From positions 1 to 64,000 of the forward strand of contig NZ_MWQH01000001.1 of the NCBI RefSeq assembly GCF_002210295.1: a stretch of 64,000 nucleotides of DNA, written 5' to 3'. The notes under the pieces are model-generated. The model ran no database searches and was not told the DNA's origin. It saw only the letters and a program-made list of their open reading frames with translations. Within the stretch, counting starts at the first letter, position 1. Each line of letters begins with the position of its first letter. The position numbers and the translations under genes were made by a program. Shown piece after piece: positions 1-64,000 of the stretch. Origin of the DNA: Fibrobacter sp. UWB5. GTDB taxonomy: Bacteria; Fibrobacterota; Fibrobacteria; Fibrobacterales; Fibrobacteraceae.

Positions 1-1185
1 ATGGCAAAAGAACATTTTGACAGAAGCAAGCCGCACTGCAACATCGGCACCATCGGCCACGTTGACCACGGCAAAACCACTCTGACCGCCGCAATCTGCA
101 CGACTCTCGCTGCACGCGGCCTCGCCGCCGCCAAGCGTTTCGACGAAATCGACAACGCTCCCGAAGAAAAGGCCCGCGGCATCACGATCAACACCTCCCA
201 CGTGGAATACACCACTGCAAACCGTCACTACGCTCACGTCGACTGCCCGGGGCACGCCGACTACGTCAAGAACATGGTGACCGGTGCTGCCCAGATGGAC
301 GGCGCCATCCTCGTCGTTGCAGCTACCGACGGCCCGATGCCGCAGACCCGTGAACACATCCTCCTCGCTCACCAGGTGGGCGTGCCGAAGATCGTCGTGT
401 TCATGAACAAGGTCGACATGGTGGACGACGAAGAACTCCTCGACCTCGTGGAAATGGAAGTTCGCGACCTTCTGTCCAAGTACGAATTTGACGGCGACAA
501 CACCCCGATCATCCGCGGTTCCGCTCTCAAGGCCCTCGAAGGCGACCCCGCCTACCAGGACAAGATCATGGAACTCATGGACGCCTGCGACACCTACATC
601 CCGCTTCCGGCCCGTGAAACCGAAAAGCCGTTCCTGATGCCGATCGAAGACGTGTTCACCATCACTGGTCGTGGCACCGTCGCTACCGGTCGTATCGAAC
701 GCGGCGTGGTTCACCTGAACGACAAGGTCGAACGCGTTGGTCTCGGCGAAACCGCCGAATACGTTGTTACCGGCGTTGAAATGTTCCGCAAGCTCCTCGA
801 CGACGCCCAGGCTGGCGACAACGTCGGTTTGCTCCTCCGCGGTGCAGAAAAGAAGGACATCAGCCGCGGCCAGGTGCTCGCTGCTCCGAAGTCCGTGACC
901 CCGCACGCCGAATTCAAGGCAGAAATCTACGTCCTGACGAAGGACGAAGGTGGCCGCCACACTCCGTTCATGAACGGCTACCGTCCTCAGTTCTACTTCC
1001 GCACCACCGACGTGACTGGCACGATCCAGCTCCCGGAAGGTGTTGAAATGGTGACTCCGGGTGACACCGTGACCATTCACGTGAACCTGATCGCCCCGGT
1101 GGCAATGGAAAAGCAGCTCCGCTTCGCAATCCGCGAAGGTGGCCGTACCGTTGGCGCTGGCTCCGTAACCGAAATCATCAAGTAA
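1..1185 (+). CDS. tuf: Elongation factor Tu (copy 1)
   Basis: EF-Tu delivers aminoacyl-tRNA to the ribosomal A site as a GTP complex. The 394-residue product has full family length. G1 is GHVDHGKTT near residue 19, G3 is DCPGHADY near 80 and G4 is NKVD near 135; the beta-barrel domains 2 and 3 follow ([13 protein letters not shown]). The ATG is the first base of the window, so its upstream context is unknown. It heads the S10 operon, 9 bp before rpsJ. The 394-residue protein is identical to the copy at 51970-53154 and I saw no nucleotide differences. Confidence 0.98.
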
Positions 1186-1194
1186 GGAATTATC

Positions 1195-1503
1195 ATGGCT
1201 GGTGAACGCATTCGTATTCGCTTGAAGAGCTTCGATCATCGTATGATCGACCGCTCCGCTCAAGACATCGTGAATACAGCTAAGAACACTGGGGCACGCA
1301 TTGCCGGCCCCATCCCTCTTCCGACGAAGATCCAGAAGTATACGGTGATCCGCTCTCCGCATATCGACAAGACTTCCCGTGAACAGTTCGAATCCCGTAC
1401 GCACAAGCGTCTTATCGACATCCTTGATGCTACGCCGCAGACTGTTGATTCCCTCATGAAACTTGACTTGCCGGCAGGCGTTGAAGTCGAAATTAAGGTT
1501 TAA
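1195..1503 (+). CDS. rpsJ: 30S ribosomal protein S10
   Basis: S10 is a small-subunit head protein and also the NusE partner in antitermination. The 102-residue product has normal length, with the typical [13 protein letters not shown] start and [19 protein letters not shown] loop. It is the first gene of the S10 operon proper, with an AAGGA ribosome-binding site just upstream in the tuf-rpsJ spacer. Confidence 0.98.
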
Positions 1504-1508
1504 TAACA

Positions 1509-2126
1509 ATGAACGGTATTCTCGCAAAGAAATTGGGAATGACCCAAGTGTTCACGGAACAGGGCGAACGCGTTCCTGTAACGGTTCTCGAAGCCGGTCC
1601 GTGCGTGGTCGTTTGCCATAAGACAGAAGAGAAGGACGGCTACACTGCTGTCCAGATCGGCTTTGGTCTCAAGAAAGAACAGCGTGCCAACAAGGCAGAA
1701 ATCGGCCATTTCAAGAAGGCTGACGTTGCTGTTCGTGAACACCTCGCTGAATTCGATGTCGCTGATCTCGAAGCCTGGCCGGTTGGCAAGGAATTCGGTG
1801 CAGCTGACTTCGCCGATGTGAAGATGGTGAATGTCTCTGGCCTCTCCAAGGGTCACGGCTTCTCCGGTACCATCAAGCGCCATAACTTCCACAGCGGTCC
1901 TCGTTCTCACGGTACGCACAATATGCGCGAACCGGGTGGTACGTCCGCTCACTCTTATCCGGGCCGCGTTTTCCCGGGCAAGCGTATGGCCGGTCAGTTC
2001 GGTAACAAGAAAGTGACCGTGAAGCACCTCCAGGTCGTCAAGGTTGACGGCGACCGCAACCTGATCTTTGTCCGCGGCGCAGTTCCCGGTGCAAAGAACA
2101 GCATCATCGTGGTGAGGAAAGACTAA
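1509..2126 (+). CDS. rplC: 50S ribosomal protein L3
   Basis: L3 is an early 23S rRNA assembly protein reaching the peptidyl transferase centre. The 205-residue product starts with the canonical NGILAKKLGMTQVF and carries the family loop around GTHNMREPGGTSAHSYPGRV. Its stop codon overlaps the rplD start (TAATG), implying translational coupling. Confidence 0.98.
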   Translation: MNGILAKKLGMTQVFTEQGERVPVTVLEAGPCVVVCHKTEEKDGYTAVQIGFGLKKEQRANKAEIGHFKKADVAVREHLAEFDVADLEAWPVGKEFGAADFADVKMVNVSGLSKGHGFSGTIKRHNFHSGPRSHGTHNMREPGGTSAHSYPGRVFPGKRMAGQFGNKKVTVKHLQVVKVDGDRNLIFVRGAVPGAKNSIIVVRKD

Positions 2127-2746
2127 TGGCTACAGCAAAGCTTTTCGCCGCTACTGGCGATTTCAAGAATGATATTCAGCTCCCGGCCATGTTCGATCAG
2201 GAAGTCAACAAGGTCTGCATGTACTTGCACATCAAGGCTATCCTGAACAACAACCGTCAGGGCACTGCCCAGACCAAGAACAAGTCCGCCGTTAGCGGTG
2301 GTGGTCAGAAGCCCTGGAAGCAGAAGGGTACCGGCCGCGCTCGTTCCGGTCAGAACACCTCTGCCGTGTGGGTTCGTGGTGCTAAGGCTCATGGTCCGAA
2401 GTCCCATGACTACTTTGAAAAGGTGAACAAGAAGGTCAAGAAGATCGCTTTCCGCTCTGCTCTCGCTGCTAAGGCTGCCGAAGGCAAGGTGCAGGTGTTC
2501 GAAGCTCTCGCTTTCAACGCCCCGAAGACTAAGGATCTCCTCGCCGTCCTCAACAAGGCCGGTCTCGAACAGCGCAACGCTCTCTTCCTCGTGAGCGAAG
2601 CTGACAAGAACCTTTACCTCTCTTCTAACAACATTCCTTGGTGCCGTTGCGCACGCGTTGCCGATGTCAACACTTACGACATCGTTCGCGCCAACAACGT
2701 CGTCATCTCCCAGGCAGCTCTCGCCGAACTGGAAGGAGGCCGCTAA
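2126..2746 (+). CDS. rplD: 50S ribosomal protein L4
   Basis: L4 lines the peptide exit tunnel and in some bacteria autoregulates the S10 operon. The 206-residue product has the signature PWKQKGTGRARSGQ near residues 60-75, followed by the KAHGPKSHDY segment. It overlaps rplC upstream and rplW downstream by single bases. No L4-type leader can be examined because the window begins at tuf. Confidence 0.98.
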   Translation: MATAKLFAATGDFKNDIQLPAMFDQEVNKVCMYLHIKAILNNNRQGTAQTKNKSAVSGGGQKPWKQKGTGRARSGQNTSAVWVRGAKAHGPKSHDYFEKVNKKVKKIAFRSALAAKAAEGKVQVFEALAFNAPKTKDLLAVLNKAGLEQRNALFLVSEADKNLYLSSNNIPWCRCARVADVNTYDIVRANNVVISQAALAELEGGR

Positions 2747-3054
2747 TGAGTGAACTTCACGAAATTCTCGTTGCACCGCACATTACCGAAGCTACCGCCC
2801 GTTTGATGGCTGCTGTGCGTAATGACGTGCACAAGTATGTATTCAAGGTTGCCAAGACCGCAACGAAGACCGAGATCAAGGACGCTATCGAAAAGCGTTT
2901 CGGCGTCAAGGTTGATTCCGTCAATACCCTTATCAACCGCGGCAAGATGAAGCGCGTTCGTATGGGCATGGTCGCCGGCAAGAAGTCCAACTGGAAGAAG
3001 GCCTACATCACGCTTAAGGCCGGGCAAAAGATTGCCGAGTTCGAAGGAGTATAA
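2746..3054 (+). CDS. rplW: 50S ribosomal protein L23
   Basis: L23 sits at the tunnel exit and docks trigger factor and SRP. The start chosen is the ATG at 2746 inside the TAATG overlap with rplD, behind GGAAGGAGG, giving 102 residues that begin [20 protein letters not shown]. The reading frame is open further upstream, but that extension lies inside rplD and does not resemble L23. Confidence 0.96.
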
Positions 3055-3056
3055 TC

Positions 3057-3887
3057 ATGGGTCTGAAGTCTTATCGCCCGCTTACCCCGACGCTGCGCTA
3101 CAAGCAGATTGGTGACCGCAAGGAAATCACTGCGGAAAAGCCGTACAAGCCGCTCACCGAAGGCATCAAGCGTAGCTCCGGCCGTAACAACGCCGGTGAA
3201 ATCACCTCCCGCCGTCGCGGTGGTGGTCACAAGAAACTGTATCGTATCATCGATTTCAAGCGTCAGTTTGCTGGCATCCCCTGCACTGTTGAAACGATCG
3301 AATACGATCCGAACCGTTCCGCTCGTATCGCTCTGGTCAAGTACCTGAACGGCAAGCGCTGCTACATCATCGCTCCGGCTGACGTCAAGGTTGGTGATGT
3401 GCTGAATTCTGGCGAAGGTGCCGAATTCCGCGTCGGTAACGCTATTCCGCTCCGCGATATTCCGCTGAACACCATTATCCACAACATCGAAATGAAACCG
3501 GGCAAGGGCGCTCAGATCGCTCGTTCCGCAGGTGCAGGTGCAGAACTCGTCGCTAAAGACGGCAAGCTCTGCCAGGTCAAGCTCCCGAGTGGCGAAGTTC
3601 GCTACATTCCGGAAGATTGCCTCGCCGTCGTGGGTCAGGTTTCCAATATCGATCACATGAATGAATCCTCGGGTTCTGCAGGCCGCTCTCGCTGGCTCGG
3701 CATTCGCCCGTCCGTCCGTGGTGTCGTTATGAACCCGGTCGATCACCCCCTTGGTGGTGGTGAAGGTCGTACCTCTGGTGGTCGTCATCCGTGCTCTCCT
3801 TGGGGTAAGAACTCTAAGGGTGCCAAAACTCGTAACAATAAGCGTACCGATAGGTTTATCGTACGTCGTCGTCAGAAGAGGGCCTAA
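3057..3887 (+). CDS. rplB: 50S ribosomal protein L2
   Basis: L2 is needed for subunit association and peptidyl transfer. The 276-residue length is standard. The C-terminal signature [20 protein letters not shown], including the conserved histidine of the VDHP motif, is intact and precedes a basic tail. It lies two bases after the rplW stop. Confidence 0.98.
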
Positions 3888-3890
3888 TTC

Positions 3891-4175
3891 ATGTCCAGAT
3901 CCCTTAAGAAAGGTGCTTTCGTGGATTCCCACGTTTTGAGCAAAGCCCAGGCGATGGCCGGTTCCGACAAGAAACAGGCTATCAAGACCTGGTCCCGTCG
4001 TTCCACCATCATTCCTGATATGGTCGGACTTACGTTCTCCGTCTATAACGGCAAGCAGTTCATCCCCGTCTACGTGACCGAAAACATGGTCGGCCACAAG
4101 CTGGGTGAATTCTCCATGACCCGCACTTTCCGCGGTCACCGTAAGACTGAAACCGCTGCTGGAGGAAAGAAATAA
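3891..4175 (+). CDS. rpsS: 30S ribosomal protein S19
   Basis: S19 forms the head-to-50S bridge with S13. The 94-residue product opens with [16 protein letters not shown] and contains the conserved [20 protein letters not shown] segment. Its stop overlaps the rplV start. Confidence 0.98.
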
Positions 4176-4522
4176 TGCAAGCTGTTGCTAAAGTGAAAAA
4201 CGTCCGTTACGGCGTTCGCAAGCTCCGTCGCGTTGTCGACCTGGTTCGCGGCAAGTCCGTTGCAGAAGCATTCGCAATGCTTTCTATTCTCCACACGCAG
4301 ACCAAGGGTGCTCCGCTGGTCGAAAATGCTCTGAAGTCCGCTGTTGCTAACTTCAAGCAGAAGGCCGCTGGTGCCGTTGCCGCCGAAGAACTGGTCGTCA
4401 AGACCATCACTGCCGACGGTGGTACCATCATGAAGCGTATCCACCCGCGTTCCCAGGGCCGTGCTTTCCGTATCGAAAAGCCGCTCTCTCACATCACAGT
4501 CGTTGTGGCCAACAAGGAGTAA
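4175..4522 (+). CDS. rplV: 50S ribosomal protein L22
   Basis: L22 lines the exit tunnel. The 115-residue product has the N-terminal [20 protein letters not shown] segment and the C-terminal [20 protein letters not shown] beta-hairpin region. It is preceded by GGAGG and coupled to rpsS through a one-base overlap. Confidence 0.98.
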
Positions 4523-4527
4523 TTAAA

Positions 4528-5187
4528 ATGGGTCAGAAAACTCATCCGAATGGTCTTCGTCTTGGCGTTATCCGCGGCTGGGAATCCAAGTGGTATGCCG
4601 AAGACAAGTTTGCCGATCTTCTTTATGAAGACATCGTGCTCCGTCGCTACTTGATGAAGCGTTTTGAACATGCCTCCCTTTCCAAGGTCGGCATCGAACG
4701 CACCGTCAAGAAGGTGAACGTGAACCTCTTTACCGCCCGTCCGGGTATCGTGATTGGCCGTAAGGGCGAAGAATTGGAAAAGCTCAAGGGCGAACTCCAG
4801 TTCCTCACCGGTAAAGAAATCTATATTAACGTCCAGGAAATCAAGCGCCCGGAAACGGATGCCAAGCTGGTTGCCGAAAACATCGCTCGTCAGCTCGAAA
4901 AGCGTATTTCCTTCCGTCGTGCCATGAAGCGCGCTATCCAGTCCGCTATGCGCATGGGCGTTGAAGGTATCAAGGTGCAGTGCGGTGGCCGCCTCGGTGG
5001 TGCCGAAATTGCCCGCGTCGAAAAGTATGCCGAAGGCCGCGTGCCTCTGCACACTCTCCGCGCAGACATCGATTACGCGACTGCCATTGCTAAGACCGTT
5101 TATGGTTCCATCGGTATCAAGGTGTGGATCATGCACGGCGAAAAGATTGGCAAGGACGTCATGAACGATAACAAGAGAGAGAAGTAA
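4528..5187 (+). CDS. rpsC: 30S ribosomal protein S3
   Basis: S3 forms part of the mRNA entry channel. The 219-residue product has a type II KH domain with [19 protein letters not shown] near residues 71-89 and the C-terminal [19 protein letters not shown] segment. It is preceded by AAGGAG, which overlaps the end of rplV. Confidence 0.98.
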
Positions 5188-5189
5188 TT

Positions 5190-5603
5190 ATGCTGAGTCC
5201 TAAAAGAACATTACATCGTAAGCAGATGAAAGGCCGCATGAAGGGCATTGCCTCCCGCGGCAACTCCATCGCCTTCGGCGAATTCGGCATTCAGGCTCTT
5301 GAAAAGTGCTGGCTGACTGCTCGTCAGATTGAAGCCGCTCGTATCGCCATGACCCGTAAGATCAAGCGCGGTGGCCGCGTTTGGATCCGCGTCTTCCCCG
5401 ATAAGCCGATCACCCGTCACCCTGCTGAAGCCCGTATGGGTAAGGGTAAGGGCGCCGTCGAATTCTGGGCAGCCGTTATCCTCCCGGGTCGCATCATTTT
5501 CGAAATGGGTGGTGTCGAACGTGAACTGGCCATGGAAGCTCTCCATGTCGCAGCACAGAAGCTCCCCCTCAAGTGCAAAATCATCGAAGAATCGGAGATC
5601 TAA
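5190..5603 (+). CDS. rplP: 50S ribosomal protein L16
   Basis: L16 organises the A-site tRNA region of the 50S subunit. The 137-residue product starts [19 protein letters not shown] and contains [19 protein letters not shown] and [12 protein letters not shown], all diagnostic. It overlaps rpmC by one base. Confidence 0.98.
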
Positions 5604-5794
5604 TGAAAGCACGTGAATTAAAGGAACTGGGCGTTGACCAGCTCAAGGAAAAACTGGCTCAGTTGAATCTCGATTTGTTCAATTACCGTATGGCTGCTAA
5701 GCTCGGTAACTTGGAAAAACCCTCTTCGATCCGCAATACCCGTAAGGATATCGCTAGGGTCAAGACCATCCTCACCGAAAAGGCCAAGGCATAA
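5603..5794 (+). CDS. rpmC: 50S ribosomal protein L29
   Basis: L29 is a small two-helix protein at the tunnel exit next to L23. The start chosen is the ATG at 5603, overlapping the rplP stop (TAATG), giving 63 residues beginning [20 protein letters not shown] with the family motif NLDLFNYRMAAKLGNLEKPS. The open frame upstream of this ATG lies inside rplP. Confidence 0.95.
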   Translation: MKARELKELGVDQLKEKLAQLNLDLFNYRMAAKLGNLEKPSSIRNTRKDIARVKTILTEKAKA

Positions 5795-5812
5795 GCCGGG
5801 CAGGAGCAGGAA

Positions 5813-6067
5813 ATGGATAGAAACCTTCGTAAGGTAAGACAGGGTGTCGTCAGCTCTGACAAGATGGACAAAACCATCACCGTCGTAGTTGAAAACCGTA
5901 AGCGTCACCCGGTGTACAACAAGATCATGACCACCACCAAGAAGCTCAAGGCTCACGATGAAAACAACGAAGCCGGTGAAGGTGACTTGGTTGAAATCAT
6001 GGAAACTCGTCCGCTCTCTGCGACGAAGCGCTGGCGCCTCGTTCGCGTTGTAGCTAAGAAGAAATAA
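5813..6067 (+). CDS. rpsQ: 30S ribosomal protein S17
   Basis: S17 is a primary 16S rRNA-binding OB-fold protein. The 84-residue product contains [20 protein letters not shown] and [19 protein letters not shown]. It is preceded by CAGGAG about 7 nt upstream of the ATG. Confidence 0.98.
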
Positions 6068-6088
6068 TCGTTTTGGAGTAAGGCGAAT

Positions 6089-6457
6089 ATGATTCAAGAA
6101 GAAACCAGACTCGTCGTGGCCGATAACAGTGGAGCCAAGGAAGTCGCCTGCATCCGCGTTTTGGGTGGCACCAACCGTCGCTATGCCAGCATCGGTGATG
6201 TCATCAAGGTTGCCGTCAAAGACGCAATCCCCCAGAGCAAGGTGAAGAAGGGTTCCGTAGCTGACGCCGTCGTCGTGCGCACTCGCAAAGAAATTGCCCG
6301 TCCGGATGGCACGTTCATCCGTTTCTCGGACAACGCCGTGGTTCTCATCAACAAGGATGGCGAACCTCGTGGAACCCGTATTTTTGGACCGGTGGCTCGT
6401 GAGCTCCGCGACAAGAAATACATGAAGATCATCTCCCTCGCACCTGAGGTTCTCTAA
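6089..6457 (+). CDS. rplN: 50S ribosomal protein L14
   Basis: L14 lies at the intersubunit interface near the translational GTPase site. Its length of 122 residues is exactly the family norm. It starts [20 protein letters not shown] and ends with the conserved REL-x7[10 protein letters not shown] region. Its stop overlaps the rplX start by one base. Confidence 0.98.
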
Positions 6458-6756
6458 TGGCAAACATCAAGAAGAATGATAACGTCAAGGTGATTTCCGG
6501 TGCCAACAAGGGCAAGACCGGCACCGTGATTAGTGTCAAGGGCGGTAAGGTGACCGTTTCGGGCGTGAATGTCCGCAAGCGTCATGAAAAGCCGTCTCAG
6601 ACCAATCAGACTGGTGGCATCATTGAAAAGGAACTGCCGATCGACATTTCCAACGTGATGCTCCTCGAAGGCAACACTCCTGTCCGTACCCGTATCGTGC
6701 GCGAAGCCGGCAAGAAGGCTTCCCGCGTGAGCGTCAAGTCCGGCAAGGCTATCTAG
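6457..6756 (+). CDS. rplX: 50S ribosomal protein L24
   Basis: L24 is a 50S assembly initiator. The 99-residue product carries an N-terminal KOW motif ([20 protein letters not shown]) and the [20 protein letters not shown] loop. It is coupled to rplN. Confidence 0.97.
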
Positions 6757-6765
6757 AGGTAACAC

Positions 6766-7305
6766 ATGAACCAGATGAAGCAATTTTATCTCGAAAAAGT
6801 AGTTCCGGCCTTGCAGCAGAAGTTTGCTTACAAGAACGTGATGGAAATTCCCCGCCTCCAGAAGATCGTGCTCAACATGGGTGTCGGCGCTGCCGCCTCT
6901 AACCGCAAGATCCTGGATGAAGCCGTTGATACCCTGACCGCTATTACCGGTCAGAAGGCCGTCGTCACCAACGCCAAGAAGGCTATCGCTCAGTTCCATC
7001 TGCGCGAAGGCATCGGCATCGGTGCTAAGGTCACCCTGCACGGCGAAAACATGTGGGACTTCCTCTTCCGTTTCATCAACATCGACCTCCCGCGTGTCCG
7101 TGACTTCCGTGGTCTCGCACGTCGTGGCTTTGATGGCATGGGTAACTTTACCCTCGGCATCAAGGAACAGACGATCTTTGTTGAAATCGACATTGACAAG
7201 ATTTCTCGTACCTTCGGTATGGACATCTCCTTCGTGACGACCGCTAAGACGGACGAAGAAGGCCGCGCCCTGCTCGAAGAACTTGGACTCCCCTTCAGGA
7301 AGTAA
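6766..7305 (+). CDS. rplE: 50S ribosomal protein L5
   Basis: L5 binds 5S rRNA and contacts P-site tRNA. The 179-residue length is typical. The signature [16 protein letters not shown] occurs near residue 30, and the [16 protein letters not shown]-type segment ([20 protein letters not shown]) is intact. It is preceded by GAGGTAA. Confidence 0.98.
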
Positions 7306-7314
7306 GGTAATACC

Positions 7315-7500
7315 ATGGCAAGCACAAGAATGATTGAAAAATGCAAGCGCACCCCGAAGTATACCGTTCGTGGGTACAACCGCTGCAAGCGTTGCGGTAG
7401 GCCGCACGCCTTTATGCGCCGCTTTGGCCTTTGCCGTATTTGCTTCCGCGAAATGGCACTCGCCGGCGAAATCCCCGGTATCACAAAGTCGTCTTGGTAA
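7315..7500 (+). CDS. rpsN: 30S ribosomal protein S14, zinc-binding type
   Basis: S14 is a small-subunit head protein. This 61-residue form is the short zinc-binding (C+) class, with two Cys pairs, CKRCGRPH and CRIC, around RFGLC. A zinc-independent paralogue, if one exists, is outside the window. It sits in the normal spc position between rplE and rpsH. Confidence 0.97.
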
Positions 7501-7513
7501 GGAGAGTATACTC

Positions 7514-7909
7514 ATGGCAATGACAGATCCTATCGCCGATATGCTCACCCGTATCCGCAATGCCGCTTCGGCAAAGCTCCCCGTGGTGGACATTCCTGCC
7601 AGCAACTTGAAGCGTGAAATCGCTCGCGTGTTGCAGGAAAAAGGTTTCATTAAAAAGTTCGTCGTCGTCGATGACGGTAAGCAGGGCATCCTCAAGGTCC
7701 TCCTCCGTTACACGAAGGGCGAATCCGCTATCCAGGGCATCCAGCGCATTTCTTCGCCGGGTCTCCGTCACTACGTTGACGCCGCAAAGCTTCCGCGCGT
7801 TCGCAATGGCCTTGGCTATGCTATCATCTCCACATCTAAAGGCGTGATGACCGACCACGAAGCCCGCAAGGAAAACGTGGGTGGTGAAGTCATCGCAAAG
7901 GTATGGTAA
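7514..7909 (+). CDS. rpsH: 30S ribosomal protein S8
   Basis: S8 binds central-domain 16S rRNA and in many bacteria represses the spc operon. The ATG at 7514, behind GGAGAG, gives 131 residues starting [17 protein letters not shown], the canonical start. The frame remains open upstream within rpsN but is unrelated to S8. The C-terminal signature [20 protein letters not shown] is present. Confidence 0.97.
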
Positions 7910-7911
7910 AG

Positions 7912-8451
7912 ATGTCCCGTATCGGTAAAGCTATTATCAATATCCCGGCCGGCGTGAAAGTCGCCGTCAATGGTCAGAACATCAAGGTTGAAGGTCCTCT
8001 CGGCAAGCTCGAGACCGACGTTCATGAACTGATTGCAATCAAGCTCGAAGGCAACCAGCTTTCCTTCTCTCGTCCTGACGATCAGAAGTTCACCCGTGCC
8101 ATCCATGGCACCACTCGCGCTCTCGTTGCCAACATGGTCGAAGGCGTGACCAAGGGTTTCCAGAAGACGCTCGAAATCGTCGGCGTTGGTTACCGTGTGG
8201 AACAGAAGGGCAAGGACCTCAACTTGGTTCTCGGCTTCTCTCACCCGGTTATCTTCAAGGCCCCGGAAGGCGTTGAACTCAAGGCTGTTGACCCGCTGAA
8301 GATCTCCATCAAGGGCATCGATAAGCAGAAGGTCGGCCAAGCTGCGGCAGAAATCCGCAAGTACCGCAAGCCTGAACCGTATAAGGGCAAGGGCATCAAG
8401 TACGAAGGCGAAATTGTCCGTCGTAAGCAAGGTAAGAAGACAGGTAAATAA
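7912..8451 (+). CDS. rplF: 50S ribosomal protein L6
   Basis: L6 sits near the factor-binding site. The ATG at 7912 gives 179 residues starting MSRIGKAIINIPAGVKV, the canonical N terminus. An in-frame ATG at 7903 lies inside the end of rpsH and would only add MVK. The second repeat domain with the KIPEPYKGKGI-type motif (KPEPYKGKGIKYEGE) is intact. Confidence 0.96.
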   Translation: MSRIGKAIINIPAGVKVAVNGQNIKVEGPLGKLETDVHELIAIKLEGNQLSFSRPDDQKFTRAIHGTTRALVANMVEGVTKGFQKTLEIVGVGYRVEQKGKDLNLVLGFSHPVIFKAPEGVELKAVDPLKISIKGIDKQKVGQAAAEIRKYRKPEPYKGKGIKYEGEIVRRKQGKKTGK

Positions 8452-8460
8452 GGGTAAACT

Positions 8461-8832
8461 ATGACTGCAATTGCTAAGAAAAGAATCCAGTCCAGAATCG
8501 CACGCCACGAACGCGTACGCAAGTCTGTTGTCGGAACTGCAGAATGCCCTCGTTTGGCTGTTCGCCGTTCCTTGTCCCACATGGTAGCCCAGATTATCGA
8601 CGACGAAAACAACAAGTCTCTCGTCCAGCTCACCACCACTGCCAAGGAATTCCAGGCTAAGTTTGGTGAAATGACGAAGTCGGAACAGAGCAAGCAGCTC
8701 GGTATCCAGATTGCTGAAGTCGCTAAGTCCAAGGGCATTGAATCCGTGGTCTTTGACCGCGGCGGTTACATCTATCACGGTCGCGTTCAGGCTCTCGCTG
8801 AGGGAGCTCGTGAAGGCGGACTCAAATTCTAG
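8461..8832 (+). CDS. rplR: 50S ribosomal protein L18
   Basis: L18 binds 5S rRNA with L5. The 123-residue product has the RPRLAVRRS-type motif (CPRLAVRRSLSHMVAQIIDD) and the C-terminal VVFDRGGYIYHGRVQALAEG and AREGGLKF segments. Its TAG stop overlaps a GTG start candidate of rpsE. Confidence 0.97.
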   Translation: MTAIAKKRIQSRIARHERVRKSVVGTAECPRLAVRRSLSHMVAQIIDDENNKSLVQLTTTAKEFQAKFGEMTKSEQSKQLGIQIAEVAKSKGIESVVFDRGGYIYHGRVQALAEGAREGGLKF

Positions 8833-9326
8833 TGAGGTACACTTTGGAACGCGAAGCTCAAGTTTCTGAATTTGAAGACAAGGTTGTACACATCAACCGT
8901 TGCGCTAAGACCGTCAAGGGCGGTCGCCGTATGTCCTTCTCCGCTCTCGTTGTCGTTGGCAACAAGAACGGCAAGGTCGGTGTTGGTCTCGGTAAGGCTA
9001 AGGAAGTTTCCGAAGCTATCCGTAAGGGTACCGAAGCCGCCCAGCGTAACATCGTTGAAGTGCAGCTCCTCGACGGCACCATTCCCCACGACATCGAAGT
9101 CAAGAGCGGCGCAACCCGCATCCTCTTGATGCCGGCTGCTCCGGGTACTGGTGTTATCGCCGGTGCCGCTGCCCGTGCCGTTCTCGAACTGGCCGGTGTG
9201 CGCAACATCCTCACCAAGATTCACGGTTCTTCCAACCCGAGCACTGTCGTGAGCGCCTGCCTCGAAGGTCTCTTGGCCCAGAAGAACAAACAGGACTGCG
9301 CTGCCCTCCGCGGCGCCAATGCCTAA
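8832..9326 (+). CDS. rpsE: 30S ribosomal protein S5
   Basis: S5 is an accuracy-related 30S protein. Its N-terminal double-stranded-RNA-binding fold contains [19 protein letters not shown] and the C-terminal part [16 protein letters not shown]. No ATG precedes the conserved region, so the start is unusual. It is either GTG at 8832, overlapping the rplR stop (164 residues), or TTG at 8844, which has GAGG spaced 6-7 nt upstream (160 residues). I cannot decide between them. Confidence 0.94.
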
Positions 9327-9339
9327 GGAGTAATACACG

Positions 9340-9519
9340 ATGAAGAAAGTTCGTATTACTTTGATTAAGGGTACTGTCCGCCGTCTCCCGATGCACCGCG
9401 CTAACGTGGCTGCTCTCGGCCTCCGCAAGATCGGACAGTCTGTTGAACACGTTTTGACCCCCAGCATCCAGGGCATGATCAATGCCGTGGCTGACATGGT
9501 GAAGGTCGAGGAGATCTAA
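9340..9519 (+). CDS. rpmD: 50S ribosomal protein L30
   Basis: L30 is a small 50S protein. The 59-residue reading frame begins MKKVRITLIKGTVRRLP and contains NVAALGLRKIGQSVEH, matching the family in length and motif. AAGGAG lies upstream and the gene fills the expected slot between rpsE and rplO. Confidence 0.96.
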   Translation: MKKVRITLIKGTVRRLPMHRANVAALGLRKIGQSVEHVLTPSIQGMINAVADMVKVEEI

Positions 9520-9520
9520 G

Positions 9521-9964
9521 ATGGAACTCAATACTCTCAATCCTGGCAAGGCTGCCAAGGGCAAGAGCCGCAAGCGCATTGGTCGCGGTCCGGGTTCCGG
9601 TTGGGGCACCACCGCTGGCCGTGGCCAGAAGGGTGCTGGCGCTCGTAAGAGTGCACAGGCCGGTCGCGTCGCCTTCGAAGGCGGCCAGATGCCGATCCAC
9701 CGTCGCATCCCGAAGCGTGGCTTCAAGTCTCACTTCGCCAAGGACACGCAGATCGTTAACCTCAAGAAGCTCGCTTCTTGCAGCGTGACGGACTTCGACG
9801 CCCAGGCAATGTTTGACCAGGGTTTCATCAAGAACATCGAACTGCCTATCAAGGTCCTCGCTTTTGGTACCATCGACAAGGCAATCAATGTAAAGGTTAA
9901 CGCCATCAGCGAAAAGGCTAAGGCCATGATCGAAGCTGCTGGCGGCAAAGTCGAGATCGTCTAA
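9521..9964 (+). CDS. rplO: 50S ribosomal protein L15
   Basis: L15 is a late-assembly 50S protein. The 147-residue product has the glycine-rich N-terminal segment GRGPGSGWGTTAGRGQKGAG and the FEGGQMPIHRRIPKRGF motif. It overlaps secY by one base. Confidence 0.98.
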   Translation: MELNTLNPGKAAKGKSRKRIGRGPGSGWGTTAGRGQKGAGARKSAQAGRVAFEGGQMPIHRRIPKRGFKSHFAKDTQIVNLKKLASCSVTDFDAQAMFDQGFIKNIELPIKVLAFGTIDKAINVKVNAISEKAKAMIEAAGGKVEIV

Positions 9965-11325
9965 TGGAAGCTCTCAAGAAAGCCCTTGATGCGTTCGCTA
10001 ATGCGTTCAAGATTGAAGACCTGCGTAAAAAGCTCCTTTTTACGCTCGGTGTCTTGATTATCTATCGCCTTGGCGCACACATCACTATCCCCGGAGTGAA
10101 TTCTGCCGTTCTGGCGGAGTTCTTCCGTAACTCGAATAATTTGTTCGGTCTGTATGACTCCTTCACGGGCGGTGCCTTCGCTAAGGCTACCATCTTTGCC
10201 CTGGGTATCATGCCGTACATCAGTGCGAGCATTATCATCCAGTTGATGGGTTCCGTGATTCCCGCTATCCAGATGCTTCAGAAGGAAGGTCAGGAAGGGC
10301 GTGCTAGGCTGAACCAATATACCCGTTACTTTACGGTAGCTCTCGCTGCCTTGCAGGGATGGGGCATTTCTGTGTGGCTTTCGTCCCTTAAGGTGACAAC
10401 CGCTACCGGTGCCGGAGTGTCTGTCTTGGCTGATGACTTCTCCTCTGGTGCCGGAAACATCGGTTTCCGTTTACTAGCTACCCTGACCTTCACCGCCGGT
10501 ACGATCTTCGTGATGTACCTGGGCGAGCAGATTACCTCGCACGGTGTGGGTAACGGTATTTCTCTTATCATCTTCGCCGGTATCGTCGGCGGCCTTCCGC
10601 GGGCTGCCCTTGCAGAAATTGAAATGTTTAAGGAAGATATCCAGCCTCTCGCCATCGAGATCTTTATTCTCGCTGTCGTGATCCTGATTATCGGCTTTAT
10701 CGTATTCGTCGAGCAAGCGAACCGTCGCATTCCACTCCAAAGTCCTCGCAGGACTGTAGGTTCCAAGGTCGTGGGCGGCCAGTCCAGCTATCTGCCTTTC
10801 AAGGTGAATACCGCTGGCGTGATCCCCGTGATCTTTGCAAGCTGCATCATGTTCATTCCGGCCATGATCGCTTCCTGGTTCCCGAACGTTTCTGCGATGC
10901 AGTCCTTTGCGGCTGCGTTCATCCCGGGTCACATTACCTATAGTGTGATCTTCGCTCTCCTGATTATATTCTTCACCTACTTCTACACGGCAATCCAGTA
11001 CAACCCTAACGACATTGCCGAAAACCTCAAGAGAAGTGGTGGATTTATTCCGGGAATCCGTCCGGGTAACGAAACTGCAAAGTACATAGACCACGTTCTC
11101 ACGAGAATTTCTTTGCCTGGATCGCTTTTCCTCGCTTTAATCAGTGTTGGTCCGCTCCATCTCAAAGACGCACTCAATATGAGTTTCTATATTGGGGGCA
11201 CCTCGGTACTTATCGTGGTCGGTGTGGCGCTGGATACGCTCCGTCAACTCGAAGCCCAGTTGCATACCAAGAATTATGAAGGTTTCCTCAAGCATGGCCG
11301 CATTCGCGGCAGGATGGCGTCTTAG
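9964..11325 (+). CDS. secY: Protein translocase subunit SecY
   Basis: SecY is the ten-helix channel of the Sec translocon, partnered by SecE (encoded at 53424). The 453-residue product has hydrophobic segments spread along its length, the early [11 protein letters not shown] motif, and the conserved [10 protein letters not shown] cytoplasmic loop. It is encoded in the spc operon directly after rplO, as is usual. The end overlaps the GTG start of infA. Confidence 0.97.
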
Positions 11326-11543
11326 TGGCTAAAGAAGAAGGAATACAAGTAGAAGGTGTTGTGTTGGAAGCCCTTCCCAACGCTTTCTTCCGTGTCCAAC
11401 TCGGAAATGGCCACGAGATTCTCGCTCATGTTTCAGGAAAAATGCGTCGGCATTTCATTCGAATTTTGCCGGACGACAAAGTGTTGGTAGAGATTTCTCC
11501 CTACGATCTCAATCGTGGACGAATCACATACCGTTACAAGTAA
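11325..11543 (+). CDS. infA: Translation initiation factor IF-1
   Basis: IF-1 is an OB-fold factor that occupies the A site during initiation. The 72-residue product contains [20 protein letters not shown] and ends [14 protein letters not shown]. It starts with GTG overlapping the secY stop codon. No adk or map gene lies between secY and infA. Confidence 0.97.
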
Positions 11544-11571
11544 TAGGTATTTTCAAAGAAAGGTCAAACCT

Positions 11572-11688
11572 ATGAAAATCAAAGCCTCCATCAAACCCAG
11601 ATGTGAAAACTGCAAGATCATCCGCCGTAAGGGTGTATTGCGCATCATCTGTTCGAAGAACCCCCGTCACAAGCAGAAGCAGGGATAA
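11572..11688 (+). CDS. rpmJ: 50S ribosomal protein L36
   Basis: L36 is the smallest 50S protein. This 38-residue ORF reads [20 protein letters not shown] and onwards, with a zinc ribbon made of CENC and C-x5-H (CSKNPRH). AAAGG lies upstream. Confidence 0.95.
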
Positions 11689-11697
11689 GGAGATCGT

Positions 11698-12066
11698 ATG
11701 GCACGTATCGCTGGTGTCGATTTACCGAAAAACAAGACTGTTGAATACGGTCTGACGGCAATCTATGGTGTCGGTCTGTTCACCGCTAATAAGGTCTGTG
11801 CTCAGCTGGGCATCGACAAGAACAAGAAGTGTGACGACCTGACTGAAGAAGAACAAGGTAAGATTCGTCATCTCCTCGAAGACGAATACTCTGTGGAAGG
11901 TCAGCTCCGCGCAGAAATCACCTTGAACATTAAGCGTCTGCAGGATATTGGCTGCTATCGCGGCATCCGCCACCGCAAGGGTCTCCCTGTTCGCGGTCAG
12001 CGCTCCCGTACCAATGCCCGCACTCGTAAGGGCCCCAAGAAGACTGTGGCTAACAAGAAGAAGTAA
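11698..12066 (+). CDS. rpsM: 30S ribosomal protein S13
   Basis: S13 contacts P-site tRNA and bridges to the 50S. The 122-residue product begins [20 protein letters not shown] and has the C-terminal signature [20 protein letters not shown]. It is the first gene of the alpha operon portion. Confidence 0.98.
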
Positions 12067-12077
12067 GGAGATTCATC

Positions 12078-12518
12078 GTGGCTGAAGAAGAAATTAAGGA
12101 AACTGCTGCCGCTGCCGAAGCTCCGGTCGCTGCTGCTACAGAAGAAAAGGTCAAGAAGGGCAAGAAGCGTATTGACGTTCAGGGTATCGCCTGCGTGTTC
12201 GCTTCCTTCAACAATACAATCGTTTCTATCACCGATGCTCGCGGCAACGTGGTCGCTTGGGGCTCTCCGGGTAACTCCGGTTTCAAGGGCTCTCGCAAGA
12301 GCACTCCGTTTGCTGCCCAGCTCGCCGCTGAAGTCGCTGCCCACAAGGCTTTCGACCTCGGTATGCGCAAGGTAGATGTCCGCGTCAAGGGCGCAGGTGG
12401 CGGTCGTGAATCCGCTGTCCGTGCTATCAAGAATGCGGGCCTCGAAGTTCTCTCTATTCGAGACGTGACGGGCGTTCCGCACAATGGTTGCCGTCCTAAA
12501 AAGAAGAGAAGAGTCTAA
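12078..12518 (+). CDS. rpsK: 30S ribosomal protein S11
   Basis: S11 forms part of the mRNA exit/E-site platform. The 146-residue product starts with GTG at 12078 and has an alanine- and glutamate-rich N-terminal extension of about 30 residues before the conserved core ([20 protein letters not shown]). The C-terminal [15 protein letters not shown] is typical. The usual next gene, rpsD, is absent. Confidence 0.97.
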
Positions 12519-12536
12519 TTAAAAGAGGTATCGCCA

Positions 12537-13511
12537 ATGATGTGGAAATCACTTCAGATGCCGCGCAGCTTCCAGAAAGTGGAAACCGGCGAAGATGGTC
12601 GCTACGCCAAGTTTGTCGTAGAGGCTTTGGAACGTGGCTGGGGTATTACCCTCGGTAACGCCCTCCGTCGCTCGCTCCTTTCCTCTCTGCAGGGTGCGGC
12701 TATTGTCTCCGTGAAAATTGAAGGCGTCGATAAGGAATTCTCGACGATTCCGGGTGTGAAGGAAGATGTCACTGACATTATCCTGAATCTCAAGAGCATC
12801 CGCGTGAAGCTCCTGTCCGACCACGACGAAACGCTCCGCTTGGACATGTCCGGCGAAGGCGAAGTCACGGCCAAGGACTTCATGGACAATCCGAATGTCG
12901 CCATCTTGACTCCGGACGTCCATATCGCTACTTTGAACGGTAACGCATCGCTCTCCCTGGAAGTGAAGATTTCCAGCGGTCGCGGCTACGTCACTGCAGA
13001 CGAATTGAAGGACAAGGACGCTCCGATTGGCGTGATCGCCATGGACGCCAACTTCAACCCGGTGCAGAAAGTCGCGATGCACATCAGCGATACCCGCGTT
13101 GGCCAGAAGACGGACTATAACCGTCTGGAACTGGAAATCACGACTGACGGTTCCATCGATCCGGAAGACGCTCTTGCATACGCTGCAAAGCTCCTCATGG
13201 ACCACTTGGAAATCTTCATCAACTTCGAAGGCGATCTCGAAAGCCCCGAAGAACTTGAAATGGATGAAGAACGTCAGCGTATCGCCCAGCTCCTGCGCAC
13301 CCGCGTGGACGATCTGGAACTCTCCGTTCGCTCCAGCAACTGCCTCCGTATGGCTAACATCCATACCGTCGGCGAACTTGTGCGCAACAAGGAAAACGAT
13401 ATGCTTAAATACAAGAACTTCGGCAGGAAGTCCTTGGTGGAACTTAACGAGGTGTTGACCTCCATGGGCCTCTCTTTTGGCATGGACGTCGATGACTACT
13501 TGAAGGATTAA
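12537..13511 (+). CDS. rpoA: RNA polymerase subunit alpha
   Basis: The alpha dimer nucleates RNA polymerase assembly. The 324-residue product has an N-terminal assembly domain (GWGITLGNALRRSLLSSLQG) and a C-terminal helix-hairpin-helix domain near residues 255-315 that binds UP elements and activators (TVGELVRNKENDMLKYKNFG). Two adjacent ATGs (12537 and 12540) are possible starts. It follows rpsK directly. Confidence 0.98.
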   Translation: MMWKSLQMPRSFQKVETGEDGRYAKFVVEALERGWGITLGNALRRSLLSSLQGAAIVSVKIEGVDKEFSTIPGVKEDVTDIILNLKSIRVKLLSDHDETLRLDMSGEGEVTAKDFMDNPNVAILTPDVHIATLNGNASLSLEVKISSGRGYVTADELKDKDAPIGVIAMDANFNPVQKVAMHISDTRVGQKTDYNRLELEITTDGSIDPEDALAYAAKLLMDHLEIFINFEGDLESPEELEMDEERQRIAQLLRTRVDDLELSVRSSNCLRMANIHTVGELVRNKENDMLKYKNFGRKSLVELNEVLTSMGLSFGMDVDDYLKD

Positions 13512-13513
13512 AC

Positions 13514-13978
13514 ATGAGACACGGTGTAAAAAACAAGAAATTGGGCGTTAACGCTCAGCACAAGCGTGCCATCCTCCGCGCTCTTACCACTTCTATTCTT
13601 GAGAAGGGCATGGAAGCCGAGCAGAGCAACCGCTACGTGCGCACTACTCTCCACAAGGCTAAGCTCGTCCGCAGCTGCGTGGATCGCATGATCACTTATG
13701 CAAAGAAGGGTGACCTTTCTGCACGTCGTGAAGCTTCTCGCTTCGTGATGAGCCCGAAGGCTGTGCAGGACCTGTTCGCAACGATCGGTCCGCGCTATGC
13801 CGGCCGTAACGGCGGCTATACCCGCATCATCAAGCTCGGCCCGAACCGCGCTGGTGACGCTTCCGAAATGGCTCTCGTCGGTCTCGTCGAAGACGAAATC
13901 GTCGTGAAGGCCAAGAAGGCTAGCGAACCTGCCAAGTCCGAAGCTGTGAGCATGGTCGAAGGCGAAAGCAAGGCATAA
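13514..13978 (+). CDS. rplQ: 50S ribosomal protein L17
   Basis: L17 lies near the tunnel exit. The 154-residue product starts MRHGVKNKKLGVNAQHKRAI and has the GGYTRIIKLGPNRAGDASEM motif. It extends about 30 residues beyond the compact core. It is the last gene of the superoperon and is followed by a terminator. Confidence 0.97.
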   Translation: MRHGVKNKKLGVNAQHKRAILRALTTSILEKGMEAEQSNRYVRTTLHKAKLVRSCVDRMITYAKKGDLSARREASRFVMSPKAVQDLFATIGPRYAGRNGGYTRIIKLGPNRAGDASEMALVGLVEDEIVVKAKKASEPAKSEAVSMVEGESKA

Positions 13979-14004
13979 TTGATCTTTGCAAAAAGATTGG
14001 AGAT

Positions 14005-14036
14005 GGGGGCCGATGCATGTCGGCTCCCTCTTTTTT
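14005..14036 (+). terminator. Rho-independent terminator of the ribosomal superoperon
   Basis: A 9-bp stem, GGGGGCCGA (14005-14013) with TCGGCTCCC (14020-14028) including one G-U pair, has a TGCATG loop and is followed by TCTTTTTT. It lies 26 bp after rplQ. Confidence 0.93.
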
Positions 14037-14121
14037 GGTAATTGACCTTGGATAAAAAATCCTAGCAACTATTAACTATTGACTAGTATCTTTACTCTTT
14101 AATTTTGTATTTTATAGAGAC

Positions 14122-15291
14122 ATGCGTAACTTTATACTATTCATAGCTTTACTTTGCGTTAGCCTTTTTGCCGATGACGACCTTTTTGGCTCGGGACTGA
14201 TGTCTACGAAGAGGAGTGGAATCTCGTCGCGCAGTTCGGCCGTGATGCAGCCAGCTTCTGCAGAAGCCCCTGTTGATTCGAGCTACGTGCTTGGCCCCGG
14301 CGACTTTTTGGACTTGATGCTCGAAGACAATTATTTGACTGTGCAGGTGTATCCGGATGGATCTGTCGCCATTGAAGAATGCGGTGGCGTTATCGTGGGT
14401 GGCAAGACGCTTGCCGAGGCGCGAGAACTGATTCTGGATCTTGCAGCCAAGCGTTACAAGCGTGACCAGTGCTTTGTGCAGCTTTCCGTGCTCAAGAAAT
14501 TCAAGGTGAACGCCATGGGTGCCATTTCGGAAGTGGGCCAGCAGTTGGTGGAACCGCAGACGAGACTTAGCATGTTTTTGCGCAAGGTGGGCGGAACCCT
14601 TTTGAGCGCCGACATCGAAGATGTGCAGGTGATTCGTGGTAAGGATACGATTCACGTGGATTACAGTGCCATGGCGACGAAGGGCGAATTCGATAACGAC
14701 ATCATGCTGGAACAGGGCGACAAGGTTTATGTGCCGTTCGTGAAGATGGGCGAAAACGTTTCGTTGATTTTCCCGGGCTACAGGACCAGTGCCGCATACC
14801 AGGAAGGTCGTACCTTGCAGGAATACTTCGACCTGGTCGGAGGCTACCGCCTGCATAACTACGGCTACAAGGCCGCTTGCGTTCGTGAACCGGGCAAGGC
14901 CCCGCGCTGGATCGATATTTCTGAAATGAGCAAGACGACTGTTGCACCGAATACCGAAGTGGAATTCTCCGTACAGGAAATGCTTGTGTACGTGGGCGGT
15001 GCCGTGAACTACTTGGGTCGCTATCCTTACGATCCTTCGTGGCATGCCATTGATTATGTGGCGGCGTCTGGCATCAACACGATTACGGGATCGTGGAGCC
15101 AGGTCAAGGTATGGCGTGGCAAGAGCCCTGAACCTTTGAAACTGAGCGTGACCGAAGACCAGATTATGCCGGGCGACTATATCGAAATCCCGAAGAGCCA
15201 TTATGAATCTTTCAAGGATTTCACGTTGTTCTTGGCGTCGCTCCTTACGGTGATTTCTTCGGCATTCATCATTTACGTCAATTATAAGTAG
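14122..15291 (+). CDS. Wza-like polysaccharide export protein
   Basis: The 389-residue product starts with a signal peptide (MRNFILFIALLCVSLFA). It has a Poly_export domain near residues 52-115 (YVLGPGDFLDLMLEDNYLTV, then VYPDGSVAIEECG), followed by SLBB-like repeats and one C-terminal hydrophobic segment (FTLFLASLLTVISSAFIIYV). Proteins of this family form or gate the outer-membrane exit for capsule, exopolysaccharide or O-antigen. The Wzz-like gene follows 6 bp later, so these act together. The membrane-anchored C terminus differs from classic lipoprotein Wza. The family is clear, the exported polymer is not. Confidence 0.85.
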   Translation: MRNFILFIALLCVSLFADDDLFGSGLMSTKRSGISSRSSAVMQPASAEAPVDSSYVLGPGDFLDLMLEDNYLTVQVYPDGSVAIEECGGVIVGGKTLAEARELILDLAAKRYKRDQCFVQLSVLKKFKVNAMGAISEVGQQLVEPQTRLSMFLRKVGGTLLSADIEDVQVIRGKDTIHVDYSAMATKGEFDNDIMLEQGDKVYVPFVKMGENVSLIFPGYRTSAAYQEGRTLQEYFDLVGGYRLHNYGYKAACVREPGKAPRWIDISEMSKTTVAPNTEVEFSVQEMLVYVGGAVNYLGRYPYDPSWHAIDYVAASGINTITGSWSQVKVWRGKSPEPLKLSVTEDQIMPGDYIEIPKSHYESFKDFTLFLASLLTVISSAFIIYVNYK

Positions 15292-15297
15292 TTTTGT

Positions 15298-16500
15298 ATG
15301 GAAAAGCAGGAATCTGTCGGTTTTATCGAAGTCTGCCTTCGCTTGCTGAATAACGACTTGAAGCATTTCAAGTTGTGCCTAGCGATTGTCCTTATTCCCA
15401 CGATCGTAGCCTTTGTGCTTGTCATGTGGGTCATTAAGCCTGTGTATGCGGCGACGGCTGTGGTGACTCCGCCGTCTTCGTCTCAGACTTCGTTGAACGG
15501 TTTGAGTTCAATGCTCGGTGGCGCCTCTGGCATGGGCGCGCTCCTTGGGCTTTCCAGTAGCGACGAAGATGAGAACGCTGTCTGGACGATTTTCAATTCG
15601 TGGGAATTGCATGACCAGGTGATTAGGGAATTCAACCTGGCGGAGCATTATGAATTCGATGGCGATTTCCATGCGGACTTGTTGAAGGAATTCCGCAAGA
15701 ATTTTGCGGTAGAAGTCAACAAGGAAGACATGTTCGCCGTCTCCATGGAAGACGAAGACTTTAGGCTTGCCGCAAAGATTGTGGCCTTCATGCTTGAAAA
15801 GGCGGACTCCGCCTTTAACGCTTTCAAGACAGCGCAGGCAAGGCAGTCAAGAATTTATTTCCAGAGCAGGCTCGATTCCTGTGAAATGACTCTGGATTCC
15901 TTGATCAAGGAATTTGTGAAGTTCCAGGTGGACAACAATTTCTATGACCCTGATGTTCAGCTTGAATCGACAATCAAGTACTTGGGTGCCTTGCAGGCCA
16001 AGCGCGAAGAGGTGTCGATTGAAATGGCTTTCGAAAAGGCTGACCGCGGTGAAAAGAGCAAGCGCTATGACGAACTCACCAAGCGTTACCAGGGCGTGAA
16101 TTCGGCCTTGCACGGTGCCTTGAAGGGCCGTCACGAGAACATGGGCATGGTCGCCCTCAAGAAGTCTCCGGAACTTGCCGCCGAATACATGCGCCGCGAA
16201 ACAGAGATTCGCGTGCAAGAGGCCATGTACAAGTTGCTTCGCCAGCAGAGCGAACAGATGCGCATGGAAGAAGCGAAGATGCTTACGAACTTGCATGTGC
16301 TTGAACCGCCTTGGGAAAACGACAAGAAGATTTACCCTCTGAGAGGCGTTACCCTGGTGTTCGTGTTCTCTGTGGCCTGCATTATTGCGACTATTGTCAG
16401 CAACTTGCTTGGCTACCTGGCCAGCGAATCGAAGCGCGGGTCCTCGGTGGCTGCGGAATGGAACGCCTTCAAGGGATTCTTTAAAAAGAACAAGGGCTAG
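15298..16500 (+). CDS. Wzz-like polysaccharide chain-length regulator
   Basis: The 400-residue product has the two-transmembrane layout of polysaccharide co-polymerases: TM1 near residues 25-47 (LCLAIVLIPTIVAFVLVMWV), a long periplasmic helical region with coiled-coil character, and TM2 near 353-372 (TLVFVFSVACIIATIVSNLL) preceded by the proline-rich EPPWENDKKIYP. No tyrosine-kinase domain is fused. It probably sets the chain length of the polymer made by the next gene. Confidence 0.8.
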   Translation: MEKQESVGFIEVCLRLLNNDLKHFKLCLAIVLIPTIVAFVLVMWVIKPVYAATAVVTPPSSSQTSLNGLSSMLGGASGMGALLGLSSSDEDENAVWTIFNSWELHDQVIREFNLAEHYEFDGDFHADLLKEFRKNFAVEVNKEDMFAVSMEDEDFRLAAKIVAFMLEKADSAFNAFKTAQARQSRIYFQSRLDSCEMTLDSLIKEFVKFQVDNNFYDPDVQLESTIKYLGALQAKREEVSIEMAFEKADRGEKSKRYDELTKRYQGVNSALHGALKGRHENMGMVALKKSPELAAEYMRRETEIRVQEAMYKLLRQQSEQMRMEEAKMLTNLHVLEPPWENDKKIYPLRGVTLVFVFSVACIIATIVSNLLGYLASESKRGSSVAAEWNAFKGFFKKNKG

Positions 16501-16503
16501 CCC

Positions 16504-17847
16504 GTGTTTTCGTGGATAGTAGAATATCCGGTCAGCGCCGCCCTTCTTCTGGTAGTCATTTTTTGCCTATTCCAGTCTTGGTGGTTCAAGAAGGATTTCT
16601 TTAGTCCGCTCAATGTCTATTGCTTTGCGCAGTGCATTACCCTCGCTATCTCGTATCTGCAGATAAACAGGGCGATGAGTGATTTTAAACTTTATACCTG
16701 GGGCGTGTGGCTCCTTGGATTCTTGTCGTTTGCAGGCGGCTGTATTATTGCGAGGCTTCACGCGAAGTCGAAGGGATTGCCGGTCAACGTTTCAGAGCCT
16801 GTGGCTCCCAAGCGTTATAACTGGACTATTCACCTGGTACTTTCGTTCTGCGTGTTCTGCCTGTTTCTTGTGGGCGTTTATGGCGTATACTCGGTGGTGG
16901 GCAACCTGATCATATTCACGGATAGCCCGGCCAAGTGGATGACGAAAGATATCAACTACGGCTATTACACACTCCTGTTCAATAGCGGTCCGTTGTGCGT
17001 ACTGCTTTTCGGCGTAGCGTCTTTTAAGAAGTTCAACGATGTGCAGTGGGTACGCCATGTGGCCTTTGTCATGGTGTTTGTGACGATTGCCGTAAACCTG
17101 ATGACATACCCGAACAGAACGACTCTGTTCTTTAATGCGGGTTTCTTCTTGATTTTTGTGAACTACCTGTACAAGCGGATTTCGCCGATTGTCATTACGA
17201 CGCTTTTGGTGGTTGCCATTGCGGTGTTCGTATCGATAAGCAGTCTTCGTGACCAGTATGGTGGCAGTTCCGCCGAGGGCAAGGCGATGGACGTGGTGCT
17301 TGAACTGCCCTACAAGTACTTGGCGAATAACTACTGGAACCTGGATTATGCGCTGAACCCGCCGACCGATCGCGAAATACACCCGCATACTTACGGTATC
17401 GACTTCTTTAACGGCATATTCGAATACGCAAGGCTCACGGGTTCGTTCAGGACCAGTTTCCGCTGGGATGACGCCTTTAACGACAGAATCCAGAAGGTGG
17501 AAGGGTTCAACACGGTGAACTATCTTTGGGAAGTTTATAAGGACTTCCACTTGCTCGGCGTGCTCCTGTTTCCGCTCTTATGCGGAATCGGCCTCACGGT
17601 GCTTCATTTGCGCTTGTGCAAGCCCTTTACCCCGCGGCAGATTCTGATGTATACCTACTTCATCTACTTTGTGGGATGGTGGTTCTTTACGGCGGGTTAC
17701 AAGCAGGGCATTTTCTGCATCTGGGGTGCGATTATCTATTTCGTTTCTACCGTGTGCATGTGGCAGAAGCGCGGCACGGTAAAAGAATTACCAACGGAAC
17801 CTGCGGTTCTTGACAAAGTAAGCGAGCAGGAACAGGCTCAGGCATAA
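16504..17847 (+). CDS. Wzy-like oligosaccharide repeat-unit polymerase
   Basis: The 447-residue product has about ten or more hydrophobic segments and resembles O-antigen or exopolysaccharide polymerases, which join lipid-linked repeat units on the periplasmic side. The start is GTG, three bases after the upstream stop. The context supports the call: export protein, chain-length regulator and polymerase in one operon, with a flippase converging from the other strand. The last 60 bp overlap the 3' end of that flippase gene. Sequence conservation in this family is low, so the role rests on topology and neighbours. Confidence 0.7.
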   Translation: MFSWIVEYPVSAALLLVVIFCLFQSWWFKKDFFSPLNVYCFAQCITLAISYLQINRAMSDFKLYTWGVWLLGFLSFAGGCIIARLHAKSKGLPVNVSEPVAPKRYNWTIHLVLSFCVFCLFLVGVYGVYSVVGNLIIFTDSPAKWMTKDINYGYYTLLFNSGPLCVLLFGVASFKKFNDVQWVRHVAFVMVFVTIAVNLMTYPNRTTLFFNAGFFLIFVNYLYKRISPIVITTLLVVAIAVFVSISSLRDQYGGSSAEGKAMDVVLELPYKYLANNYWNLDYALNPPTDREIHPHTYGIDFFNGIFEYARLTGSFRTSFRWDDAFNDRIQKVEGFNTVNYLWEVYKDFHLLGVLLFPLLCGIGLTVLHLRLCKPFTPRQILMYTYFIYFVGWWFFTAGYKQGIFCIWGAIIYFVSTVCMWQKRGTVKELPTEPAVLDKVSEQEQAQA

Positions 17848-19020
17848 ATCGCCCGAAAGGGTGAGCATCGGAATGTAGGGCGCCTTGAGCAAGCTTGCGC
17901 CACCGATACAGACTGCAATATTTATCACGCCGCCAACGGTAATCATGGTTCCGTAGAGCCATGTGCGTTTTTCCTTGAGCAAGGTCGAAATCATTCCCAT
18001 GCGGGTCGCTTGCAGAATCAGGGAGCAGGCGAGAATGCGCAGGCAGTAGCAGCTGGTTTCCAGGACATCGGGCGTCCAGGGGGCGGCAAAGAAAACGATG
18101 CGGAGCGTGTATTGCGGGAACAGCCAGAAGGGGGTCGTGACCGCCGCGATGAAAAGCGTGAATACGGCCTGGTCGCGCAAGTGGAGAACGCGTGTATCGG
18201 TCTGGTGCAAGGTAATGAGGCTTGACGAAATAAAGTGCACCATGAGGCTAGAGGCGAGAATGACGAGTTTGTGCGAGAAATTGTAGGCGCCCAGAAATTC
18301 GGGCGTTGTAAAGTGCGCTACCGTGTAAAGGCCGACCGGCAAGTAGGCGAAGCTTGCAATGCTCGAAAGCGCATAGGGACATGCCGACTTGAACATGAGC
18401 TTGAAGAACTTGGCCGTGTGCAAACCGATGCGGAAAATCTTGAAGGTAAACGCCTGGCCGACACCGAACCCGAACGCGGGCAGGGCCGCAATCACCATGG
18501 CAAGCGCAATCAGGGGAATGGAATCGAGTTTGAGTACCCAGAGGGCGATTCCCATGACGGTGCAGTAAGACAGCGTGTGGAGAACTTTTGAAATCAGGAG
18601 CTTTTTCCAGAAGTTTCCGCAAATGAAGTACCAGTCAAAAAACGCATGCTGGAAGAGTAGGCCAAGTGCAAGAACCAGTTCGCCTTCAAAGATATCGCTC
18701 CCTCTTCGGACAGTGAATGCGAAGACGACCATGGCAATGGCCGTTAACGCCGTCATGAAGAGTCTCAGTTGCAAGACGTTGGTGAACAGGGTGCCGTTTG
18801 TCGCGCGCTTGCCGAAAAAGGCTAGAATCAGCGTTGCCATGCCAAAGTCGGCGAGGGCGCAGAAGATGGTGTAATCGCTTTGCAGGATTCCGAAGGAACC
18901 GAACTTGACAATTCCCAAATTGTTTGCGATAAGGTTCTGGACAAGGACAGAAACGCCCTGGATAAGGATATTGACCAGAGATATGAAAACGCCTATCTTG
19001 ATGTTTCTGAGTGCTTGCAT
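17788..19020 (-). CDS. Wzx-like polysaccharide flippase
   Basis: The product is a multi-pass membrane protein of about 410 residues. Its N terminus (MQALRNIKIGVFISLVNILI, then NLGIVKFGSFGILQSDYTIF) is typical of MATE/MOP-superfamily repeat-unit flippases. I chose the ATG at 19020; the frame is open a little further upstream only through non-ATG codons. The first 28 bases overlap the acyltransferase gene upstream and no clear ribosome-binding site is visible, so translational coupling is likely. The 3' end overlaps the convergent polymerase gene by 60 bp. Confidence 0.8.
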   Translation of the reverse strand: MQALRNIKIGVFISLVNILIQGVSVLVQNLIANNLGIVKFGSFGILQSDYTIFCALADFGMATLILAFFGKRATNGTLFTNVLQLRLFMTALTAIAMVVFAFTVRRGSDIFEGELVLALGLLFQHAFFDWYFICGNFWKKLLISKVLHTLSYCTVMGIALWVLKLDSIPLIALAMVIAALPAFGFGVGQAFTFKIFRIGLHTAKFFKLMFKSACPYALSSIASFAYLPVGLYTVAHFTTPEFLGAYNFSHKLVILASSLMVHFISSSLITLHQTDTRVLHLRDQAVFTLFIAAVTTPFWLFPQYTLRIVFFAAPWTPDVLETSCYCLRILACSLILQATRMGMISTLLKEKRTWLYGTMITVGGVINIAVCIGGASLLKAPYIPMLTLSGDLCLSLFLLAYFVKNRRFRW

Positions 19021-19985
19021 GATTTGATGCGTTTCTGGATAAAGACGGTGAGGGGGAGGATGATTCCGCAAGCGATTGTATAGAGCGCAATCTTTAATTC
19101 AGTGGAGGCGTCGGGCAGGACTCTTTTGATGACTATCGAAGCGCACACGATAACGAGCCAGTGCAAAACGTAATAGGTCATGGAATCCTTGCCGATAGCT
19201 TGCAACCTTATTTTTTCGAGTAGGCGGATTCTGGCAATATGGTCGAGGATGACGATGCCTGCAAGCGATGCGGGGAACCATAAGAAATATAAACCGCTAG
19301 AGACATGGTGGAGTCGCATGTCTACTTGTGGGGCGTTGGCGGCAAAGATGGCAATGAACGTTACGATGGCGGCTATAAGGACGGGACGTATGAATTGCTT
19401 GTCTTTTAAGAAATGCCCGGCAGCAAGGAAGCATAGACCTGCAGAGATGTTTCCGAAATAATGGGGCAGGCCCAGGGGCGCGTACATAAAGGCACAGGCG
19501 GCAAGGAGCCCGATGATGGCGATGATGTAGTCGGGCAGTTTCTTGAAGAGAATGTTGAAAATGATTCTTGCGAAGAAAAGGCTGAACAGGAACCAAAGCG
19601 GCGGGTTACTTTCGAGGGCGCCGCCCATAAGGAGGGCGTGCAGGTTGTCTCGAATGAAGCCTGCGGCCGTAAAGCCTTCGTGACTCATTTTGGCGGCGTA
19701 TTCGAGGCAGGCGCCGAAGAATGAAAATAGGGCAAAAGGAATCAGGAGCCTTTTGGCCGAAGCCTTGATTTCGACGAGGGTCGGTTTTTCGCGAAAGAAC
19801 ATTCCGGCCTTGAAGAAGAACCAGGGCATCATGAAAAATATCAGGCTGCACCAAAAAGTGTACAGGGATTGTTGCCCTTGCCATAGTCCCGCATGTTGCG
19901 TGATGTGGCCGAATACCATATGGATAATCAGAAAACCGCAGGCGATATCGGGGTAGAGTTGTCTTTTGGTCGGTGTGATTTCCAT
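18993..19985 (-). CDS. Membrane acyltransferase (acyltransferase-3 family)
   Basis: The 330-residue product has about ten hydrophobic segments. The N-terminal YPDIACGFLIIHMVFGHIT resembles the catalytic His region of acyltransferase-3 / OafA-like proteins, which O-acylate cell-surface glycans. It overlaps the flippase gene, so it probably decorates the same polymer. The exact substrate cannot be told from sequence. Confidence 0.75.
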   Translation of the reverse strand: MEITPTKRQLYPDIACGFLIIHMVFGHITQHAGLWQGQQSLYTFWCSLIFFMMPWFFFKAGMFFREKPTLVEIKASAKRLLIPFALFSFFGACLEYAAKMSHEGFTAAGFIRDNLHALLMGGALESNPPLWFLFSLFFARIIFNILFKKLPDYIIAIIGLLAACAFMYAPLGLPHYFGNISAGLCFLAAGHFLKDKQFIRPVLIAAIVTFIAIFAANAPQVDMRLHHVSSGLYFLWFPASLAGIVILDHIARIRLLEKIRLQAIGKDSMTYYVLHWLVIVCASIVIKRVLPDASTELKIALYTIACGIILPLTVFIQKRIKSCKHSETSR

Positions 19986-20073
19986 GACTAAAAATTAGCA
20001 TCTTTCTTTTACAAAATCGCCCTTCGCAACGATAAATAAGGTGAATGCAGGTATCGGTAAATGAAAAATTTTG

Positions 20074-20081
20074 TATCTTTG
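20074..20081 (+). promoter_or_regulatory. TAnnTTTG-type -10 box before tRNA-Leu
   Basis: TATCTTTG lies 11 bp before the mature tRNA-Leu. It matches the TAnnTTTG -10/-7 consensus known from Bacteroidota, which are in the same FCB group. No good -35 box is visible. Confidence 0.5.
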
Positions 20082-20092
20082 GGTGCAAAATC

Positions 20093-20172
20093 GCGAGAGT
20101 GGCGGAATTGGCAGACGCACCAGACTTAGGATCTGGCACTTCGGTGTGAGGGTTCGACTCCCTCCTCTCGCA
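20093..20172 (+). tRNA. tRNA-Leu (anticodon TAG)
   Basis: The acceptor stem is GCGAGAG with CTCTCGC and the discriminator is A. The anticodon stem is CCAGA/TCTGG around loop CTTAGGA, giving anticodon TAG. A class II variable arm (GCACTTCGGTGT) and the T arm GGGTTCGACTCCC are present. CCA is not encoded. Confidence 0.97.
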
Positions 20173-20210
20173 TGTTTTTCAATACTTTTTAACCGACTCT
20201 CGGAGTTCAT

Positions 20211-21470
20211 ATGAGCGTAGAAATCAAAGAAACAAGCGCAACCGTGCGCACCCTCGAAATCACCATCCCGCAGGCAGACCTCACTGCCCCCTTCGATCAT
20301 AAGCTTGCTCAGTACAAGAAGCAGGTGTCCATGAAGGGTTTCCGCCAGGGCATGGTGCCGAAGGCCATGATCCTCAAGCAGTTTGGCGGCGCTATCCGTC
20401 AGGAAGCTGTGGATGAAGTCGTGAACAAGCTCGTTCAGGAAGCGCTCAAGAACGCAAATATCATCCCGGTTGGCCAGATGAAGGTCGTCGACTTCAAGGA
20501 CGACAAGGAAAACGACATCGCACTGAAGGTCGAAGTCGAAATGGACCCGGAAATCGACATCAAGGGCTACGCTGACACGGGCATCACCGTTCCGGAAACC
20601 GCCGTTCATGAAGAAGAAGTCCAGGCCGAATACGACCGCCTGGTTCAGATGTGGAGCAAGGACGAACATGTTGACCGCGCTGCCAAGAAGGGTGACGTGG
20701 TCGTTGGCAACTACATCGAAGTGGTGATCGACGGCGAAAAGCAGGAACTCCCGGAAAACAAGGAATTCCGTTCTCTCCTCGGCGAATCCGCCTCTCCGGG
20801 ATTCGACGAAGGCCTCACCGGCGCAACCGCTGGCGAAACCAAGGAAATCAACTTCAAGTACCCGGATGACCACAAGGACGAACGCTATCGCGGCAAGACC
20901 GCCCAGTTCAAGGTCGAAGTTACCGACGTGCGCGAAATTGTTCCGCCGACCATGGACGAAGAATTCTGCAAGCAGATTGGCGTGAAGGACGTCGAAGACT
21001 TGAAGAACAACCTCGCCGAAGGCCTCGCTAACCAGAAGCAGGATGCTGCCAAGAACAAGGCTATCAACGAAGCTATCGACAAGATTATCGAAGCCAACCC
21101 GTTCGAAGTGCCGAAGGCTCGCGTCTATGACCTCATCAAGTGGACGCTGAACCGCAACGCCCAGAGCGAAAAGGACGTGGTGGAACCGACTGAAGAACAG
21201 CTGAACGGCCTCACTCCGGAAGCTATCCGCGAAATCAAGAAGCACCGCATTCTCGACTTCATCGCCACCAAGGAAAAGATTAAGCCGGCTCAGGCTGACG
21301 TCGACGAACGCCTGAAGCAGATGGCTGCCGCCTACCACGTGGACTTTGAAACCCTCAAGGGCCACTTCCGTCAGAGCGGCCGTATCAACCAGCTCCGTGA
21401 TGAACTCCGCGTTCAGATGGCTGCCGACTTCATCGTCGGTATCCGCCCGGCTGCTGAAGAAACCAAGTAA
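20211..21470 (+). CDS. tig: Trigger factor
   Basis: Trigger factor is the ribosome-associated chaperone docking on L23. The 419-residue product has an N-terminal ribosome-binding domain with the signature MKGFRQGMVPKAMI (family GFRKGKVP), a PPIase (FKBP-like) domain near residues 160-240, and a helical C-terminal chaperone domain. CGGAG precedes the ATG. It is followed by clpP and clpX in the widespread tig-clpP-clpX order. Confidence 0.96.
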   Translation: MSVEIKETSATVRTLEITIPQADLTAPFDHKLAQYKKQVSMKGFRQGMVPKAMILKQFGGAIRQEAVDEVVNKLVQEALKNANIIPVGQMKVVDFKDDKENDIALKVEVEMDPEIDIKGYADTGITVPETAVHEEEVQAEYDRLVQMWSKDEHVDRAAKKGDVVVGNYIEVVIDGEKQELPENKEFRSLLGESASPGFDEGLTGATAGETKEINFKYPDDHKDERYRGKTAQFKVEVTDVREIVPPTMDEEFCKQIGVKDVEDLKNNLAEGLANQKQDAAKNKAINEAIDKIIEANPFEVPKARVYDLIKWTLNRNAQSEKDVVEPTEEQLNGLTPEAIREIKKHRILDFIATKEKIKPAQADVDERLKQMAAAYHVDFETLKGHFRQSGRINQLRDELRVQMAADFIVGIRPAAEETK

Positions 21471-21482
21471 GAGGTAAATTGA

Positions 21483-22073
21483 ATGATCATCCCTACCGTC
21501 ATTGAGACCACCGGACGCGGTGAACGCGCCTACGATATCTATTCCCGTCTCCTCAAGGAACGCATTATCTTCCTGGGCACGCCGATTAACGACGAAGTGG
21601 CGAACAACGTCATGGCCCAGTTGATTTTCCTTGAATACGAGAATCCGGAAAAGGATATCACGCTGTACATTAACAGCCCGGGTGGTTACGTGTCGGCAGG
21701 GCTTGCCATTTACGACACCATGCAGCATGTTCGCCCGAACATCGCGACCATCTGCATTGGTAACTGCGCTTCGATGGCTGCAGTGTTGCTTGCGGCAGGT
21801 ACCAAGGGCAAGCGTTACGCGCTCCCGCATTCCCGCATTATGCTTCACCAGCCGTCTGGTGCTGCTACCGGTCAGTCGACCGATATCCAGATTACCGCGA
21901 AAGAAATCGTGCGCACCAAGGAAACCTTGGCTGAAATCGTTGCCAAGCATACCGGCAAGTCCATTGACGAAGTCCGCGAAAAGACTGACCGCGATTTCTA
22001 TATGGGCCCCGAAGAAGCAAAGGCCTTCGGTGTCATCGACGAAATCTTTGTTCCGCGTAAAGAGGGCATTTAA
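21483..22073 (+). CDS. clpP: ATP-dependent Clp protease proteolytic subunit
   Basis: ClpP is the serine peptidase of the ClpXP machine. The 196-residue product has the catalytic Ser in [11 protein letters not shown] near residue 97, the His in RIMLHQPSG near 122, and the Asp in the C-terminal third. Its stop overlaps the clpX start (TAATG), coupling the two. Confidence 0.97.
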
Positions 22074-23386
22074 TGTATCGTAGCGGGAAAAATCACCCGA
22101 CGGTTACGTGTAGTTTTTGCGGCAAGCCCGCAGAACGCGTCGAGAAGATGATTACGGGCGCAGGCGTGCAGATTTGTAGCGACTGCGTTGCGATGTGCCA
22201 CCGCATTATCGAAGAAGACCGCGTGCGTGCCAAGCAGGAATCTGCCGCTGCCGAAGCTTCCTCGAAACCGCTCCCGCTCCCGACCGAAATCAAGGCGCAC
22301 CTGGACGAATACGTGATCGGCCAGGACCAGGCGAAGACCGCCCTTTCTGTGGCGGTGTACAACCACTACAAGCGCCTGCGCTACAAGCAGGCTCACCCCG
22401 ATGCGCAAGAAGTCGAAAAGTCGAACTTGCTGTTGGTGGGTCCGACCGGTTCGGGCAAGACGCTCTTGGCCCAGACTATGGCGCGTTTCTTGGATGTGCC
22501 CTTTACTATTGCCGATGCGACCGTGCTGACTGAAGCCGGTTACGTGGGCGAAGACGTGGACAGCATCATTGTGCGCCTGTTGCAGGCTGCCGATTACGAT
22601 GTGGCCCGCGCTGAACGCGGTATCATCTTTATCGATGAAATCGACAAGATTGCCCGTAAGACTGCCAACCCCTCCATTACTCGCGACGTGAGTGGCGAAG
22701 GCGTGCAGCAGGGGCTTTTGAAGCTTTTGGAAGGTACTGTTGCTGCCGTGCCGCCGAAGGGTGGCCGTAAGCACCCCGAACAGCCGCTGGTGCAGGTGAA
22801 TACCAAGAACATTCTGTTCATTTGCGGTGGTGCCTTCGAAACGCTCGACAAGATTATTTCCCGCCGAGTGAATACAGGCGGCATGGGCTTCGGTGCCGAC
22901 ATCCGCAGCGCCGAAGAAAACTCGCTCAGCGAACTTTTCAAGCTCTTGGAACCCGATGACCTGATCCAGTTCGGTTTGATTCCTGAAATCGTGGGCCGCT
23001 TGCCTGTGGCTGTCGCCCTCGAAGAACTCGACGAAGCTGCGCTTCTGAATATTCTGACCCAGCCGAAGAACGCCCTCGTAAAGCAGTACAAGAGCTTGTT
23101 CGAAATGGACGGAATTGAGCTCAAGTTCGAAGACGATGCCCTCAGGGAAATTGTCCGCGAAACGATGGTCCGCAAGACAGGTGCCCGCGGGCTCCGCTCT
23201 GTGATGGAAAAGACCTTGCAGAAGGCCATGTTCGATATGCCGGGTTCTGGCAACAAGGAATTCGTGGTGACCGCCGAAATCGTGAAGAACGGTCTCAATG
23301 CCCCCGAAAAGAAGACTGCCGACAAGACGGTCGCTCTCGATGCCGGTGCCGAAACGGCAAAGAAAACCCGAAAAAAGGCTTCGTAG
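22073..23386 (+). CDS. clpX: ATP-dependent Clp protease ATP-binding subunit ClpX
   Basis: ClpX unfolds substrates and feeds them to ClpP. The 437-residue product has an N-terminal C4 zinc-binding domain (CSFCGKPA, then CSDCVAMC), Walker A GPTGSGKT near residue 125 and Walker [11 protein letters not shown]. The C-terminal D2 helical domain ends in a lysine-rich tail. It is followed by a terminator hairpin. Confidence 0.97.
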
Positions 23387-23420
23387 CTAATTGTAAAATA
23401 TATTTTTGAGAACATTTTAG

Positions 23421-23456
23421 AAATGGCGATTTTTACTTAAAATCGCCATTTTCTTG
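23421..23456 (+). terminator. Terminator after clpX
   Basis: A 13-bp perfect stem (AAATGGCGATTTT at 23421-23433 with AAAATCGCCATTT at 23439-23451) has a TACTT loop and is followed by a T-rich stretch. It ends the tig-clpP-clpX unit. Confidence 0.9.
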
Positions 23457-23507
23457 TTTTATGCGCTAGAATAACGAAAAAAGTGCATTTTATTTTTGAA
23501 ATGCCTA

Positions 23508-23539
23508 TTGACTTTTGGTTGTTTTGATTATAAATTTTG
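23508..23539 (+). promoter_or_regulatory. Candidate promoter of the pectate lyase gene
   Basis: TTGACT at 23508 is followed 23 bp later (start to start) by TAAATTTTG at 23531, within TATAAATTTTG. The arrangement matches the promoters at 51597 and 49058. The leader would be about 60 nt. Confidence 0.55.
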
Positions 23540-23603
23540 AGAAGAAATTTGAGAACATTTTCGAGCGTGGTGGCTTGAAATGTCAAAATAAGGGATGGTT
23601 GAT

Positions 23604-25406
23604 ATGGTTAAATCACAAAAAAACTGGTCTAGAACTCTTGTCGTAGGCGCAGCATTGGGCGCAGCCCTCGCAACTTCCGCGATTGCGGCCACGTCACCTG
23701 ATTTTCCGCTGACGGGCTGGGCGACCCAAAACGGCAGCACCACTGGCGGAGCCAATTACGGCACAGTCACCGTTGACAACGTAAGCGATCTTAAAAGCTA
23801 CGCCAAAGCGGGCAACAAAACAATCTACATCAAGCCTGGTACTTATGCAGGTACCGTGGAAGTCGGTAGCAACGTTACCCTTTACGGCTATCCTGGAGTC
23901 ACAATCACTCAGCCGTCCAAAGGAAGCGGTATCAAGATTTCCGGCTCCAAGAACGTGATTGTTCGAAACATTTCTGTGCAAGGTGTTGGTGCGGTCGATG
24001 AAGATGATGAAGACTGCTTACAAATAAACCATGAAGCAAAAAACATTTGGATTGACCATGTTCATGTCTACGACGGGCACGACGGTAACATGGACATTGT
24101 AAACCAGTCTGATTATATTACAGTCTCGTGGAGCAAGTTCACCTATACGTCCAAATCTAAGAACCATCAATTTTCCAATCTTTTCGGCAATAGTGATTCA
24201 AAAACTGCAGATGCTAACGCCTTGAAGATTACCGCACACCACAACTGGTGGGGTGATGGTGTAAAGGAACGTATGCCCCGCGTGAGATTTGGCCAGGTTC
24301 ATGTGGTCAACAACCTCTACACAAGCTCTGCCGCAAGCTATTGTGTTCGTGCCGGCATGAAGGCAAACATCCGTGTCGAAAGCAATGTGTTCATCGGCGT
24401 AAAAAATCCTTTGGATTACAACAATCAGTCCAAAGAAGATGCCAAAGTTTCGATGATTAACAACTATTACGAAAAGACCTCCGGCAACACAACAGGCCAA
24501 GGAACTGCGTTCACGCCGCCATACCAAATGAGCGTTACCGATGTGAGTAATCAGGCAAAAGCTTACGCGCTCCGCGATTCCATCCAGGCTTACGCTGGCC
24601 CAACGCTCCCGGCTCCGGGTAGCTCGCAGGTGACACCGGTTTCTTCTTCAAGTATTGTGGTGGCATCGAGTTCTTCGCAGGCGAAGTCCAGCAGCAGCGT
24701 TGTGCCTGCATCGAGTTCTTCTGCCAAGTCCAGCTCGTCGCAGACGCCTGTCGCGGGCGAGGCTAGCCTCACCAAGCACGGCTCGGGCAGCGCAAATCAG
24801 GAAGTGGCCCAAGGCGCCTCCATCGTGGAATTTTACTACACGATTGACGGTGCTACCGGTGCAACGGTAACGGGCCTTCCGCAGGGTGTAACGGGCACGC
24901 TCAAGGGCCTTGACTACTACATTTCGGGCACGGTGGCATCTACTGCCGCGGCGGGTGCATACAAATTCACCGTCACCACGACGGGTGCTACGACAAATGT
25001 GTCCAAGAGTGGAACGATTACCGTGGTTGCGGGCAATGGAAGTTCCGAAACGAAATCCAGTTCAAGCGTGGCTTCAAGCTCTTCGCAGGTTAAATCCAGT
25101 TCCAGCGAAGCAAAGTCCAGTAGCTCCGAAAAATTGAGCAGCAGCGAAGTGGCGGAATCGTCTAGCTCTTCTGAAACGGCGCAGGGCATTCAGGCTGTCG
25201 CACAGACTCGCGTAAGCCTCTCGGTCTCTGGCCACGAACTTTCGATTATGGGTGCCATGGCAAAGCCGATTACCGTCTTCGATATGCAGGGCCGCTTGGT
25301 CTACAGGAATTTCGCCACCAGCAATCAACATGCGGTAACGCTCCCTGGCGCGGGTGGCTACCTGGTGCGCGTGGGCTCCGAGAGCCACACTGTTCGAATT
25401 CGATAG
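23604..25406 (+). CDS. Secreted pectate lyase, polysaccharide lyase family 1
   Basis: This 600-residue protein cleaves polygalacturonate by beta-elimination outside the cell. A signal peptide (about residues 1-28) precedes a right-handed beta-helix of PL1 type with IWIDHVHVYDGHDGNMDI and the catalytic-arginine region ERMPRVRFGQVHVVNNLY. Two serine-rich linkers flank a small Ig-like domain near residues 390-475. The last ~65 residues (ITVFDMQGRLVY, GGYLVRV) look like a T9SS type A sorting domain. AAGGGA is 8 nt from the ATG at 23604 but touches the ATG at 23595, which decides the start. The serine linkers are typical of Fibrobacter plant cell-wall enzymes. Confidence 0.92.
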   Translation: MVKSQKNWSRTLVVGAALGAALATSAIAATSPDFPLTGWATQNGSTTGGANYGTVTVDNVSDLKSYAKAGNKTIYIKPGTYAGTVEVGSNVTLYGYPGVTITQPSKGSGIKISGSKNVIVRNISVQGVGAVDEDDEDCLQINHEAKNIWIDHVHVYDGHDGNMDIVNQSDYITVSWSKFTYTSKSKNHQFSNLFGNSDSKTADANALKITAHHNWWGDGVKERMPRVRFGQVHVVNNLYTSSAASYCVRAGMKANIRVESNVFIGVKNPLDYNNQSKEDAKVSMINNYYEKTSGNTTGQGTAFTPPYQMSVTDVSNQAKAYALRDSIQAYAGPTLPAPGSSQVTPVSSSSIVVASSSSQAKSSSSVVPASSSSAKSSSSQTPVAGEASLTKHGSGSANQEVAQGASIVEFYYTIDGATGATVTGLPQGVTGTLKGLDYYISGTVASTAAAGAYKFTVTTTGATTNVSKSGTITVVAGNGSSETKSSSSVASSSSQVKSSSSEAKSSSSEKLSSSEVAESSSSSETAQGIQAVAQTRVSLSVSGHELSIMGAMAKPITVFDMQGRLVYRNFATSNQHAVTLPGAGGYLVRVGSESHTVRIR

Positions 25407-25424
25407 TGACCTCCTAACCAAACC

Positions 25425-25466
25425 AAAAGCCAGTTTGCAACTAAATGCAGACTGGCTTTTTTTTAA
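25425..25466 (+). terminator. Terminator after pectate lyase
   Basis: AAAAGCCAGT (25425-25434) pairs with ACTGGCTTTT (25451-25460); an inner TGCA/TGCA pairing extends the hairpin and a run of T follows. It sits just ahead of the lon promoter box. Confidence 0.9.
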
Positions 25467-25472
25467 AGATAC

Positions 25473-25480
25473 TATCTTTG
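25473..25480 (+). promoter_or_regulatory. TAnnTTTG -10 box abutting lon
   Basis: TATCTTTG ends only 6 bp before the lon ATG at 25487. If it is used, the transcript starts at or next to the start codon, so lon would be leaderless or nearly so. No Shine-Dalgarno sequence is visible, which fits. Confidence 0.5.
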
Positions 25481-25486
25481 TAATGT

Positions 25487-27817
25487 ATGGCTTTAGACAC
25501 TTCAAAAACGTATCCGTTGCTCCCTCTGAGGGACGCTGTTGTATTTCCGCACACGACCCGCCGCATTTTGGTCGGCAGGGATATTTCTTTGCGCGCTCTT
25601 GAATATGCTGAATCGCACGATGGACAAATCATTCTTTCGGCTCAGAAGAATATCGAGCAAGAAGAACTTGAAAACCCGATGCTCGACCTTTACTCGGTGG
25701 GCATTCTCGCACACGTAAGCAATGTAACGCCCTTCCCGAATGGTTGCGTGAAGGTGGTGCTCGAAGGGGACTGCGTGGTGGATTTGCGTTCCATCACGAC
25801 TAAGGACAACTTCTTGATGGTGACTGTTTCGGCTCACAAGCCCGCGATTACGGATGCCGACAAGAGCCCGCGCTTTGAAACGGTTCTGACCCAGTTCAAG
25901 GAATATTCCCTGCACAGGAATATTTCGGAAGGCATGGTAGATGCCCTGTTTACCATGGACAGCCAGATTAACGCTTTTTATGGCATGATTCCGTTCTTGC
26001 AGATTTCGATGGACGAACGCCAGCGCTTGCTCGAAATCGGTGAAATCGATGAACTTGCGGAACGTCTGGTCGAAATCATGCAGGTGGCTGCCGATACCGA
26101 CACCATGATGGTCAAGGTACAGCAGAACGTACGCCAGAAAATGGCCCAGCAGCAAAAGGAATGGTTCATTAGCGAACAGATTCGCCAGCTGCAAGATGAA
26201 CTCGATGGCGAAAACGGGAATTCTTCTGAGCCCGATCAGCTGCTCAAGAAAATCAAGGCGAAAAAGTTCTCGGCCGCCATTCAAGAAAAGCTTGAAGATG
26301 AAATTGGCCGCATGCGCCTGATGCAGCCGACGTCTCCGGAATACGCCGTGAGCCGCAATTATTTGGACTGGTTCCTGACGCTCCCGTATGGCGAATACAC
26401 CGACACCGTTCTCAACATGAAGAAGGTGAAGAGTGAACTGGACGCCAAGCACTTTGGCCTGGACAAGGTCAAGGAACGCATTATGGAATACGTGGCCGTG
26501 CTGAAACTGACGGGTACCGAACGCCGCGCTCCGATTCTTTGCTTGGTTGGTCCTCCGGGCGTGGGCAAGACGACGCTCGTGGAATCGATTGCCCATGCCA
26601 TGCAGCGTAACTTTGTGCGCATTACCCTGGGTGGCGTGCGTGACGAAGCCGAAATCCGTGGCCACCGCCGTACCTACATCGGTGCCATGCCGGGCCGCTT
26701 TATCCAGGCGCTTCGCCGTGCCAAGTGCATGAACCCGATTATCCTGCTCGATGAAATCGACAAGATGGCAAGCGACTTCCGCGGTGACCCCGCCAGTGCC
26801 ATGCTCGAAGTTTTGGACCCCGAGCAGAACCACGACTTTACTGACCACTTTATGGAAGTGGGGCTTGACTTAAGCCGCGTGCTCTTTATTGCGACGGCGA
26901 ACAGCGAAGCCGAAATCCCCGAAGCCTTGCGCGACCGTTTGGAAATGGTACGCCTACCCGGTTACTATCCGCACGAAAAGTTGCAGATTGCAAGCAAGTA
27001 CCTGGTGCCGCGCATTTGCGAACGCACGGGCATCGAAAACGGCAAGGATGTCGCTTTTGACGACGGCATCATTTCGAAGGTGATTCGCGAATGGACGCGT
27101 GAAGCGGGCGTGCGCGAACTGGAACGTACTCTTGAAAACGTGGTGCGTCACCGTGCCAAAGACAAGGTGATGGGCAAGAAGTACAAGACCGAAGTGACGG
27201 AAAAGACCTTGCAAGATTACTTGGGCGCTCCGCGTTACCTCGACAACCAGCTGCCTGCTGCAGGCCGCCCGGGCGTTATCGTGGGCCTTGCGTGGACAAG
27301 CGTCGGTGGCGAAATTCTGCCCATCGAATGCATGCTCTTGCCTGGCAAGGGAACGCTCTTGATGACGGGTAAGCTTGGCGACGTGATGAAGGAATCGGCG
27401 CAGATTGCTTTGAGCCTTGTGCGCGAACGCCTGAGCCGCTTCGGTATCGATCCGAATATTGTGAAAAAGACGGATATCCATATTCACGTGCCCGAAGGCG
27501 CTGTGCCCAAAGATGGTCCTTCTGCAGGTATTGCCCTCACGCTTTGCTTGCTCAGTGCGTTTACCAAGCAGCCGGTTTCGCCCGAAATTGCGTTCACTGG
27601 CGAAGTGAGCCTCACGGGCGCATGCCTTGCGATTGGCGGCTTGAACGAGAAGGCGCTTGCCGCACTTCAGGCCGGCGTAAAAACCTTGCGACTCCCGGCG
27701 CAGAACCAGAAGGATGTAAACGAACTTCCGGCGCCTGCAAAGAAGGGCCTCAAGATTTACACGCACAAGCACATCGACGAAATTATCAAGGTGCTGTTCA
27801 AGGAAAATAAGAAGTAA
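25487..27817 (+). CDS. lon: ATP-dependent Lon protease
   Basis: Lon degrades misfolded and regulatory proteins. The 776-residue product has the N-terminal substrate-binding domain (LPLRDAVVFPHTTRRI), AAA+ Walker A GPPGVGKTT near residue 350 and Walker B ILLDEIDKM. A C-terminal S16 protease domain carries the catalytic serine in PKDGPSAGIAL and a downstream lysine (GLNEKALAAL). The length is normal. Another ATG at 25483 is in a different frame. Confidence 0.97.
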   Translation: MALDTSKTYPLLPLRDAVVFPHTTRRILVGRDISLRALEYAESHDGQIILSAQKNIEQEELENPMLDLYSVGILAHVSNVTPFPNGCVKVVLEGDCVVDLRSITTKDNFLMVTVSAHKPAITDADKSPRFETVLTQFKEYSLHRNISEGMVDALFTMDSQINAFYGMIPFLQISMDERQRLLEIGEIDELAERLVEIMQVAADTDTMMVKVQQNVRQKMAQQQKEWFISEQIRQLQDELDGENGNSSEPDQLLKKIKAKKFSAAIQEKLEDEIGRMRLMQPTSPEYAVSRNYLDWFLTLPYGEYTDTVLNMKKVKSELDAKHFGLDKVKERIMEYVAVLKLTGTERRAPILCLVGPPGVGKTTLVESIAHAMQRNFVRITLGGVRDEAEIRGHRRTYIGAMPGRFIQALRRAKCMNPIILLDEIDKMASDFRGDPASAMLEVLDPEQNHDFTDHFMEVGLDLSRVLFIATANSEAEIPEALRDRLEMVRLPGYYPHEKLQIASKYLVPRICERTGIENGKDVAFDDGIISKVIREWTREAGVRELERTLENVVRHRAKDKVMGKKYKTEVTEKTLQDYLGAPRYLDNQLPAAGRPGVIVGLAWTSVGGEILPIECMLLPGKGTLLMTGKLGDVMKESAQIALSLVRERLSRFGIDPNIVKKTDIHIHVPEGAVPKDGPSAGIALTLCLLSAFTKQPVSPEIAFTGEVSLTGACLAIGGLNEKALAALQAGVKTLRLPAQNQKDVNELPAPAKKGLKIYTHKHIDEIIKVLFKENKK

Positions 27818-27848
27818 ACGTCATTGCGAGTGAAGCGTGGCAATCTAG
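27818..27848. repeat. Interspersed-repeat-like intergenic element
   Basis: The spacer after lon contains CGTCATTGCGAG, GAAGC and GGCAATCT in close succession, the pattern of short palindromic elements scattered through many bacterial genomes. The end of the element supplies the AGGA ribosome-binding site of the next gene. Only this copy is visible here. Confidence 0.4.
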
Positions 27849-27855
27849 GAATATT

Positions 27856-28638
27856 ATGGAATTTACTTTAGATGAAATGCGCGAGCACCTTGCAGCTCTC
27901 GAAGCAAGGATTAGCGAAGCCTGCAAGGTTGCGGGCCGTAGCCGTGAATCGGTAAAACTCGTTTGGGTGAGCAAGTTCCACCCGGCAGAAGCTGTAGAAA
28001 ATGCGATTGCGCTGGGTGCTACCGATTTCGGTGAAAACCGCGTGCAAGAAGCCGAACTCAAGTTCTCCGAACCGCGTATTGCAAAAGACGGAAACCGCGT
28101 GCGTTGCCATGTAATCGGTCCTGTACAAAGTAACAAGCTCAAGAAGGCGGCGATTGTCGCTGACTGCATCCATTCCATCGCAAGTATTGAAGCGGTAGAA
28201 AAGCTCGAAAAGGTTTGTGCCGCGCAAAATAAGGTGCTGGATATTCTCTTTCAGATTAACGCCGGCGAAGAAGAAACCAAGAGCGGCCTCGATGTGCACG
28301 AAGCCGAGGCGTTCCTTGCTGATCTAGAAAATCGTGCGGGCGCAGCCACTGCCGACGGCAAGAGCGCGAATTTCCCGCACCTGCGATTCCGCGGGCTCAT
28401 GACCATCGGCAAGAATACCGGTGTCGCCGAAGATAGCCGCGAATGCTTTGCATTCCTCCGTAATCTGCAACAAAAGTTCTTGGCCAAGGGCGGTGTATTC
28501 GCCCACTTTGACCAGCTTTCGATGGGCATGACGGGTGACCTTGAAGTCGCTATTGAAGAAGGCTCTACCATGATTCGCGTGGGAACGGCCCTCTTTGGCG
28601 AACGCGACTACAGTAAACCGGTCAATGATCCTGTCTAG
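27856..28638 (+). CDS. YggS/PROSC-family pyridoxal phosphate homeostasis protein
   Basis: The 260-residue product belongs to the single-domain PLP-binding TIM-barrel family that buffers free PLP. Signatures are VWVSKFHPAEAVENAI (the PLP lysine lies in VSK), ATDFGENRVQEAELKF and the C-terminal SMGMTGDLEVAIEEGSTMIR, then VGTALFGERDY. It is not known to be catalytic. The AGGA site spaced 7 nt from the ATG supports the start. Confidence 0.93.
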   Translation: MEFTLDEMREHLAALEARISEACKVAGRSRESVKLVWVSKFHPAEAVENAIALGATDFGENRVQEAELKFSEPRIAKDGNRVRCHVIGPVQSNKLKKAAIVADCIHSIASIEAVEKLEKVCAAQNKVLDILFQINAGEEETKSGLDVHEAEAFLADLENRAGAATADGKSANFPHLRFRGLMTIGKNTGVAEDSRECFAFLRNLQQKFLAKGGVFAHFDQLSMGMTGDLEVAIEEGSTMIRVGTALFGERDYSKPVNDPV

Positions 28639-28673
28639 AGTCAAAAGACGCTCTTTTGGGGCGTAAAAATGTC

Positions 28674-28703
28674 ATCCCGGGTTTGACCCGGGATCTTTTT
28701 TTT
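28674..28703 (+). terminator. Terminator after the YggS-family gene
   Basis: ATCCCGGGT (28674-28682) pairs with ACCCGGGAT (28686-28694) over a TTG loop and is followed by CTTTTTTTT. A TTGACC at 28683 with TAGATTTC at 28707, 24 bp apart, could also serve as the lemA promoter. Confidence 0.93.
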
Positions 28704-28741
28704 ATATAGATTTCTTACTAAGAAACAGAAAGGAGTAAAAT

Positions 28742-29302
28742 ATGACTATTGGAATTGTTGCCGGCATTGTCGTGGTGGTGCTAATCGCCTGGTTCATTTC
28801 GATGTATAATGGACTTGTAAAACTCCGCAATAACCGTGAAAATGCATTCGCAAATATCGATGTGCAACTCAAGCAGCGTTTTGATTTGGTGCCGCAGCTG
28901 GTGAGCACTGTCAAGGGCTACGCCACTCACGAAAAAGAAACTCTCGACAAGGTGACTTCTGCTCGTGCCGCGGCCATGAACGCAACAACCGTCGACGAAA
29001 AGGTTCAGGCTGACAAGGCGCTTTCTGGTGCACTCGCAGGACTCCGCATTTCGCTGGAAGCTTACCCTGAACTCAAGGCCAACCAGAACTTCTTGCAGCT
29101 GCAGAACGAACTTGCCGATATCGAAAACAAGCTCTCTGCCGCCCGCCGCTTCTTCAATTCTACCACTCGCGAATTGAACAACGCCTGCGAAGTATTCCCG
29201 AGCAACATTGTGGCCGGTATGTTCGGCTTCAAGCGTGCCACGATGTACGAGGCCACCGAAAGCCGCGAAGACCTGAACAAAGCACCCGAGGTGAAGTTTT
29301 AG
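28742..29302 (+). CDS. lemA: LemA family membrane protein
   Basis: The 186-residue product has one N-terminal transmembrane segment (IGIVAGIVVVVLIAWFISMY) followed by the helical LemA domain with NRENAFANIDVQLKQRFDLV. The function of LemA is poorly defined. The gene is commonly paired with an HtpX-like protease, as here. AAAGGAG precedes the ATG. Confidence 0.92.
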   Translation: MTIGIVAGIVVVVLIAWFISMYNGLVKLRNNRENAFANIDVQLKQRFDLVPQLVSTVKGYATHEKETLDKVTSARAAAMNATTVDEKVQADKALSGALAGLRISLEAYPELKANQNFLQLQNELADIENKLSAARRFFNSTTRELNNACEVFPSNIVAGMFGFKRATMYEATESREDLNKAPEVKF

Positions 29303-29311
29303 CCTTCCCTC

Positions 29312-30364
29312 ATGAAATACGTCGGACTCCAAACCCAGATTTGGCGGAACAACCGCAACAGCATCTTGCTGCTGTGCCTGTTTCCCGTTATTATCCTGGC
29401 GATGGTGTTCGTAGTCATTTTGAGTCTTGACTATTTCGGTGTGCTTTGCCCGATTGTCGAAGGCGGGTGCCCCGAAGGCCACGCCACCTACATGAAATAC
29501 GGCATTCTGCACTGGCCCGAAGTGCGGCATAGTTTTTGGGAGGTGCTTCCTTACACTTTGCAGATTGTCGGCGTGTGGTTCATTATCGCCTATTGCGCGA
29601 ATACCGCCATTATACGGCATGCGACGCATGCGAAACCCCTTGAACGCAAAGATAACCTGCGCGTCTACAATATTGTCGAGAACCTCTGCATTGCAGGCGG
29701 AATCGAGATGCCGCAAATCAACATCGTCGAGGATAACGGTCTGAACGCGTTTGCGAGCGGAATCGACATTCCCTCGTTCACGATTACGCTCACGACCGGG
29801 CTTATAGACAAATTAAATGACGCGGAGCTCGCCGCCGTTGTGGGGCATGAACTCACGCATATCAAGAACCGTGACACGCGACTCATGGTGGTGTGTATCG
29901 TATTCGTGGGAATTTTTTCGACCATTCAGATGGTATCGATGAAGCTGCTTTCGGCAATGCTACGCGGCCCCCGCAACCATTCCCGCAGCAGGCGCGGCGG
30001 GGGAAGTGGTGGAGTTATCATCATCTTTGCGCTGATTCTTGTTTTGATCTGGAGCACCATCGGCTACTTGTTCAGCTGGCTCACGCGCCTTGCCATTTCG
30101 CGCTCCCGCGAGTACGTGGCCGATGCGGGCGGCGCCGAACTCTGTGGCGACCCCTGGGCGCTCGCTTCTGCCCTGCAAAAAATTTCGGACTATCCGGGTC
30201 TCGATACCGTGCGCCGTAGCGATGTGGCGCAACTCTACATCATCCACCCCGACGAAGAATTCGACAATGATATGAAACTCAAGGGCATCATCGCGAAGGC
30301 GAACATCATGTTCTGCACCCACCCCGATACTCCCGAGAGAATCAAGCTGTTGAAGCAGTTCTAG
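29312..30364 (+). CDS. HtpX-like M48 family membrane metalloprotease
   Basis: The 350-residue product has N-terminal hydrophobic segments near residues 20-45 and 75-100 and a further one near 230-250. The zinc site is HELTH in AAVVGHELTHIKNRDTRLM, with the third-ligand region SREYVADAGGAEL. The family performs membrane-protein quality control. It forms a two-gene unit with lemA (9 bp apart). No clear ribosome-binding site precedes its ATG. Confidence 0.9.
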   Translation: MKYVGLQTQIWRNNRNSILLLCLFPVIILAMVFVVILSLDYFGVLCPIVEGGCPEGHATYMKYGILHWPEVRHSFWEVLPYTLQIVGVWFIIAYCANTAIIRHATHAKPLERKDNLRVYNIVENLCIAGGIEMPQINIVEDNGLNAFASGIDIPSFTITLTTGLIDKLNDAELAAVVGHELTHIKNRDTRLMVVCIVFVGIFSTIQMVSMKLLSAMLRGPRNHSRSRRGGGSGGVIIIFALILVLIWSTIGYLFSWLTRLAISRSREYVADAGGAELCGDPWALASALQKISDYPGLDTVRRSDVAQLYIIHPDEEFDNDMKLKGIIAKANIMFCTHPDTPERIKLLKQF

Positions 30365-30378
30365 GGTTGTTGAAAGAT

Positions 30379-33300
30379 TTATTTTTTGTTGCTTAATTTG
30401 GATATCATTTTTGCAATTTCTGACGCCATACTTACTGCTGAACCGACGGCTGTAGCTGCAGTTCCAAATTCTTTAAGTCCAGCGCCAGTGGCGACATTGC
30501 CTACACCTTCGATAAATTTGCTTATGTTTGCAATTTGATCAAATTCAGAATTTTTATTCCTAATTTTTAAATTGTCGTTACTTTTTTCGTCTACATCTTT
30601 AAGTCCCCATGGGAACCAATAGAGAGGAGCAAATACGAAAGATTTTCCTTTTGTTGTTTGATTAATGGCCATAATGCCATTTGCAAAGATCATATTTATC
30701 AGATCTTCTTTTTTATGACCGTATTCGGAAGCGTCTATTCGAATGGTTGTTTCGTTGATTAAATTTTCAAATTTGTTTTCGTCCAGTGATTTGTAGAGAT
30801 ACATTCCTTTACCACCAAACAAAATAGCACTTTGAAAGGTTTGCAAGCTTTTACAGAATTTATCGTTGACTAGCTCATAAAATAACGTTGTTGCAGCATT
30901 GGTACGAACTCTTTTTGATGCATAAATAGTTGGACTTATAATTTCAGTTATATTTGATTCTGCAGTTGCTATAGCCGTACCTATAGCATATCTGTAGATG
31001 TTAATGAATAATTGTAGATTGGCCGTGTTATCAGCGTTAGATAATTCCTTTTTGAAATAATCCCACGGTCTTCCTAAACCGAGTGTGTCTTTGCCAAAGA
31101 ACACTTGTAAAAGAGGAATCATTTCTGCTTGTGAAAGGTCCTTGAATTGATTATTGTTGGTCTCAAAAATTTTTTCAGTATTTGCAATGTATTGTGGATC
31201 TATGCCGAGTTTTCTTGCAATATTCCAATAAGCTGAACCTGTTGTTGGGTCTGAAAAAATTAGTTTGAAGAAATATCCGAAAACTTCTTCGATAGACCAT
31301 TCCATATTGATGATGTTGTTGGATTGTAGGTCAGTATTTAGGGACTCTATTTGTGGCAATAGATCTGTACGGACGAAAATTTTAGGAATGATGTTGCTGG
31401 AAGTAACTTCTGGGTAGCTGCAATAATCATAAAGAGATGATATTGTGTTATTCCAGTATAAAGGATGGATGTAGGACTCTAATCCATCAAAGAGAATGAA
31501 AACTTTTTTATGTGATACTTTCAGAAGTTCGTTAAAAATTTGTAAATCACCTACGATTCCTAGAAGAACATCTACGCTTTCCGTGTACTTGATATAATCT
31601 ATTCCTGAAAATTCTTTGTCATAAGGCATTTCAACAAAAAATTCAGGCTTGTCGGCATTCATTGCATGCCTTTGTTGTTTGACCATCTTGCGAATTTTTG
31701 CTAGACTTTCATTTCCGTCGTCATGTAACAATTTTGTCCAAATGTATATTCGCCAAAAATTGGAGAATATAAAATCTTTATCAAAACTATGTTTAGCTAT
31801 ATCAGTTAAGAGAAGCTTCTCTTCCCTTTTTTGGGGTGTTGCATTTATAAAAATGTAATCGTCATTATCGTCTTTTTGACTGGATGATCTTTTGATATTG
31901 TTGGAAATCTGGTTGTTTTGGAGAGCTTTATATAAATATGTTTTCCCCGTTCCCATGCGTCCGCAAATGATGAATTTGTCTCTATCGAAGAAATTGTTCA
32001 TGCATGTTCTATAGAAGAATGTACTTTCGTTTATAGCGCTGTCTTCTGCGCTATTTGCGGACTCTTTCAAAACTTTTCTTAAATGCTGAAGGATGATGCT
32101 TCTTAAATCAAATAAATTAGAATTTGCATCTTTAGCTATTAGATGCGCTTGCTCATTTGAGAAAGCTTTTTTATCAATTTCATTGTAGTATTCGCGTAAT
32201 GCATGTGCTATAGAACCAAATACTGTGCCAAGTATCCCGCTTGGGAAACATTTTCTATCAATTTCATTAAATAGGAGAGTGTAGTCCGAGAATTGGTTGT
32301 CCCTATCTGTTGAGGTGTTCATGTCAATGAATTTTTCATTTGCAGCATAATCGCCTATTCCAATCCTTTCTAGATTATCATTTCGATGAATCGGAATTCT
32401 TGCCGGAACATTTTTTTTGTCATAAACACCCATAATGAACGCTTCCATTCGATTATAGGCTTCCATTAAAACGTTGTCTTCTTTATAATTTTTCGGTAAA
32501 ATTGAATATGCTAGGATTAGCTCGAATAGATTTTCGTTTTTAACATGTTGAGCTAAAAGATTTATTAATCCTGGTTCGTTTTGCCTGCTTAATCCAAAGA
32601 AACCTACAACGCATGATGATAAATGTAATGTTGCAGTTCCAAAGATATCATTGAATCCGGTTCTGGAATCGATCAGGATTGCGTCCACATTTAAGGTCTT
32701 TAACTGTTCAAATAGAGCGTTGAAACTTTTGATCACTTTTTGGGTGTTGCCTAAGTTCAACTTAGCCAAGCCCTCTAAGTAGTCTTGCCTATTTGGACTT
32801 TTTAGCGCATTATCTTCTGTAACACCTTCGTTTAGATTCCCTGCAGGGACGAGCCAGATACGATCAAGTGCTGGATTATAGTCGTTGCTTTGATTACGAG
32901 CTCCAACATTTAATATATAATCATTTATGTTGACATCTTTTCCCATAAATTGGGAATCACATAAAAATTCAACAAGTCCGTTTTTTTTGCCTTCTATTAG
33001 TTCCTCGTGTTCGGATAGATCAAAGAAATTGAGGTATCCGGGAGCCTCTAAATCACAATCAATAATTGCGACGTTCTTTCCTTGTGCTGCTAAATGCAAT
33101 GCATATGAAGCCATTGCAGTGGTTCTGCCAACGCCTCCCTTGTGGCTATAAAATGTGATGATGGGAATCTCTGTTTCGTCATCTTTAGTGAGGTTGATTT
33201 TTGATGTGCTATAAAATGAGTCAAATCTATAACGAGGACCGTAATCAATGTTATTCGGATTGTTGACGATATTGGAATAAAATGAATCTTCTAAATCTGC

Positions 33301-33561
33301 AAAAGGAAGGACCTTGAAGAAGATTTTTATATAATCATTTCCTTTAATTGGCTCTAAATCAGAAAAAGATTTCGTTTCTTTGCAGAAATTATCAAATTTT
33401 TGTTTGATATCTGTATAATATTGGCAATCATGAACGAATATATATACATCTATTTGAAATCCTGTTCGGATAAAGATTTTAAATTTTTCTGTTTCGTCGT
33501 TTTTAAGTTCTTTTAGGAGGAAAAGTTTTAATGCTTGGGCGTATTTTGAAATAAATGTCAT
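30379..33561 (-). CDS. KGGVGR-variant dual P-loop ATPase (copy 1)
   Basis: This 1060-residue protein has an N-terminal domain of about 130 residues ending in YGPRYRFDSF. A MinD/ParA-like ATPase domain follows, with deviant Walker A KGGVGRTT (141-148), IIDCDLEAPG and ILIDSRTGFND. A second P-loop GRMGTGKT (534-541) introduces a STAND- or AAA-like half. The last ~45 residues are rich in Gly and Ala (GNVATGAGLKEF) and may contact membrane. The gene is AT-rich compared with the flanking host genes. AGGAG precedes the start, 14 bp after its HEPN-like partner. It is clearly paralogous to 44510-47626. Its function is unknown; a defence ATPase is plausible from architecture and context. Confidence 0.85.
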   Translation of the reverse strand: MTFISKYAQALKLFLLKELKNDETEKFKIFIRTGFQIDVYIFVHDCQYYTDIKQKFDNFCKETKSFSDLEPIKGNDYIKIFFKVLPFADLEDSFYSNIVNNPNNIDYGPRYRFDSFYSTSKINLTKDDETEIPIITFYSHKGGVGRTTAMASYALHLAAQGKNVAIIDCDLEAPGYLNFFDLSEHEELIEGKKNGLVEFLCDSQFMGKDVNINDYILNVGARNQSNDYNPALDRIWLVPAGNLNEGVTEDNALKSPNRQDYLEGLAKLNLGNTQKVIKSFNALFEQLKTLNVDAILIDSRTGFNDIFGTATLHLSSCVVGFFGLSRQNEPGLINLLAQHVKNENLFELILAYSILPKNYKEDNVLMEAYNRMEAFIMGVYDKKNVPARIPIHRNDNLERIGIGDYAANEKFIDMNTSTDRDNQFSDYTLLFNEIDRKCFPSGILGTVFGSIAHALREYYNEIDKKAFSNEQAHLIAKDANSNLFDLRSIILQHLRKVLKESANSAEDSAINESTFFYRTCMNNFFDRDKFIICGRMGTGKTYLYKALQNNQISNNIKRSSSQKDDNDDYIFINATPQKREEKLLLTDIAKHSFDKDFIFSNFWRIYIWTKLLHDDGNESLAKIRKMVKQQRHAMNADKPEFFVEMPYDKEFSGIDYIKYTESVDVLLGIVGDLQIFNELLKVSHKKVFILFDGLESYIHPLYWNNTISSLYDYCSYPEVTSSNIIPKIFVRTDLLPQIESLNTDLQSNNIINMEWSIEEVFGYFFKLIFSDPTTGSAYWNIARKLGIDPQYIANTEKIFETNNNQFKDLSQAEMIPLLQVFFGKDTLGLGRPWDYFKKELSNADNTANLQLFINIYRYAIGTAIATAESNITEIISPTIYASKRVRTNAATTLFYELVNDKFCKSLQTFQSAILFGGKGMYLYKSLDENKFENLINETTIRIDASEYGHKKEDLINMIFANGIMAINQTTKGKSFVFAPLYWFPWGLKDVDEKSNDNLKIRNKNSEFDQIANISKFIEGVGNVATGAGLKEFGTAATAVGSAVSMASEIAKMISKLSNKK

Positions 33562-33575
33562 AATGAACTCCTTTT

Positions 33576-35318
33576 TTATGCATGGTTTATAGCAGCGAAG
33601 ATGGTTTCACACAGTTTTATCAGTTGTTCTAAAGTCTCCTGTTGCAAGGCATTTTCTTTTTCAATGCATATCCATTTTTCACTTTCGTTCTCTGTGTATC
33701 GAAGGCTTGTGTCCCAATTTTGAATTAAGGTGATAACTTTGTTTTTTATAGCAGCATTCTCAATAGGAATATCTTCGGTAGAAGATAGATATGGTACATC
33801 ATTTGTGATAAGAGTGTTTTCAATGTTTCTATTGTTTAAGACATTGGTTATAATTTCATAGAAGTGATGATCTTCTACAGAATGAAAACAAGTACGATTC
33901 CATTTCCCTACAAAATTTTTTTGTTTCCATTCTTCAAATTCTTTTTGTTTCCATTCATCTATGAGCTTATTTAGCTCTATTAGTGCTTTTGAATCTTTTT
34001 CATATTGTTCGATACCTTTCTCATTAGAATACTTTTCGTCATTTTTTTGGGGATATTGTCGATTAGAGCGCCAGCATTTTTTGATGTTGTTCCAATTGAC
34101 TTTATAATAATCTATATGAGTATTTTGAGTGAATTCTATATCTAAATCTGTTATTCTTTCTCCTTTAAATCGTCCTCCTTCGTATGCAGCATAAATTGTC
34201 AATGCTTCTAATATATATCCTGTTAAATAGTAGATATCTTTTAGTAAGTAATTTTTTTTCTCTAATTCATCATTGAAATGCTTGAATTTCTTCTTAAGCA
34301 AAACATCATTTTTATCCAGTTCCGCTTCAAGATTTGATAAAACCTTCCTATCCCTTAACAAGATTTTGTATTCTTTAGATTGGTATACATCTTTTTTTGT
34401 ATATGATTTATGTTGCTTGCGGAAAATCTTATTTTTTCTTAATTGAGATTCTTGTTTGTCTAAGTATGTTATATACTCTGTTTCGTCCAGTTGCTTTTTT
34501 AATTTATCTATATTTTCTTCTAAATAAGTTTTTTGTTCATTAATTGTTTTTTCTACATCTTTTATAAATGCATCAATTTCTTCTAATTTATTGATGTCGT
34601 CATTTAATTCTTGGAAAATTGCGTTCAAATTTGAATCATACGATTTCAATTTATTGCTTAATGCTTTTGTTTGGTGCTCTTGATTATTTAGTTTAATTGA
34701 AAATTCTTCTAATAGATGTGCATTTTCATTTTCTTGCAATTCCTCTCGCTTCAAAGATTCGCTATGTATCCTTTGCGGAAATTCTTGGTCAATTTCGTTT
34801 GCAATAGATTCTAGCTGATGTACACAATCTTTCAATTTGGAAGATAGTTGTTCTAGAAAAATACTATTTTCTTTAATTTTAAGTTTTTGTTCCCTTTGCC
34901 GAATAAAATCTTCTTTTAATTGAGCATTAATTGTTTCTAAGAGCGTAGTTGGTTGGCATGTAGAATTATCGGATTCATTTAACAAATCATTCTGCTGGAT
35001 TAACCACATCGTGCTATTTTGTAATTGGTTCGAGATGTTTGCTAATGGTTCCGTTTTTTCTTGGTAAAAGGCATTTGTTTCTTGCAACCATTCTCGATGT
35101 TTATCTATAGATGCAGTTTGTTTCTGCAGCAAGGAAATCCATTTTTTTAGGAGTGCATATTTTTTTGCAATATAATCTTCTTTACTTATTAATTGAATGG
35201 CTTTTTCTTTTAACAAATCGCTTTTTTTTGGTGTTATTTCCCATTCTGTATTTTTGAAAAACATTTGACATGCTGCCAAATGTCTTTTTGCTGTATATAG
35301 ATACTCCCTATGTTTCAT
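33576..35318 (-). CDS. HEPN-like protein split by a long coiled coil (partner of copy 1)
   Basis: The product is about 580 residues. The first ~25 residues (HREYLYTAKRHLAAC) and a later segment (LLKDIYYLTGYILEA) align with the start and residues 35-49 of the 231-residue paralogue at 43796. In this copy they are separated by roughly 320 residues of predominantly charged, Leu/Ile-spaced helix that looks like coiled coil. The YYLxGYxxEA segment is typical of HEPN folds, but I see no R-x4-6-H RNase motif. The start at 35318 aligns with the paralogue; an in-frame ATG at 35327 would add three residues. Role unknown; always next to the KGGVGR ATPase here. Confidence 0.75.
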   Translation of the reverse strand: MKHREYLYTAKRHLAACQMFFKNTEWEITPKKSDLLKEKAIQLISKEDYIAKKYALLKKWISLLQKQTASIDKHREWLQETNAFYQEKTEPLANISNQLQNSTMWLIQQNDLLNESDNSTCQPTTLLETINAQLKEDFIRQREQKLKIKENSIFLEQLSSKLKDCVHQLESIANEIDQEFPQRIHSESLKREELQENENAHLLEEFSIKLNNQEHQTKALSNKLKSYDSNLNAIFQELNDDINKLEEIDAFIKDVEKTINEQKTYLEENIDKLKKQLDETEYITYLDKQESQLRKNKIFRKQHKSYTKKDVYQSKEYKILLRDRKVLSNLEAELDKNDVLLKKKFKHFNDELEKKNYLLKDIYYLTGYILEALTIYAAYEGGRFKGERITDLDIEFTQNTHIDYYKVNWNNIKKCWRSNRQYPQKNDEKYSNEKGIEQYEKDSKALIELNKLIDEWKQKEFEEWKQKNFVGKWNRTCFHSVEDHHFYEIITNVLNNRNIENTLITNDVPYLSSTEDIPIENAAIKNKVITLIQNWDTSLRYTENESEKWICIEKENALQQETLEQLIKLCETIFAAINHA

Positions 35319-35334
35319 TGTGTTCATATCACGA

Positions 35335-35340
35335 AATATA
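35335..35340 (-). promoter_or_regulatory. Shared promoter box of HEPN/KGGVGR module 1
   Basis: On the - strand, AAAAAAGAGATATATTTCG ends a few bases before the start codons at 35327 and 35318. The other module has AAAAAAGTGATATATTTCA at the same place (43774-43791). TATATT is the probable -10 box, so the message would be leaderless or nearly so. No Shine-Dalgarno sequence is visible in either copy. Confidence 0.5.
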
Positions 35341-35428
35341 TCTCTTTTTTCTAGAAAAGACTAATAATTATATGAAAAGAGATGCTTTACGTCTAAACTG
35401 TTCGAATCCTCCAAAGTAGATCGTGCTA

Positions 35429-36421
35429 TTAAAAAGCCCGGAGGGCGGATTTGTAATGTCCGTCCTCGCGAACTTCCAGAATTTTTGCGTTGACAAGTCG
35501 CTTGAAAACTCTGTCCAGTTTCTTGCCTCGCCAGTGCAGCCTACCTTTTATTGCGCCGTAGGCTTTCCATGTCTGCAGAATTTCAAGAACTGCATCAAAG
35601 CCTTGCAGTCTTTTACGCGATGCACGCGTATTGGGCAGTCCAAGAATGCAGCATTTATCTTTCTCTGAAAAATCTCTGTAGCCAGCTCCCTCAGCGCAAC
35701 GCGACATCAGCACGATGCTGCAGTCGTCAGAGGTTTTTTGCTTTACAAGATTTTCGAAAGTGCTGTTCAACATTCGCGACATGTAATCGGCGTCGCAAGC
35801 GGAAGCTAGCTTTACTAAGCGGGTAAGGGAAGGAGAAAGGACTTTATCCCGTTTGTTATAAAAACCAGTCTCCGTGCCGTCGGACATCAAGATGAATCCC
35901 GAAATTTGATTCAAGTTCCCCTTGATAATCTTCATGCTTGCGATGGCGTCGCTTGATGTCGTAAAGACTGTGGTATTTGCAAACTCACCGTTTTCTGGGT
36001 GGGAGGCTACAAGCACCTTGTCATCTTTGACATAGCCGATGACTCCATCTCCGATGTGGCAAATGATGAATTTTCCAGCCTTTTCTGCAACGAATAGCAA
36101 GGTAGAGGCAAGATCTTTGATGGTACATTTTTTTTCAAGACAGAGTGCGTTGAGGCTGTTGCCTACGACTGCGAGAATATTCTGCTTTACAACGACTCCG
36201 TCTTCGTTGATTATGGCGTCAAAGTTGTCTGCCATGTAGTCGCAAATCGTTTTCGCAACGGTTTCGGCTCCAAAGTGCGAGAGAAAGGCGGAGCCCGCCC
36301 CGTCGGCAAGGGCGCACACGGTGCATGAACCTTTGACGATGGAGTAGGTCTTGTCTTGGCAGGGGGTGTCGGTTTTCAGGTGACCCTTGCCTTGCACGGC
36401 GCATTGCTGTGTATACCACAT
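35429..36421 (-). CDS. PP2C-like protein phosphatase of a TerY-P triad
   Basis: The 330-residue product has PP2C metal-site motifs: CALADGAGSAFLSHFGAE near residue 35, ILMSDGTETGFYN in the middle, and SDDCSIVLMSR. It should dephosphorylate Ser/Thr residues, probably opposing the kinase two genes upstream. The ~80-residue C-terminal tail (GFDAVLEILQTWKAYGAIKG, then KLDRVFKRLVNAKILE) looks like a winged helix. The ATG at 36421 lies 1 bp after the VWA stop, with GGAG 8 nt upstream. It resembles the YegK-type member of the kinase-VWA-PP2C triad. The last codons form GCCC-TCC-GGGC before TTTTT, a possible built-in terminator. Confidence 0.82.
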   Translation of the reverse strand: MWYTQQCAVQGKGHLKTDTPCQDKTYSIVKGSCTVCALADGAGSAFLSHFGAETVAKTICDYMADNFDAIINEDGVVVKQNILAVVGNSLNALCLEKKCTIKDLASTLLFVAEKAGKFIICHIGDGVIGYVKDDKVLVASHPENGEFANTTVFTTSSDAIASMKIIKGNLNQISGFILMSDGTETGFYNKRDKVLSPSLTRLVKLASACDADYMSRMLNSTFENLVKQKTSDDCSIVLMSRCAEGAGYRDFSEKDKCCILGLPNTRASRKRLQGFDAVLEILQTWKAYGAIKGRLHWRGKKLDRVFKRLVNAKILEVREDGHYKSALRAF

Positions 36422-36422
36422 G

Positions 36423-37109
36423 CTACAGCTCCGCCCAGCCATTGATACCGTCTGTATCCAGCTTGATTTTGTCGCCCGGAGAGGACTGCGTCACTTTCGA
36501 CACGCTCTTACTGAGCCAGGCGAAAAATTCCTTGAAGTTCAATCCCTGCAGCTTGAGGGGCGGGCGCTTTGGAGAGAACCTTGCCAGCACATCCATATCG
36601 GCTTCTTCGCCGATACCGATGGGGAAGACGGTCAGCTTGCGTTCGTTGACCATGTCGCAGGTACGCTGGATTGCCCTTGAGAGTTCCGAGTTGTCGCCAT
36701 TGGGCCTGCCGTCCGTCATCAAGACGATCCACGGCTGGTAATAATCCACACCGCTGCTCTTGTATTCGGACTTGCGCTGTTCCAGCATGTCGAGCGCCAT
36801 GTTCATGGCTTCGCCCATGGGTGTACCTCCATTGGCGTAAAACTCAGGTGTTTCGGACTGGTGCTCAAGGGTGTTGAAGTCTGTTTTGCGAGTGACTGTT
36901 CCACCGAATGTCACGACCGAAATCTCGGCGGAGTACAGGGCGGTTTCATCGCTGCGCACCGCGTCGTAAAACAGACGTACTCCTTCACTGAGTTCGTTGA
37001 TGGGATCTCCGCTCATCGAACCGCTAGTATCCAGAACGAGACACACCGGCACGCGGGTGGAGGGGTTGTTTTCGAGGTCTTCGAGGTTGAGGAGAGTTTC
37101 TTTTTCCAT
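36423..37109 (-). CDS. TerY-like von Willebrand factor A domain protein
   Basis: The 228-residue product is a single VWA domain with an intact MIDAS: DTSGSMSG near residue 27, a Thr in GGTPMGEAMN and the Asp of LMTDGRPNG. In the TerY-P triads described by Aravind and co-workers (E. coli YegL type), VWA, kinase and PP2C genes are adjacent, and the VWA protein is proposed to act as a metal-dependent scaffold or substrate. No TerD or TerC gene is nearby. The AAGGA site before the ATG supports this start. Confidence 0.87.
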   Translation of the reverse strand: MEKETLLNLEDLENNPSTRVPVCLVLDTSGSMSGDPINELSEGVRLFYDAVRSDETALYSAEISVVTFGGTVTRKTDFNTLEHQSETPEFYANGGTPMGEAMNMALDMLEQRKSEYKSSGVDYYQPWIVLMTDGRPNGDNSELSRAIQRTCDMVNERKLTVFPIGIGEEADMDVLARFSPKRPPLKLQGLNFKEFFAWLSKSVSKVTQSSPGDKIKLDTDGINGWAEL

Positions 37110-37146
37110 GATGTTTTTCCTTATGTTTTGATTGTTGGTGTTAGAG

Positions 37147-38370
37147 TTAATGGAATAAGCAGTTGAAAAAACTGCGAGATTTACTTTGAACGGTCTTCCT
37201 TACAGGGGCTCGTGAAGTGCGATTTCTCAATTGACGGCTAAGCCATATCTTTCGTTGGCACTCCATGCAGATTCCCTCTTTGGTAAAATGAGATTGATCA
37301 GTGTCTTCGTTGCAGCGTGGGCACACAACGTAGGTAACCCCTTTTTGCTTCTTGAAACGAGTCGGGTAAAGTTCTTCTGACATTTTGTCCTGCTCGCCTA
37401 ATTTCCCCGTATCAAGTAAGCCTAGGTAGTAGTTGAGTTTTTTGTACCATTCAAAGGCGCCTAATCGAGTGTTCTCAGTAGAATATTTACCCCCCTTGCT
37501 GAAAGTCTCATAGAAAGCCTCTTTTAGGTATTTGGGCAGGTGGCTCCACAGGAATCTCCAGGGACCGTTGGGAGTCTTCTTGTTAGATTTCTCTCCAAGG
37601 GGGTACGAAAAATCCATGTTGATGATGTTTCCCTGGGAAGTTTCGCCTCCTTTCTGGTTGTATGGCATTTGCCCTGTTACCATCAAAGAGAACAGAAGGA
37701 CTGCCACGGCAAAATTTTCGTTGCCTATAGTGCGAAGGAAGCTGTTGTATGCACCCTTGTTTTGCAGTTCGGGTGCGGTAAACGGAATGGTTCCTACAGC
37801 GCAGGGATATCCATCTACTTGGTAAGAGTCGCAGTCTACGAAGTACACTTCCTTGGGTGTTCTAACCAGAATGTTATCCGGGTTGATGTCTCCAAGAACG
37901 ATCCCCTTTGAATGTAGGTAGCCGATTCTTCGTAAGATGTTGACGCAAAGCTCAGTCAGGTCGCGTTTCCGCCAGTGAGGAAATGTCTTCTTAAGAAGCG
38001 GCTTGATGTAAAGGTTGCGGAGCTTTACGCCATCTGCCTTCTCCATCAGGTAGCCTACAAATTCGTTTTTCGAGTTGTAAAGTAGTGCCTTAGGAAGGCA
38101 GATTCCGGGGCAAGAGAGGCCCATGCGCAGCAACGCCTGGAGCTTCGCGAGCCTATGGGACGTGGTCTTTTCAGGCTTGTAAACTTTAGCCACGTAGGGT
38201 GTGTTTGTCTTGAAAACCGAACCCTCACCACCTTCACCCAATACAGAGCCAAGCGTCACAGACTGTTGGTTTTGCGTATGCAGAACATCGCCTGGTTTGA
38301 CAGACTTGGTCACAGGGAGCCTTCGATCAGGGGCAATTTTTTGCATAGGCTTATTCAAAATCGGGTTCAT
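37147..38370 (-). CDS. Protein kinase with C-terminal zinc ribbon (TerY-P triad)
   Basis: The 407-residue product has the glycine-rich loop LGEGGEGSVF, a probable ATP-binding Lys in YVAKVYKP, a catalytic loop GDINPDNILV (GD replaces RD) and metal-binding VDCDSYQ in place of DFG. The APE-like TAPEL is present. The C terminus has a zinc ribbon (CPRCNED and CMEC) and a basic tail. This is the YegI-like kinase family. The frame opens further upstream but GGAGA lies 8 nt before the ATG at 38370, so I chose that start. It overlaps the preceding gene by 20 bp. Confidence 0.83.
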   Translation of the reverse strand: MNPILNKPMQKIAPDRRLPVTKSVKPGDVLHTQNQQSVTLGSVLGEGGEGSVFKTNTPYVAKVYKPEKTTSHRLAKLQALLRMGLSCPGICLPKALLYNSKNEFVGYLMEKADGVKLRNLYIKPLLKKTFPHWRKRDLTELCVNILRRIGYLHSKGIVLGDINPDNILVRTPKEVYFVDCDSYQVDGYPCAVGTIPFTAPELQNKGAYNSFLRTIGNENFAVAVLLFSLMVTGQMPYNQKGGETSQGNIINMDFSYPLGEKSNKKTPNGPWRFLWSHLPKYLKEAFYETFSKGGKYSTENTRLGAFEWYKKLNYYLGLLDTGKLGEQDKMSEELYPTRFKKQKGVTYVVCPRCNEDTDQSHFTKEGICMECQRKIWLSRQLRNRTSRAPVRKTVQSKSRSFFNCLFH

Positions 38371-38962
38371 CGTTGTTCTCCATGGATTCATTGTCATGGG
38401 AAGTCGCCTTTCTAGGCAGACTCGCATGTACATTTGGCGGACAGATGGCATTCATGGCGATGATTTCGCCAAGTCTTCTGCAGTGCGACAAGGCATCATC
38501 TGGGAAAATGATGTCATACCGCTCATTAGTGAAATCCATTTCCGTAGTTACGGCGTCAGGCGAAACTTGCTTCAGAAAGCGTTCATTACAGACTCTTTTA
38601 CGGTGATTCTCGCCTTCTTTTTCTGTAAAATACCCTCGAATCTCAAACGTTTCGTCACCAAAAAATGCGTGCAGTATCAGGTTATAATCGGCTAAGCCAT
38701 CTTGGAGGTTCACTGCAATGAAATAGCGGCACGCATCGTCATTAAACCAGTCTACAATAGTGCCTGTATTGCGCCAATCCAATTGAACGAGGTCTATGTC
38801 TTTTTGTGTAATTGGAGGCATCCTGTCGTTTAAGGGCACCTTTTTCGCGACAACATAGCCATCGGTGCTTTTTGTATCAAGTGACAATGTTATGCTGCCG
38901 TTTTGGTTGTTTAGACATGTGTAACCGAAGGGAAACATGTCGATCAATTGTTTAGATTCCAT
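38351..38962 (-). CDS. Unrecognised 203-residue protein upstream of the kinase
   Basis: I do not recognise a family. The protein is soluble by appearance and acidic at the C terminus (SMENNDEPDFE), with aromatic-rich segments (FPFGYTCLNN, LILHAFFGDETFEIRGYFTE). AAGGAG stands 9 nt before the ATG at 38962, and the 3' end overlaps the kinase gene by 20 bp, so it is translated with the triad. It may be an adaptor or kinase substrate; this is inferred from position only. Confidence 0.7.
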   Translation of the reverse strand: MESKQLIDMFPFGYTCLNNQNGSITLSLDTKSTDGYVVAKKVPLNDRMPPITQKDIDLVQLDWRNTGTIVDWFNDDACRYFIAVNLQDGLADYNLILHAFFGDETFEIRGYFTEKEGENHRKRVCNERFLKQVSPDAVTTEMDFTNERYDIIFPDDALSHCRRLGEIIAMNAICPPNVHASLPRKATSHDNESMENNDEPDFE

Positions 38963-39009
38963 GAATTAAGGCTCCTTTGGAATAAGTGGCGTTAAGAAAA
39001 ATAAAGGGT

Positions 39010-39046
39010 GGTTCCCATTTTACCATGCGCAGGGAACCTTGGCGCT
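39010..39046 (-). ncRNA. Island hairpin element, copy 1
   Basis: On the - strand GGTTCCC and GGGAACC enclose a 15-nt loop containing GCGCATGGTAAAA, preceded by AGCGCCAA. It lies about 29 bp after the stop of the 33-residue ORF and before the 203-residue gene. It is followed by a T-rich stretch (TTTATTTTTCTT). Confidence 0.65.
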
Positions 39047-39066
39047 TTTCTCGGTGATCCACAACA

Positions 39067-39168
39067 CTATTTACCGAGTTTTTCTGCAGCTTCCTGAATT
39101 GCCTCAATGATCGGCTTTGCCGCATCAATAAGGGTCTTCGCCACTTCAATCACTTCTTTGACTTGCAT
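39067..39168 (-). CDS. 33-residue microprotein
   Basis: The ORF encodes a short helix-prone amphipathic peptide beginning MQVKEVIEVAKTLIDAAKPI and ending EKLGK. AGGAAG precedes the ATG. It lies between the 29-residue ORF and hairpin copy 1 in the same orientation as its neighbours. The good ribosome-binding site and island position argue for a real gene. No homologue is recognised. Role unknown; a membrane-active or partner-binding peptide is possible. Confidence 0.6.
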   Translation of the reverse strand: MQVKEVIEVAKTLIDAAKPIIEAIQEAAEKLGK

Positions 39169-39192
39169 TGTTTTCTTCCTATGGTTGTTTCG

Positions 39193-39214
39193 CCCCTCTC
39201 CGGCGCGGGGGCAC
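39193..39214 (-). ncRNA. Possible divergent fifth hairpin element
   Basis: Between the two microprotein ORFs the - strand holds GCCCC, an 11-nt loop CGCGCCGGAGA, and GGGGC. The loop shares GCGC and CGG with the four hairpin elements, but the stem differs and the loop is shorter. A neighbouring AGTGCAA-GCA-TTGCACT hairpin lies just 5' of it. Confidence 0.3.
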
Positions 39215-39243
39215 ACGCATGTTCACAAAGTGCAATGCTTGCA

Positions 39244-39333
39244 CTAAGTACGTTCGCTGTCTTTCTTAGTCATCTTTTCGTAGATGGCGATAGCTGCAGC
39301 AACGATTTCAAGAACCGTGAGAACTTGTTTCAT
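39244..39333 (-). CDS. 29-residue hydrophobic microprotein
   Basis: The ORF begins MKQVLTVLEIVAAAIAIYEK and ends with a charged tail (KKDSERT). AGGAGA lies about 8 nt before the ATG. The hydrophobic stretch of about 15 residues could insert in or lie on a membrane. It follows GTPase 1 and hairpin copy 2. No family is recognised. Confidence 0.6.
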   Translation of the reverse strand: MKQVLTVLEIVAAAIAIYEKMTKKDSERT

Positions 39334-39357
39334 TGTTGTTTCTCCTAGAGAAGATTG

Positions 39358-39388
39358 ATGCTCCCAGTTTACCGTGCGCCGAGAGCAT
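39358..39388 (-). ncRNA. Island hairpin element, copy 2 (changed stem)
   Basis: The - strand stem is ATGCTCTC with GGGAGCAT, including one G-U pair, around a 15-nt loop with GGCGCACGGTAAAC. The loop matches the other copies while the stem bases differ on both sides, so pairing is kept. The mismatch exists only on the + strand reading, which supports an RNA from the - strand. Confidence 0.65.
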
Positions 39389-39419
39389 TCGCGCAAGAGA
39401 CGGTTTGGTCAATCTTTTG

Positions 39420-40427
39420 TTACCAACCAAAGAAGCTGCCGAAGAATGAACTAACGCAACTCTTGACCGCACCGAAAGCGCCGCCGATGATGCGACCGCC
39501 GATACGACCTACCACACGACCTGCGCTACCGAAGCAGCTGCCAAGGCTTTCTCCCACGTCGGCACCGATGTCGGCGCATTCCGAAATAGATTCGGCGATG
39601 TCGTCCATGATGCTCTTGCGATAATCTTTGAGCTCGTCATCATCCGTCCACATTTCACGCTTGCGGTTGATGTTGTTTACGAAAATTGTGCGTTTTTCCT
39701 TGGGCGTGTAGTGGACAATCTGGTATAGAAGCTTCGTCAGGTTATAGGGACGCTGCGGCTTGTCGCCATCCTTATAGCCTGCGCTATAGTAGATGGGTTC
39801 CACATCAACGCCGGTACTTTCCATGATGCGTCTTTTGACCGATTCCACCTTTTCTTCAAGGAAACGTTCCAGCTCGGGTTCGGGCTTGTTGTTCTCGCGA
39901 TCCCAGCCGCGACCCTTCATGGCCATGTCGGCCTGGTTGATTGCCACCAGGATGCGCCCCTTGTCCTCGCCCAAGTTTGGCACGATCACGTTGCTGATGA
40001 GTTCGAAGGATGTTCCCATGTCGCGGGAACTGCCGTCGAGAATTACCAGCACGAGGTCAATAAGCGGATTGCCTTCGCTGTCGCGTTCGAGGAGCTTTGC
40101 CGTCAGGTTTTTCGCATGGCGGTTGTCTGCTTCCTTGCCGTCGCCAAGACCCGGGCTATCCCACAGAATCAGGTTGCCGAGTTCGTACTTTTCGATATCC
40201 ATTGTCTCGGGATCCACACCTACGCCCACCTTTGACACGTCAGCGTCGAAGAGTGCATTAATCGTGGAGCTCTTGCCACACCCCGTGGCACCCGTAACGA
40301 GCAAATTCACTTTTCTGCCCTTGAGCAGGAGCAGGTTGGCAATCAGCTTGCGCTTGATGGCTTCAGGAAGGCCGGAAGCTTCGATATCGCGCTGCATTTT
40401 TTCGATGAATTCTTGGTTGTTCTTCAT
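39420..40427 (-). CDS. Island GTPase 1 with glycine-zipper tail
   Basis: The 335-residue product is a TRAFAC-class (Era/YfjP/IRG-like) GTPase: G1 GATGCGKSS, a Thr-containing switch after VGVGVDPETM, G3 DSPGLGD, G4 NQAD instead of NKxD, and a probable G5 in SAGYKDG. The last ~35 residues (GRVVGRIGGRIIGGAFGAVK, then SSFFGSFFGW) form a glycine-zipper-like hydrophobic tail suggesting membrane insertion. AGGAG before the ATG at 40427 decides the start; the frame is open further upstream. It is closely related to GTPase 2, encoded just upstream. Confidence 0.85.
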   Translation of the reverse strand: MKNNQEFIEKMQRDIEASGLPEAIKRKLIANLLLLKGRKVNLLVTGATGCGKSSTINALFDADVSKVGVGVDPETMDIEKYELGNLILWDSPGLGDGKEADNRHAKNLTAKLLERDSEGNPLIDLVLVILDGSSRDMGTSFELISNVIVPNLGEDKGRILVAINQADMAMKGRGWDRENNKPEPELERFLEEKVESVKRRIMESTGVDVEPIYYSAGYKDGDKPQRPYNLTKLLYQIVHYTPKEKRTIFVNNINRKREMWTDDDELKDYRKSIMDDIAESISECADIGADVGESLGSCFGSAGRVVGRIGGRIIGGAFGAVKSCVSSFFGSFFGW

Positions 40428-40497
40428 TTTTTTACTCCTATTGAGTTTAGTGTTAGTTTGTGATCGTTTAAGTTTTCCCGTAAAGACTCTCTCATTT

Positions 40498-41181
40498 TCA
40501 TGCACAGTTAGCGGGCGGTCGATAGCAGGGGATCTGTGCTACTACAGCATCGATGACTGCTTGCACGTTGTAGCCCGTCTCCGCTGAGAAGCACACCGGC
40601 GTACGGATAGAAACGCCCGTCGCCTCGTAAACACGACGCTTGACAGACTCCGCCTTGTCGCGTAGGAACGAATTGAGCTCCGCATCGGGCCTGTTGTTCG
40701 CATAATCCCAATGCATCCCTTTCATGGCGACATCGGCTTGATTGATTGCCACCAAGATACGGTCGCGTTCGATATTGGGAACAACCACCTCGTTCAAGAG
40801 CGAATAGCACGAACCCATATCGCGAATGCCGCCTTCAAGTACCACCAGGACAAGGTCCATGAAGAGGCAGAGTTTGTTACCCTTCTTGTACGTTTTTAGC
40901 AGCGAATCAACGAGCTTGCGCTTGTGTCTCGCATCAGCGGCAGTACTGTCGCCAAGACCCGGCGTGTCCCAAACGCGGAAACGATTGCTAAGCGAGTGTT
41001 GACTCACTTCCATCGTTTCGGGATCAACTCCCGTACCTACTTTGGCAACGGGTTTGCTCATAAGAGCGTTCACGAGCGTAGACTTGCCGGCTCCCGTAGC
41101 GCCCACAATAAGCACATCGAGAGGCAGGTCGTCACCTACACGGTGGTAGATGTCGTTTTCACGATAGTTCAGGATGTTCAT
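40498..41181 (-). CDS. Island GTPase 2
   Basis: The 227-residue paralogue of GTPase 1 lacks its C-terminal tail. G1 is GATGAGKST, G3 is DTPGLGD, G4 is NQAD and a probable G5 is FSAETGYN. Both share VGxGVDPETM, RDMG and the DRILVAINQAD segment. AGGAG 7 nt upstream fixes the ATG at 41181. A ~100-bp repeat carrying a TATAAT box lies about 40 bp before the start. The pair may form a heterodimer; this is inferred. Confidence 0.85.
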   Translation of the reverse strand: MNILNYRENDIYHRVGDDLPLDVLIVGATGAGKSTLVNALMSKPVAKVGTGVDPETMEVSQHSLSNRFRVWDTPGLGDSTAADARHKRKLVDSLLKTYKKGNKLCLFMDLVLVVLEGGIRDMGSCYSLLNEVVVPNIERDRILVAINQADVAMKGMHWDYANNRPDAELNSFLRDKAESVKRRVYEATGVSIRTPVCFSAETGYNVQAVIDAVVAQIPCYRPPANCA

Positions 41182-41215
41182 GTCGTTACTCCTTTTGGGA
41201 AATTTCTTTCTGTTT

Positions 41216-41316
41216 CTGTCTATTATATCAGCTGTTGTTTCCGATTCTATAACCAGTATTTTGAAAAAAAAGTGAAGTGGTTCCCGTTTTACCATGCGCA
41301 GGGAACCTTGGCGCTA
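41216..41316 (-). promoter_or_regulatory. Hairpin-plus-promoter repeat before GTPase 2
   Basis: The 101-bp unit is roughly 90% identical to 41554-41652. In - strand order it holds hairpin copy 3 (GGTTCCC 41307-41301, loop, GGGAACC 41285-41279), a T8 run, the conserved box CTGGTTATAGAATCGG, and TATAAT (41227-41222), 40 bp before the GTPase 2 start. It can therefore end the upstream message and begin the next one. Confidence 0.6.
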
Positions 41317-41338
41317 TTACACGTAATACGGGTTAAGT

Positions 41339-41521
41339 TCACGGATCAAACAGATTGCCGATACCGTTGAGAATATCGCATACGCATTCTCCCGCAAATT
41401 CAACGGCATCCCCTGCAAGTTCAAGTGTTTCGTAGAGGATTTCGTCAGAATGCTTCGCAACTTCGTTAGCGATGGTTGTGCCGACCTGTGTTCCGATTGT
41501 TTTAGCGATGATTTCAATCAT
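41339..41521 (-). CDS. 60-residue amphipathic protein
   Basis: The ORF begins MIEIIAKTIGTQVGTTIANE and contains LAGDAVEFAGECVCDILNGI. It has a pattern of small and hydrophobic residues suggestive of an amphipathic or membrane-associated helix pair. AAGGAA precedes the ATG at 41521; the open frame upstream of it lacks a ribosome-binding site. It stands between the sigma-like gene and GTPase 2 and is framed by the two hairpin-promoter repeats, so it may be a separate transcript. No family is recognised. Confidence 0.65.
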   Translation of the reverse strand: MIEIIAKTIGTQVGTTIANEVAKHSDEILYETLELAGDAVEFAGECVCDILNGIGNLFDP

Positions 41522-41553
41522 TGTGTGTTTCCTTTGGCGCTCCTGCACCGGTT

Positions 41554-41652
41554 CTATCTATTATATCGGCCGTTAATCCCGATTCTATAACCAGTATTCT
41601 GAAAAAAGTGAAGAGGTTCCCGCTTTACTATGCGCAGGGAACCTTGGCGCTA
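41554..41652 (-). promoter_or_regulatory. Hairpin-plus-promoter repeat before the 60-residue gene
   Basis: The 99-bp counterpart of 41216-41316 begins within the last codon of the sigma-like gene. It holds hairpin copy 4 (GGTTCCC 41643-41637, loop with GCGCATAGTAAAG, GGGAACC 41621-41615), a T6 run, the box CTGGTTATAGAATCGG and TATAAT (41565-41560), 38 bp before the next start codon. Confidence 0.6.
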
Positions 41653-42333
41653 CCCATTCTGATTTTCAAGATATTCTTGCAGAAGCTTGGTATTCAGCCG
41701 TTTTCTGAGAGACTTGAGATTTTTGCTGACGGCTGGTTGCGAGATGCCTAACAGTTGTGCGACGGCACTTTCACTTTCAGCCTCCCCTTCAATCCATGTT
41801 GTCAATATGTCATGCGTGCGACTTTCAGAGGGGACAGCTTCCAATATGGCCTTTATCAGATTATGATTGTCTGTTTCCGAAGAATCAGACTCGTGATTAT
41901 CGGTGTCAAATTGGCGCCATACCGTTGCGTTCCCGTAATCAACGTACTTGCCAAGCGAAACATTATGCCCGTTGTTGCAGCGCCATGTTCCAGCCTCGGC
42001 CTTGTATTGCGCTTTAGCGATTTCGTTTTTCTCCTCAAACGACCATTCAATCTCTCGATTCATCCAGGTTGCAAAAGAACATACGGGCTTGTAGTTTCGG
42101 CACGTTTTGTCAAATGCTTCATAGGCGGCACCAAAAACAAACCATTGTTTCCGTGCGTCATCGTTTCGTAACTTTGCAATTTCGTAATCAAAGGGATGTC
42201 TGTTGAAATGGTACATGGCCGCCGCCTCAAATTTTTCTCTATAGAAATCATAGAGGGTGTGGATGGAGGCAATGTCGCCGTCATTCTGGACTTTTGCAAT
42301 GAGGGCAAGGCGTGCTTCTTTATCGAGTTTCAT
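41650..42333 (-). CDS. Sigma-70-like transcription factor
   Basis: The 227-residue product has a region-2-like segment near residues 68-95 (AYEAFDKTCRNY, SFATWMNREIEW) and a region-4 helix-turn-helix near residues 192-217 (SAVAQLLGISQPAVSKNLKS, LRKRL). This is the two-domain layout of ECF or phage-type sigma factors. AGGAGA before the ATG at 42333 decides the start. It may direct transcription from the two repeated promoters downstream; that is inferred. A plain HTH regulator is the alternative. Confidence 0.75.
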   Translation of the reverse strand: MKLDKEARLALIAKVQNDGDIASIHTLYDFYREKFEAAAMYHFNRHPFDYEIAKLRNDDARKQWFVFGAAYEAFDKTCRNYKPVCSFATWMNREIEWSFEEKNEIAKAQYKAEAGTWRCNNGHNVSLGKYVDYGNATVWRQFDTDNHESDSSETDNHNLIKAILEAVPSESRTHDILTTWIEGEAESESAVAQLLGISQPAVSKNLKSLRKRLNTKLLQEYLENQNG

Positions 42334-42400
42334 TCTTCTATCTCCTTTTGCACAATGGCAAGAAAACGACATCAGGGACATCCTGATTTCGTGATAGGTT

Positions 42401-42432
42401 CGGCTCTTTAGAGCGAAAGCGGTAAAGAGCCG
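42401..42432. repeat. 10-bp inverted repeat upstream of the sigma-like gene
   Basis: CGGCTCTTTA and TAAAGAGCCG are perfect arms separated by 12 bp (GAGCGAAAGCGG). It lies about 68 bp before the sigma-like start and has no T-run on either side, so an operator or RNA switch is likelier than a terminator. A smaller palindrome, ATCAGG-GACAT-CCTGAT (42371-42387), lies closer to the gene. Confidence 0.5.
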
Positions 42433-42538
42433 TATAGCGCCCGATTTTTGGTATCAGGCAAACCAATCAGATAGAAGCGCCTTTTTGCCGTAGGCGAACG
42501 GACTCGAGTTTAATGCCTTCGAGCGAGGCATGGGATTC

Positions 42539-42580
42539 CTAAAGAATCTTGCTAAGAATGAATGCTGCGATCAATAGCAT
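42539..42580 (-). CDS. 13-residue hydrophobic mini-ORF
   Basis: The ORF reads MLLIAAFILSKIL and is preceded by GGAGGT at good spacing, one of the strongest ribosome-binding sites in the island. It lies in the 298-bp gap between viperin and the sigma-like gene. It may be a leader peptide or a free membrane microprotein. At this length a chance ORF cannot be ruled out. Confidence 0.4.
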   Translation of the reverse strand: MLLIAAFILSKIL

Positions 42581-42631
42581 TTCAGACCTCCGTGTTAGAG
42601 TGAATCCAAGTAATGATGATGATGTCAAGGG

Positions 42632-43555
42632 TTACGCCGCAGAAGCGAGCTTCATCTTGGCGATGGTTGCGTCTGTGGCGACCGATGTGTAGCGATTGAA
42701 GAATTTGCCCTCCGCAAAGCCGACTTCTTTCATAGCCACTTCAAAGGGTGTGCTCATGAGAGGGTGGCTGTAGCGGTACTCAGCTTGACCATTTTGGAAA
42801 AGCCGCCCGTCTGGAGCTATCATCAGGTAGCTGCCCAGCATAGCAGCATTGTCTTCTACGAAAATATGCTGGCTGGGTGCGCCATCTGATGCGAAAAGAT
42901 CTTCACGGTAGTTGTTGCGCAGGAACGAGAAAAATTGCTCGTCAGTAACCCCCTTGCAACAGTCAAAGGGAATTTGGCGAAGAATCTTGTATTTTGTTGC
43001 GCCAAGAGCGGCGACCTTGTCAACCAGGAGCTCGTTGTAATTGTTCTGATTGACAACAGTGTTTACCTTGATGCGGATTTTCGGGTTGATGGCGCGGAGA
43101 GTGACCAACTTGGAAGCTATTTCTTCATAGCTCAATGTCTTGCCGTGGCAATGGCGACCAATCTTGAGATTGGTTTCATGCGAGAAGGAATCAAGAGAAA
43201 CCCCAACCTGCGAAAACAGGCGGGCAAATGGAAAGATATTTTCTAAATGGCTCCCGTTGGAGATGACGGAAACCTCGGCGCCGTAAGCGCGCGCCGTTTT
43301 GGCGACAAACTGAATTTTGTCTTTGAAAAGGGACGGCTCTCCACCGACAATGCTCAAACGCCAAGGTGTACCGGATTCGCCAAAATGGTCCCTATGGAAC
43401 TTGGCGATGTTCTCGATAATCTGGCGTACATTCGAGGGGTCGTTCCAGACCTCGTTTTGGTGGTTATGCCACTTGGAATAGCACCCTTGGCAGCTGAAGT
43501 TACATACAGCGCATGCGTGGAAATTGATGACGAGGGGAAGAGTCGTGTTCTTCAT
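42632..43555 (-). CDS. Prokaryotic viperin homologue (radical SAM)
   Basis: Viperins convert CTP, GTP or UTP to 3'-deoxy-3',4'-didehydro nucleotides that terminate viral RNA synthesis. The 307-residue product has the 4Fe-4S motif C18-x3-C22-x2-C25 (VCNFSCQGCYSKW), the SAM-binding GGEPSL, then SNGS. A series of blocks matches human viperin in order: VSLDSFSHETNLKIGRH (viperin CDSFDEEVNVLIGRG), IKVNTVVNQNN (INSVINRFN), KYKILRQIPF (RWKVFQCLL) and GSYLMIAPDGR (DSYLILDEYMR). It lacks the N-terminal amphipathic helix of the animal enzyme. The comparison is from memory of family sequences. TAGGA precedes the ATG. Confidence 0.88.
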   Translation of the reverse strand: MKNTTLPLVINFHACAVCNFSCQGCYSKWHNHQNEVWNDPSNVRQIIENIAKFHRDHFGESGTPWRLSIVGGEPSLFKDKIQFVAKTARAYGAEVSVISNGSHLENIFPFARLFSQVGVSLDSFSHETNLKIGRHCHGKTLSYEEIASKLVTLRAINPKIRIKVNTVVNQNNYNELLVDKVAALGATKYKILRQIPFDCCKGVTDEQFFSFLRNNYREDLFASDGAPSQHIFVEDNAAMLGSYLMIAPDGRLFQNGQAEYRYSHPLMSTPFEVAMKEVGFAEGKFFNRYTSVATDATIAKMKLASAA

Positions 43556-43598
43556 GGGAATCCTATCCTTCTAGGCCCCGACACCGCTTCATTCAACC

Positions 43599-43606
43599 CA
43601 AACTTA
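43599..43606 (-). promoter_or_regulatory. Candidate viperin -10 box
   Basis: TAAGTTTG on the - strand matches TAnnTTTG, 43 bp before the viperin start. No TTGACA stands upstream; that position is occupied by the palindromic repeats, as expected for a regulated promoter. Confidence 0.45.
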
Positions 43607-43615
43607 CTCCCGCCT

Positions 43616-43650
43616 AGGTTACAAAGGCGAGCTGTAACCTGCGGTTACAG
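43616..43650. promoter_or_regulatory. Palindromic operator candidate upstream of viperin
   Basis: Three alternating half-sites occur: GGTTACA (43617-43623), TGTAACC (43633-43639) and GGTTACA (43643-43649). The last two form the palindrome CTGTAACC-TGC-GGTTACAG. The first pair forms AGGTTACA-N9-TGTAACCT. The cluster abuts the likely viperin promoter. Confidence 0.6.
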
Positions 43651-43782
43651 AATTAAAAAAGCGGCACAAAGGCACTATGTATTCATATAAGATTCCCGCT
43701 CCGAAGAACAGGAGGCTAAAAAACCTACTTCAATTATATAAAAATCTTGTGGGTTCGGCAAGTTTTTTTTTCAAAAAAGTGA

Positions 43783-43788
43783 TATATT
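43783..43788 (+). promoter_or_regulatory. Shared promoter box of HEPN/KGGVGR module 2
   Basis: TATATT in AAAAAAGTGATATATTTCA ends 7 bp before the start codon at 43796. The sequence is nearly the same as that ahead of module 1. No ribosome-binding site is visible, so a leaderless message is likely if this box is used. Confidence 0.5.
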
Positions 43789-43795
43789 TCACGTT

Positions 43796-44491
43796 ATGAA
43801 GTACAGAGAGTATCTAGATACTGCGCAGAGGCACTTGGCAACATGCAAAAAATTTGTAAAAACTATTAATGAAAGTGAAATTTCAGATAAGAAGAACCTG
43901 CTAAAGGATATTTATTATTTGTCGGGTTACATTTTTGAAGCCGTCACGGTATTCATTATTTATAAGACAGGATACTCTCATGTAAGAGATCTTTATAAGA
44001 TGCAAGGCAAAGTGTTTGAGCCGGACAAACATGATGTTGATGAATTTATCAAAGAATTTACGCAATTTACAAAAGTCGATTATTATCCAGTTTATAATGG
44101 AATCACAAAAAGAATTTATTTGGGGAGTAGAATAAGAGATCCTATAACTAAAAAAAGGTTGAAAATAAGCGATGATGATAAAAAGTTTTTAAATGAATTT
44201 AATGGTCTTAATGCCATAGAACAACATCATTTTGTAAATCTAATAGAAAACATAAAAAATGATAAAGAATTGTTTGACGTCATTTTCCCGCCATCAGAAA
44301 ACGTTCCCTTTTTTGTCACTCCAGTTACTATTGAGGTTGAAGCTCTTATAAGAGGATGGTCTTCAGGACTTCGATATTCTGATGCCTTTTTGTGGGAAAA
44401 AATTGAAAAGGATCTTAACGAATCGTCTTTGAAAGATCTTCTTGATGTTTGTCAAGAAATCGTTTTTTACTCATATCAAAAAAAGACTTGA
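43796..44491 (+). CDS. HEPN-like protein (partner of copy 2)
   Basis: The 231-residue product opens MKYREYLDTAQRHLATCKKF and continues to LLKDIYYLSGYIFEAVTVFI (35-54), an arrangement typical of HEPN folds. The shared C-terminal part contains IEQHHF (VEDHHF in the paralogue). The catalytic R-x4-6-H of HEPN RNases is not evident. It is the compact version of the 33576-35318 product, without the coiled-coil insertion. The KGGVGR ATPase follows 18 bp later. Confidence 0.75.
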   Translation: MKYREYLDTAQRHLATCKKFVKTINESEISDKKNLLKDIYYLSGYIFEAVTVFIIYKTGYSHVRDLYKMQGKVFEPDKHDVDEFIKEFTQFTKVDYYPVYNGITKRIYLGSRIRDPITKKRLKISDDDKKFLNEFNGLNAIEQHHFVNLIENIKNDKELFDVIFPPSENVPFFVTPVTIEVEALIRGWSSGLRYSDAFLWEKIEKDLNESSLKDLLDVCQEIVFYSYQKKT

Positions 44492-44509
44492 TTATGGTCA
44501 GGAGATAGT

Positions 44510-47500
44510 ATGATACTCATAACAACGTATGCAAAAGAGCTTGAAAAATTTCTGACTAAAAAACAGGATTCTAGAGAAGTTCGGAAATTTAAAATTTTTG
44601 TACGAATTGGTTTCCAATTGGATGTATATGTTTTTACAGAAGACTGCGAATCCCTGCAGAATATTGAAGCGGAATTTTTTGATTACATTTCAAAAACTGG
44701 CTATGCGGTTAATCAGAACAAATTAAGAATATACTTTAATATTTTACCTCTTTCTGAATTAGACGATTCATACTATTCTAAAATGGTTGAAGGTTCGGAA
44801 TCTATAGACTATGGTCCTCGCTATAGATTTGATTCCTTTTTAGGAAAAAAGCAATATGAAATAGCAGATGCAAGCGAATTTCCTCCTGTAATAACTTTTT
44901 ATAGCTATAAAGGTGGCGTAGGACGTACAACGGCAATGATTTCTTATGCATTGCACCTAGCTGCGGATAAGGGGAAAAAGGTTGCCATTATTGATTGCGA
45001 TCTTGAAGCGCCGGGATATTTAAATTTTTTCAATCTATCGGAGCATCCTGAATTAAAAGATGGGAAAAAAAATGGTCTTGTAGAATTTTTATGCGATACG
45101 CAATTTGTTGATAAATCGATTGATATAAATAATTATATTTTAAATATTGGGGTTGATAGAAAACTTAGTAAGCAACATCCTGAATTAGAAAACATTTGGT
45201 TAATGCCGGCTGGTAATTTGAATGACGGAACTAATGATGGTGTATTTAGCCAAAGTAGGCGCGATTATCTAGAAGGGCTTGCTAAGTTAAATTTAGGCAA
45301 TACAAAGAATGTTGTGCAAGGATTTAATAACCTTTTTGGGTATCTAAAAAATTTAAATATTGATGTAATCTTAGTCGATTCTAGAACTGGATTTAATGAT
45401 ATATTCGGAAATGCGATTCTATATCTATCTACGTGTGTTGTAGGTCTATTTGGATATAGTCGACAAACAGAGCCCGGATTCATGAATCTTGTAAATATTC
45501 ACTCGGCGCTTTTGAAGGCGGATGAAAATAAAAATGATAAACATAATGGACAAAGTTTCAAACTGATACTCGCATATTCGATTTTGCCAAACAATGAAAA
45601 GGATCGTATTCCTCCACAAATGAGTGATTTTATAAATCGTTCTTATGAGAATATATTTCCGGCACAATATTTTATTCATAGAAATCCTATTTTAGAAAGT
45701 ATTGGTACGGGAGACGCTGAAATTGATGATCAATTTATAAAAATGAATACGTCCGAATTTGATAAAGATAGGTTTGTAGACTATACAAAATTGTTTGAAG
45801 GAATTGATGATTATTGTTTCTCAGAAAGTCAAGATGATTATGATGAAGGAGTTTCTGAATGTTCAACAAAAAAGCTCATTATTTCTGCTGAAGAGATTTC
45901 TGATCTCACTTCGAAAATAGATCTAAAAAATATTATTCTTTATCATTTGAAAAATGAACTAGAACATACGGGAAAGCAATCAGGAAAAGACGAGCTTATA
46001 GAAAGAGGGTTTCTTTATCGTGAATGCATGAAAAAAGTATTTAACAAGAACTATTTCATCATTGAGGGGATGAAAGGCTCCGGAAAAACATACTTGTGCA
46101 AAGCGTTACAGAATAAGAATATTTTAAATAAAATTAAAGAATGTGCTGACGGCGAACAGGACGTTCAGTATACAAGTATTTGTGTTATGGATGGAAATGA
46201 TAAAATCATTTTTAGCGGTTTATTGGGGGAAACGCTAGATAAATACTCCCCAAATAATATGTCCAACTATGAACATTATTTTAATCATTTTTGGCATATT
46301 TTTACTTGGAATAAATTATTGTACGACGATGGAAATGAAAATCTTGCTGCAATTCGTCACAAGGTTATCACTAATAGCGTGCTTACGAACATAGGGATCG
46401 AACCATTTGGAGGAAAAGTTGATAAAAACAAATATATCCATTATTTAAATGAAATCGTTAAGAAGGATGCACTTTATTATATTAAGGAAGATATAAAGAA
46501 TTTTAATAAAGAGCTCAAACAGCAAAGCAAAAAGATCATTTTGCTTTATGATCAAATTGATTCAAAGCTCCCTTATTGGAAATACATTGCGAATTGCCTT
46601 ATTAAATCTTATTCAGTAAAAAGTATGCGGTATAGCAATATTTTGCCAAAGTTTTTTATTTGTGCAGGTACGCTTGCTCAAGCAAAAGGTAAAGAAAACA
46701 ATCGTTTTTCTGGCAACATTATTAATATTGAATGGAGCATTGAAGAAACATTTGGACTCCTATTTAAAATCATTTTTTCGGATGAATGTGCGAGCAAGGC
46801 GTTTCGAAGTATGGCGATTAAACAAGGAATTGATTTTAACAATATAGATGCTTTAAAGAATGATTTCTTAATTCCCCAAAGGCAGCTAAAATGTCTCTCT
46901 AGAGCATCGTTGGAACAACTAGTTCAAGTTTTTTTTGGAAAATACGTCAATCAATTAGGAAAACCATGGGATTATTTTAAGAAAATGTTGTCCAATGCAG
47001 ATAACAATTCTGTCAATTTATCTTACTTCATAAATATACTCAAAGATAATGCTATTGAACAAGCACTAAAATCAGAACGCTACATAAAAGAAGTCATTTC
47101 ACCGTCAGTATATACTTCAAATGAGATCTTGAAAAAGGCTGCGGGGAGGTATTTTAAGAATCTGGCAAGCGACAAATCAAACGAGATTCTATTAAAATTT
47201 AAGGAAACAGTTCTTCATACTCCACGATTTGTATTTTGTTATAAGTCGATGGAGAGTACTCTGTTTAATCTTTTGATAGAAGAAACTCTTGAAAAAAACA
47301 AAGAATCACTTTTATCACCTTCAGTGTATCGCGCGTCGTTTGAGAAATTAAGAAGACTTATTATTGGTCAAGGGATAATGGCGGAAAAATTTACCAATAA
47401 GGGTTTATTTTATGTATTTGCTCCGATTTATTGGAGTTTATGGCATTTGCAGAATGGTGCGCTTGATGATGGGTTTTACTTCATTGATAACAAGATGTAT

Positions 47501-47626
47501 ATTGAATTATTAAACAAATCAATTGAGCGTAATAGACAATTGAAACGGAATTGTAAAAAAGAACTTCAAATGCTTGCGAAATTGCGCAAGAGAAAGTACT
47601 TGTTTAGTGTAACTGGAACTTGTTGA
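44510..47626 (+). CDS. KGGVGR-variant dual P-loop ATPase (copy 2)
   Basis: The 1038-residue paralogue of the 30379-33561 product shares KFKIFVRIGFQLDVYVF, YGPRYRFDSF, KGGVGRTT (134-141), IIDCDLEAPG and ILVDSRTGFND. A second P-loop, GMKGSGKT, occurs near residue 520. The C terminus differs: it ends in a basic helical stretch rather than the Gly/Ala-rich tail of copy 1. AGGAGA precedes the ATG. The gene is AT-rich relative to the flanking host genes. By context with viperin and the HEPN partner a defence role is plausible but unproven. Confidence 0.85.
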   Translation: MILITTYAKELEKFLTKKQDSREVRKFKIFVRIGFQLDVYVFTEDCESLQNIEAEFFDYISKTGYAVNQNKLRIYFNILPLSELDDSYYSKMVEGSESIDYGPRYRFDSFLGKKQYEIADASEFPPVITFYSYKGGVGRTTAMISYALHLAADKGKKVAIIDCDLEAPGYLNFFNLSEHPELKDGKKNGLVEFLCDTQFVDKSIDINNYILNIGVDRKLSKQHPELENIWLMPAGNLNDGTNDGVFSQSRRDYLEGLAKLNLGNTKNVVQGFNNLFGYLKNLNIDVILVDSRTGFNDIFGNAILYLSTCVVGLFGYSRQTEPGFMNLVNIHSALLKADENKNDKHNGQSFKLILAYSILPNNEKDRIPPQMSDFINRSYENIFPAQYFIHRNPILESIGTGDAEIDDQFIKMNTSEFDKDRFVDYTKLFEGIDDYCFSESQDDYDEGVSECSTKKLIISAEEISDLTSKIDLKNIILYHLKNELEHTGKQSGKDELIERGFLYRECMKKVFNKNYFIIEGMKGSGKTYLCKALQNKNILNKIKECADGEQDVQYTSICVMDGNDKIIFSGLLGETLDKYSPNNMSNYEHYFNHFWHIFTWNKLLYDDGNENLAAIRHKVITNSVLTNIGIEPFGGKVDKNKYIHYLNEIVKKDALYYIKEDIKNFNKELKQQSKKIILLYDQIDSKLPYWKYIANCLIKSYSVKSMRYSNILPKFFICAGTLAQAKGKENNRFSGNIINIEWSIEETFGLLFKIIFSDECASKAFRSMAIKQGIDFNNIDALKNDFLIPQRQLKCLSRASLEQLVQVFFGKYVNQLGKPWDYFKKMLSNADNNSVNLSYFINILKDNAIEQALKSERYIKEVISPSVYTSNEILKKAAGRYFKNLASDKSNEILLKFKETVLHTPRFVFCYKSMESTLFNLLIEETLEKNKESLLSPSVYRASFEKLRRLIIGQGIMAEKFTNKGLFYVFAPIYWSLWHLQNGALDDGFYFIDNKMYIELLNKSIERNRQLKRNCKKELQMLAKLRKRKYLFSVTGTC

Positions 47627-47665
47627 TGCCTTTTTATAGAATATATTTTATCCTATAGAATTTTG

Positions 47666-47698
47666 ACTTAACATCTTATATATTGCAAGATGTTAAGT
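47666..47698. repeat. 12-bp perfect inverted repeat at the island edge
   Basis: ACTTAACATCTT (47666-47677) and AAGATGTTAAGT (47687-47698) are separated by 9 bp. It lies between two convergent genes, so it could be a shared terminator, but neither side has a long T-run. It also marks the right border of the island. Confidence 0.6.
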
Positions 47699-47712
47699 AA
47701 CAATATTGTCGC

Positions 47713-49002
47713 TTACTGAACGTTCTTCTTCTCTCGTTTAATCTGCTTCAGCTGCGCAAGTCTTTCGCCGAGTTGCTTTTCCTTGCCGTAGGGTTTGGGC
47801 TGGTAAATCTCGGTGCCTTCGAGTTGCTTAGGCAGGTGTTCTTGAGCGGAGTAAGCGCCGGGGCTGTCGTGATCGTACTGGTAGTCGATTCCGTAGCCCA
47901 ATTTTTCGCCGACCTTCGTGACCGAATTGCGGAAGGCGCGTGGTACAGGGAGAGTGCCTGTCTGCTTCACGATTGAGTCGGCCTTCATTCCTGCGAGTTC
48001 CACGCTGTTGCTCTTGGGCGCAAGCGAAAGGTAAATCGCAAGTTCGTCGAGGGCAATCAGACCTTCGGGAATTCCCATAAAGTCATAGGCTTCGCGGGCG
48101 CTTGTGGCAAGCAAAAGTGCGTTTGGGTCGGCAAGGCCGATGTCTTCCATGCTCATGCGCATGAGTCTGCGCAGAATGAATCGCGGGTCTTCGCCACCTT
48201 GCAGCATGCGGTGCAGCCAGTAGAGGGCGGCATCGGGGTCGCTTCCGCGCACGGACTTGTGCAAAGCCGAAATCAGGTTGTAATGCTCTTCGCCGCCCTT
48301 GTCGTAACGCAGGGGCTTCTTGTACTGGAATTCTTCCAGGAGCTTTTCGTCGATGACTTTCTTGTCGCCCAGATTCTTGCCAATCCATTCAATCTGATTC
48401 AGCAGGAATCGTGCGTCGCCATCGGACTGCGCGATGAGTTTATCGACGACGGCGTCTTCGACTTCAACATCCTTCAGCTGCAAACCGCGGGGGTGGTCGC
48501 GCAAGGCGCTAAAAATCAGCGTACGCAAGTCGTCCTTGCTCAAGGGTGCAAAAAGAATCAGCTGGCAGCGGCTAAGCAAAGCGCTGTTGACCTCAAACCC
48601 CGGGTTTTCGGTGGTGGCGCCAATGAGCGTCACCGTGCCGTCCTCGACGGCACCCAACAGCGCATCCTGCTGGCCCTTGTTAAAGCGGTGGATTTCGTCG
48701 ATAAAGAGAATCGTGTCCTTGAACATCGCCTTCATCTTGCGGGCGTCAGCTAGGACTTCCTTGACTTCTTTCACGCCGCTTGCTACCGCCGAGAGCGCCA
48801 CGAACGCCTTCTTGGTGTGCTGGCGAATTACGTGGGCAAGGCTTGTCTTTCCGCAGCCCGGAGGGCCCCAAAAGATCATGCTTGGCACGCTGTCGTTTTC
48901 AAGACTCTTGCGCAATAGGCTCTGCTCGCCCAGAATCTTGTTCTGGCCTAAGAACTCATCGAGGTTCCTGGGGCGTAATCTTTCGGCGAGCGGCTGGTCC
49001 AT
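47713..49002 (-). CDS. rarA: Replication-associated recombination protein A (RarA/MgsA)
   Basis: RarA is a clamp-loader-like AAA+ ATPase acting at stalled replication forks. The 429-residue product starts DQPLAERLRPRNLDEFLGQ and has Walker A WGPPGCGKTSLA near residue 47, Walker B ILFIDEIHRFNKGQQDALLG, sensor 1 IGATTENP and the C-terminal tetramerisation region (DRHYQPRPY-type QPKPYG). It is a normal host gene bordering the island. Confidence 0.96.
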   Translation of the reverse strand: MDQPLAERLRPRNLDEFLGQNKILGEQSLLRKSLENDSVPSMIFWGPPGCGKTSLAHVIRQHTKKAFVALSAVASGVKEVKEVLADARKMKAMFKDTILFIDEIHRFNKGQQDALLGAVEDGTVTLIGATTENPGFEVNSALLSRCQLILFAPLSKDDLRTLIFSALRDHPRGLQLKDVEVEDAVVDKLIAQSDGDARFLLNQIEWIGKNLGDKKVIDEKLLEEFQYKKPLRYDKGGEEHYNLISALHKSVRGSDPDAALYWLHRMLQGGEDPRFILRRLMRMSMEDIGLADPNALLLATSAREAYDFMGIPEGLIALDELAIYLSLAPKSNSVELAGMKADSIVKQTGTLPVPRAFRNSVTKVGEKLGYGIDYQYDHDSPGAYSAQEHLPKQLEGTEIYQPKPYGKEKQLGERLAQLKQIKREKKNVQ

Positions 49003-49027
49003 AAGTCAAATTCTTTATTTCTGTGTA

Positions 49028-49058
49028 CAAATGTATACTATTTCAAGAATCCTGTCAA
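49028..49058 (-). promoter_or_regulatory. rarA promoter
   Basis: On the - strand TTGACA (49058-49053) is followed 23 bp later (start to start) by TACATTTG (49035-49028), 26 bp before the rarA ATG. This is the clearest example of the promoter type in the window. Confidence 0.65.
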
Positions 49059-49103
49059 GCCGTTCTGATATGGGGCGTGGATTTTTTTTTCGCGGGTTTT
49101 AAC

Positions 49104-49964
49104 TTATTCCTCGAAAAGCATATCTTCAAAAGGTACAAGTCCGCGATGGAGTGTGTAACAGGTGAATTTCAATGCCGATATGAATTTATCGAAGGGTAGG
49201 TCTATGCCGGTTTCCCTATACGAAAGAGTTCCTTCTTCGCAGAGAACGTCAGAAATATTTTCCTTGTCCTTATGGCTTTCGCAGCCCTGAAGGAACAGGT
49301 CCGAATCAATTCCCGTATAGGTTTCTTCCCAAAGGACCGTTCCGCCTTCTAAAAATGTAGCCTTGACGGAGGCTCCCTTATTTGGATAGGTCGCATTTAC
49401 GTGTGCGATGTTTCCTTCATAGTCGACTGTGCAGGACTGGGCTTTTTCGTAGGAACCTTCTAATACCTGTTTTACGTAGTTGTCGCATGCGCCGTTCATG
49501 TACTCTTTGATTTCGTCAAGAGTCTTAACAATATCGCTTTCGGCAGCATAGACTACTGCGGTGTCCGAACAGATAACGTGTGGATTCTTCAGGCTGGAAT
49601 AAGACTCTTTTATGATGCTACACAACTCTTGCAGCACGTCTTCGTATAGGGGGTCTGTTGAGTATAACTCCTCCCTAAATTTCATTCTTTCCGAGATATC
49701 GAACTCGGAAAAGGTGGTTAAGGGATCTGTGATATCGGAGCTGGTTACGGCCGAAAAGACGACTTTCGAATCGGTCGTGTAAACTTTGCATTCCTGAGTT
49801 ATAATGTCGTCGATAAGGGCTTGGCGCTCATAAATCAGGGTCCCGTAGTTGCCTTCGTTTATGTCGTGGATGGCGCTGTTCCAAGAGTCTTCGCTCGAGG
49901 TTGAATCGGTGCATGCCCAGAAGGCCAACGGAATAGAAATCCATGCAAGTTTAGTGAATGTCAT
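49104..49964 (-). CDS. Putative lipoprotein, paralogue of 50493-51431
   Basis: The 286-residue product has a lipoprotein signal (KLAWISIPLAFWAC with the lipobox Cys at about residue 18). The mature part has several cysteines and a YERQ-x10-ECKVY segment that recurs in the neighbouring lipoprotein (YERH, then ECKVY). It shares the late CEEGTLSY pattern (CEGSTISY in the other). No known domain is recognised. It probably faces the periplasm, anchored in a membrane. Confidence 0.75.
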   Translation of the reverse strand: MTFTKLAWISIPLAFWACTDSTSSEDSWNSAIHDINEGNYGTLIYERQALIDDIITQECKVYTTDSKVVFSAVTSSDITDPLTTFSEFDISERMKFREELYSTDPLYEDVLQELCSIIKESYSSLKNPHVICSDTAVVYAAESDIVKTLDEIKEYMNGACDNYVKQVLEGSYEKAQSCTVDYEGNIAHVNATYPNKGASVKATFLEGGTVLWEETYTGIDSDLFLQGCESHKDKENISDVLCEEGTLSYRETGIDLPFDKFISALKFTCYTLHRGLVPFEDMLFEE

Positions 49965-49996
49965 AAGATCTCTTCGTTATGTCCAAAGTATTAGGA

Positions 49997-50404
49997 TTAC
50001 CCGTTCACAAATTCAAACTTAGAGAATCCGCTCGGCAGTTCGCGAGTGGGGCGGCCGCCCTTGGTCATGCAATGCAGAGTAGAACCTAAGGTGCACAGGT
50101 TTCCGTTCACGTATACTTTGTATTCAAAACGGACCTTGAGGCCTTCGCGGATCATCGAAGTTTCGACGTCTACGAAATCGCCGTAGCGGGTGGGCTGCTT
50201 GAACTTGACGTTCAGTTCCAGGACCGGCGCTCCGAAACCTTCGGCTTCCATATCGGCGTAGCTTGCACCTGCGGTGCGGAAGTATTCGGTGCGGGCCTGC
50301 TCGAACCATACGGCGTAAACGGAGTGGTGGACGATTCCCATCTGGTCGGTTTCCGCGTAGCGGACTTCAATACGTGCGGTGTGCTTGTAGGTGCAAATTT
50401 CCAT
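49997..50404 (-). CDS. YbgC-like acyl-CoA thioesterase
   Basis: The 135-residue product is a hotdog-fold 4HBT thioesterase: RIEVRYAETDQMGIVHHSVY carries the catalytic Asp, and VWFEQARTEYFR follows. Such enzymes hydrolyse acyl-CoA or acyl-ACP thioesters. The ATG at 50404 is preferred. A TTG at 50410 is closer to the AAGGAG site (11 nt) and could be the true start. Confidence 0.9.
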   Translation of the reverse strand: MEICTYKHTARIEVRYAETDQMGIVHHSVYAVWFEQARTEYFRTAGASYADMEAEGFGAPVLELNVKFKQPTRYGDFVDVETSMIREGLKVRFEYKVYVNGNLCTLGSTLHCMTKGGRPTRELPSGFSKFEFVNG

Positions 50405-50492
50405 GCCCAAAATATATAAAACTCCTTAAATTAACTTGTTGCCAATGCCGAAAAAAAGACTATATTGTAGAGCATAATATTGAGGAGGATAA

Positions 50493-51431
50493 ATGAAATC
50501 TATTTCTAAGGCCCATTTTTTCAAGACAGGCGTCATGTTGCTGCCCTTTGTTTTTGGGGCTTGCACGACAGACGAGTCTTCTTCGGCGTGGGAACGCCCC
50601 GACAGTTTCGGTGACGTCCTGTACGAACGCCATTTGGGCAAGGGGACGAGTGCTGCATTTGAATGCAAGGTGTATTCCCAGAACAACCATGTGTCGCTCG
50701 AAATGATTTTTGACGTGCCGGCGTACCAGTCCACGATGAATGCCGTGTACTATTTCGAAGTGGGTGACCCTGCCAATATGTATGTCGACATTTTGTTGTC
50801 GGGCATGTTCCAGGACGAATCCGACGATGCATGCGCAGGTCTTAAGGCGAACAACGAAGGGATGAAGGTGTCGTGTTCCCGTTCCCATGTGACCGGTAAG
50901 AGTGAACTGGAGTCCGTGAGCGAAGCTTCGTCATCGCTGGTACTTGGCATGATGGTGCCCAAGTTCAAGAGCCAGTGCGATAATTTCTATGACAACTATA
51001 AGGACATAATGTCGGGCTTGCCGGGGAGATGGAACTATGGCAACGGTGAGCCTGCCGAGCCGGCCCTGCTCTGCGATGTGAATCTTACTGACGATGCCCT
51101 TCACATGAATGTAGACTATTCGACGAGGTCTATGGCCATGGAAGTGACCCATTATAGTATTAATGGTGAGCCTATGGGTGCGTTTAGAGTCGCTGAGAGC
51201 TATGCCGGAGTTCCGGCGGATACGCTTGCGATGATTTGCAGCGCCTATCGTCAAGAATCCGATCTCTCTGGCGTATATTGCGAGGGCTCTACCATATCTT
51301 ACTTGGCTCCCGAAGAGCAGGATGGCGAGGTCATGACCCTCGAAGACATGGCCGTAGTCTATAAAAAGGAAGTTTGCCCGGGCCTTTTAGACGGTTCACT
51401 TAGCATGGAAGACTTGTGGTTTAACGACTAA
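50493..51431 (+). CDS. Putative lipoprotein, paralogue of 49104-49964
   Basis: The 312-residue product has a lipoprotein signal with lipobox FGAC near residue 24. It is cysteine-containing and has the segments LYERHLGKGT and ECKVYSQNN shared with the 49104 product. GAGGAGGA precedes the ATG, and TATATTG (50461) with TTGTTG (50436) is a possible promoter. Function unknown. The two paralogues flank the thioesterase gene on opposite strands. Confidence 0.75.
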   Translation: MKSISKAHFFKTGVMLLPFVFGACTTDESSSAWERPDSFGDVLYERHLGKGTSAAFECKVYSQNNHVSLEMIFDVPAYQSTMNAVYYFEVGDPANMYVDILLSGMFQDESDDACAGLKANNEGMKVSCSRSHVTGKSELESVSEASSSLVLGMMVPKFKSQCDNFYDNYKDIMSGLPGRWNYGNGEPAEPALLCDVNLTDDALHMNVDYSTRSMAMEVTHYSINGEPMGAFRVAESYAGVPADTLAMICSAYRQESDLSGVYCEGSTISYLAPEEQDGEVMTLEDMAVVYKKEVCPGLLDGSLSMEDLWFND

Positions 51432-51462
51432 TATATAACTAGTTGTTATTGAATAATTTAGG

Positions 51463-51495
51463 CCCCTTTTCCTCCGAAAAGGGGTTCTTTTTTGG
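51463..51495 (+). terminator. Terminator after the lipoprotein gene
   Basis: CCCCTTTT (51463-51470) pairs with AAAAGGGG (51477-51484) over a CCTCCG loop; TTCTTTTTT follows. Confidence 0.92.
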
Positions 51496-51596
51496 CTTTT
51501 CAAAACTATTCACAATCTATTCACACTCTTTTATCTAATATGTAGACAGATTTCTTGAAAAAAATGAAAAATTTTTGCTTTTTTTGACGATTTTCG

Positions 51597-51628
51597 TTGA
51601 CAAAACCCATTAAAACTTATTAAATTTG
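51597..51628 (+). promoter_or_regulatory. Promoter of the tRNA-tuf operon
   Basis: TTGACA (51597-51602) and TAAATTTG (51621-51628) are 24 bp apart start to start. Read as sigma-70 boxes, the -10 is TTAAAT at 51620 with a 17-bp spacer. A-rich sequence upstream could be an UP element. The first tRNA starts 35 bp downstream. Confidence 0.75.
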
Positions 51629-51663
51629 GCTCACTCCTATGTTCAGTAATGAAACTAGGGTGT

Positions 51664-51736
51664 GCCAAAGTAGCTCAGCTGGTAGAGCAGCTGATTTGTA
51701 ATCAGCCGGTCGTAGGTTCGATTCCTATCTTTGGCT
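51664..51736 (+). tRNA. tRNA-Thr (anticodon TGT)
   Basis: The acceptor stem is GCCAAAG/CTTTGGC. The anticodon stem GCTGA/TCAGC encloses loop TTTGTAA (anticodon TGT). T loop GGTTCGATTCC. CCA is not encoded. Confidence 0.96.
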
Positions 51737-51746
51737 TAGACATAAT

Positions 51747-51829
51747 GGGTCGTTGCCCGAGTGGTTAAAGGGGACGGACTGTAAATCCGTTGGCTTACGC
51801 CTACCGTGGTTCGAAACCACGACGGCCCA
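51747..51829 (+). tRNA. tRNA-Tyr (anticodon GTA)
   Basis: The acceptor stem is GGGTCGT with ACGGCCC, including a T-G pair. The anticodon stem ACGGA/TCCGT encloses CTGTAAA (anticodon GTA). The long variable arm is as expected for bacterial tRNA-Tyr, and the discriminator is A. Confidence 0.96.
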
Positions 51830-51839
51830 CGATAAAACG

Positions 51840-51868
51840 CCTGCTGAAGCAGAGAGCGCTTCAGCAGG
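51840..51868 (+). repeat. 11-bp hairpin between tRNA-Tyr and tRNA-Thr
   Basis: CCTGCTGAAGC and GCTTCAGCAGG pair perfectly over a 7-nt loop. There is no T-run, so it is probably an RNA-processing or stabilising hairpin in the tRNA precursor. Confidence 0.7.
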
Positions 51869-51875
51869 CTATTAA

Positions 51876-51947
<72 letters not shown>

Positions 51948-51969
51948 CTCACTAATTGGAGATAGAATC

Positions 51970-53154
51970 ATGGCAAAAGAACATTTTGACAGAAGCAAGC
52001 CGCACTGCAACATCGGCACCATCGGCCACGTTGACCACGGCAAAACCACTCTGACCGCCGCAATCTGCACGACTCTCGCTGCACGCGGCCTCGCCGCCGC
52101 CAAGCGTTTCGACGAAATCGACAACGCTCCCGAAGAAAAGGCCCGCGGCATCACGATCAACACCTCCCACGTGGAATACACCACTGCAAACCGTCACTAC
52201 GCTCACGTCGACTGCCCGGGGCACGCCGACTACGTCAAGAACATGGTGACCGGTGCTGCCCAGATGGACGGCGCCATCCTCGTCGTTGCAGCTACCGACG
52301 GCCCGATGCCGCAGACCCGTGAACACATCCTCCTCGCTCACCAGGTGGGCGTGCCGAAGATCGTCGTGTTCATGAACAAGGTCGACATGGTGGACGACGA
52401 AGAACTCCTCGACCTCGTGGAAATGGAAGTTCGCGACCTTCTGTCCAAGTACGAATTTGACGGCGACAACACCCCGATCATCCGCGGTTCCGCTCTCAAG
52501 GCCCTCGAAGGCGACCCCGCCTACCAGGACAAGATCATGGAACTCATGGACGCCTGCGACACCTACATCCCGCTTCCGGCCCGTGAAACCGAAAAGCCGT
52601 TCCTGATGCCGATCGAAGACGTGTTCACCATCACTGGTCGTGGCACCGTCGCTACCGGTCGTATCGAACGCGGCGTGGTTCACCTGAACGACAAGGTCGA
52701 ACGCGTTGGTCTCGGCGAAACCGCCGAATACGTTGTTACCGGCGTTGAAATGTTCCGCAAGCTCCTCGACGACGCCCAGGCTGGCGACAACGTCGGTTTG
52801 CTCCTCCGCGGTGCAGAAAAGAAGGACATCAGCCGCGGCCAGGTGCTCGCTGCTCCGAAGTCCGTGACCCCGCACGCCGAATTCAAGGCAGAAATCTACG
52901 TCCTGACGAAGGACGAAGGTGGCCGCCACACTCCGTTCATGAACGGCTACCGTCCTCAGTTCTACTTCCGCACCACCGACGTGACTGGCACGATCCAGCT
53001 CCCGGAAGGTGTTGAAATGGTGACTCCGGGTGACACCGTGACCATTCACGTGAACCTGATCGCCCCGGTGGCAATGGAAAAGCAGCTCCGCTTCGCAATC
53101 CGCGAAGGTGGCCGTACCGTTGGCGCTGGCTCCGTAACCGAAATCATCAAGTAA
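51970..53154 (+). CDS. tuf: Elongation factor Tu (copy 2)
   Basis: The product is the same 394-residue EF-Tu as the first gene of the window, with all G motifs intact. This copy belongs to the tRNA-tuf-rpmG-secE-nusG operon. The sequences diverge immediately outside the coding region, so the identity is confined to the gene, as expected for maintenance by gene conversion. TTGGAGA precedes the ATG. Confidence 0.98.
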
Positions 53155-53166
53155 TCGGATAATAAA

Positions 53167-53319
53167 ATGCCCAGAGAACTCATCACGCTCGAATGCACCG
53201 AATGCAATCAGCGCAACTATGACTGCGACAAGAACAAGCGTCTTCACCCCTCCCGCGTGGAGTACAAGAAGTACTGCCCGTTCTGCCGCAAGCATACTGT
53301 TCACAAGGAAACCAAGTAA
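53167..53319 (+). CDS. rpmG: 50S ribosomal protein L33
   Basis: The 50-residue ORF starts [20 protein letters not shown] and ends with [14 protein letters not shown]. The CxxC pairs indicate the zinc-binding L33 class. It lies in the usual slot between tuf and tRNA-Trp/secE. Confidence 0.95.
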
Positions 53320-53331
53320 GGAAGTCCGAAT

Positions 53332-53404
53332 AGGTCGGTAGCTCAATTGGTAGAGTCACGGTCTCCAAAACCGTTGGTTGGGGGTTCGAGTCCCTCCCGA
53401 CCTG
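53332..53404 (+). tRNA. tRNA-Trp (anticodon CCA)
   Basis: The acceptor stem is AGGTCGG/CCGACCT with discriminator G. The anticodon stem ACGGT/ACCGT encloses CTCCAAA (anticodon CCA). The tRNA-Trp-secE-nusG order is common in bacteria. Confidence 0.96.
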
Positions 53405-53423
53405 CTCACTTCCTGGAGTCATT

Positions 53424-53612
53424 ATGCGCAAGATCCAGCAATATGTCAAGGAATCCATCGAGGAACTGAAGAAAGTTACTTGGCCTACTTGGGAAGAACT
53501 TAAGGGTTCGACTTTGGTAGTGATGCTTTTCAGCGTCATTATGGGTCTGTACATTGCCGGACTCGACGTTGGTTTCTCTTGGATCATTGACAAAATTATG
53601 GGAAGAGGTTAA
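53424..53612 (+). CDS. secE: Protein translocase subunit SecE
   Basis: SecE clamps SecY in the membrane. This 62-residue single-TM form has the amphipathic helix with SIEELKKVTWPTWEEL and the TM segment TLVVMLFSVIMGLYIAGLDV. GGAG precedes the start. Confidence 0.96.
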   Translation: MRKIQQYVKESIEELKKVTWPTWEELKGSTLVVMLFSVIMGLYIAGLDVGFSWIIDKIMGRG

Positions 53613-53615
53613 TGT

Positions 53616-54155
53616 ATGCTTTGGTATGCCATTCACACCTTTTCCGGTCAAGAAAATAACATTAAGAAACGTATCGAGCAGATGATTGAACGCGAAGGCG
53701 TTCAGGAAAAGTTCGGCCGTATCATTGTTCCGACCCGCGAAGTGGTTTCCACCGTTCGCGGTCGTCGTCATGTATCGGTGCAGAACGCAATGCCCACTTA
53801 CGTTTTCATCGAAATGGTGCTGGACGAGCTCACCCAGCATTTGGTGATGAACATCAATGGCGTCACCCATTTCTTAGGAATGACACCCACCAAGAGGGTG
53901 GCTATTCCTTTACAACAGAGCGAGGTCGATCGTCTTCTTGGAGTTGATCCTAGTGGCTCCGCGGAAGGCGAGATCCAAAATCCGTATACAATTGGCGAAA
54001 ATGTCCGCATCAAGGAAGGTCCTTTCAAGGACTTTGTGGGCGTCGTAGACGAAATTATGGAAGACAAGACCAAGATCAAGGTCATGGTCACCGTCTTCGG
54101 TCGTTCTACGCCTGTCGAACTTTCCTACAACCAGGTTGAGTCCGACATCGCTTAA
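53616..54155 (+). CDS. nusG: Transcription termination/antitermination factor NusG
   Basis: NusG binds RNA polymerase and links it to Rho or the ribosome. The 179-residue product has the NGN domain (MLWYAIHTFSGQENNIKKRI) and a C-terminal KOW domain (GENVRIKEGPFKDFVGVVDE). It lies four bases after the secE stop. Confidence 0.97.
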   Translation: MLWYAIHTFSGQENNIKKRIEQMIEREGVQEKFGRIIVPTREVVSTVRGRRHVSVQNAMPTYVFIEMVLDELTQHLVMNINGVTHFLGMTPTKRVAIPLQQSEVDRLLGVDPSGSAEGEIQNPYTIGENVRIKEGPFKDFVGVVDEIMEDKTKIKVMVTVFGRSTPVELSYNQVESDIA

Positions 54156-54184
54156 GACTACGGTTTTGAAACGGAGATAACACA

Positions 54185-54610
54185 GTGGCAAAGAAAATCA
54201 CAGGTTATATTAAGCTCCAGATTCCTGCAGGCGCCGCAAACCCGGCTCCTCCGGTGGGTCCCGCCCTTGGTCAGAAGGGTGTGAACATCATGGAATTCTG
54301 CAAGCAGTTCAACGCAAAGACCCAGAACGACAAGGGCATGATTATCCCGGTCGTTATCACGGTCTATGCCGATAAGAGCTTTACCTTCATCACGAAGGTA
54401 TCGCCGGTTCCGGCCCTCATCAAGAAGGCTGCCGGCATTGAAAGCGGCTCTGGCGAACCCAACCGTAAGAAAGTTGGTAAGCTCACCAAGGCCCAGGTCC
54501 AGGATATCGCCCAAAAGAAGATGCCGGATCTAAACACAATCGACCTCGAAGCCGCTATGCGCATGGTCGCGGGTACTGCTCGCTCCATGGGCGTTGAAGT
54601 GGTTGACTGA
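54185..54610 (+). CDS. rplK: 50S ribosomal protein L11
   Basis: L11 forms the GTPase-associated stalk base. The 141-residue product starts with GTG and has [20 protein letters not shown] and the C-terminal RNA-binding domain with [15 protein letters not shown] precedes the start. Confidence 0.97.
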
Positions 54611-54649
54611 GGCAGGTAATTCACCGTTACGTATCTGACAGGAAACACC

Positions 54650-55336
54650 ATGTTCAGAGGAAAAAAATACAAGAAGATTGCTGAAAGCATCGATCGTAAC
54701 AAGGCTTATGATCTTGCTGAAGCAGTCCAAATCCTTAAAAAGTCCGAATTGAAGTTCGACCAGACGGTCGAAATCCACTTCAATCTCGGTGTGGACCCAA
54801 AACATTCCGACCAAGTGGTTCGTGGCACTGTTGTGCTGCCGCATGGTACCGGTCGTCAGGTCCGCGTCTTGGTTTTCTGCAAGGACAATAACCTTGAAGT
54901 TGCAAAGAACGCAGGCGCAGACTACGCTGGTGGTGCTGACTTGGTTCAGAAGATTCAGGAAGGCTGGCTGGACTTTGATTCCGTCGTTGCTACTCCCGAC
55001 ATGATGCCGGTGATTAGTAAGGTCGCTAAGGTCCTCGGTCCTCGCGGTTTGATGCCTTCTCCGAAGGCCGGCACGGTTACGGTTAACGTGGCCCAGACGG
55101 TTAAGGAACTCAAGGCTGGTAAGATTCAGTACCGCGTTGACAAGGGCGCCAACGTCCATGCCCCCGTAGGCAAGCTCTCCTTCGGCGTCGAACAGCTGGT
55201 TGAAAACACCAAGGCTGTGATCGACTCCGTCGTCAAGAACAAGCCTCAATCTTCTAAGGGCACCTACATTAAGAGCCTTACGTTGTCTGCAACGATGGCT
55301 CCGGGCATCAAACTTGATATGGCACTGACGCGATAG
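54650..55336 (+). CDS. rplA: 50S ribosomal protein L1
   Basis: L1 is the mobile stalk near the E site and, in many bacteria, the translational repressor of rplKA. The 228-residue product has [20 protein letters not shown] and the signature [15 protein letters not shown]. Confidence 0.97.
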
Positions 55337-55344
55337 GAGATACC

Positions 55345-55881
55345 ATGAAAGCTGTAGTTAAAAAACAACAGACCGTGGATTCGCTCGTCGAGTCCTTCAA
55401 TGGCGCTACCGCCGTCTATCTGCTCAATTATCAAGGCATGACCGTAGAAAAGGACAATGCCCTTCGCAAGGCACTCGCATCTAAGGGTGTGAAGTACCAC
55501 GCTGTGAAGAACACTCTTCTCAAGCGCGTGCTCGCTGCTCTTAAGGTCGAAGGTCTCGACGATTTGCTGACCGGCGCAACTTCTGTGATGGTCGGCTTCG
55601 AAGAAGATCCGCTTCTGCCTGCTCGCGAAATTGAAGCATTCCACAAAGCAAACCCCGATTTCTTGGTTGCCAAGAGCGTGTACCTTGATGGCAAGGCGAT
55701 GCCTGGCTCCGAAGTCGTGAACCTCTCCAAGATCCCGGATCGTAAGGGCATGATCGCTCAGATCGTCTCCATCGCTCTCGGACCTGGCTCCACGATCGCC
55801 GGTCAAATCAAGACGCTCCAGGAAAAGCTGGAAAAAGAATCGGGCTCCGAAGCTGCTCCTGAAGCCGCTGCGGAAGCTTAA
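55345..55881 (+). CDS. rplJ: 50S ribosomal protein L10
   Basis: L10 anchors the L7/L12 stalk. The 178-residue product has the YRGLTV-type motif (VYLLNYQGMTVEKDNALRKA) and KYHAVKNTLLKRVL. TAGGAGA precedes the ATG. The acidic, Ala-rich C terminus is the usual L12-binding end. Confidence 0.96.
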   Translation: MKAVVKKQQTVDSLVESFNGATAVYLLNYQGMTVEKDNALRKALASKGVKYHAVKNTLLKRVLAALKVEGLDDLLTGATSVMVGFEEDPLLPAREIEAFHKANPDFLVAKSVYLDGKAMPGSEVVNLSKIPDRKGMIAQIVSIALGPGSTIAGQIKTLQEKLEKESGSEAAPEAAAEA

Positions 55882-55932
55882 CAACAAACCACAAACCAAA
55901 AAATTTAAACGGAATAATCGGAGAAACACATC

Positions 55933-56304
55933 ATGGCAACTGATATCAAGGCACTGGGCGATCAAATCGTTGGTCTTACCCTTCTCGAAGCCAAGGCTTT
56001 GGCTGACTACCTTAAAGAAACCCACGGCATCGAAGCTGCTGCCGGTGGCGCCGTCGTAATGGCCGCCGCTGCTGCCGCTCCTGCTGAAGAAAAGACTGAA
56101 TTCGACGTGATCCTCGTCGAATGCGGCGCTAAGAAGATGGACGTCCTCAAGGCCGTTCGCGCCATCACCGGTCTGGGCCTCAAGGAAGCTAAGGACCTGG
56201 TCGAAAAGGCCAACAGCGTGGTCAAGGAAGCAATGCCGAAGGCTGACGCTGAAAAGCTCAAGAAGGACCTGGAAGATCTCGGAGCAAAGGTCGCTCTGAA
56301 GTAA
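55933..56304 (+). CDS. rplL: 50S ribosomal protein L7/L12
   Basis: L7/L12 is the multi-copy stalk protein that recruits translation factors. The 123-residue product has an N-terminal dimerisation helix, an Ala-rich hinge ([14 protein letters not shown]) and the C-terminal domain with [20 protein letters not shown]. Confidence 0.97.
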
Positions 56305-56337
56305 TGCTTTCACTTCATTGACTTTTATATGCCAATC

Positions 56338-56371
56338 GCCTGCACGACTGTGCGGGCTTTTGGTGTATAAT
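56338..56371 (+). promoter_or_regulatory. rplL-rpoB attenuator and possible internal promoter
   Basis: GCCTGCAC (56338-56345) pairs with GTGCGGGC (56350-56357) and is followed by only TTTT, a weak terminator consistent with partial attenuation between rplL and rpoB. TATAAT at 56366-56371 could be an internal -10 box, but no good -35 box stands before it. Confidence 0.6.
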
Positions 56372-56433
56372 GTTTTTCGCTATTTTTTGCTATTTTTAGA
56401 TAAAAAAGCTCTTCACCGGATGAGGTATTTCAA

Positions 56434-60705
<4,272 letters not shown>

Positions 60706-60706
60706 T

Positions 60707-63700
60707 ATGGTCGAAGAAATTGAACGCGACAATTCTGGCGATATTTCGATTCACCTCGCCGCTCCGGAAATGATCCGTAGCTGGTCCCATGGTGAAGTGA
60801 CCAAGCCCGAAACCATCAACTACCGTTCCTTCAAGCCTGAAAAGGATGGTCTTTTCTGCGAAAAGATCTTTGGACCGGTGAAGAACTGGGAATGTAACTG
60901 CGGTAAGTTCAAGCGTATCCGTTACAAGGGTGTCGTTTGCGACCGTTGCGGCGTGGAAGTGACTCACTCCAACGTGCGCCGTAAGTACATGGGCCACATT
61001 GAACTTGCTATTCCTCTGACTCACACTTGGTTCGTTCGTAACCAGCCGTGCGTCATTGGCGCTCTGTTGAACCTTTCCACCAAGGATCTCGACAACATCA
61101 TCTACTACGAAAAGTATGTTGTGATCGATCCGGGTGACGCTGACCTCGAACCGAATGCCTTGATCGATGAAGCCCAGTACCAGGACCTCACCAACGAAGG
61201 CCGTACGTTCGACGCCAAGATGGGTGCCTCCGCTATCAAGCAGCTGCTTGACCGCGTTGACCTCACCGCCCTTTCTGCAGAACTTCGCACTCAGGCTATG
61301 TCCAAGTCCAAGACCAAGCAGGAAGACGCTCTCAAGCGCCTCAAGGTCGTGGATTCCTTCCTCAAGTCTCAGCGCGAAAGCTTCCGCGGCTACTACGAAG
61401 ATCCGGTCAAGGCCATGAAGGCCGACAGCCAGCAGCCCTGGCTCCGTGGTCTCGCCGAAGCCGTTGCCGAATTCAAGGCTAACTACGAAACCAAGCACGA
61501 CAACTTTGTGGTTGCCGACGCTTACGAAGAATTCCGCAAGATGTACCCGAGCGAAGCTCGCCTTCTTGCAAACCAGCCGTCTTGGATGATCCTCGACGTG
61601 CTTCCGGTGATTCCGCCTGATCTTCGTCCGCTCGTTCCGCTCGAAGGCGGCCGTTTCGCAACGTCTGACTTGAACGAACTTTATCGCCGTGTCATCAACC
61701 GTAACAACCGTTTGAAGAAGTTGATCGACCTCCGTGCACCGAACGTGATTCTCTGCAACGAAAAGCGTATGTTGCAGGAAGCCGTTGACCAGCTGTTCGA
61801 TAGCGGCCGTCGCACTGCCCGTACGGGTTCTGCACGTCCGATGAAGAGCCTCGCCGAACTCTTGAAGGGTAAGCAGGGCCGCTTCCGTATGAACTTGCTC
61901 GGTAAGCGCGTGGACTACTCCGGTCGTTCCGTGATCGTGGTGGGCCCGGAACTCCGCATGCATCAGTGCGGTCTCCCGAAGCGCATGGCTCTCGAACTTT
62001 ACAAGCCGTTCATCATCCACCGTTTGGAAGAAGAGGGTATCGTTTATACCCTTAAGTCCGCTAAGAAGTACGTGGACGCCGAACGTCCGGAAGTGTGGGA
62101 TATCCTCGAAGAAATTATCGAAGACCACCCGGTGATGTTGAACCGCGCCCCGACGCTTCACCGTCTGGGTATCCAGGCGTTCTACCCGCGCCTGATCGAA
62201 GGTAACGCAATCCGCCTCCACCCGCTCGTCTGTACTGCATTCAACGCAGACTTCGACGGTGACCAGATGGCTTGCCACCTTCCGCTGTCTTTCGAAACGC
62301 AGCTCGAATGCCGCGTTCTCATGCTCTCTTCGAACAACATTCTTCACCCGGCTTCCGGTCAGCCGATCGCTGTGCCGGGCCAGGATATCGTGCTCGGTCT
62401 GTACTACCTGACCAAGCCGCGTCCGGCTCGTAAGGGTGAAGGCATGCACTTCTTCGACTCTGCCGAAGCCGTGCGCGCTTATGAAAACGGTGTTGTCGAT
62501 CTGAACGCTATCGTTTACCTGAAGCTTAAGGCCGGCAAGAAGATCTACATGGGCGCCCTCGAAAAGGATGCCGTCTGCTTGCGCGAATCTGCCGACGACA
62601 ACGGCAACATCGAAGTTGCCGTGAAGGCCGGTGAAAAGATCAAGTTCCTTACTCTTAAGGAAGACAATGTTATCAAGACGACCGTCGGTCGTATCATCTT
62701 CAACGAATTCGTTCCGAAGGAACTTGGCTACGCCAACGAAACCTTCGGCAAGAAGGTGATCGCCAAGTCCATTGACGACCTGTACCGCCGCACCGGTAAC
62801 CGCGTGACCGTGGATTACCTGGATGACTTGAAGGCCAACGGTTACAAGTGGGCAACTCGCGCCGGTTCTTCTGTGGCTATCGCCGAAATGGTGATCCCGA
62901 AGGAAAAGCAGGAAATGCTCGACAAGGCTGCCGAACAGGTTTCCCGCATCCGCGGCCTTTACGAAGACGGTGTGATTACCGACGGTGAACGTTATAACCA
63001 GACCATTGACGTGTGGTCCAAGACCACGTCCGAAGTTGCTGCCAAGCAGTGGGATTTGCTCTCCAGCGACCGTGACGGCTTCAACCCGGTTTACATGATG
63101 GCCGACTCCGGCGCTCGTGGTAGCCGTGAACAGATTAAGCAGCTGTCCGGTATGCGTGGTTTGATGCAGAAGCCGATCAAGCAGCTCGGTGGTCAGGAAG
63201 TTATTGAAAACCCGATTAAGTCTTGCTTCCGTGAAGGCTTGAACGTGATGGAATACTTCATCTCGTCTCACGGTGCTCGTAAGGGTTTGGCAGATACCGC
63301 TCTTAAGACGGCTGACGCTGGTTACCTTACCCGTCGTCTCGTCGACGTGGGCCAGGACCTCGTGATTACCGAAGAAGACTGCGGTACCACGAACGGCATT
63401 GAAGTGTCCGCTTTCAAGGACGGCGACGATACCGTGATCGCTCTTGAAGAACGTCTCCTCGGTCGCGCACCGGTGGACGACATCAAGCACCCGGTGACTG
63501 GCGAAGTGATCGTCAAGGCCGGCGAACTCGTGACCGAACGCGATCTTCCGAAGATCTCCGCTACCGGTCTCGAACACATCAAGATGCGTTCCGTGCTCAC
63601 CTGCGATTCCCGCAATGGTGTCTGCTCCAAGTGCTATGGCCGTATGCTTGCTTCCGGTCGTCCGGTTGACCTGGGCGAAGCCGTGGGTGTGCTCGCTGCA

Positions 63701-64000
63701 CAGTCCATCGGTGAACCGGGTACGCAGCTTACCCTCCGTACCTTCCACATCGGTGGTGCTTCTTCCCGTCTGACTGTCGAAAGCGACAAGAAGGCAACCG
63801 TCGATGGCCGCGTTGAACTCGAACAGGTCGAAACTGTCGAACACGAAGGCCAGAAGGTCGTTACCAGCCGCATGGCTGAACTCGTTATCTTTGACAAGAC
63901 CGGCATCAACAAGGGTCGTTACCAGATTCCGTACGGCTCTATCCTCCATGTCGAAAACGGCGCCGCAGTTACTGCTGGCCAGGTAATGTTCGAATGGGAT
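60707..64000 (+). CDS. rpoC: RNA polymerase subunit beta' (3' end outside the window)
   Basis: The first 1098 codons are present without a stop. The N-terminal zinc finger is [13 protein letters not shown] with CDRC. The catalytic NADFDGDQ lies at residues 513-520 (62243-62266), carrying the three Mg-binding aspartates. The second zinc cluster includes [11 protein letters not shown], and the trigger-loop/bridge region has [23 protein letters not shown] precedes the ATG. It is truncated by the window edge, not by mutation. Confidence 0.98.

Follow-up and report, generated by a model that had tools for sequence, protein, structure and literature searches.

Predicted RNA pseudoknots and putative internal promoters at gene junctions of a prokaryotic viperin operon in Fibrobacter

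Introduction

Little is known about how the parts of bacterial antiviral operons are timed and balanced. The repeated elements described here, found in an operon of Fibrobacter sp. UWB5, resemble several described systems in part. Like intrinsic terminators, they place a stem-loop past the stop codon, and in relatives from two further Fibrobacter genomes (G075 and G023) a T-run abuts the stem or nearly so; unlike intrinsic terminators, the structure is a predicted pseudoknot with a conserved loop, and the T-run within the operon is displaced from it or missing. H-type pseudoknot riboswitches, exemplified by SAM-V (PMC6061858) and preQ1 (PMC11625349), share the two-stem topology within about 30–40 nt and often an A-containing loop 3, whereas the present elements are intercistronic and occur in several copies per operon, Rfam has no match to them, and they are not known to contain a conserved ligand-pocket sequence. 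The type III toxin–antitoxin RNAs ToxI and CptI are likewise repeated pseudoknot RNAs in a phage-defence setting, but here genes separate the copies and the tandem arrangement is absent. No Pfam match to a ToxN-type nuclease was found among ten proteins of the region, and the locus does not classify as a type III toxin–antitoxin system.

For the regulatory protein, the closest counterparts are ECF and degenerate sigma-70 autoregulators, in which, as here, a sigma-like gene is immediately followed by a promoter whose −35-region box is private to it. The present protein differs in scoring under the family cut-off, in the TATAAT form of the −10 element and in having a large insert that separates the region-2-like part from the helix-turn-helix (HTH). 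As in other prokaryotic viperin (pVip) defence loci, a bona fide pVip is the first gene of the operon; its linkage to a sigma-like protein, small peptides, GTPases and a kinase–VWA–PP2C set is absent from the other Fibrobacter pVip loci examined. The parts are thus of known kinds: a structured intercistronic RNA, an internal promoter, a divergent sigma and a viperin locus. Neither Rfam nor the open-access literature searched, whose silence is weak evidence, contains this RNA family, describes its nearly constant spacing from stop codons or reports it together with a private promoter in a viperin operon. The viperin operon appears to own a promoter, a sigma-like protein and a repeated intercistronic RNA element, each of which is located to the base below.

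Gene content of the operon

The analysed stretch of 64,000 nucleotides (contig NZ_MWQH01000001.1, positions 1–64,000; hereafter the window) belongs to the 3.36-Mb genome (G000) of a rumen-type Fibrobacter. The repeats lie in a prokaryotic viperin operon that also contains kinase, VWA, PP2C and GTPase genes, all on the minus strand, in the order viperin, sigma-like gene, pepA, GTPase 1, GTPase 2, pepB, pepC, D and kinase/VWA/PP2C. The product of the first gene (42632–43555) scores 250.2 bits against the curated pVip model NF038283, above its cut-off of 180, and matches the PADLOC pVip model with an E-value of 2.3e-71, which places it in the pVip family. An ordinary promoter of the sigma-70 type, TTGCCG-17-TATAAT, was located by a promoter scan for this gene at 43733–43761 (minus). 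The sigma-like protein (41650–42333) has 227 residues and a C-terminal HTH. It is followed by pepA (41339–41521), which encodes 60 residues, by GTPase 1 (40498–41181; MMR_HSR1/AIG1-like) and by GTPase 2 (39420–40427; MMR_HSR1/IIGP-like, with a Gly-rich C-terminus), both GTPases being assigned by profile matches. The small genes pepB (39244–39333; 29 residues) and pepC (39067–39168; 33 residues) precede gene D (38351–38962; 203 residues), which travels with the kinase–VWA–PP2C set. These last three genes lie downstream of D (35429–38451) and were also recognized by profile matches. The pepA and D products belong to no known family.

At the operon locus, the closest relative is Fibrobacter succinogenes RUG14609 (locus L029). 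It carries the sigma-like gene, pepA, pepB, pepC, D, kinase, VWA and PP2C in the same order, and lacks both GTPases and the second repeat copy. The pepA, pepB and pepC products are 65–88% identical between the two genomes (65, 75 and 88%, respectively), and the differences in pepA and pepC fall mostly on third codon positions, so the small frames are real genes. The 60-residue gene that the initial annotation had placed between the repeats is upheld by this comparison; pepA has relatives in four other genomes, and its substitutions are of the coding type.

A further frame of 13 codons, MLLIAAFILSKIL, with a good ribosome site, lies between the viperin and sigma-like genes (42580–42539, minus). 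Its counterpart in RUG14609 is VLLIAAIILGKIL, with changes that are mostly synonymous.

Organization of the two repeats

Global alignment of 41554–41652 with 41216–41316 (both minus) gives 89 identical positions out of 101, with one 2-nt gap in the T-run, in agreement with the approximately 90% identity originally reported. A repeat search recovers the same pair as families D1 (88%) and D2 (94%). Copy 1 (41554–41652) starts on the sigma-like gene's stop codon and extends toward pepA, with pseudoknot H1, the T-run and promoter-like unit P1 in succession; copy 2 (41216–41316), between pepA and GTPase 1, combines pseudoknot H2, the T-run and unit P2. The sequence CTGGTTATAGAATCGG is exact in both copies (41241–41256 and 41579–41594), and the genome search that had been proposed for the box returned no other exact match in 3.36 Mb. 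The TATAAT hexamers at 41565–41560 and 41227–41222 lie 38 and 40 nt before the ATG codons at 41521 and 41181, as had been annotated.

Comparison with RUG14609 shows that each repeat is composed of two separable elements, a promoter-like unit and a pseudoknot. In that genome, two promoter units stand in tandem between the sigma-like gene and pepA with no hairpin, and the two elements are therefore independent of each other. A phage or plasmid origin of the repeat was considered and rejected, as no phage or plasmid match to it was found; neither of the two pseudoknot patterns has an exact match in viral contigs.

A promoter-like unit private to the operon

The promoter-like unit spans 42 bp and reads TGGTTRTRG...GATATAATAGRYAGAA. 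Sequence comparison places P1 (TGGTTATAG ... GATATAATAGATAGAA) at 41552–41593 and P2, which contains the extended −10 element TGATATAAT, at 41214–41255, both on the minus strand. Among 80 Fibrobacter genomes, the 42-bp pattern has exactly four matches, two here and two in RUG14609, and the reversed control has none. TGGTT.T.G and GATATAATAG..AGAA are common to the four copies at identical spacing. The claim that the −35 region departs from TTGACA and is nevertheless conserved thus holds over two species. Because the matches are confined to the two genomes that carry the sigma-like protein, the unit is private to the operon and outside any wider regulon. A dedicated sigma with a wide regulon was rejected, the box occurring nowhere else in the genome.

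Each unit here is preceded by an A/T tract, CACTTTTTTC at 41601–41610 before P1, in a position like that of an UP element, and CACTTTTTTTTC at 41263–41274 before P2 (both minus). The tract CACTTTTT precedes the box in three of the four promoter copies, namely both here and one of the two in RUG14609. As the RUG14609 copy keeps it where the hairpin is absent, the tract is more likely an upstream promoter element than a terminator tail.

From these comparisons we infer promoter activity for P1 and P2. Their −10 element is a perfect TATAAT of the housekeeping type. Every copy has a G at −14, and the extended −10 is complete in P2. A scan for a TTGACA-like −35 element 16–18 nt from TATAAT lists the viperin promoter and neither P1 nor P2.

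The sigma-like protein and its relation to the box

The sigma-like protein matches the sigma70-ECF model TIGR02937 weakly over residues 66–217 (E=5.6e-7; 29.3 bits against a curated cut-off of 42.9). The same model is matched by four of six proteins of the sigma-like type, neighbours of pepA-like genes included. Compared with its RUG14609 counterpart, the protein is 70–95% identical over roughly its first 100 residues and much less similar C-terminally, where the SQxxVSKxxKS motif of the HTH is kept and region 4 has otherwise diverged. An AlphaFold model, built from two sequences, is of low confidence (pLDDT 44).

The segment 41610–41884, comprising the 3' end of the sigma-like gene and H1, does not align with RUG14609, and its flanking sides align at 86% and 74%, a pattern like that left by a recombinational exchange of region 4.

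Close relatives of the protein occur only here and in RUG14609 among the 80 Fibrobacter genomes, and pepA adjoins or is near a sigma-like gene in four (G000, G091, G034 and G023). The promoter unit and the sigma-like gene co-occur exclusively, in two of the 80 genomes, with the promoter directly 3' of the gene. This co-occurrence strengthens the original proposal of a dedicated sigma factor, which is plausible. It does not amount to proof, because both parts sit in the same rare, mobile operon, and the pattern fits a dedicated sigma but equally some other regulatory protein of this locus.

In the latter case, the housekeeping sigma would read P1 and P2 from their −10 elements, and TGGTTRTRG would be the site of an activator or repressor, possibly the sigma-like HTH protein acting as an ordinary regulator. 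The lack of a TTGACA-like hexamer is as expected of activator-dependent promoters, and the HTH also matches LysR/MarR-type models weakly. However, the box has no conserved dyad (a possible ATCGG/CCGAT dyad is perfect in P1 only), and the overall match of the protein is to sigma-70 models. We regard this reading as less likely than direct recognition of the box by the sigma-like protein.

Pseudoknots at the gene junctions

The initial annotation described a hairpin in each repeat. Both hairpins are present, but the structure is found outside the repeats as well, as a third near-identical copy at 39010–39040 and in diverged form at 39395–39359 and 39218–39192. It is best read as an H-type pseudoknot, in which the 5' flank GCGC pairs with the GCGC that opens the loop (stem S1), GGTTCCC pairs with GGGAACC (stem S2) and GTAAA lies within loop 3. 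Five copies are predicted in this operon and three in RUG14609. H1 (41615–41650) overlaps the preceding gene, the first base of its S1 being the last base of the sigma-like stop codon TAG. H2 (41279–41314) begins 24 nt past the pepA stop, and H3 (39359–39395) 24 nt past the GTPase 2 stop and 25 nt ahead of pepB; the stem sequence of H3 is different and its pairing is kept. H4 (39192–39218), 25 nt past the pepB stop and 23 nt ahead of pepC, attains the same topology by other sequence (GCGUG/CGCGC and GCCCC/GGGGC). H5 (39010–39045), 21 nt past the pepC stop and ahead of D, contains the third near-identical copy. All five are on the minus strand.

In the six copies that can be aligned, S1 and S2 form throughout, with 66 of 66 cells paired (100%). 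Three pairs are changed on both sides, two in S2 and one in S1; the RUG14609 copy before pepB has both sides of S1 altered, to ACGC/GCGU. In none of 500 shuffles did the covariation score or the percentage paired rise to the value observed, and slid controls were at most 55% paired. Two interleaved helices with covariation, as an H-type pseudoknot requires, were accordingly found. In each of the eight copies from the two genomes, the best helix between flank and loop occupies the same position. H3 and H4 contain G–U pairs that are possible on the coding strand and lost on the opposite one, which indicates RNA of the coding strand as the folded molecule. Since the S1 helix by itself is no more than mildly unlikely in each copy (shuffle p 0.05–0.15), and since the near-identical H1, H2 and H5 amount to a single observation, the support for the pseudoknot is the joint pattern; for S1 it consists of one compensatory change and the same topology in unrelated sequences. 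A search with Rfam covariance models gave no meaningful match for any pseudoknot, including the variant of G023 and G075.

Relatives of the element are found beyond these two genomes. In G023, a pepA relative lies near a sigma-like gene, and a related pseudoknot (GCTCGC-TG-GCCCG-GCGAGT-AAAAAA-CGGGC) begins 24 nt past its stop codon and is followed by seven T after 3 nt. In G075, a near-identical element lies between PP2C and D, with six T directly after it (0 nt). The pattern of this variant has exactly two matches in the 80 genomes, the one after the pepA relative and the one before D. The pseudoknot, which has two sequence variants, therefore travels with pepA- or D-type genes in four genomes or more. 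No such pseudoknot follows the pepA relatives of G034 and G005, behind which lie different structures (a hairpin AAGTACG/CGTACTT, then a further stem-loop). The third hairpin copy (39010–39040) has no match within three mismatches in 60 related genomes, a set that does not contain RUG14609. A general Fibrobacter repeat or terminator was rejected, the covariance model having strong copies only here and in RUG14609, and a 32-bit match of this model in G087 was discarded as unrelated sequence.

Position relative to the preceding gene is nearly fixed. To the gaps of 21–25 nt given above, the RUG14609 pepA junction adds one of 24 nt; the exceptions are H1 and the G075 element, whose gap is 13 nt. 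Pseudoknots of this geometry and strength occur at a density of about 0.08 per kb, as estimated on both strands of about 323 kb (the window and the loci), and fewer than one per thousand genes is thus expected at a given 10-nt target.

The stop-side placement bears on whether the pseudoknots might instead be 5' regulators of the following gene, acting in translation control or as sensors of a small molecule or protein. H3, H4 and the G075 element do end 22–26 nt ahead of the next start codon, and H-type pseudoknots are common among riboswitch folds. Yet H1 and H2 (where a promoter intervenes), H5 and the G023 element lie 38–97 nt off, so that the distance to the next start ranges from 23 to 97 nt and the distance from the preceding stop is the steadier of the two. 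This, and the empty Rfam search, make a 5' regulatory function rather doubtful.

Intrinsic termination followed by a dedicated-sigma promoter, as first annotated, is an unlikely account of the repeats. Each has the hairpin and a T-rich stretch, and the short spacing of the T-runs in G075 and G023 is favourable to it. Within the operon, though, the hairpin loop is large (15 nt) and the T-run begins 7–8 nt 3' of the stem, whereas an intrinsic terminator has it within about 2 nt of a G+C-rich hairpin, and a terminator scan does not list the repeats. H3 of this genome and H4 have no T-run, and RUG14609 retains the T-run before the promoter where the hairpin is absent, which argues against its role as a terminator tail. 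The terminator half of the annotated cassette is therefore unsupported as stated, and its promoter half is backed by comparison. A 3'-end or termination role of the pseudoknot itself is possible, given the T-runs 0–3 nt off in the G075 and G023 relatives.

Proposed function of the junctions

In the reading we prefer, to which we assign a probability of roughly one half, each repeat is a two-part junction within a viperin antiviral operon, made up of a 3'-end pseudoknot and an internal promoter whose box is read by the sigma-like protein. The 5' part, an H-type RNA pseudoknot placed at five gene junctions of the operon, would close the message of the preceding gene. As a 3'-end element in RNA it may block exonucleases or partly terminate transcription, and the small cistrons would thereby be expressed separately. 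The 3' part would be an internal promoter composed of the upstream A/T tract, the TGGTTRTRG box in the −35 region and GATATAATAG; from it transcription would start anew, into pepA and, in the case of copy 2, into the GTPase pair. The product of the sigma-like gene immediately upstream would recognize the box, and the operon might in this way turn on its own peptide and GTPase genes once this protein is made or released. Sequence comparison establishes the repeat itself, shows that promoter and pseudoknot are independent and that the stems covary and sit at a nearly constant distance from stop codons, and documents the exclusive co-occurrence of the promoter with the sigma-like gene.

That the repeats are a by-product of recent duplication or recombination that imported the GTPase pair, with no selected role, is improbable: RUG14609 lacks the pair and copy 2, and the end of the sigma-like gene with H1 is unalignable between the genomes, but RUG14609 conserves both the promoter and the pseudoknots without the repeat around them, and two additional genomes have the pseudoknot.

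If the pseudoknots act as 3'-end elements, they would constitute an unannotated family of structured RNA linked to defence genes; should the box be read by the sigma-like protein, the defence system would have a private transcription switch beside a kinase–phosphatase module. More speculatively, the locus may be a modular defence operon that joins a new mRNA pseudoknot family, about 24 nt past the stops of small cistrons, to a private promoter for peptide and effector modules read by the operon's own divergent sigma. The cassettes would then be plug-in junctions for the gain of effectors such as the GTPase pair, a tentative proposal.

Genomic surroundings

The operon occupies an insertion hotspot between HtpX and RarA (29312–49002). 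In G034, a related system with other effectors is also located between HtpX and RarA, and the pepA relative of G005 is found close to LemA/HtpX. The G034 set (L077, 9196–15008, minus) comprises D–kinase–VWA–PP2C, a pepA relative and two sigma-like genes, together with a NYN/LOTUS protein, a dNMP-kinase-like protein and an anaerobic ribonucleotide reductase, which replace viperin and the GTPases. By gene content, the nucleotide-related effectors appear swappable.

On either side of the operon lies a gene pair for a KGGVGR-type AAA ATPase and its partner (30379–35327, minus; 43796–47626, plus); the two pairs are paralogous, and such flanking pairs are present in RUG14609 too. The adjacent GTPase pair (39420–41181) has a counterpart pair in the distant genome G259 (L079, 8895–10751), where it adjoins an NlpC/LRAT-like protein and the remaining operon is absent. 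The EF-Tu gene occurs twice in the window (1–1185 and 51970–53154), with identical protein sequences.
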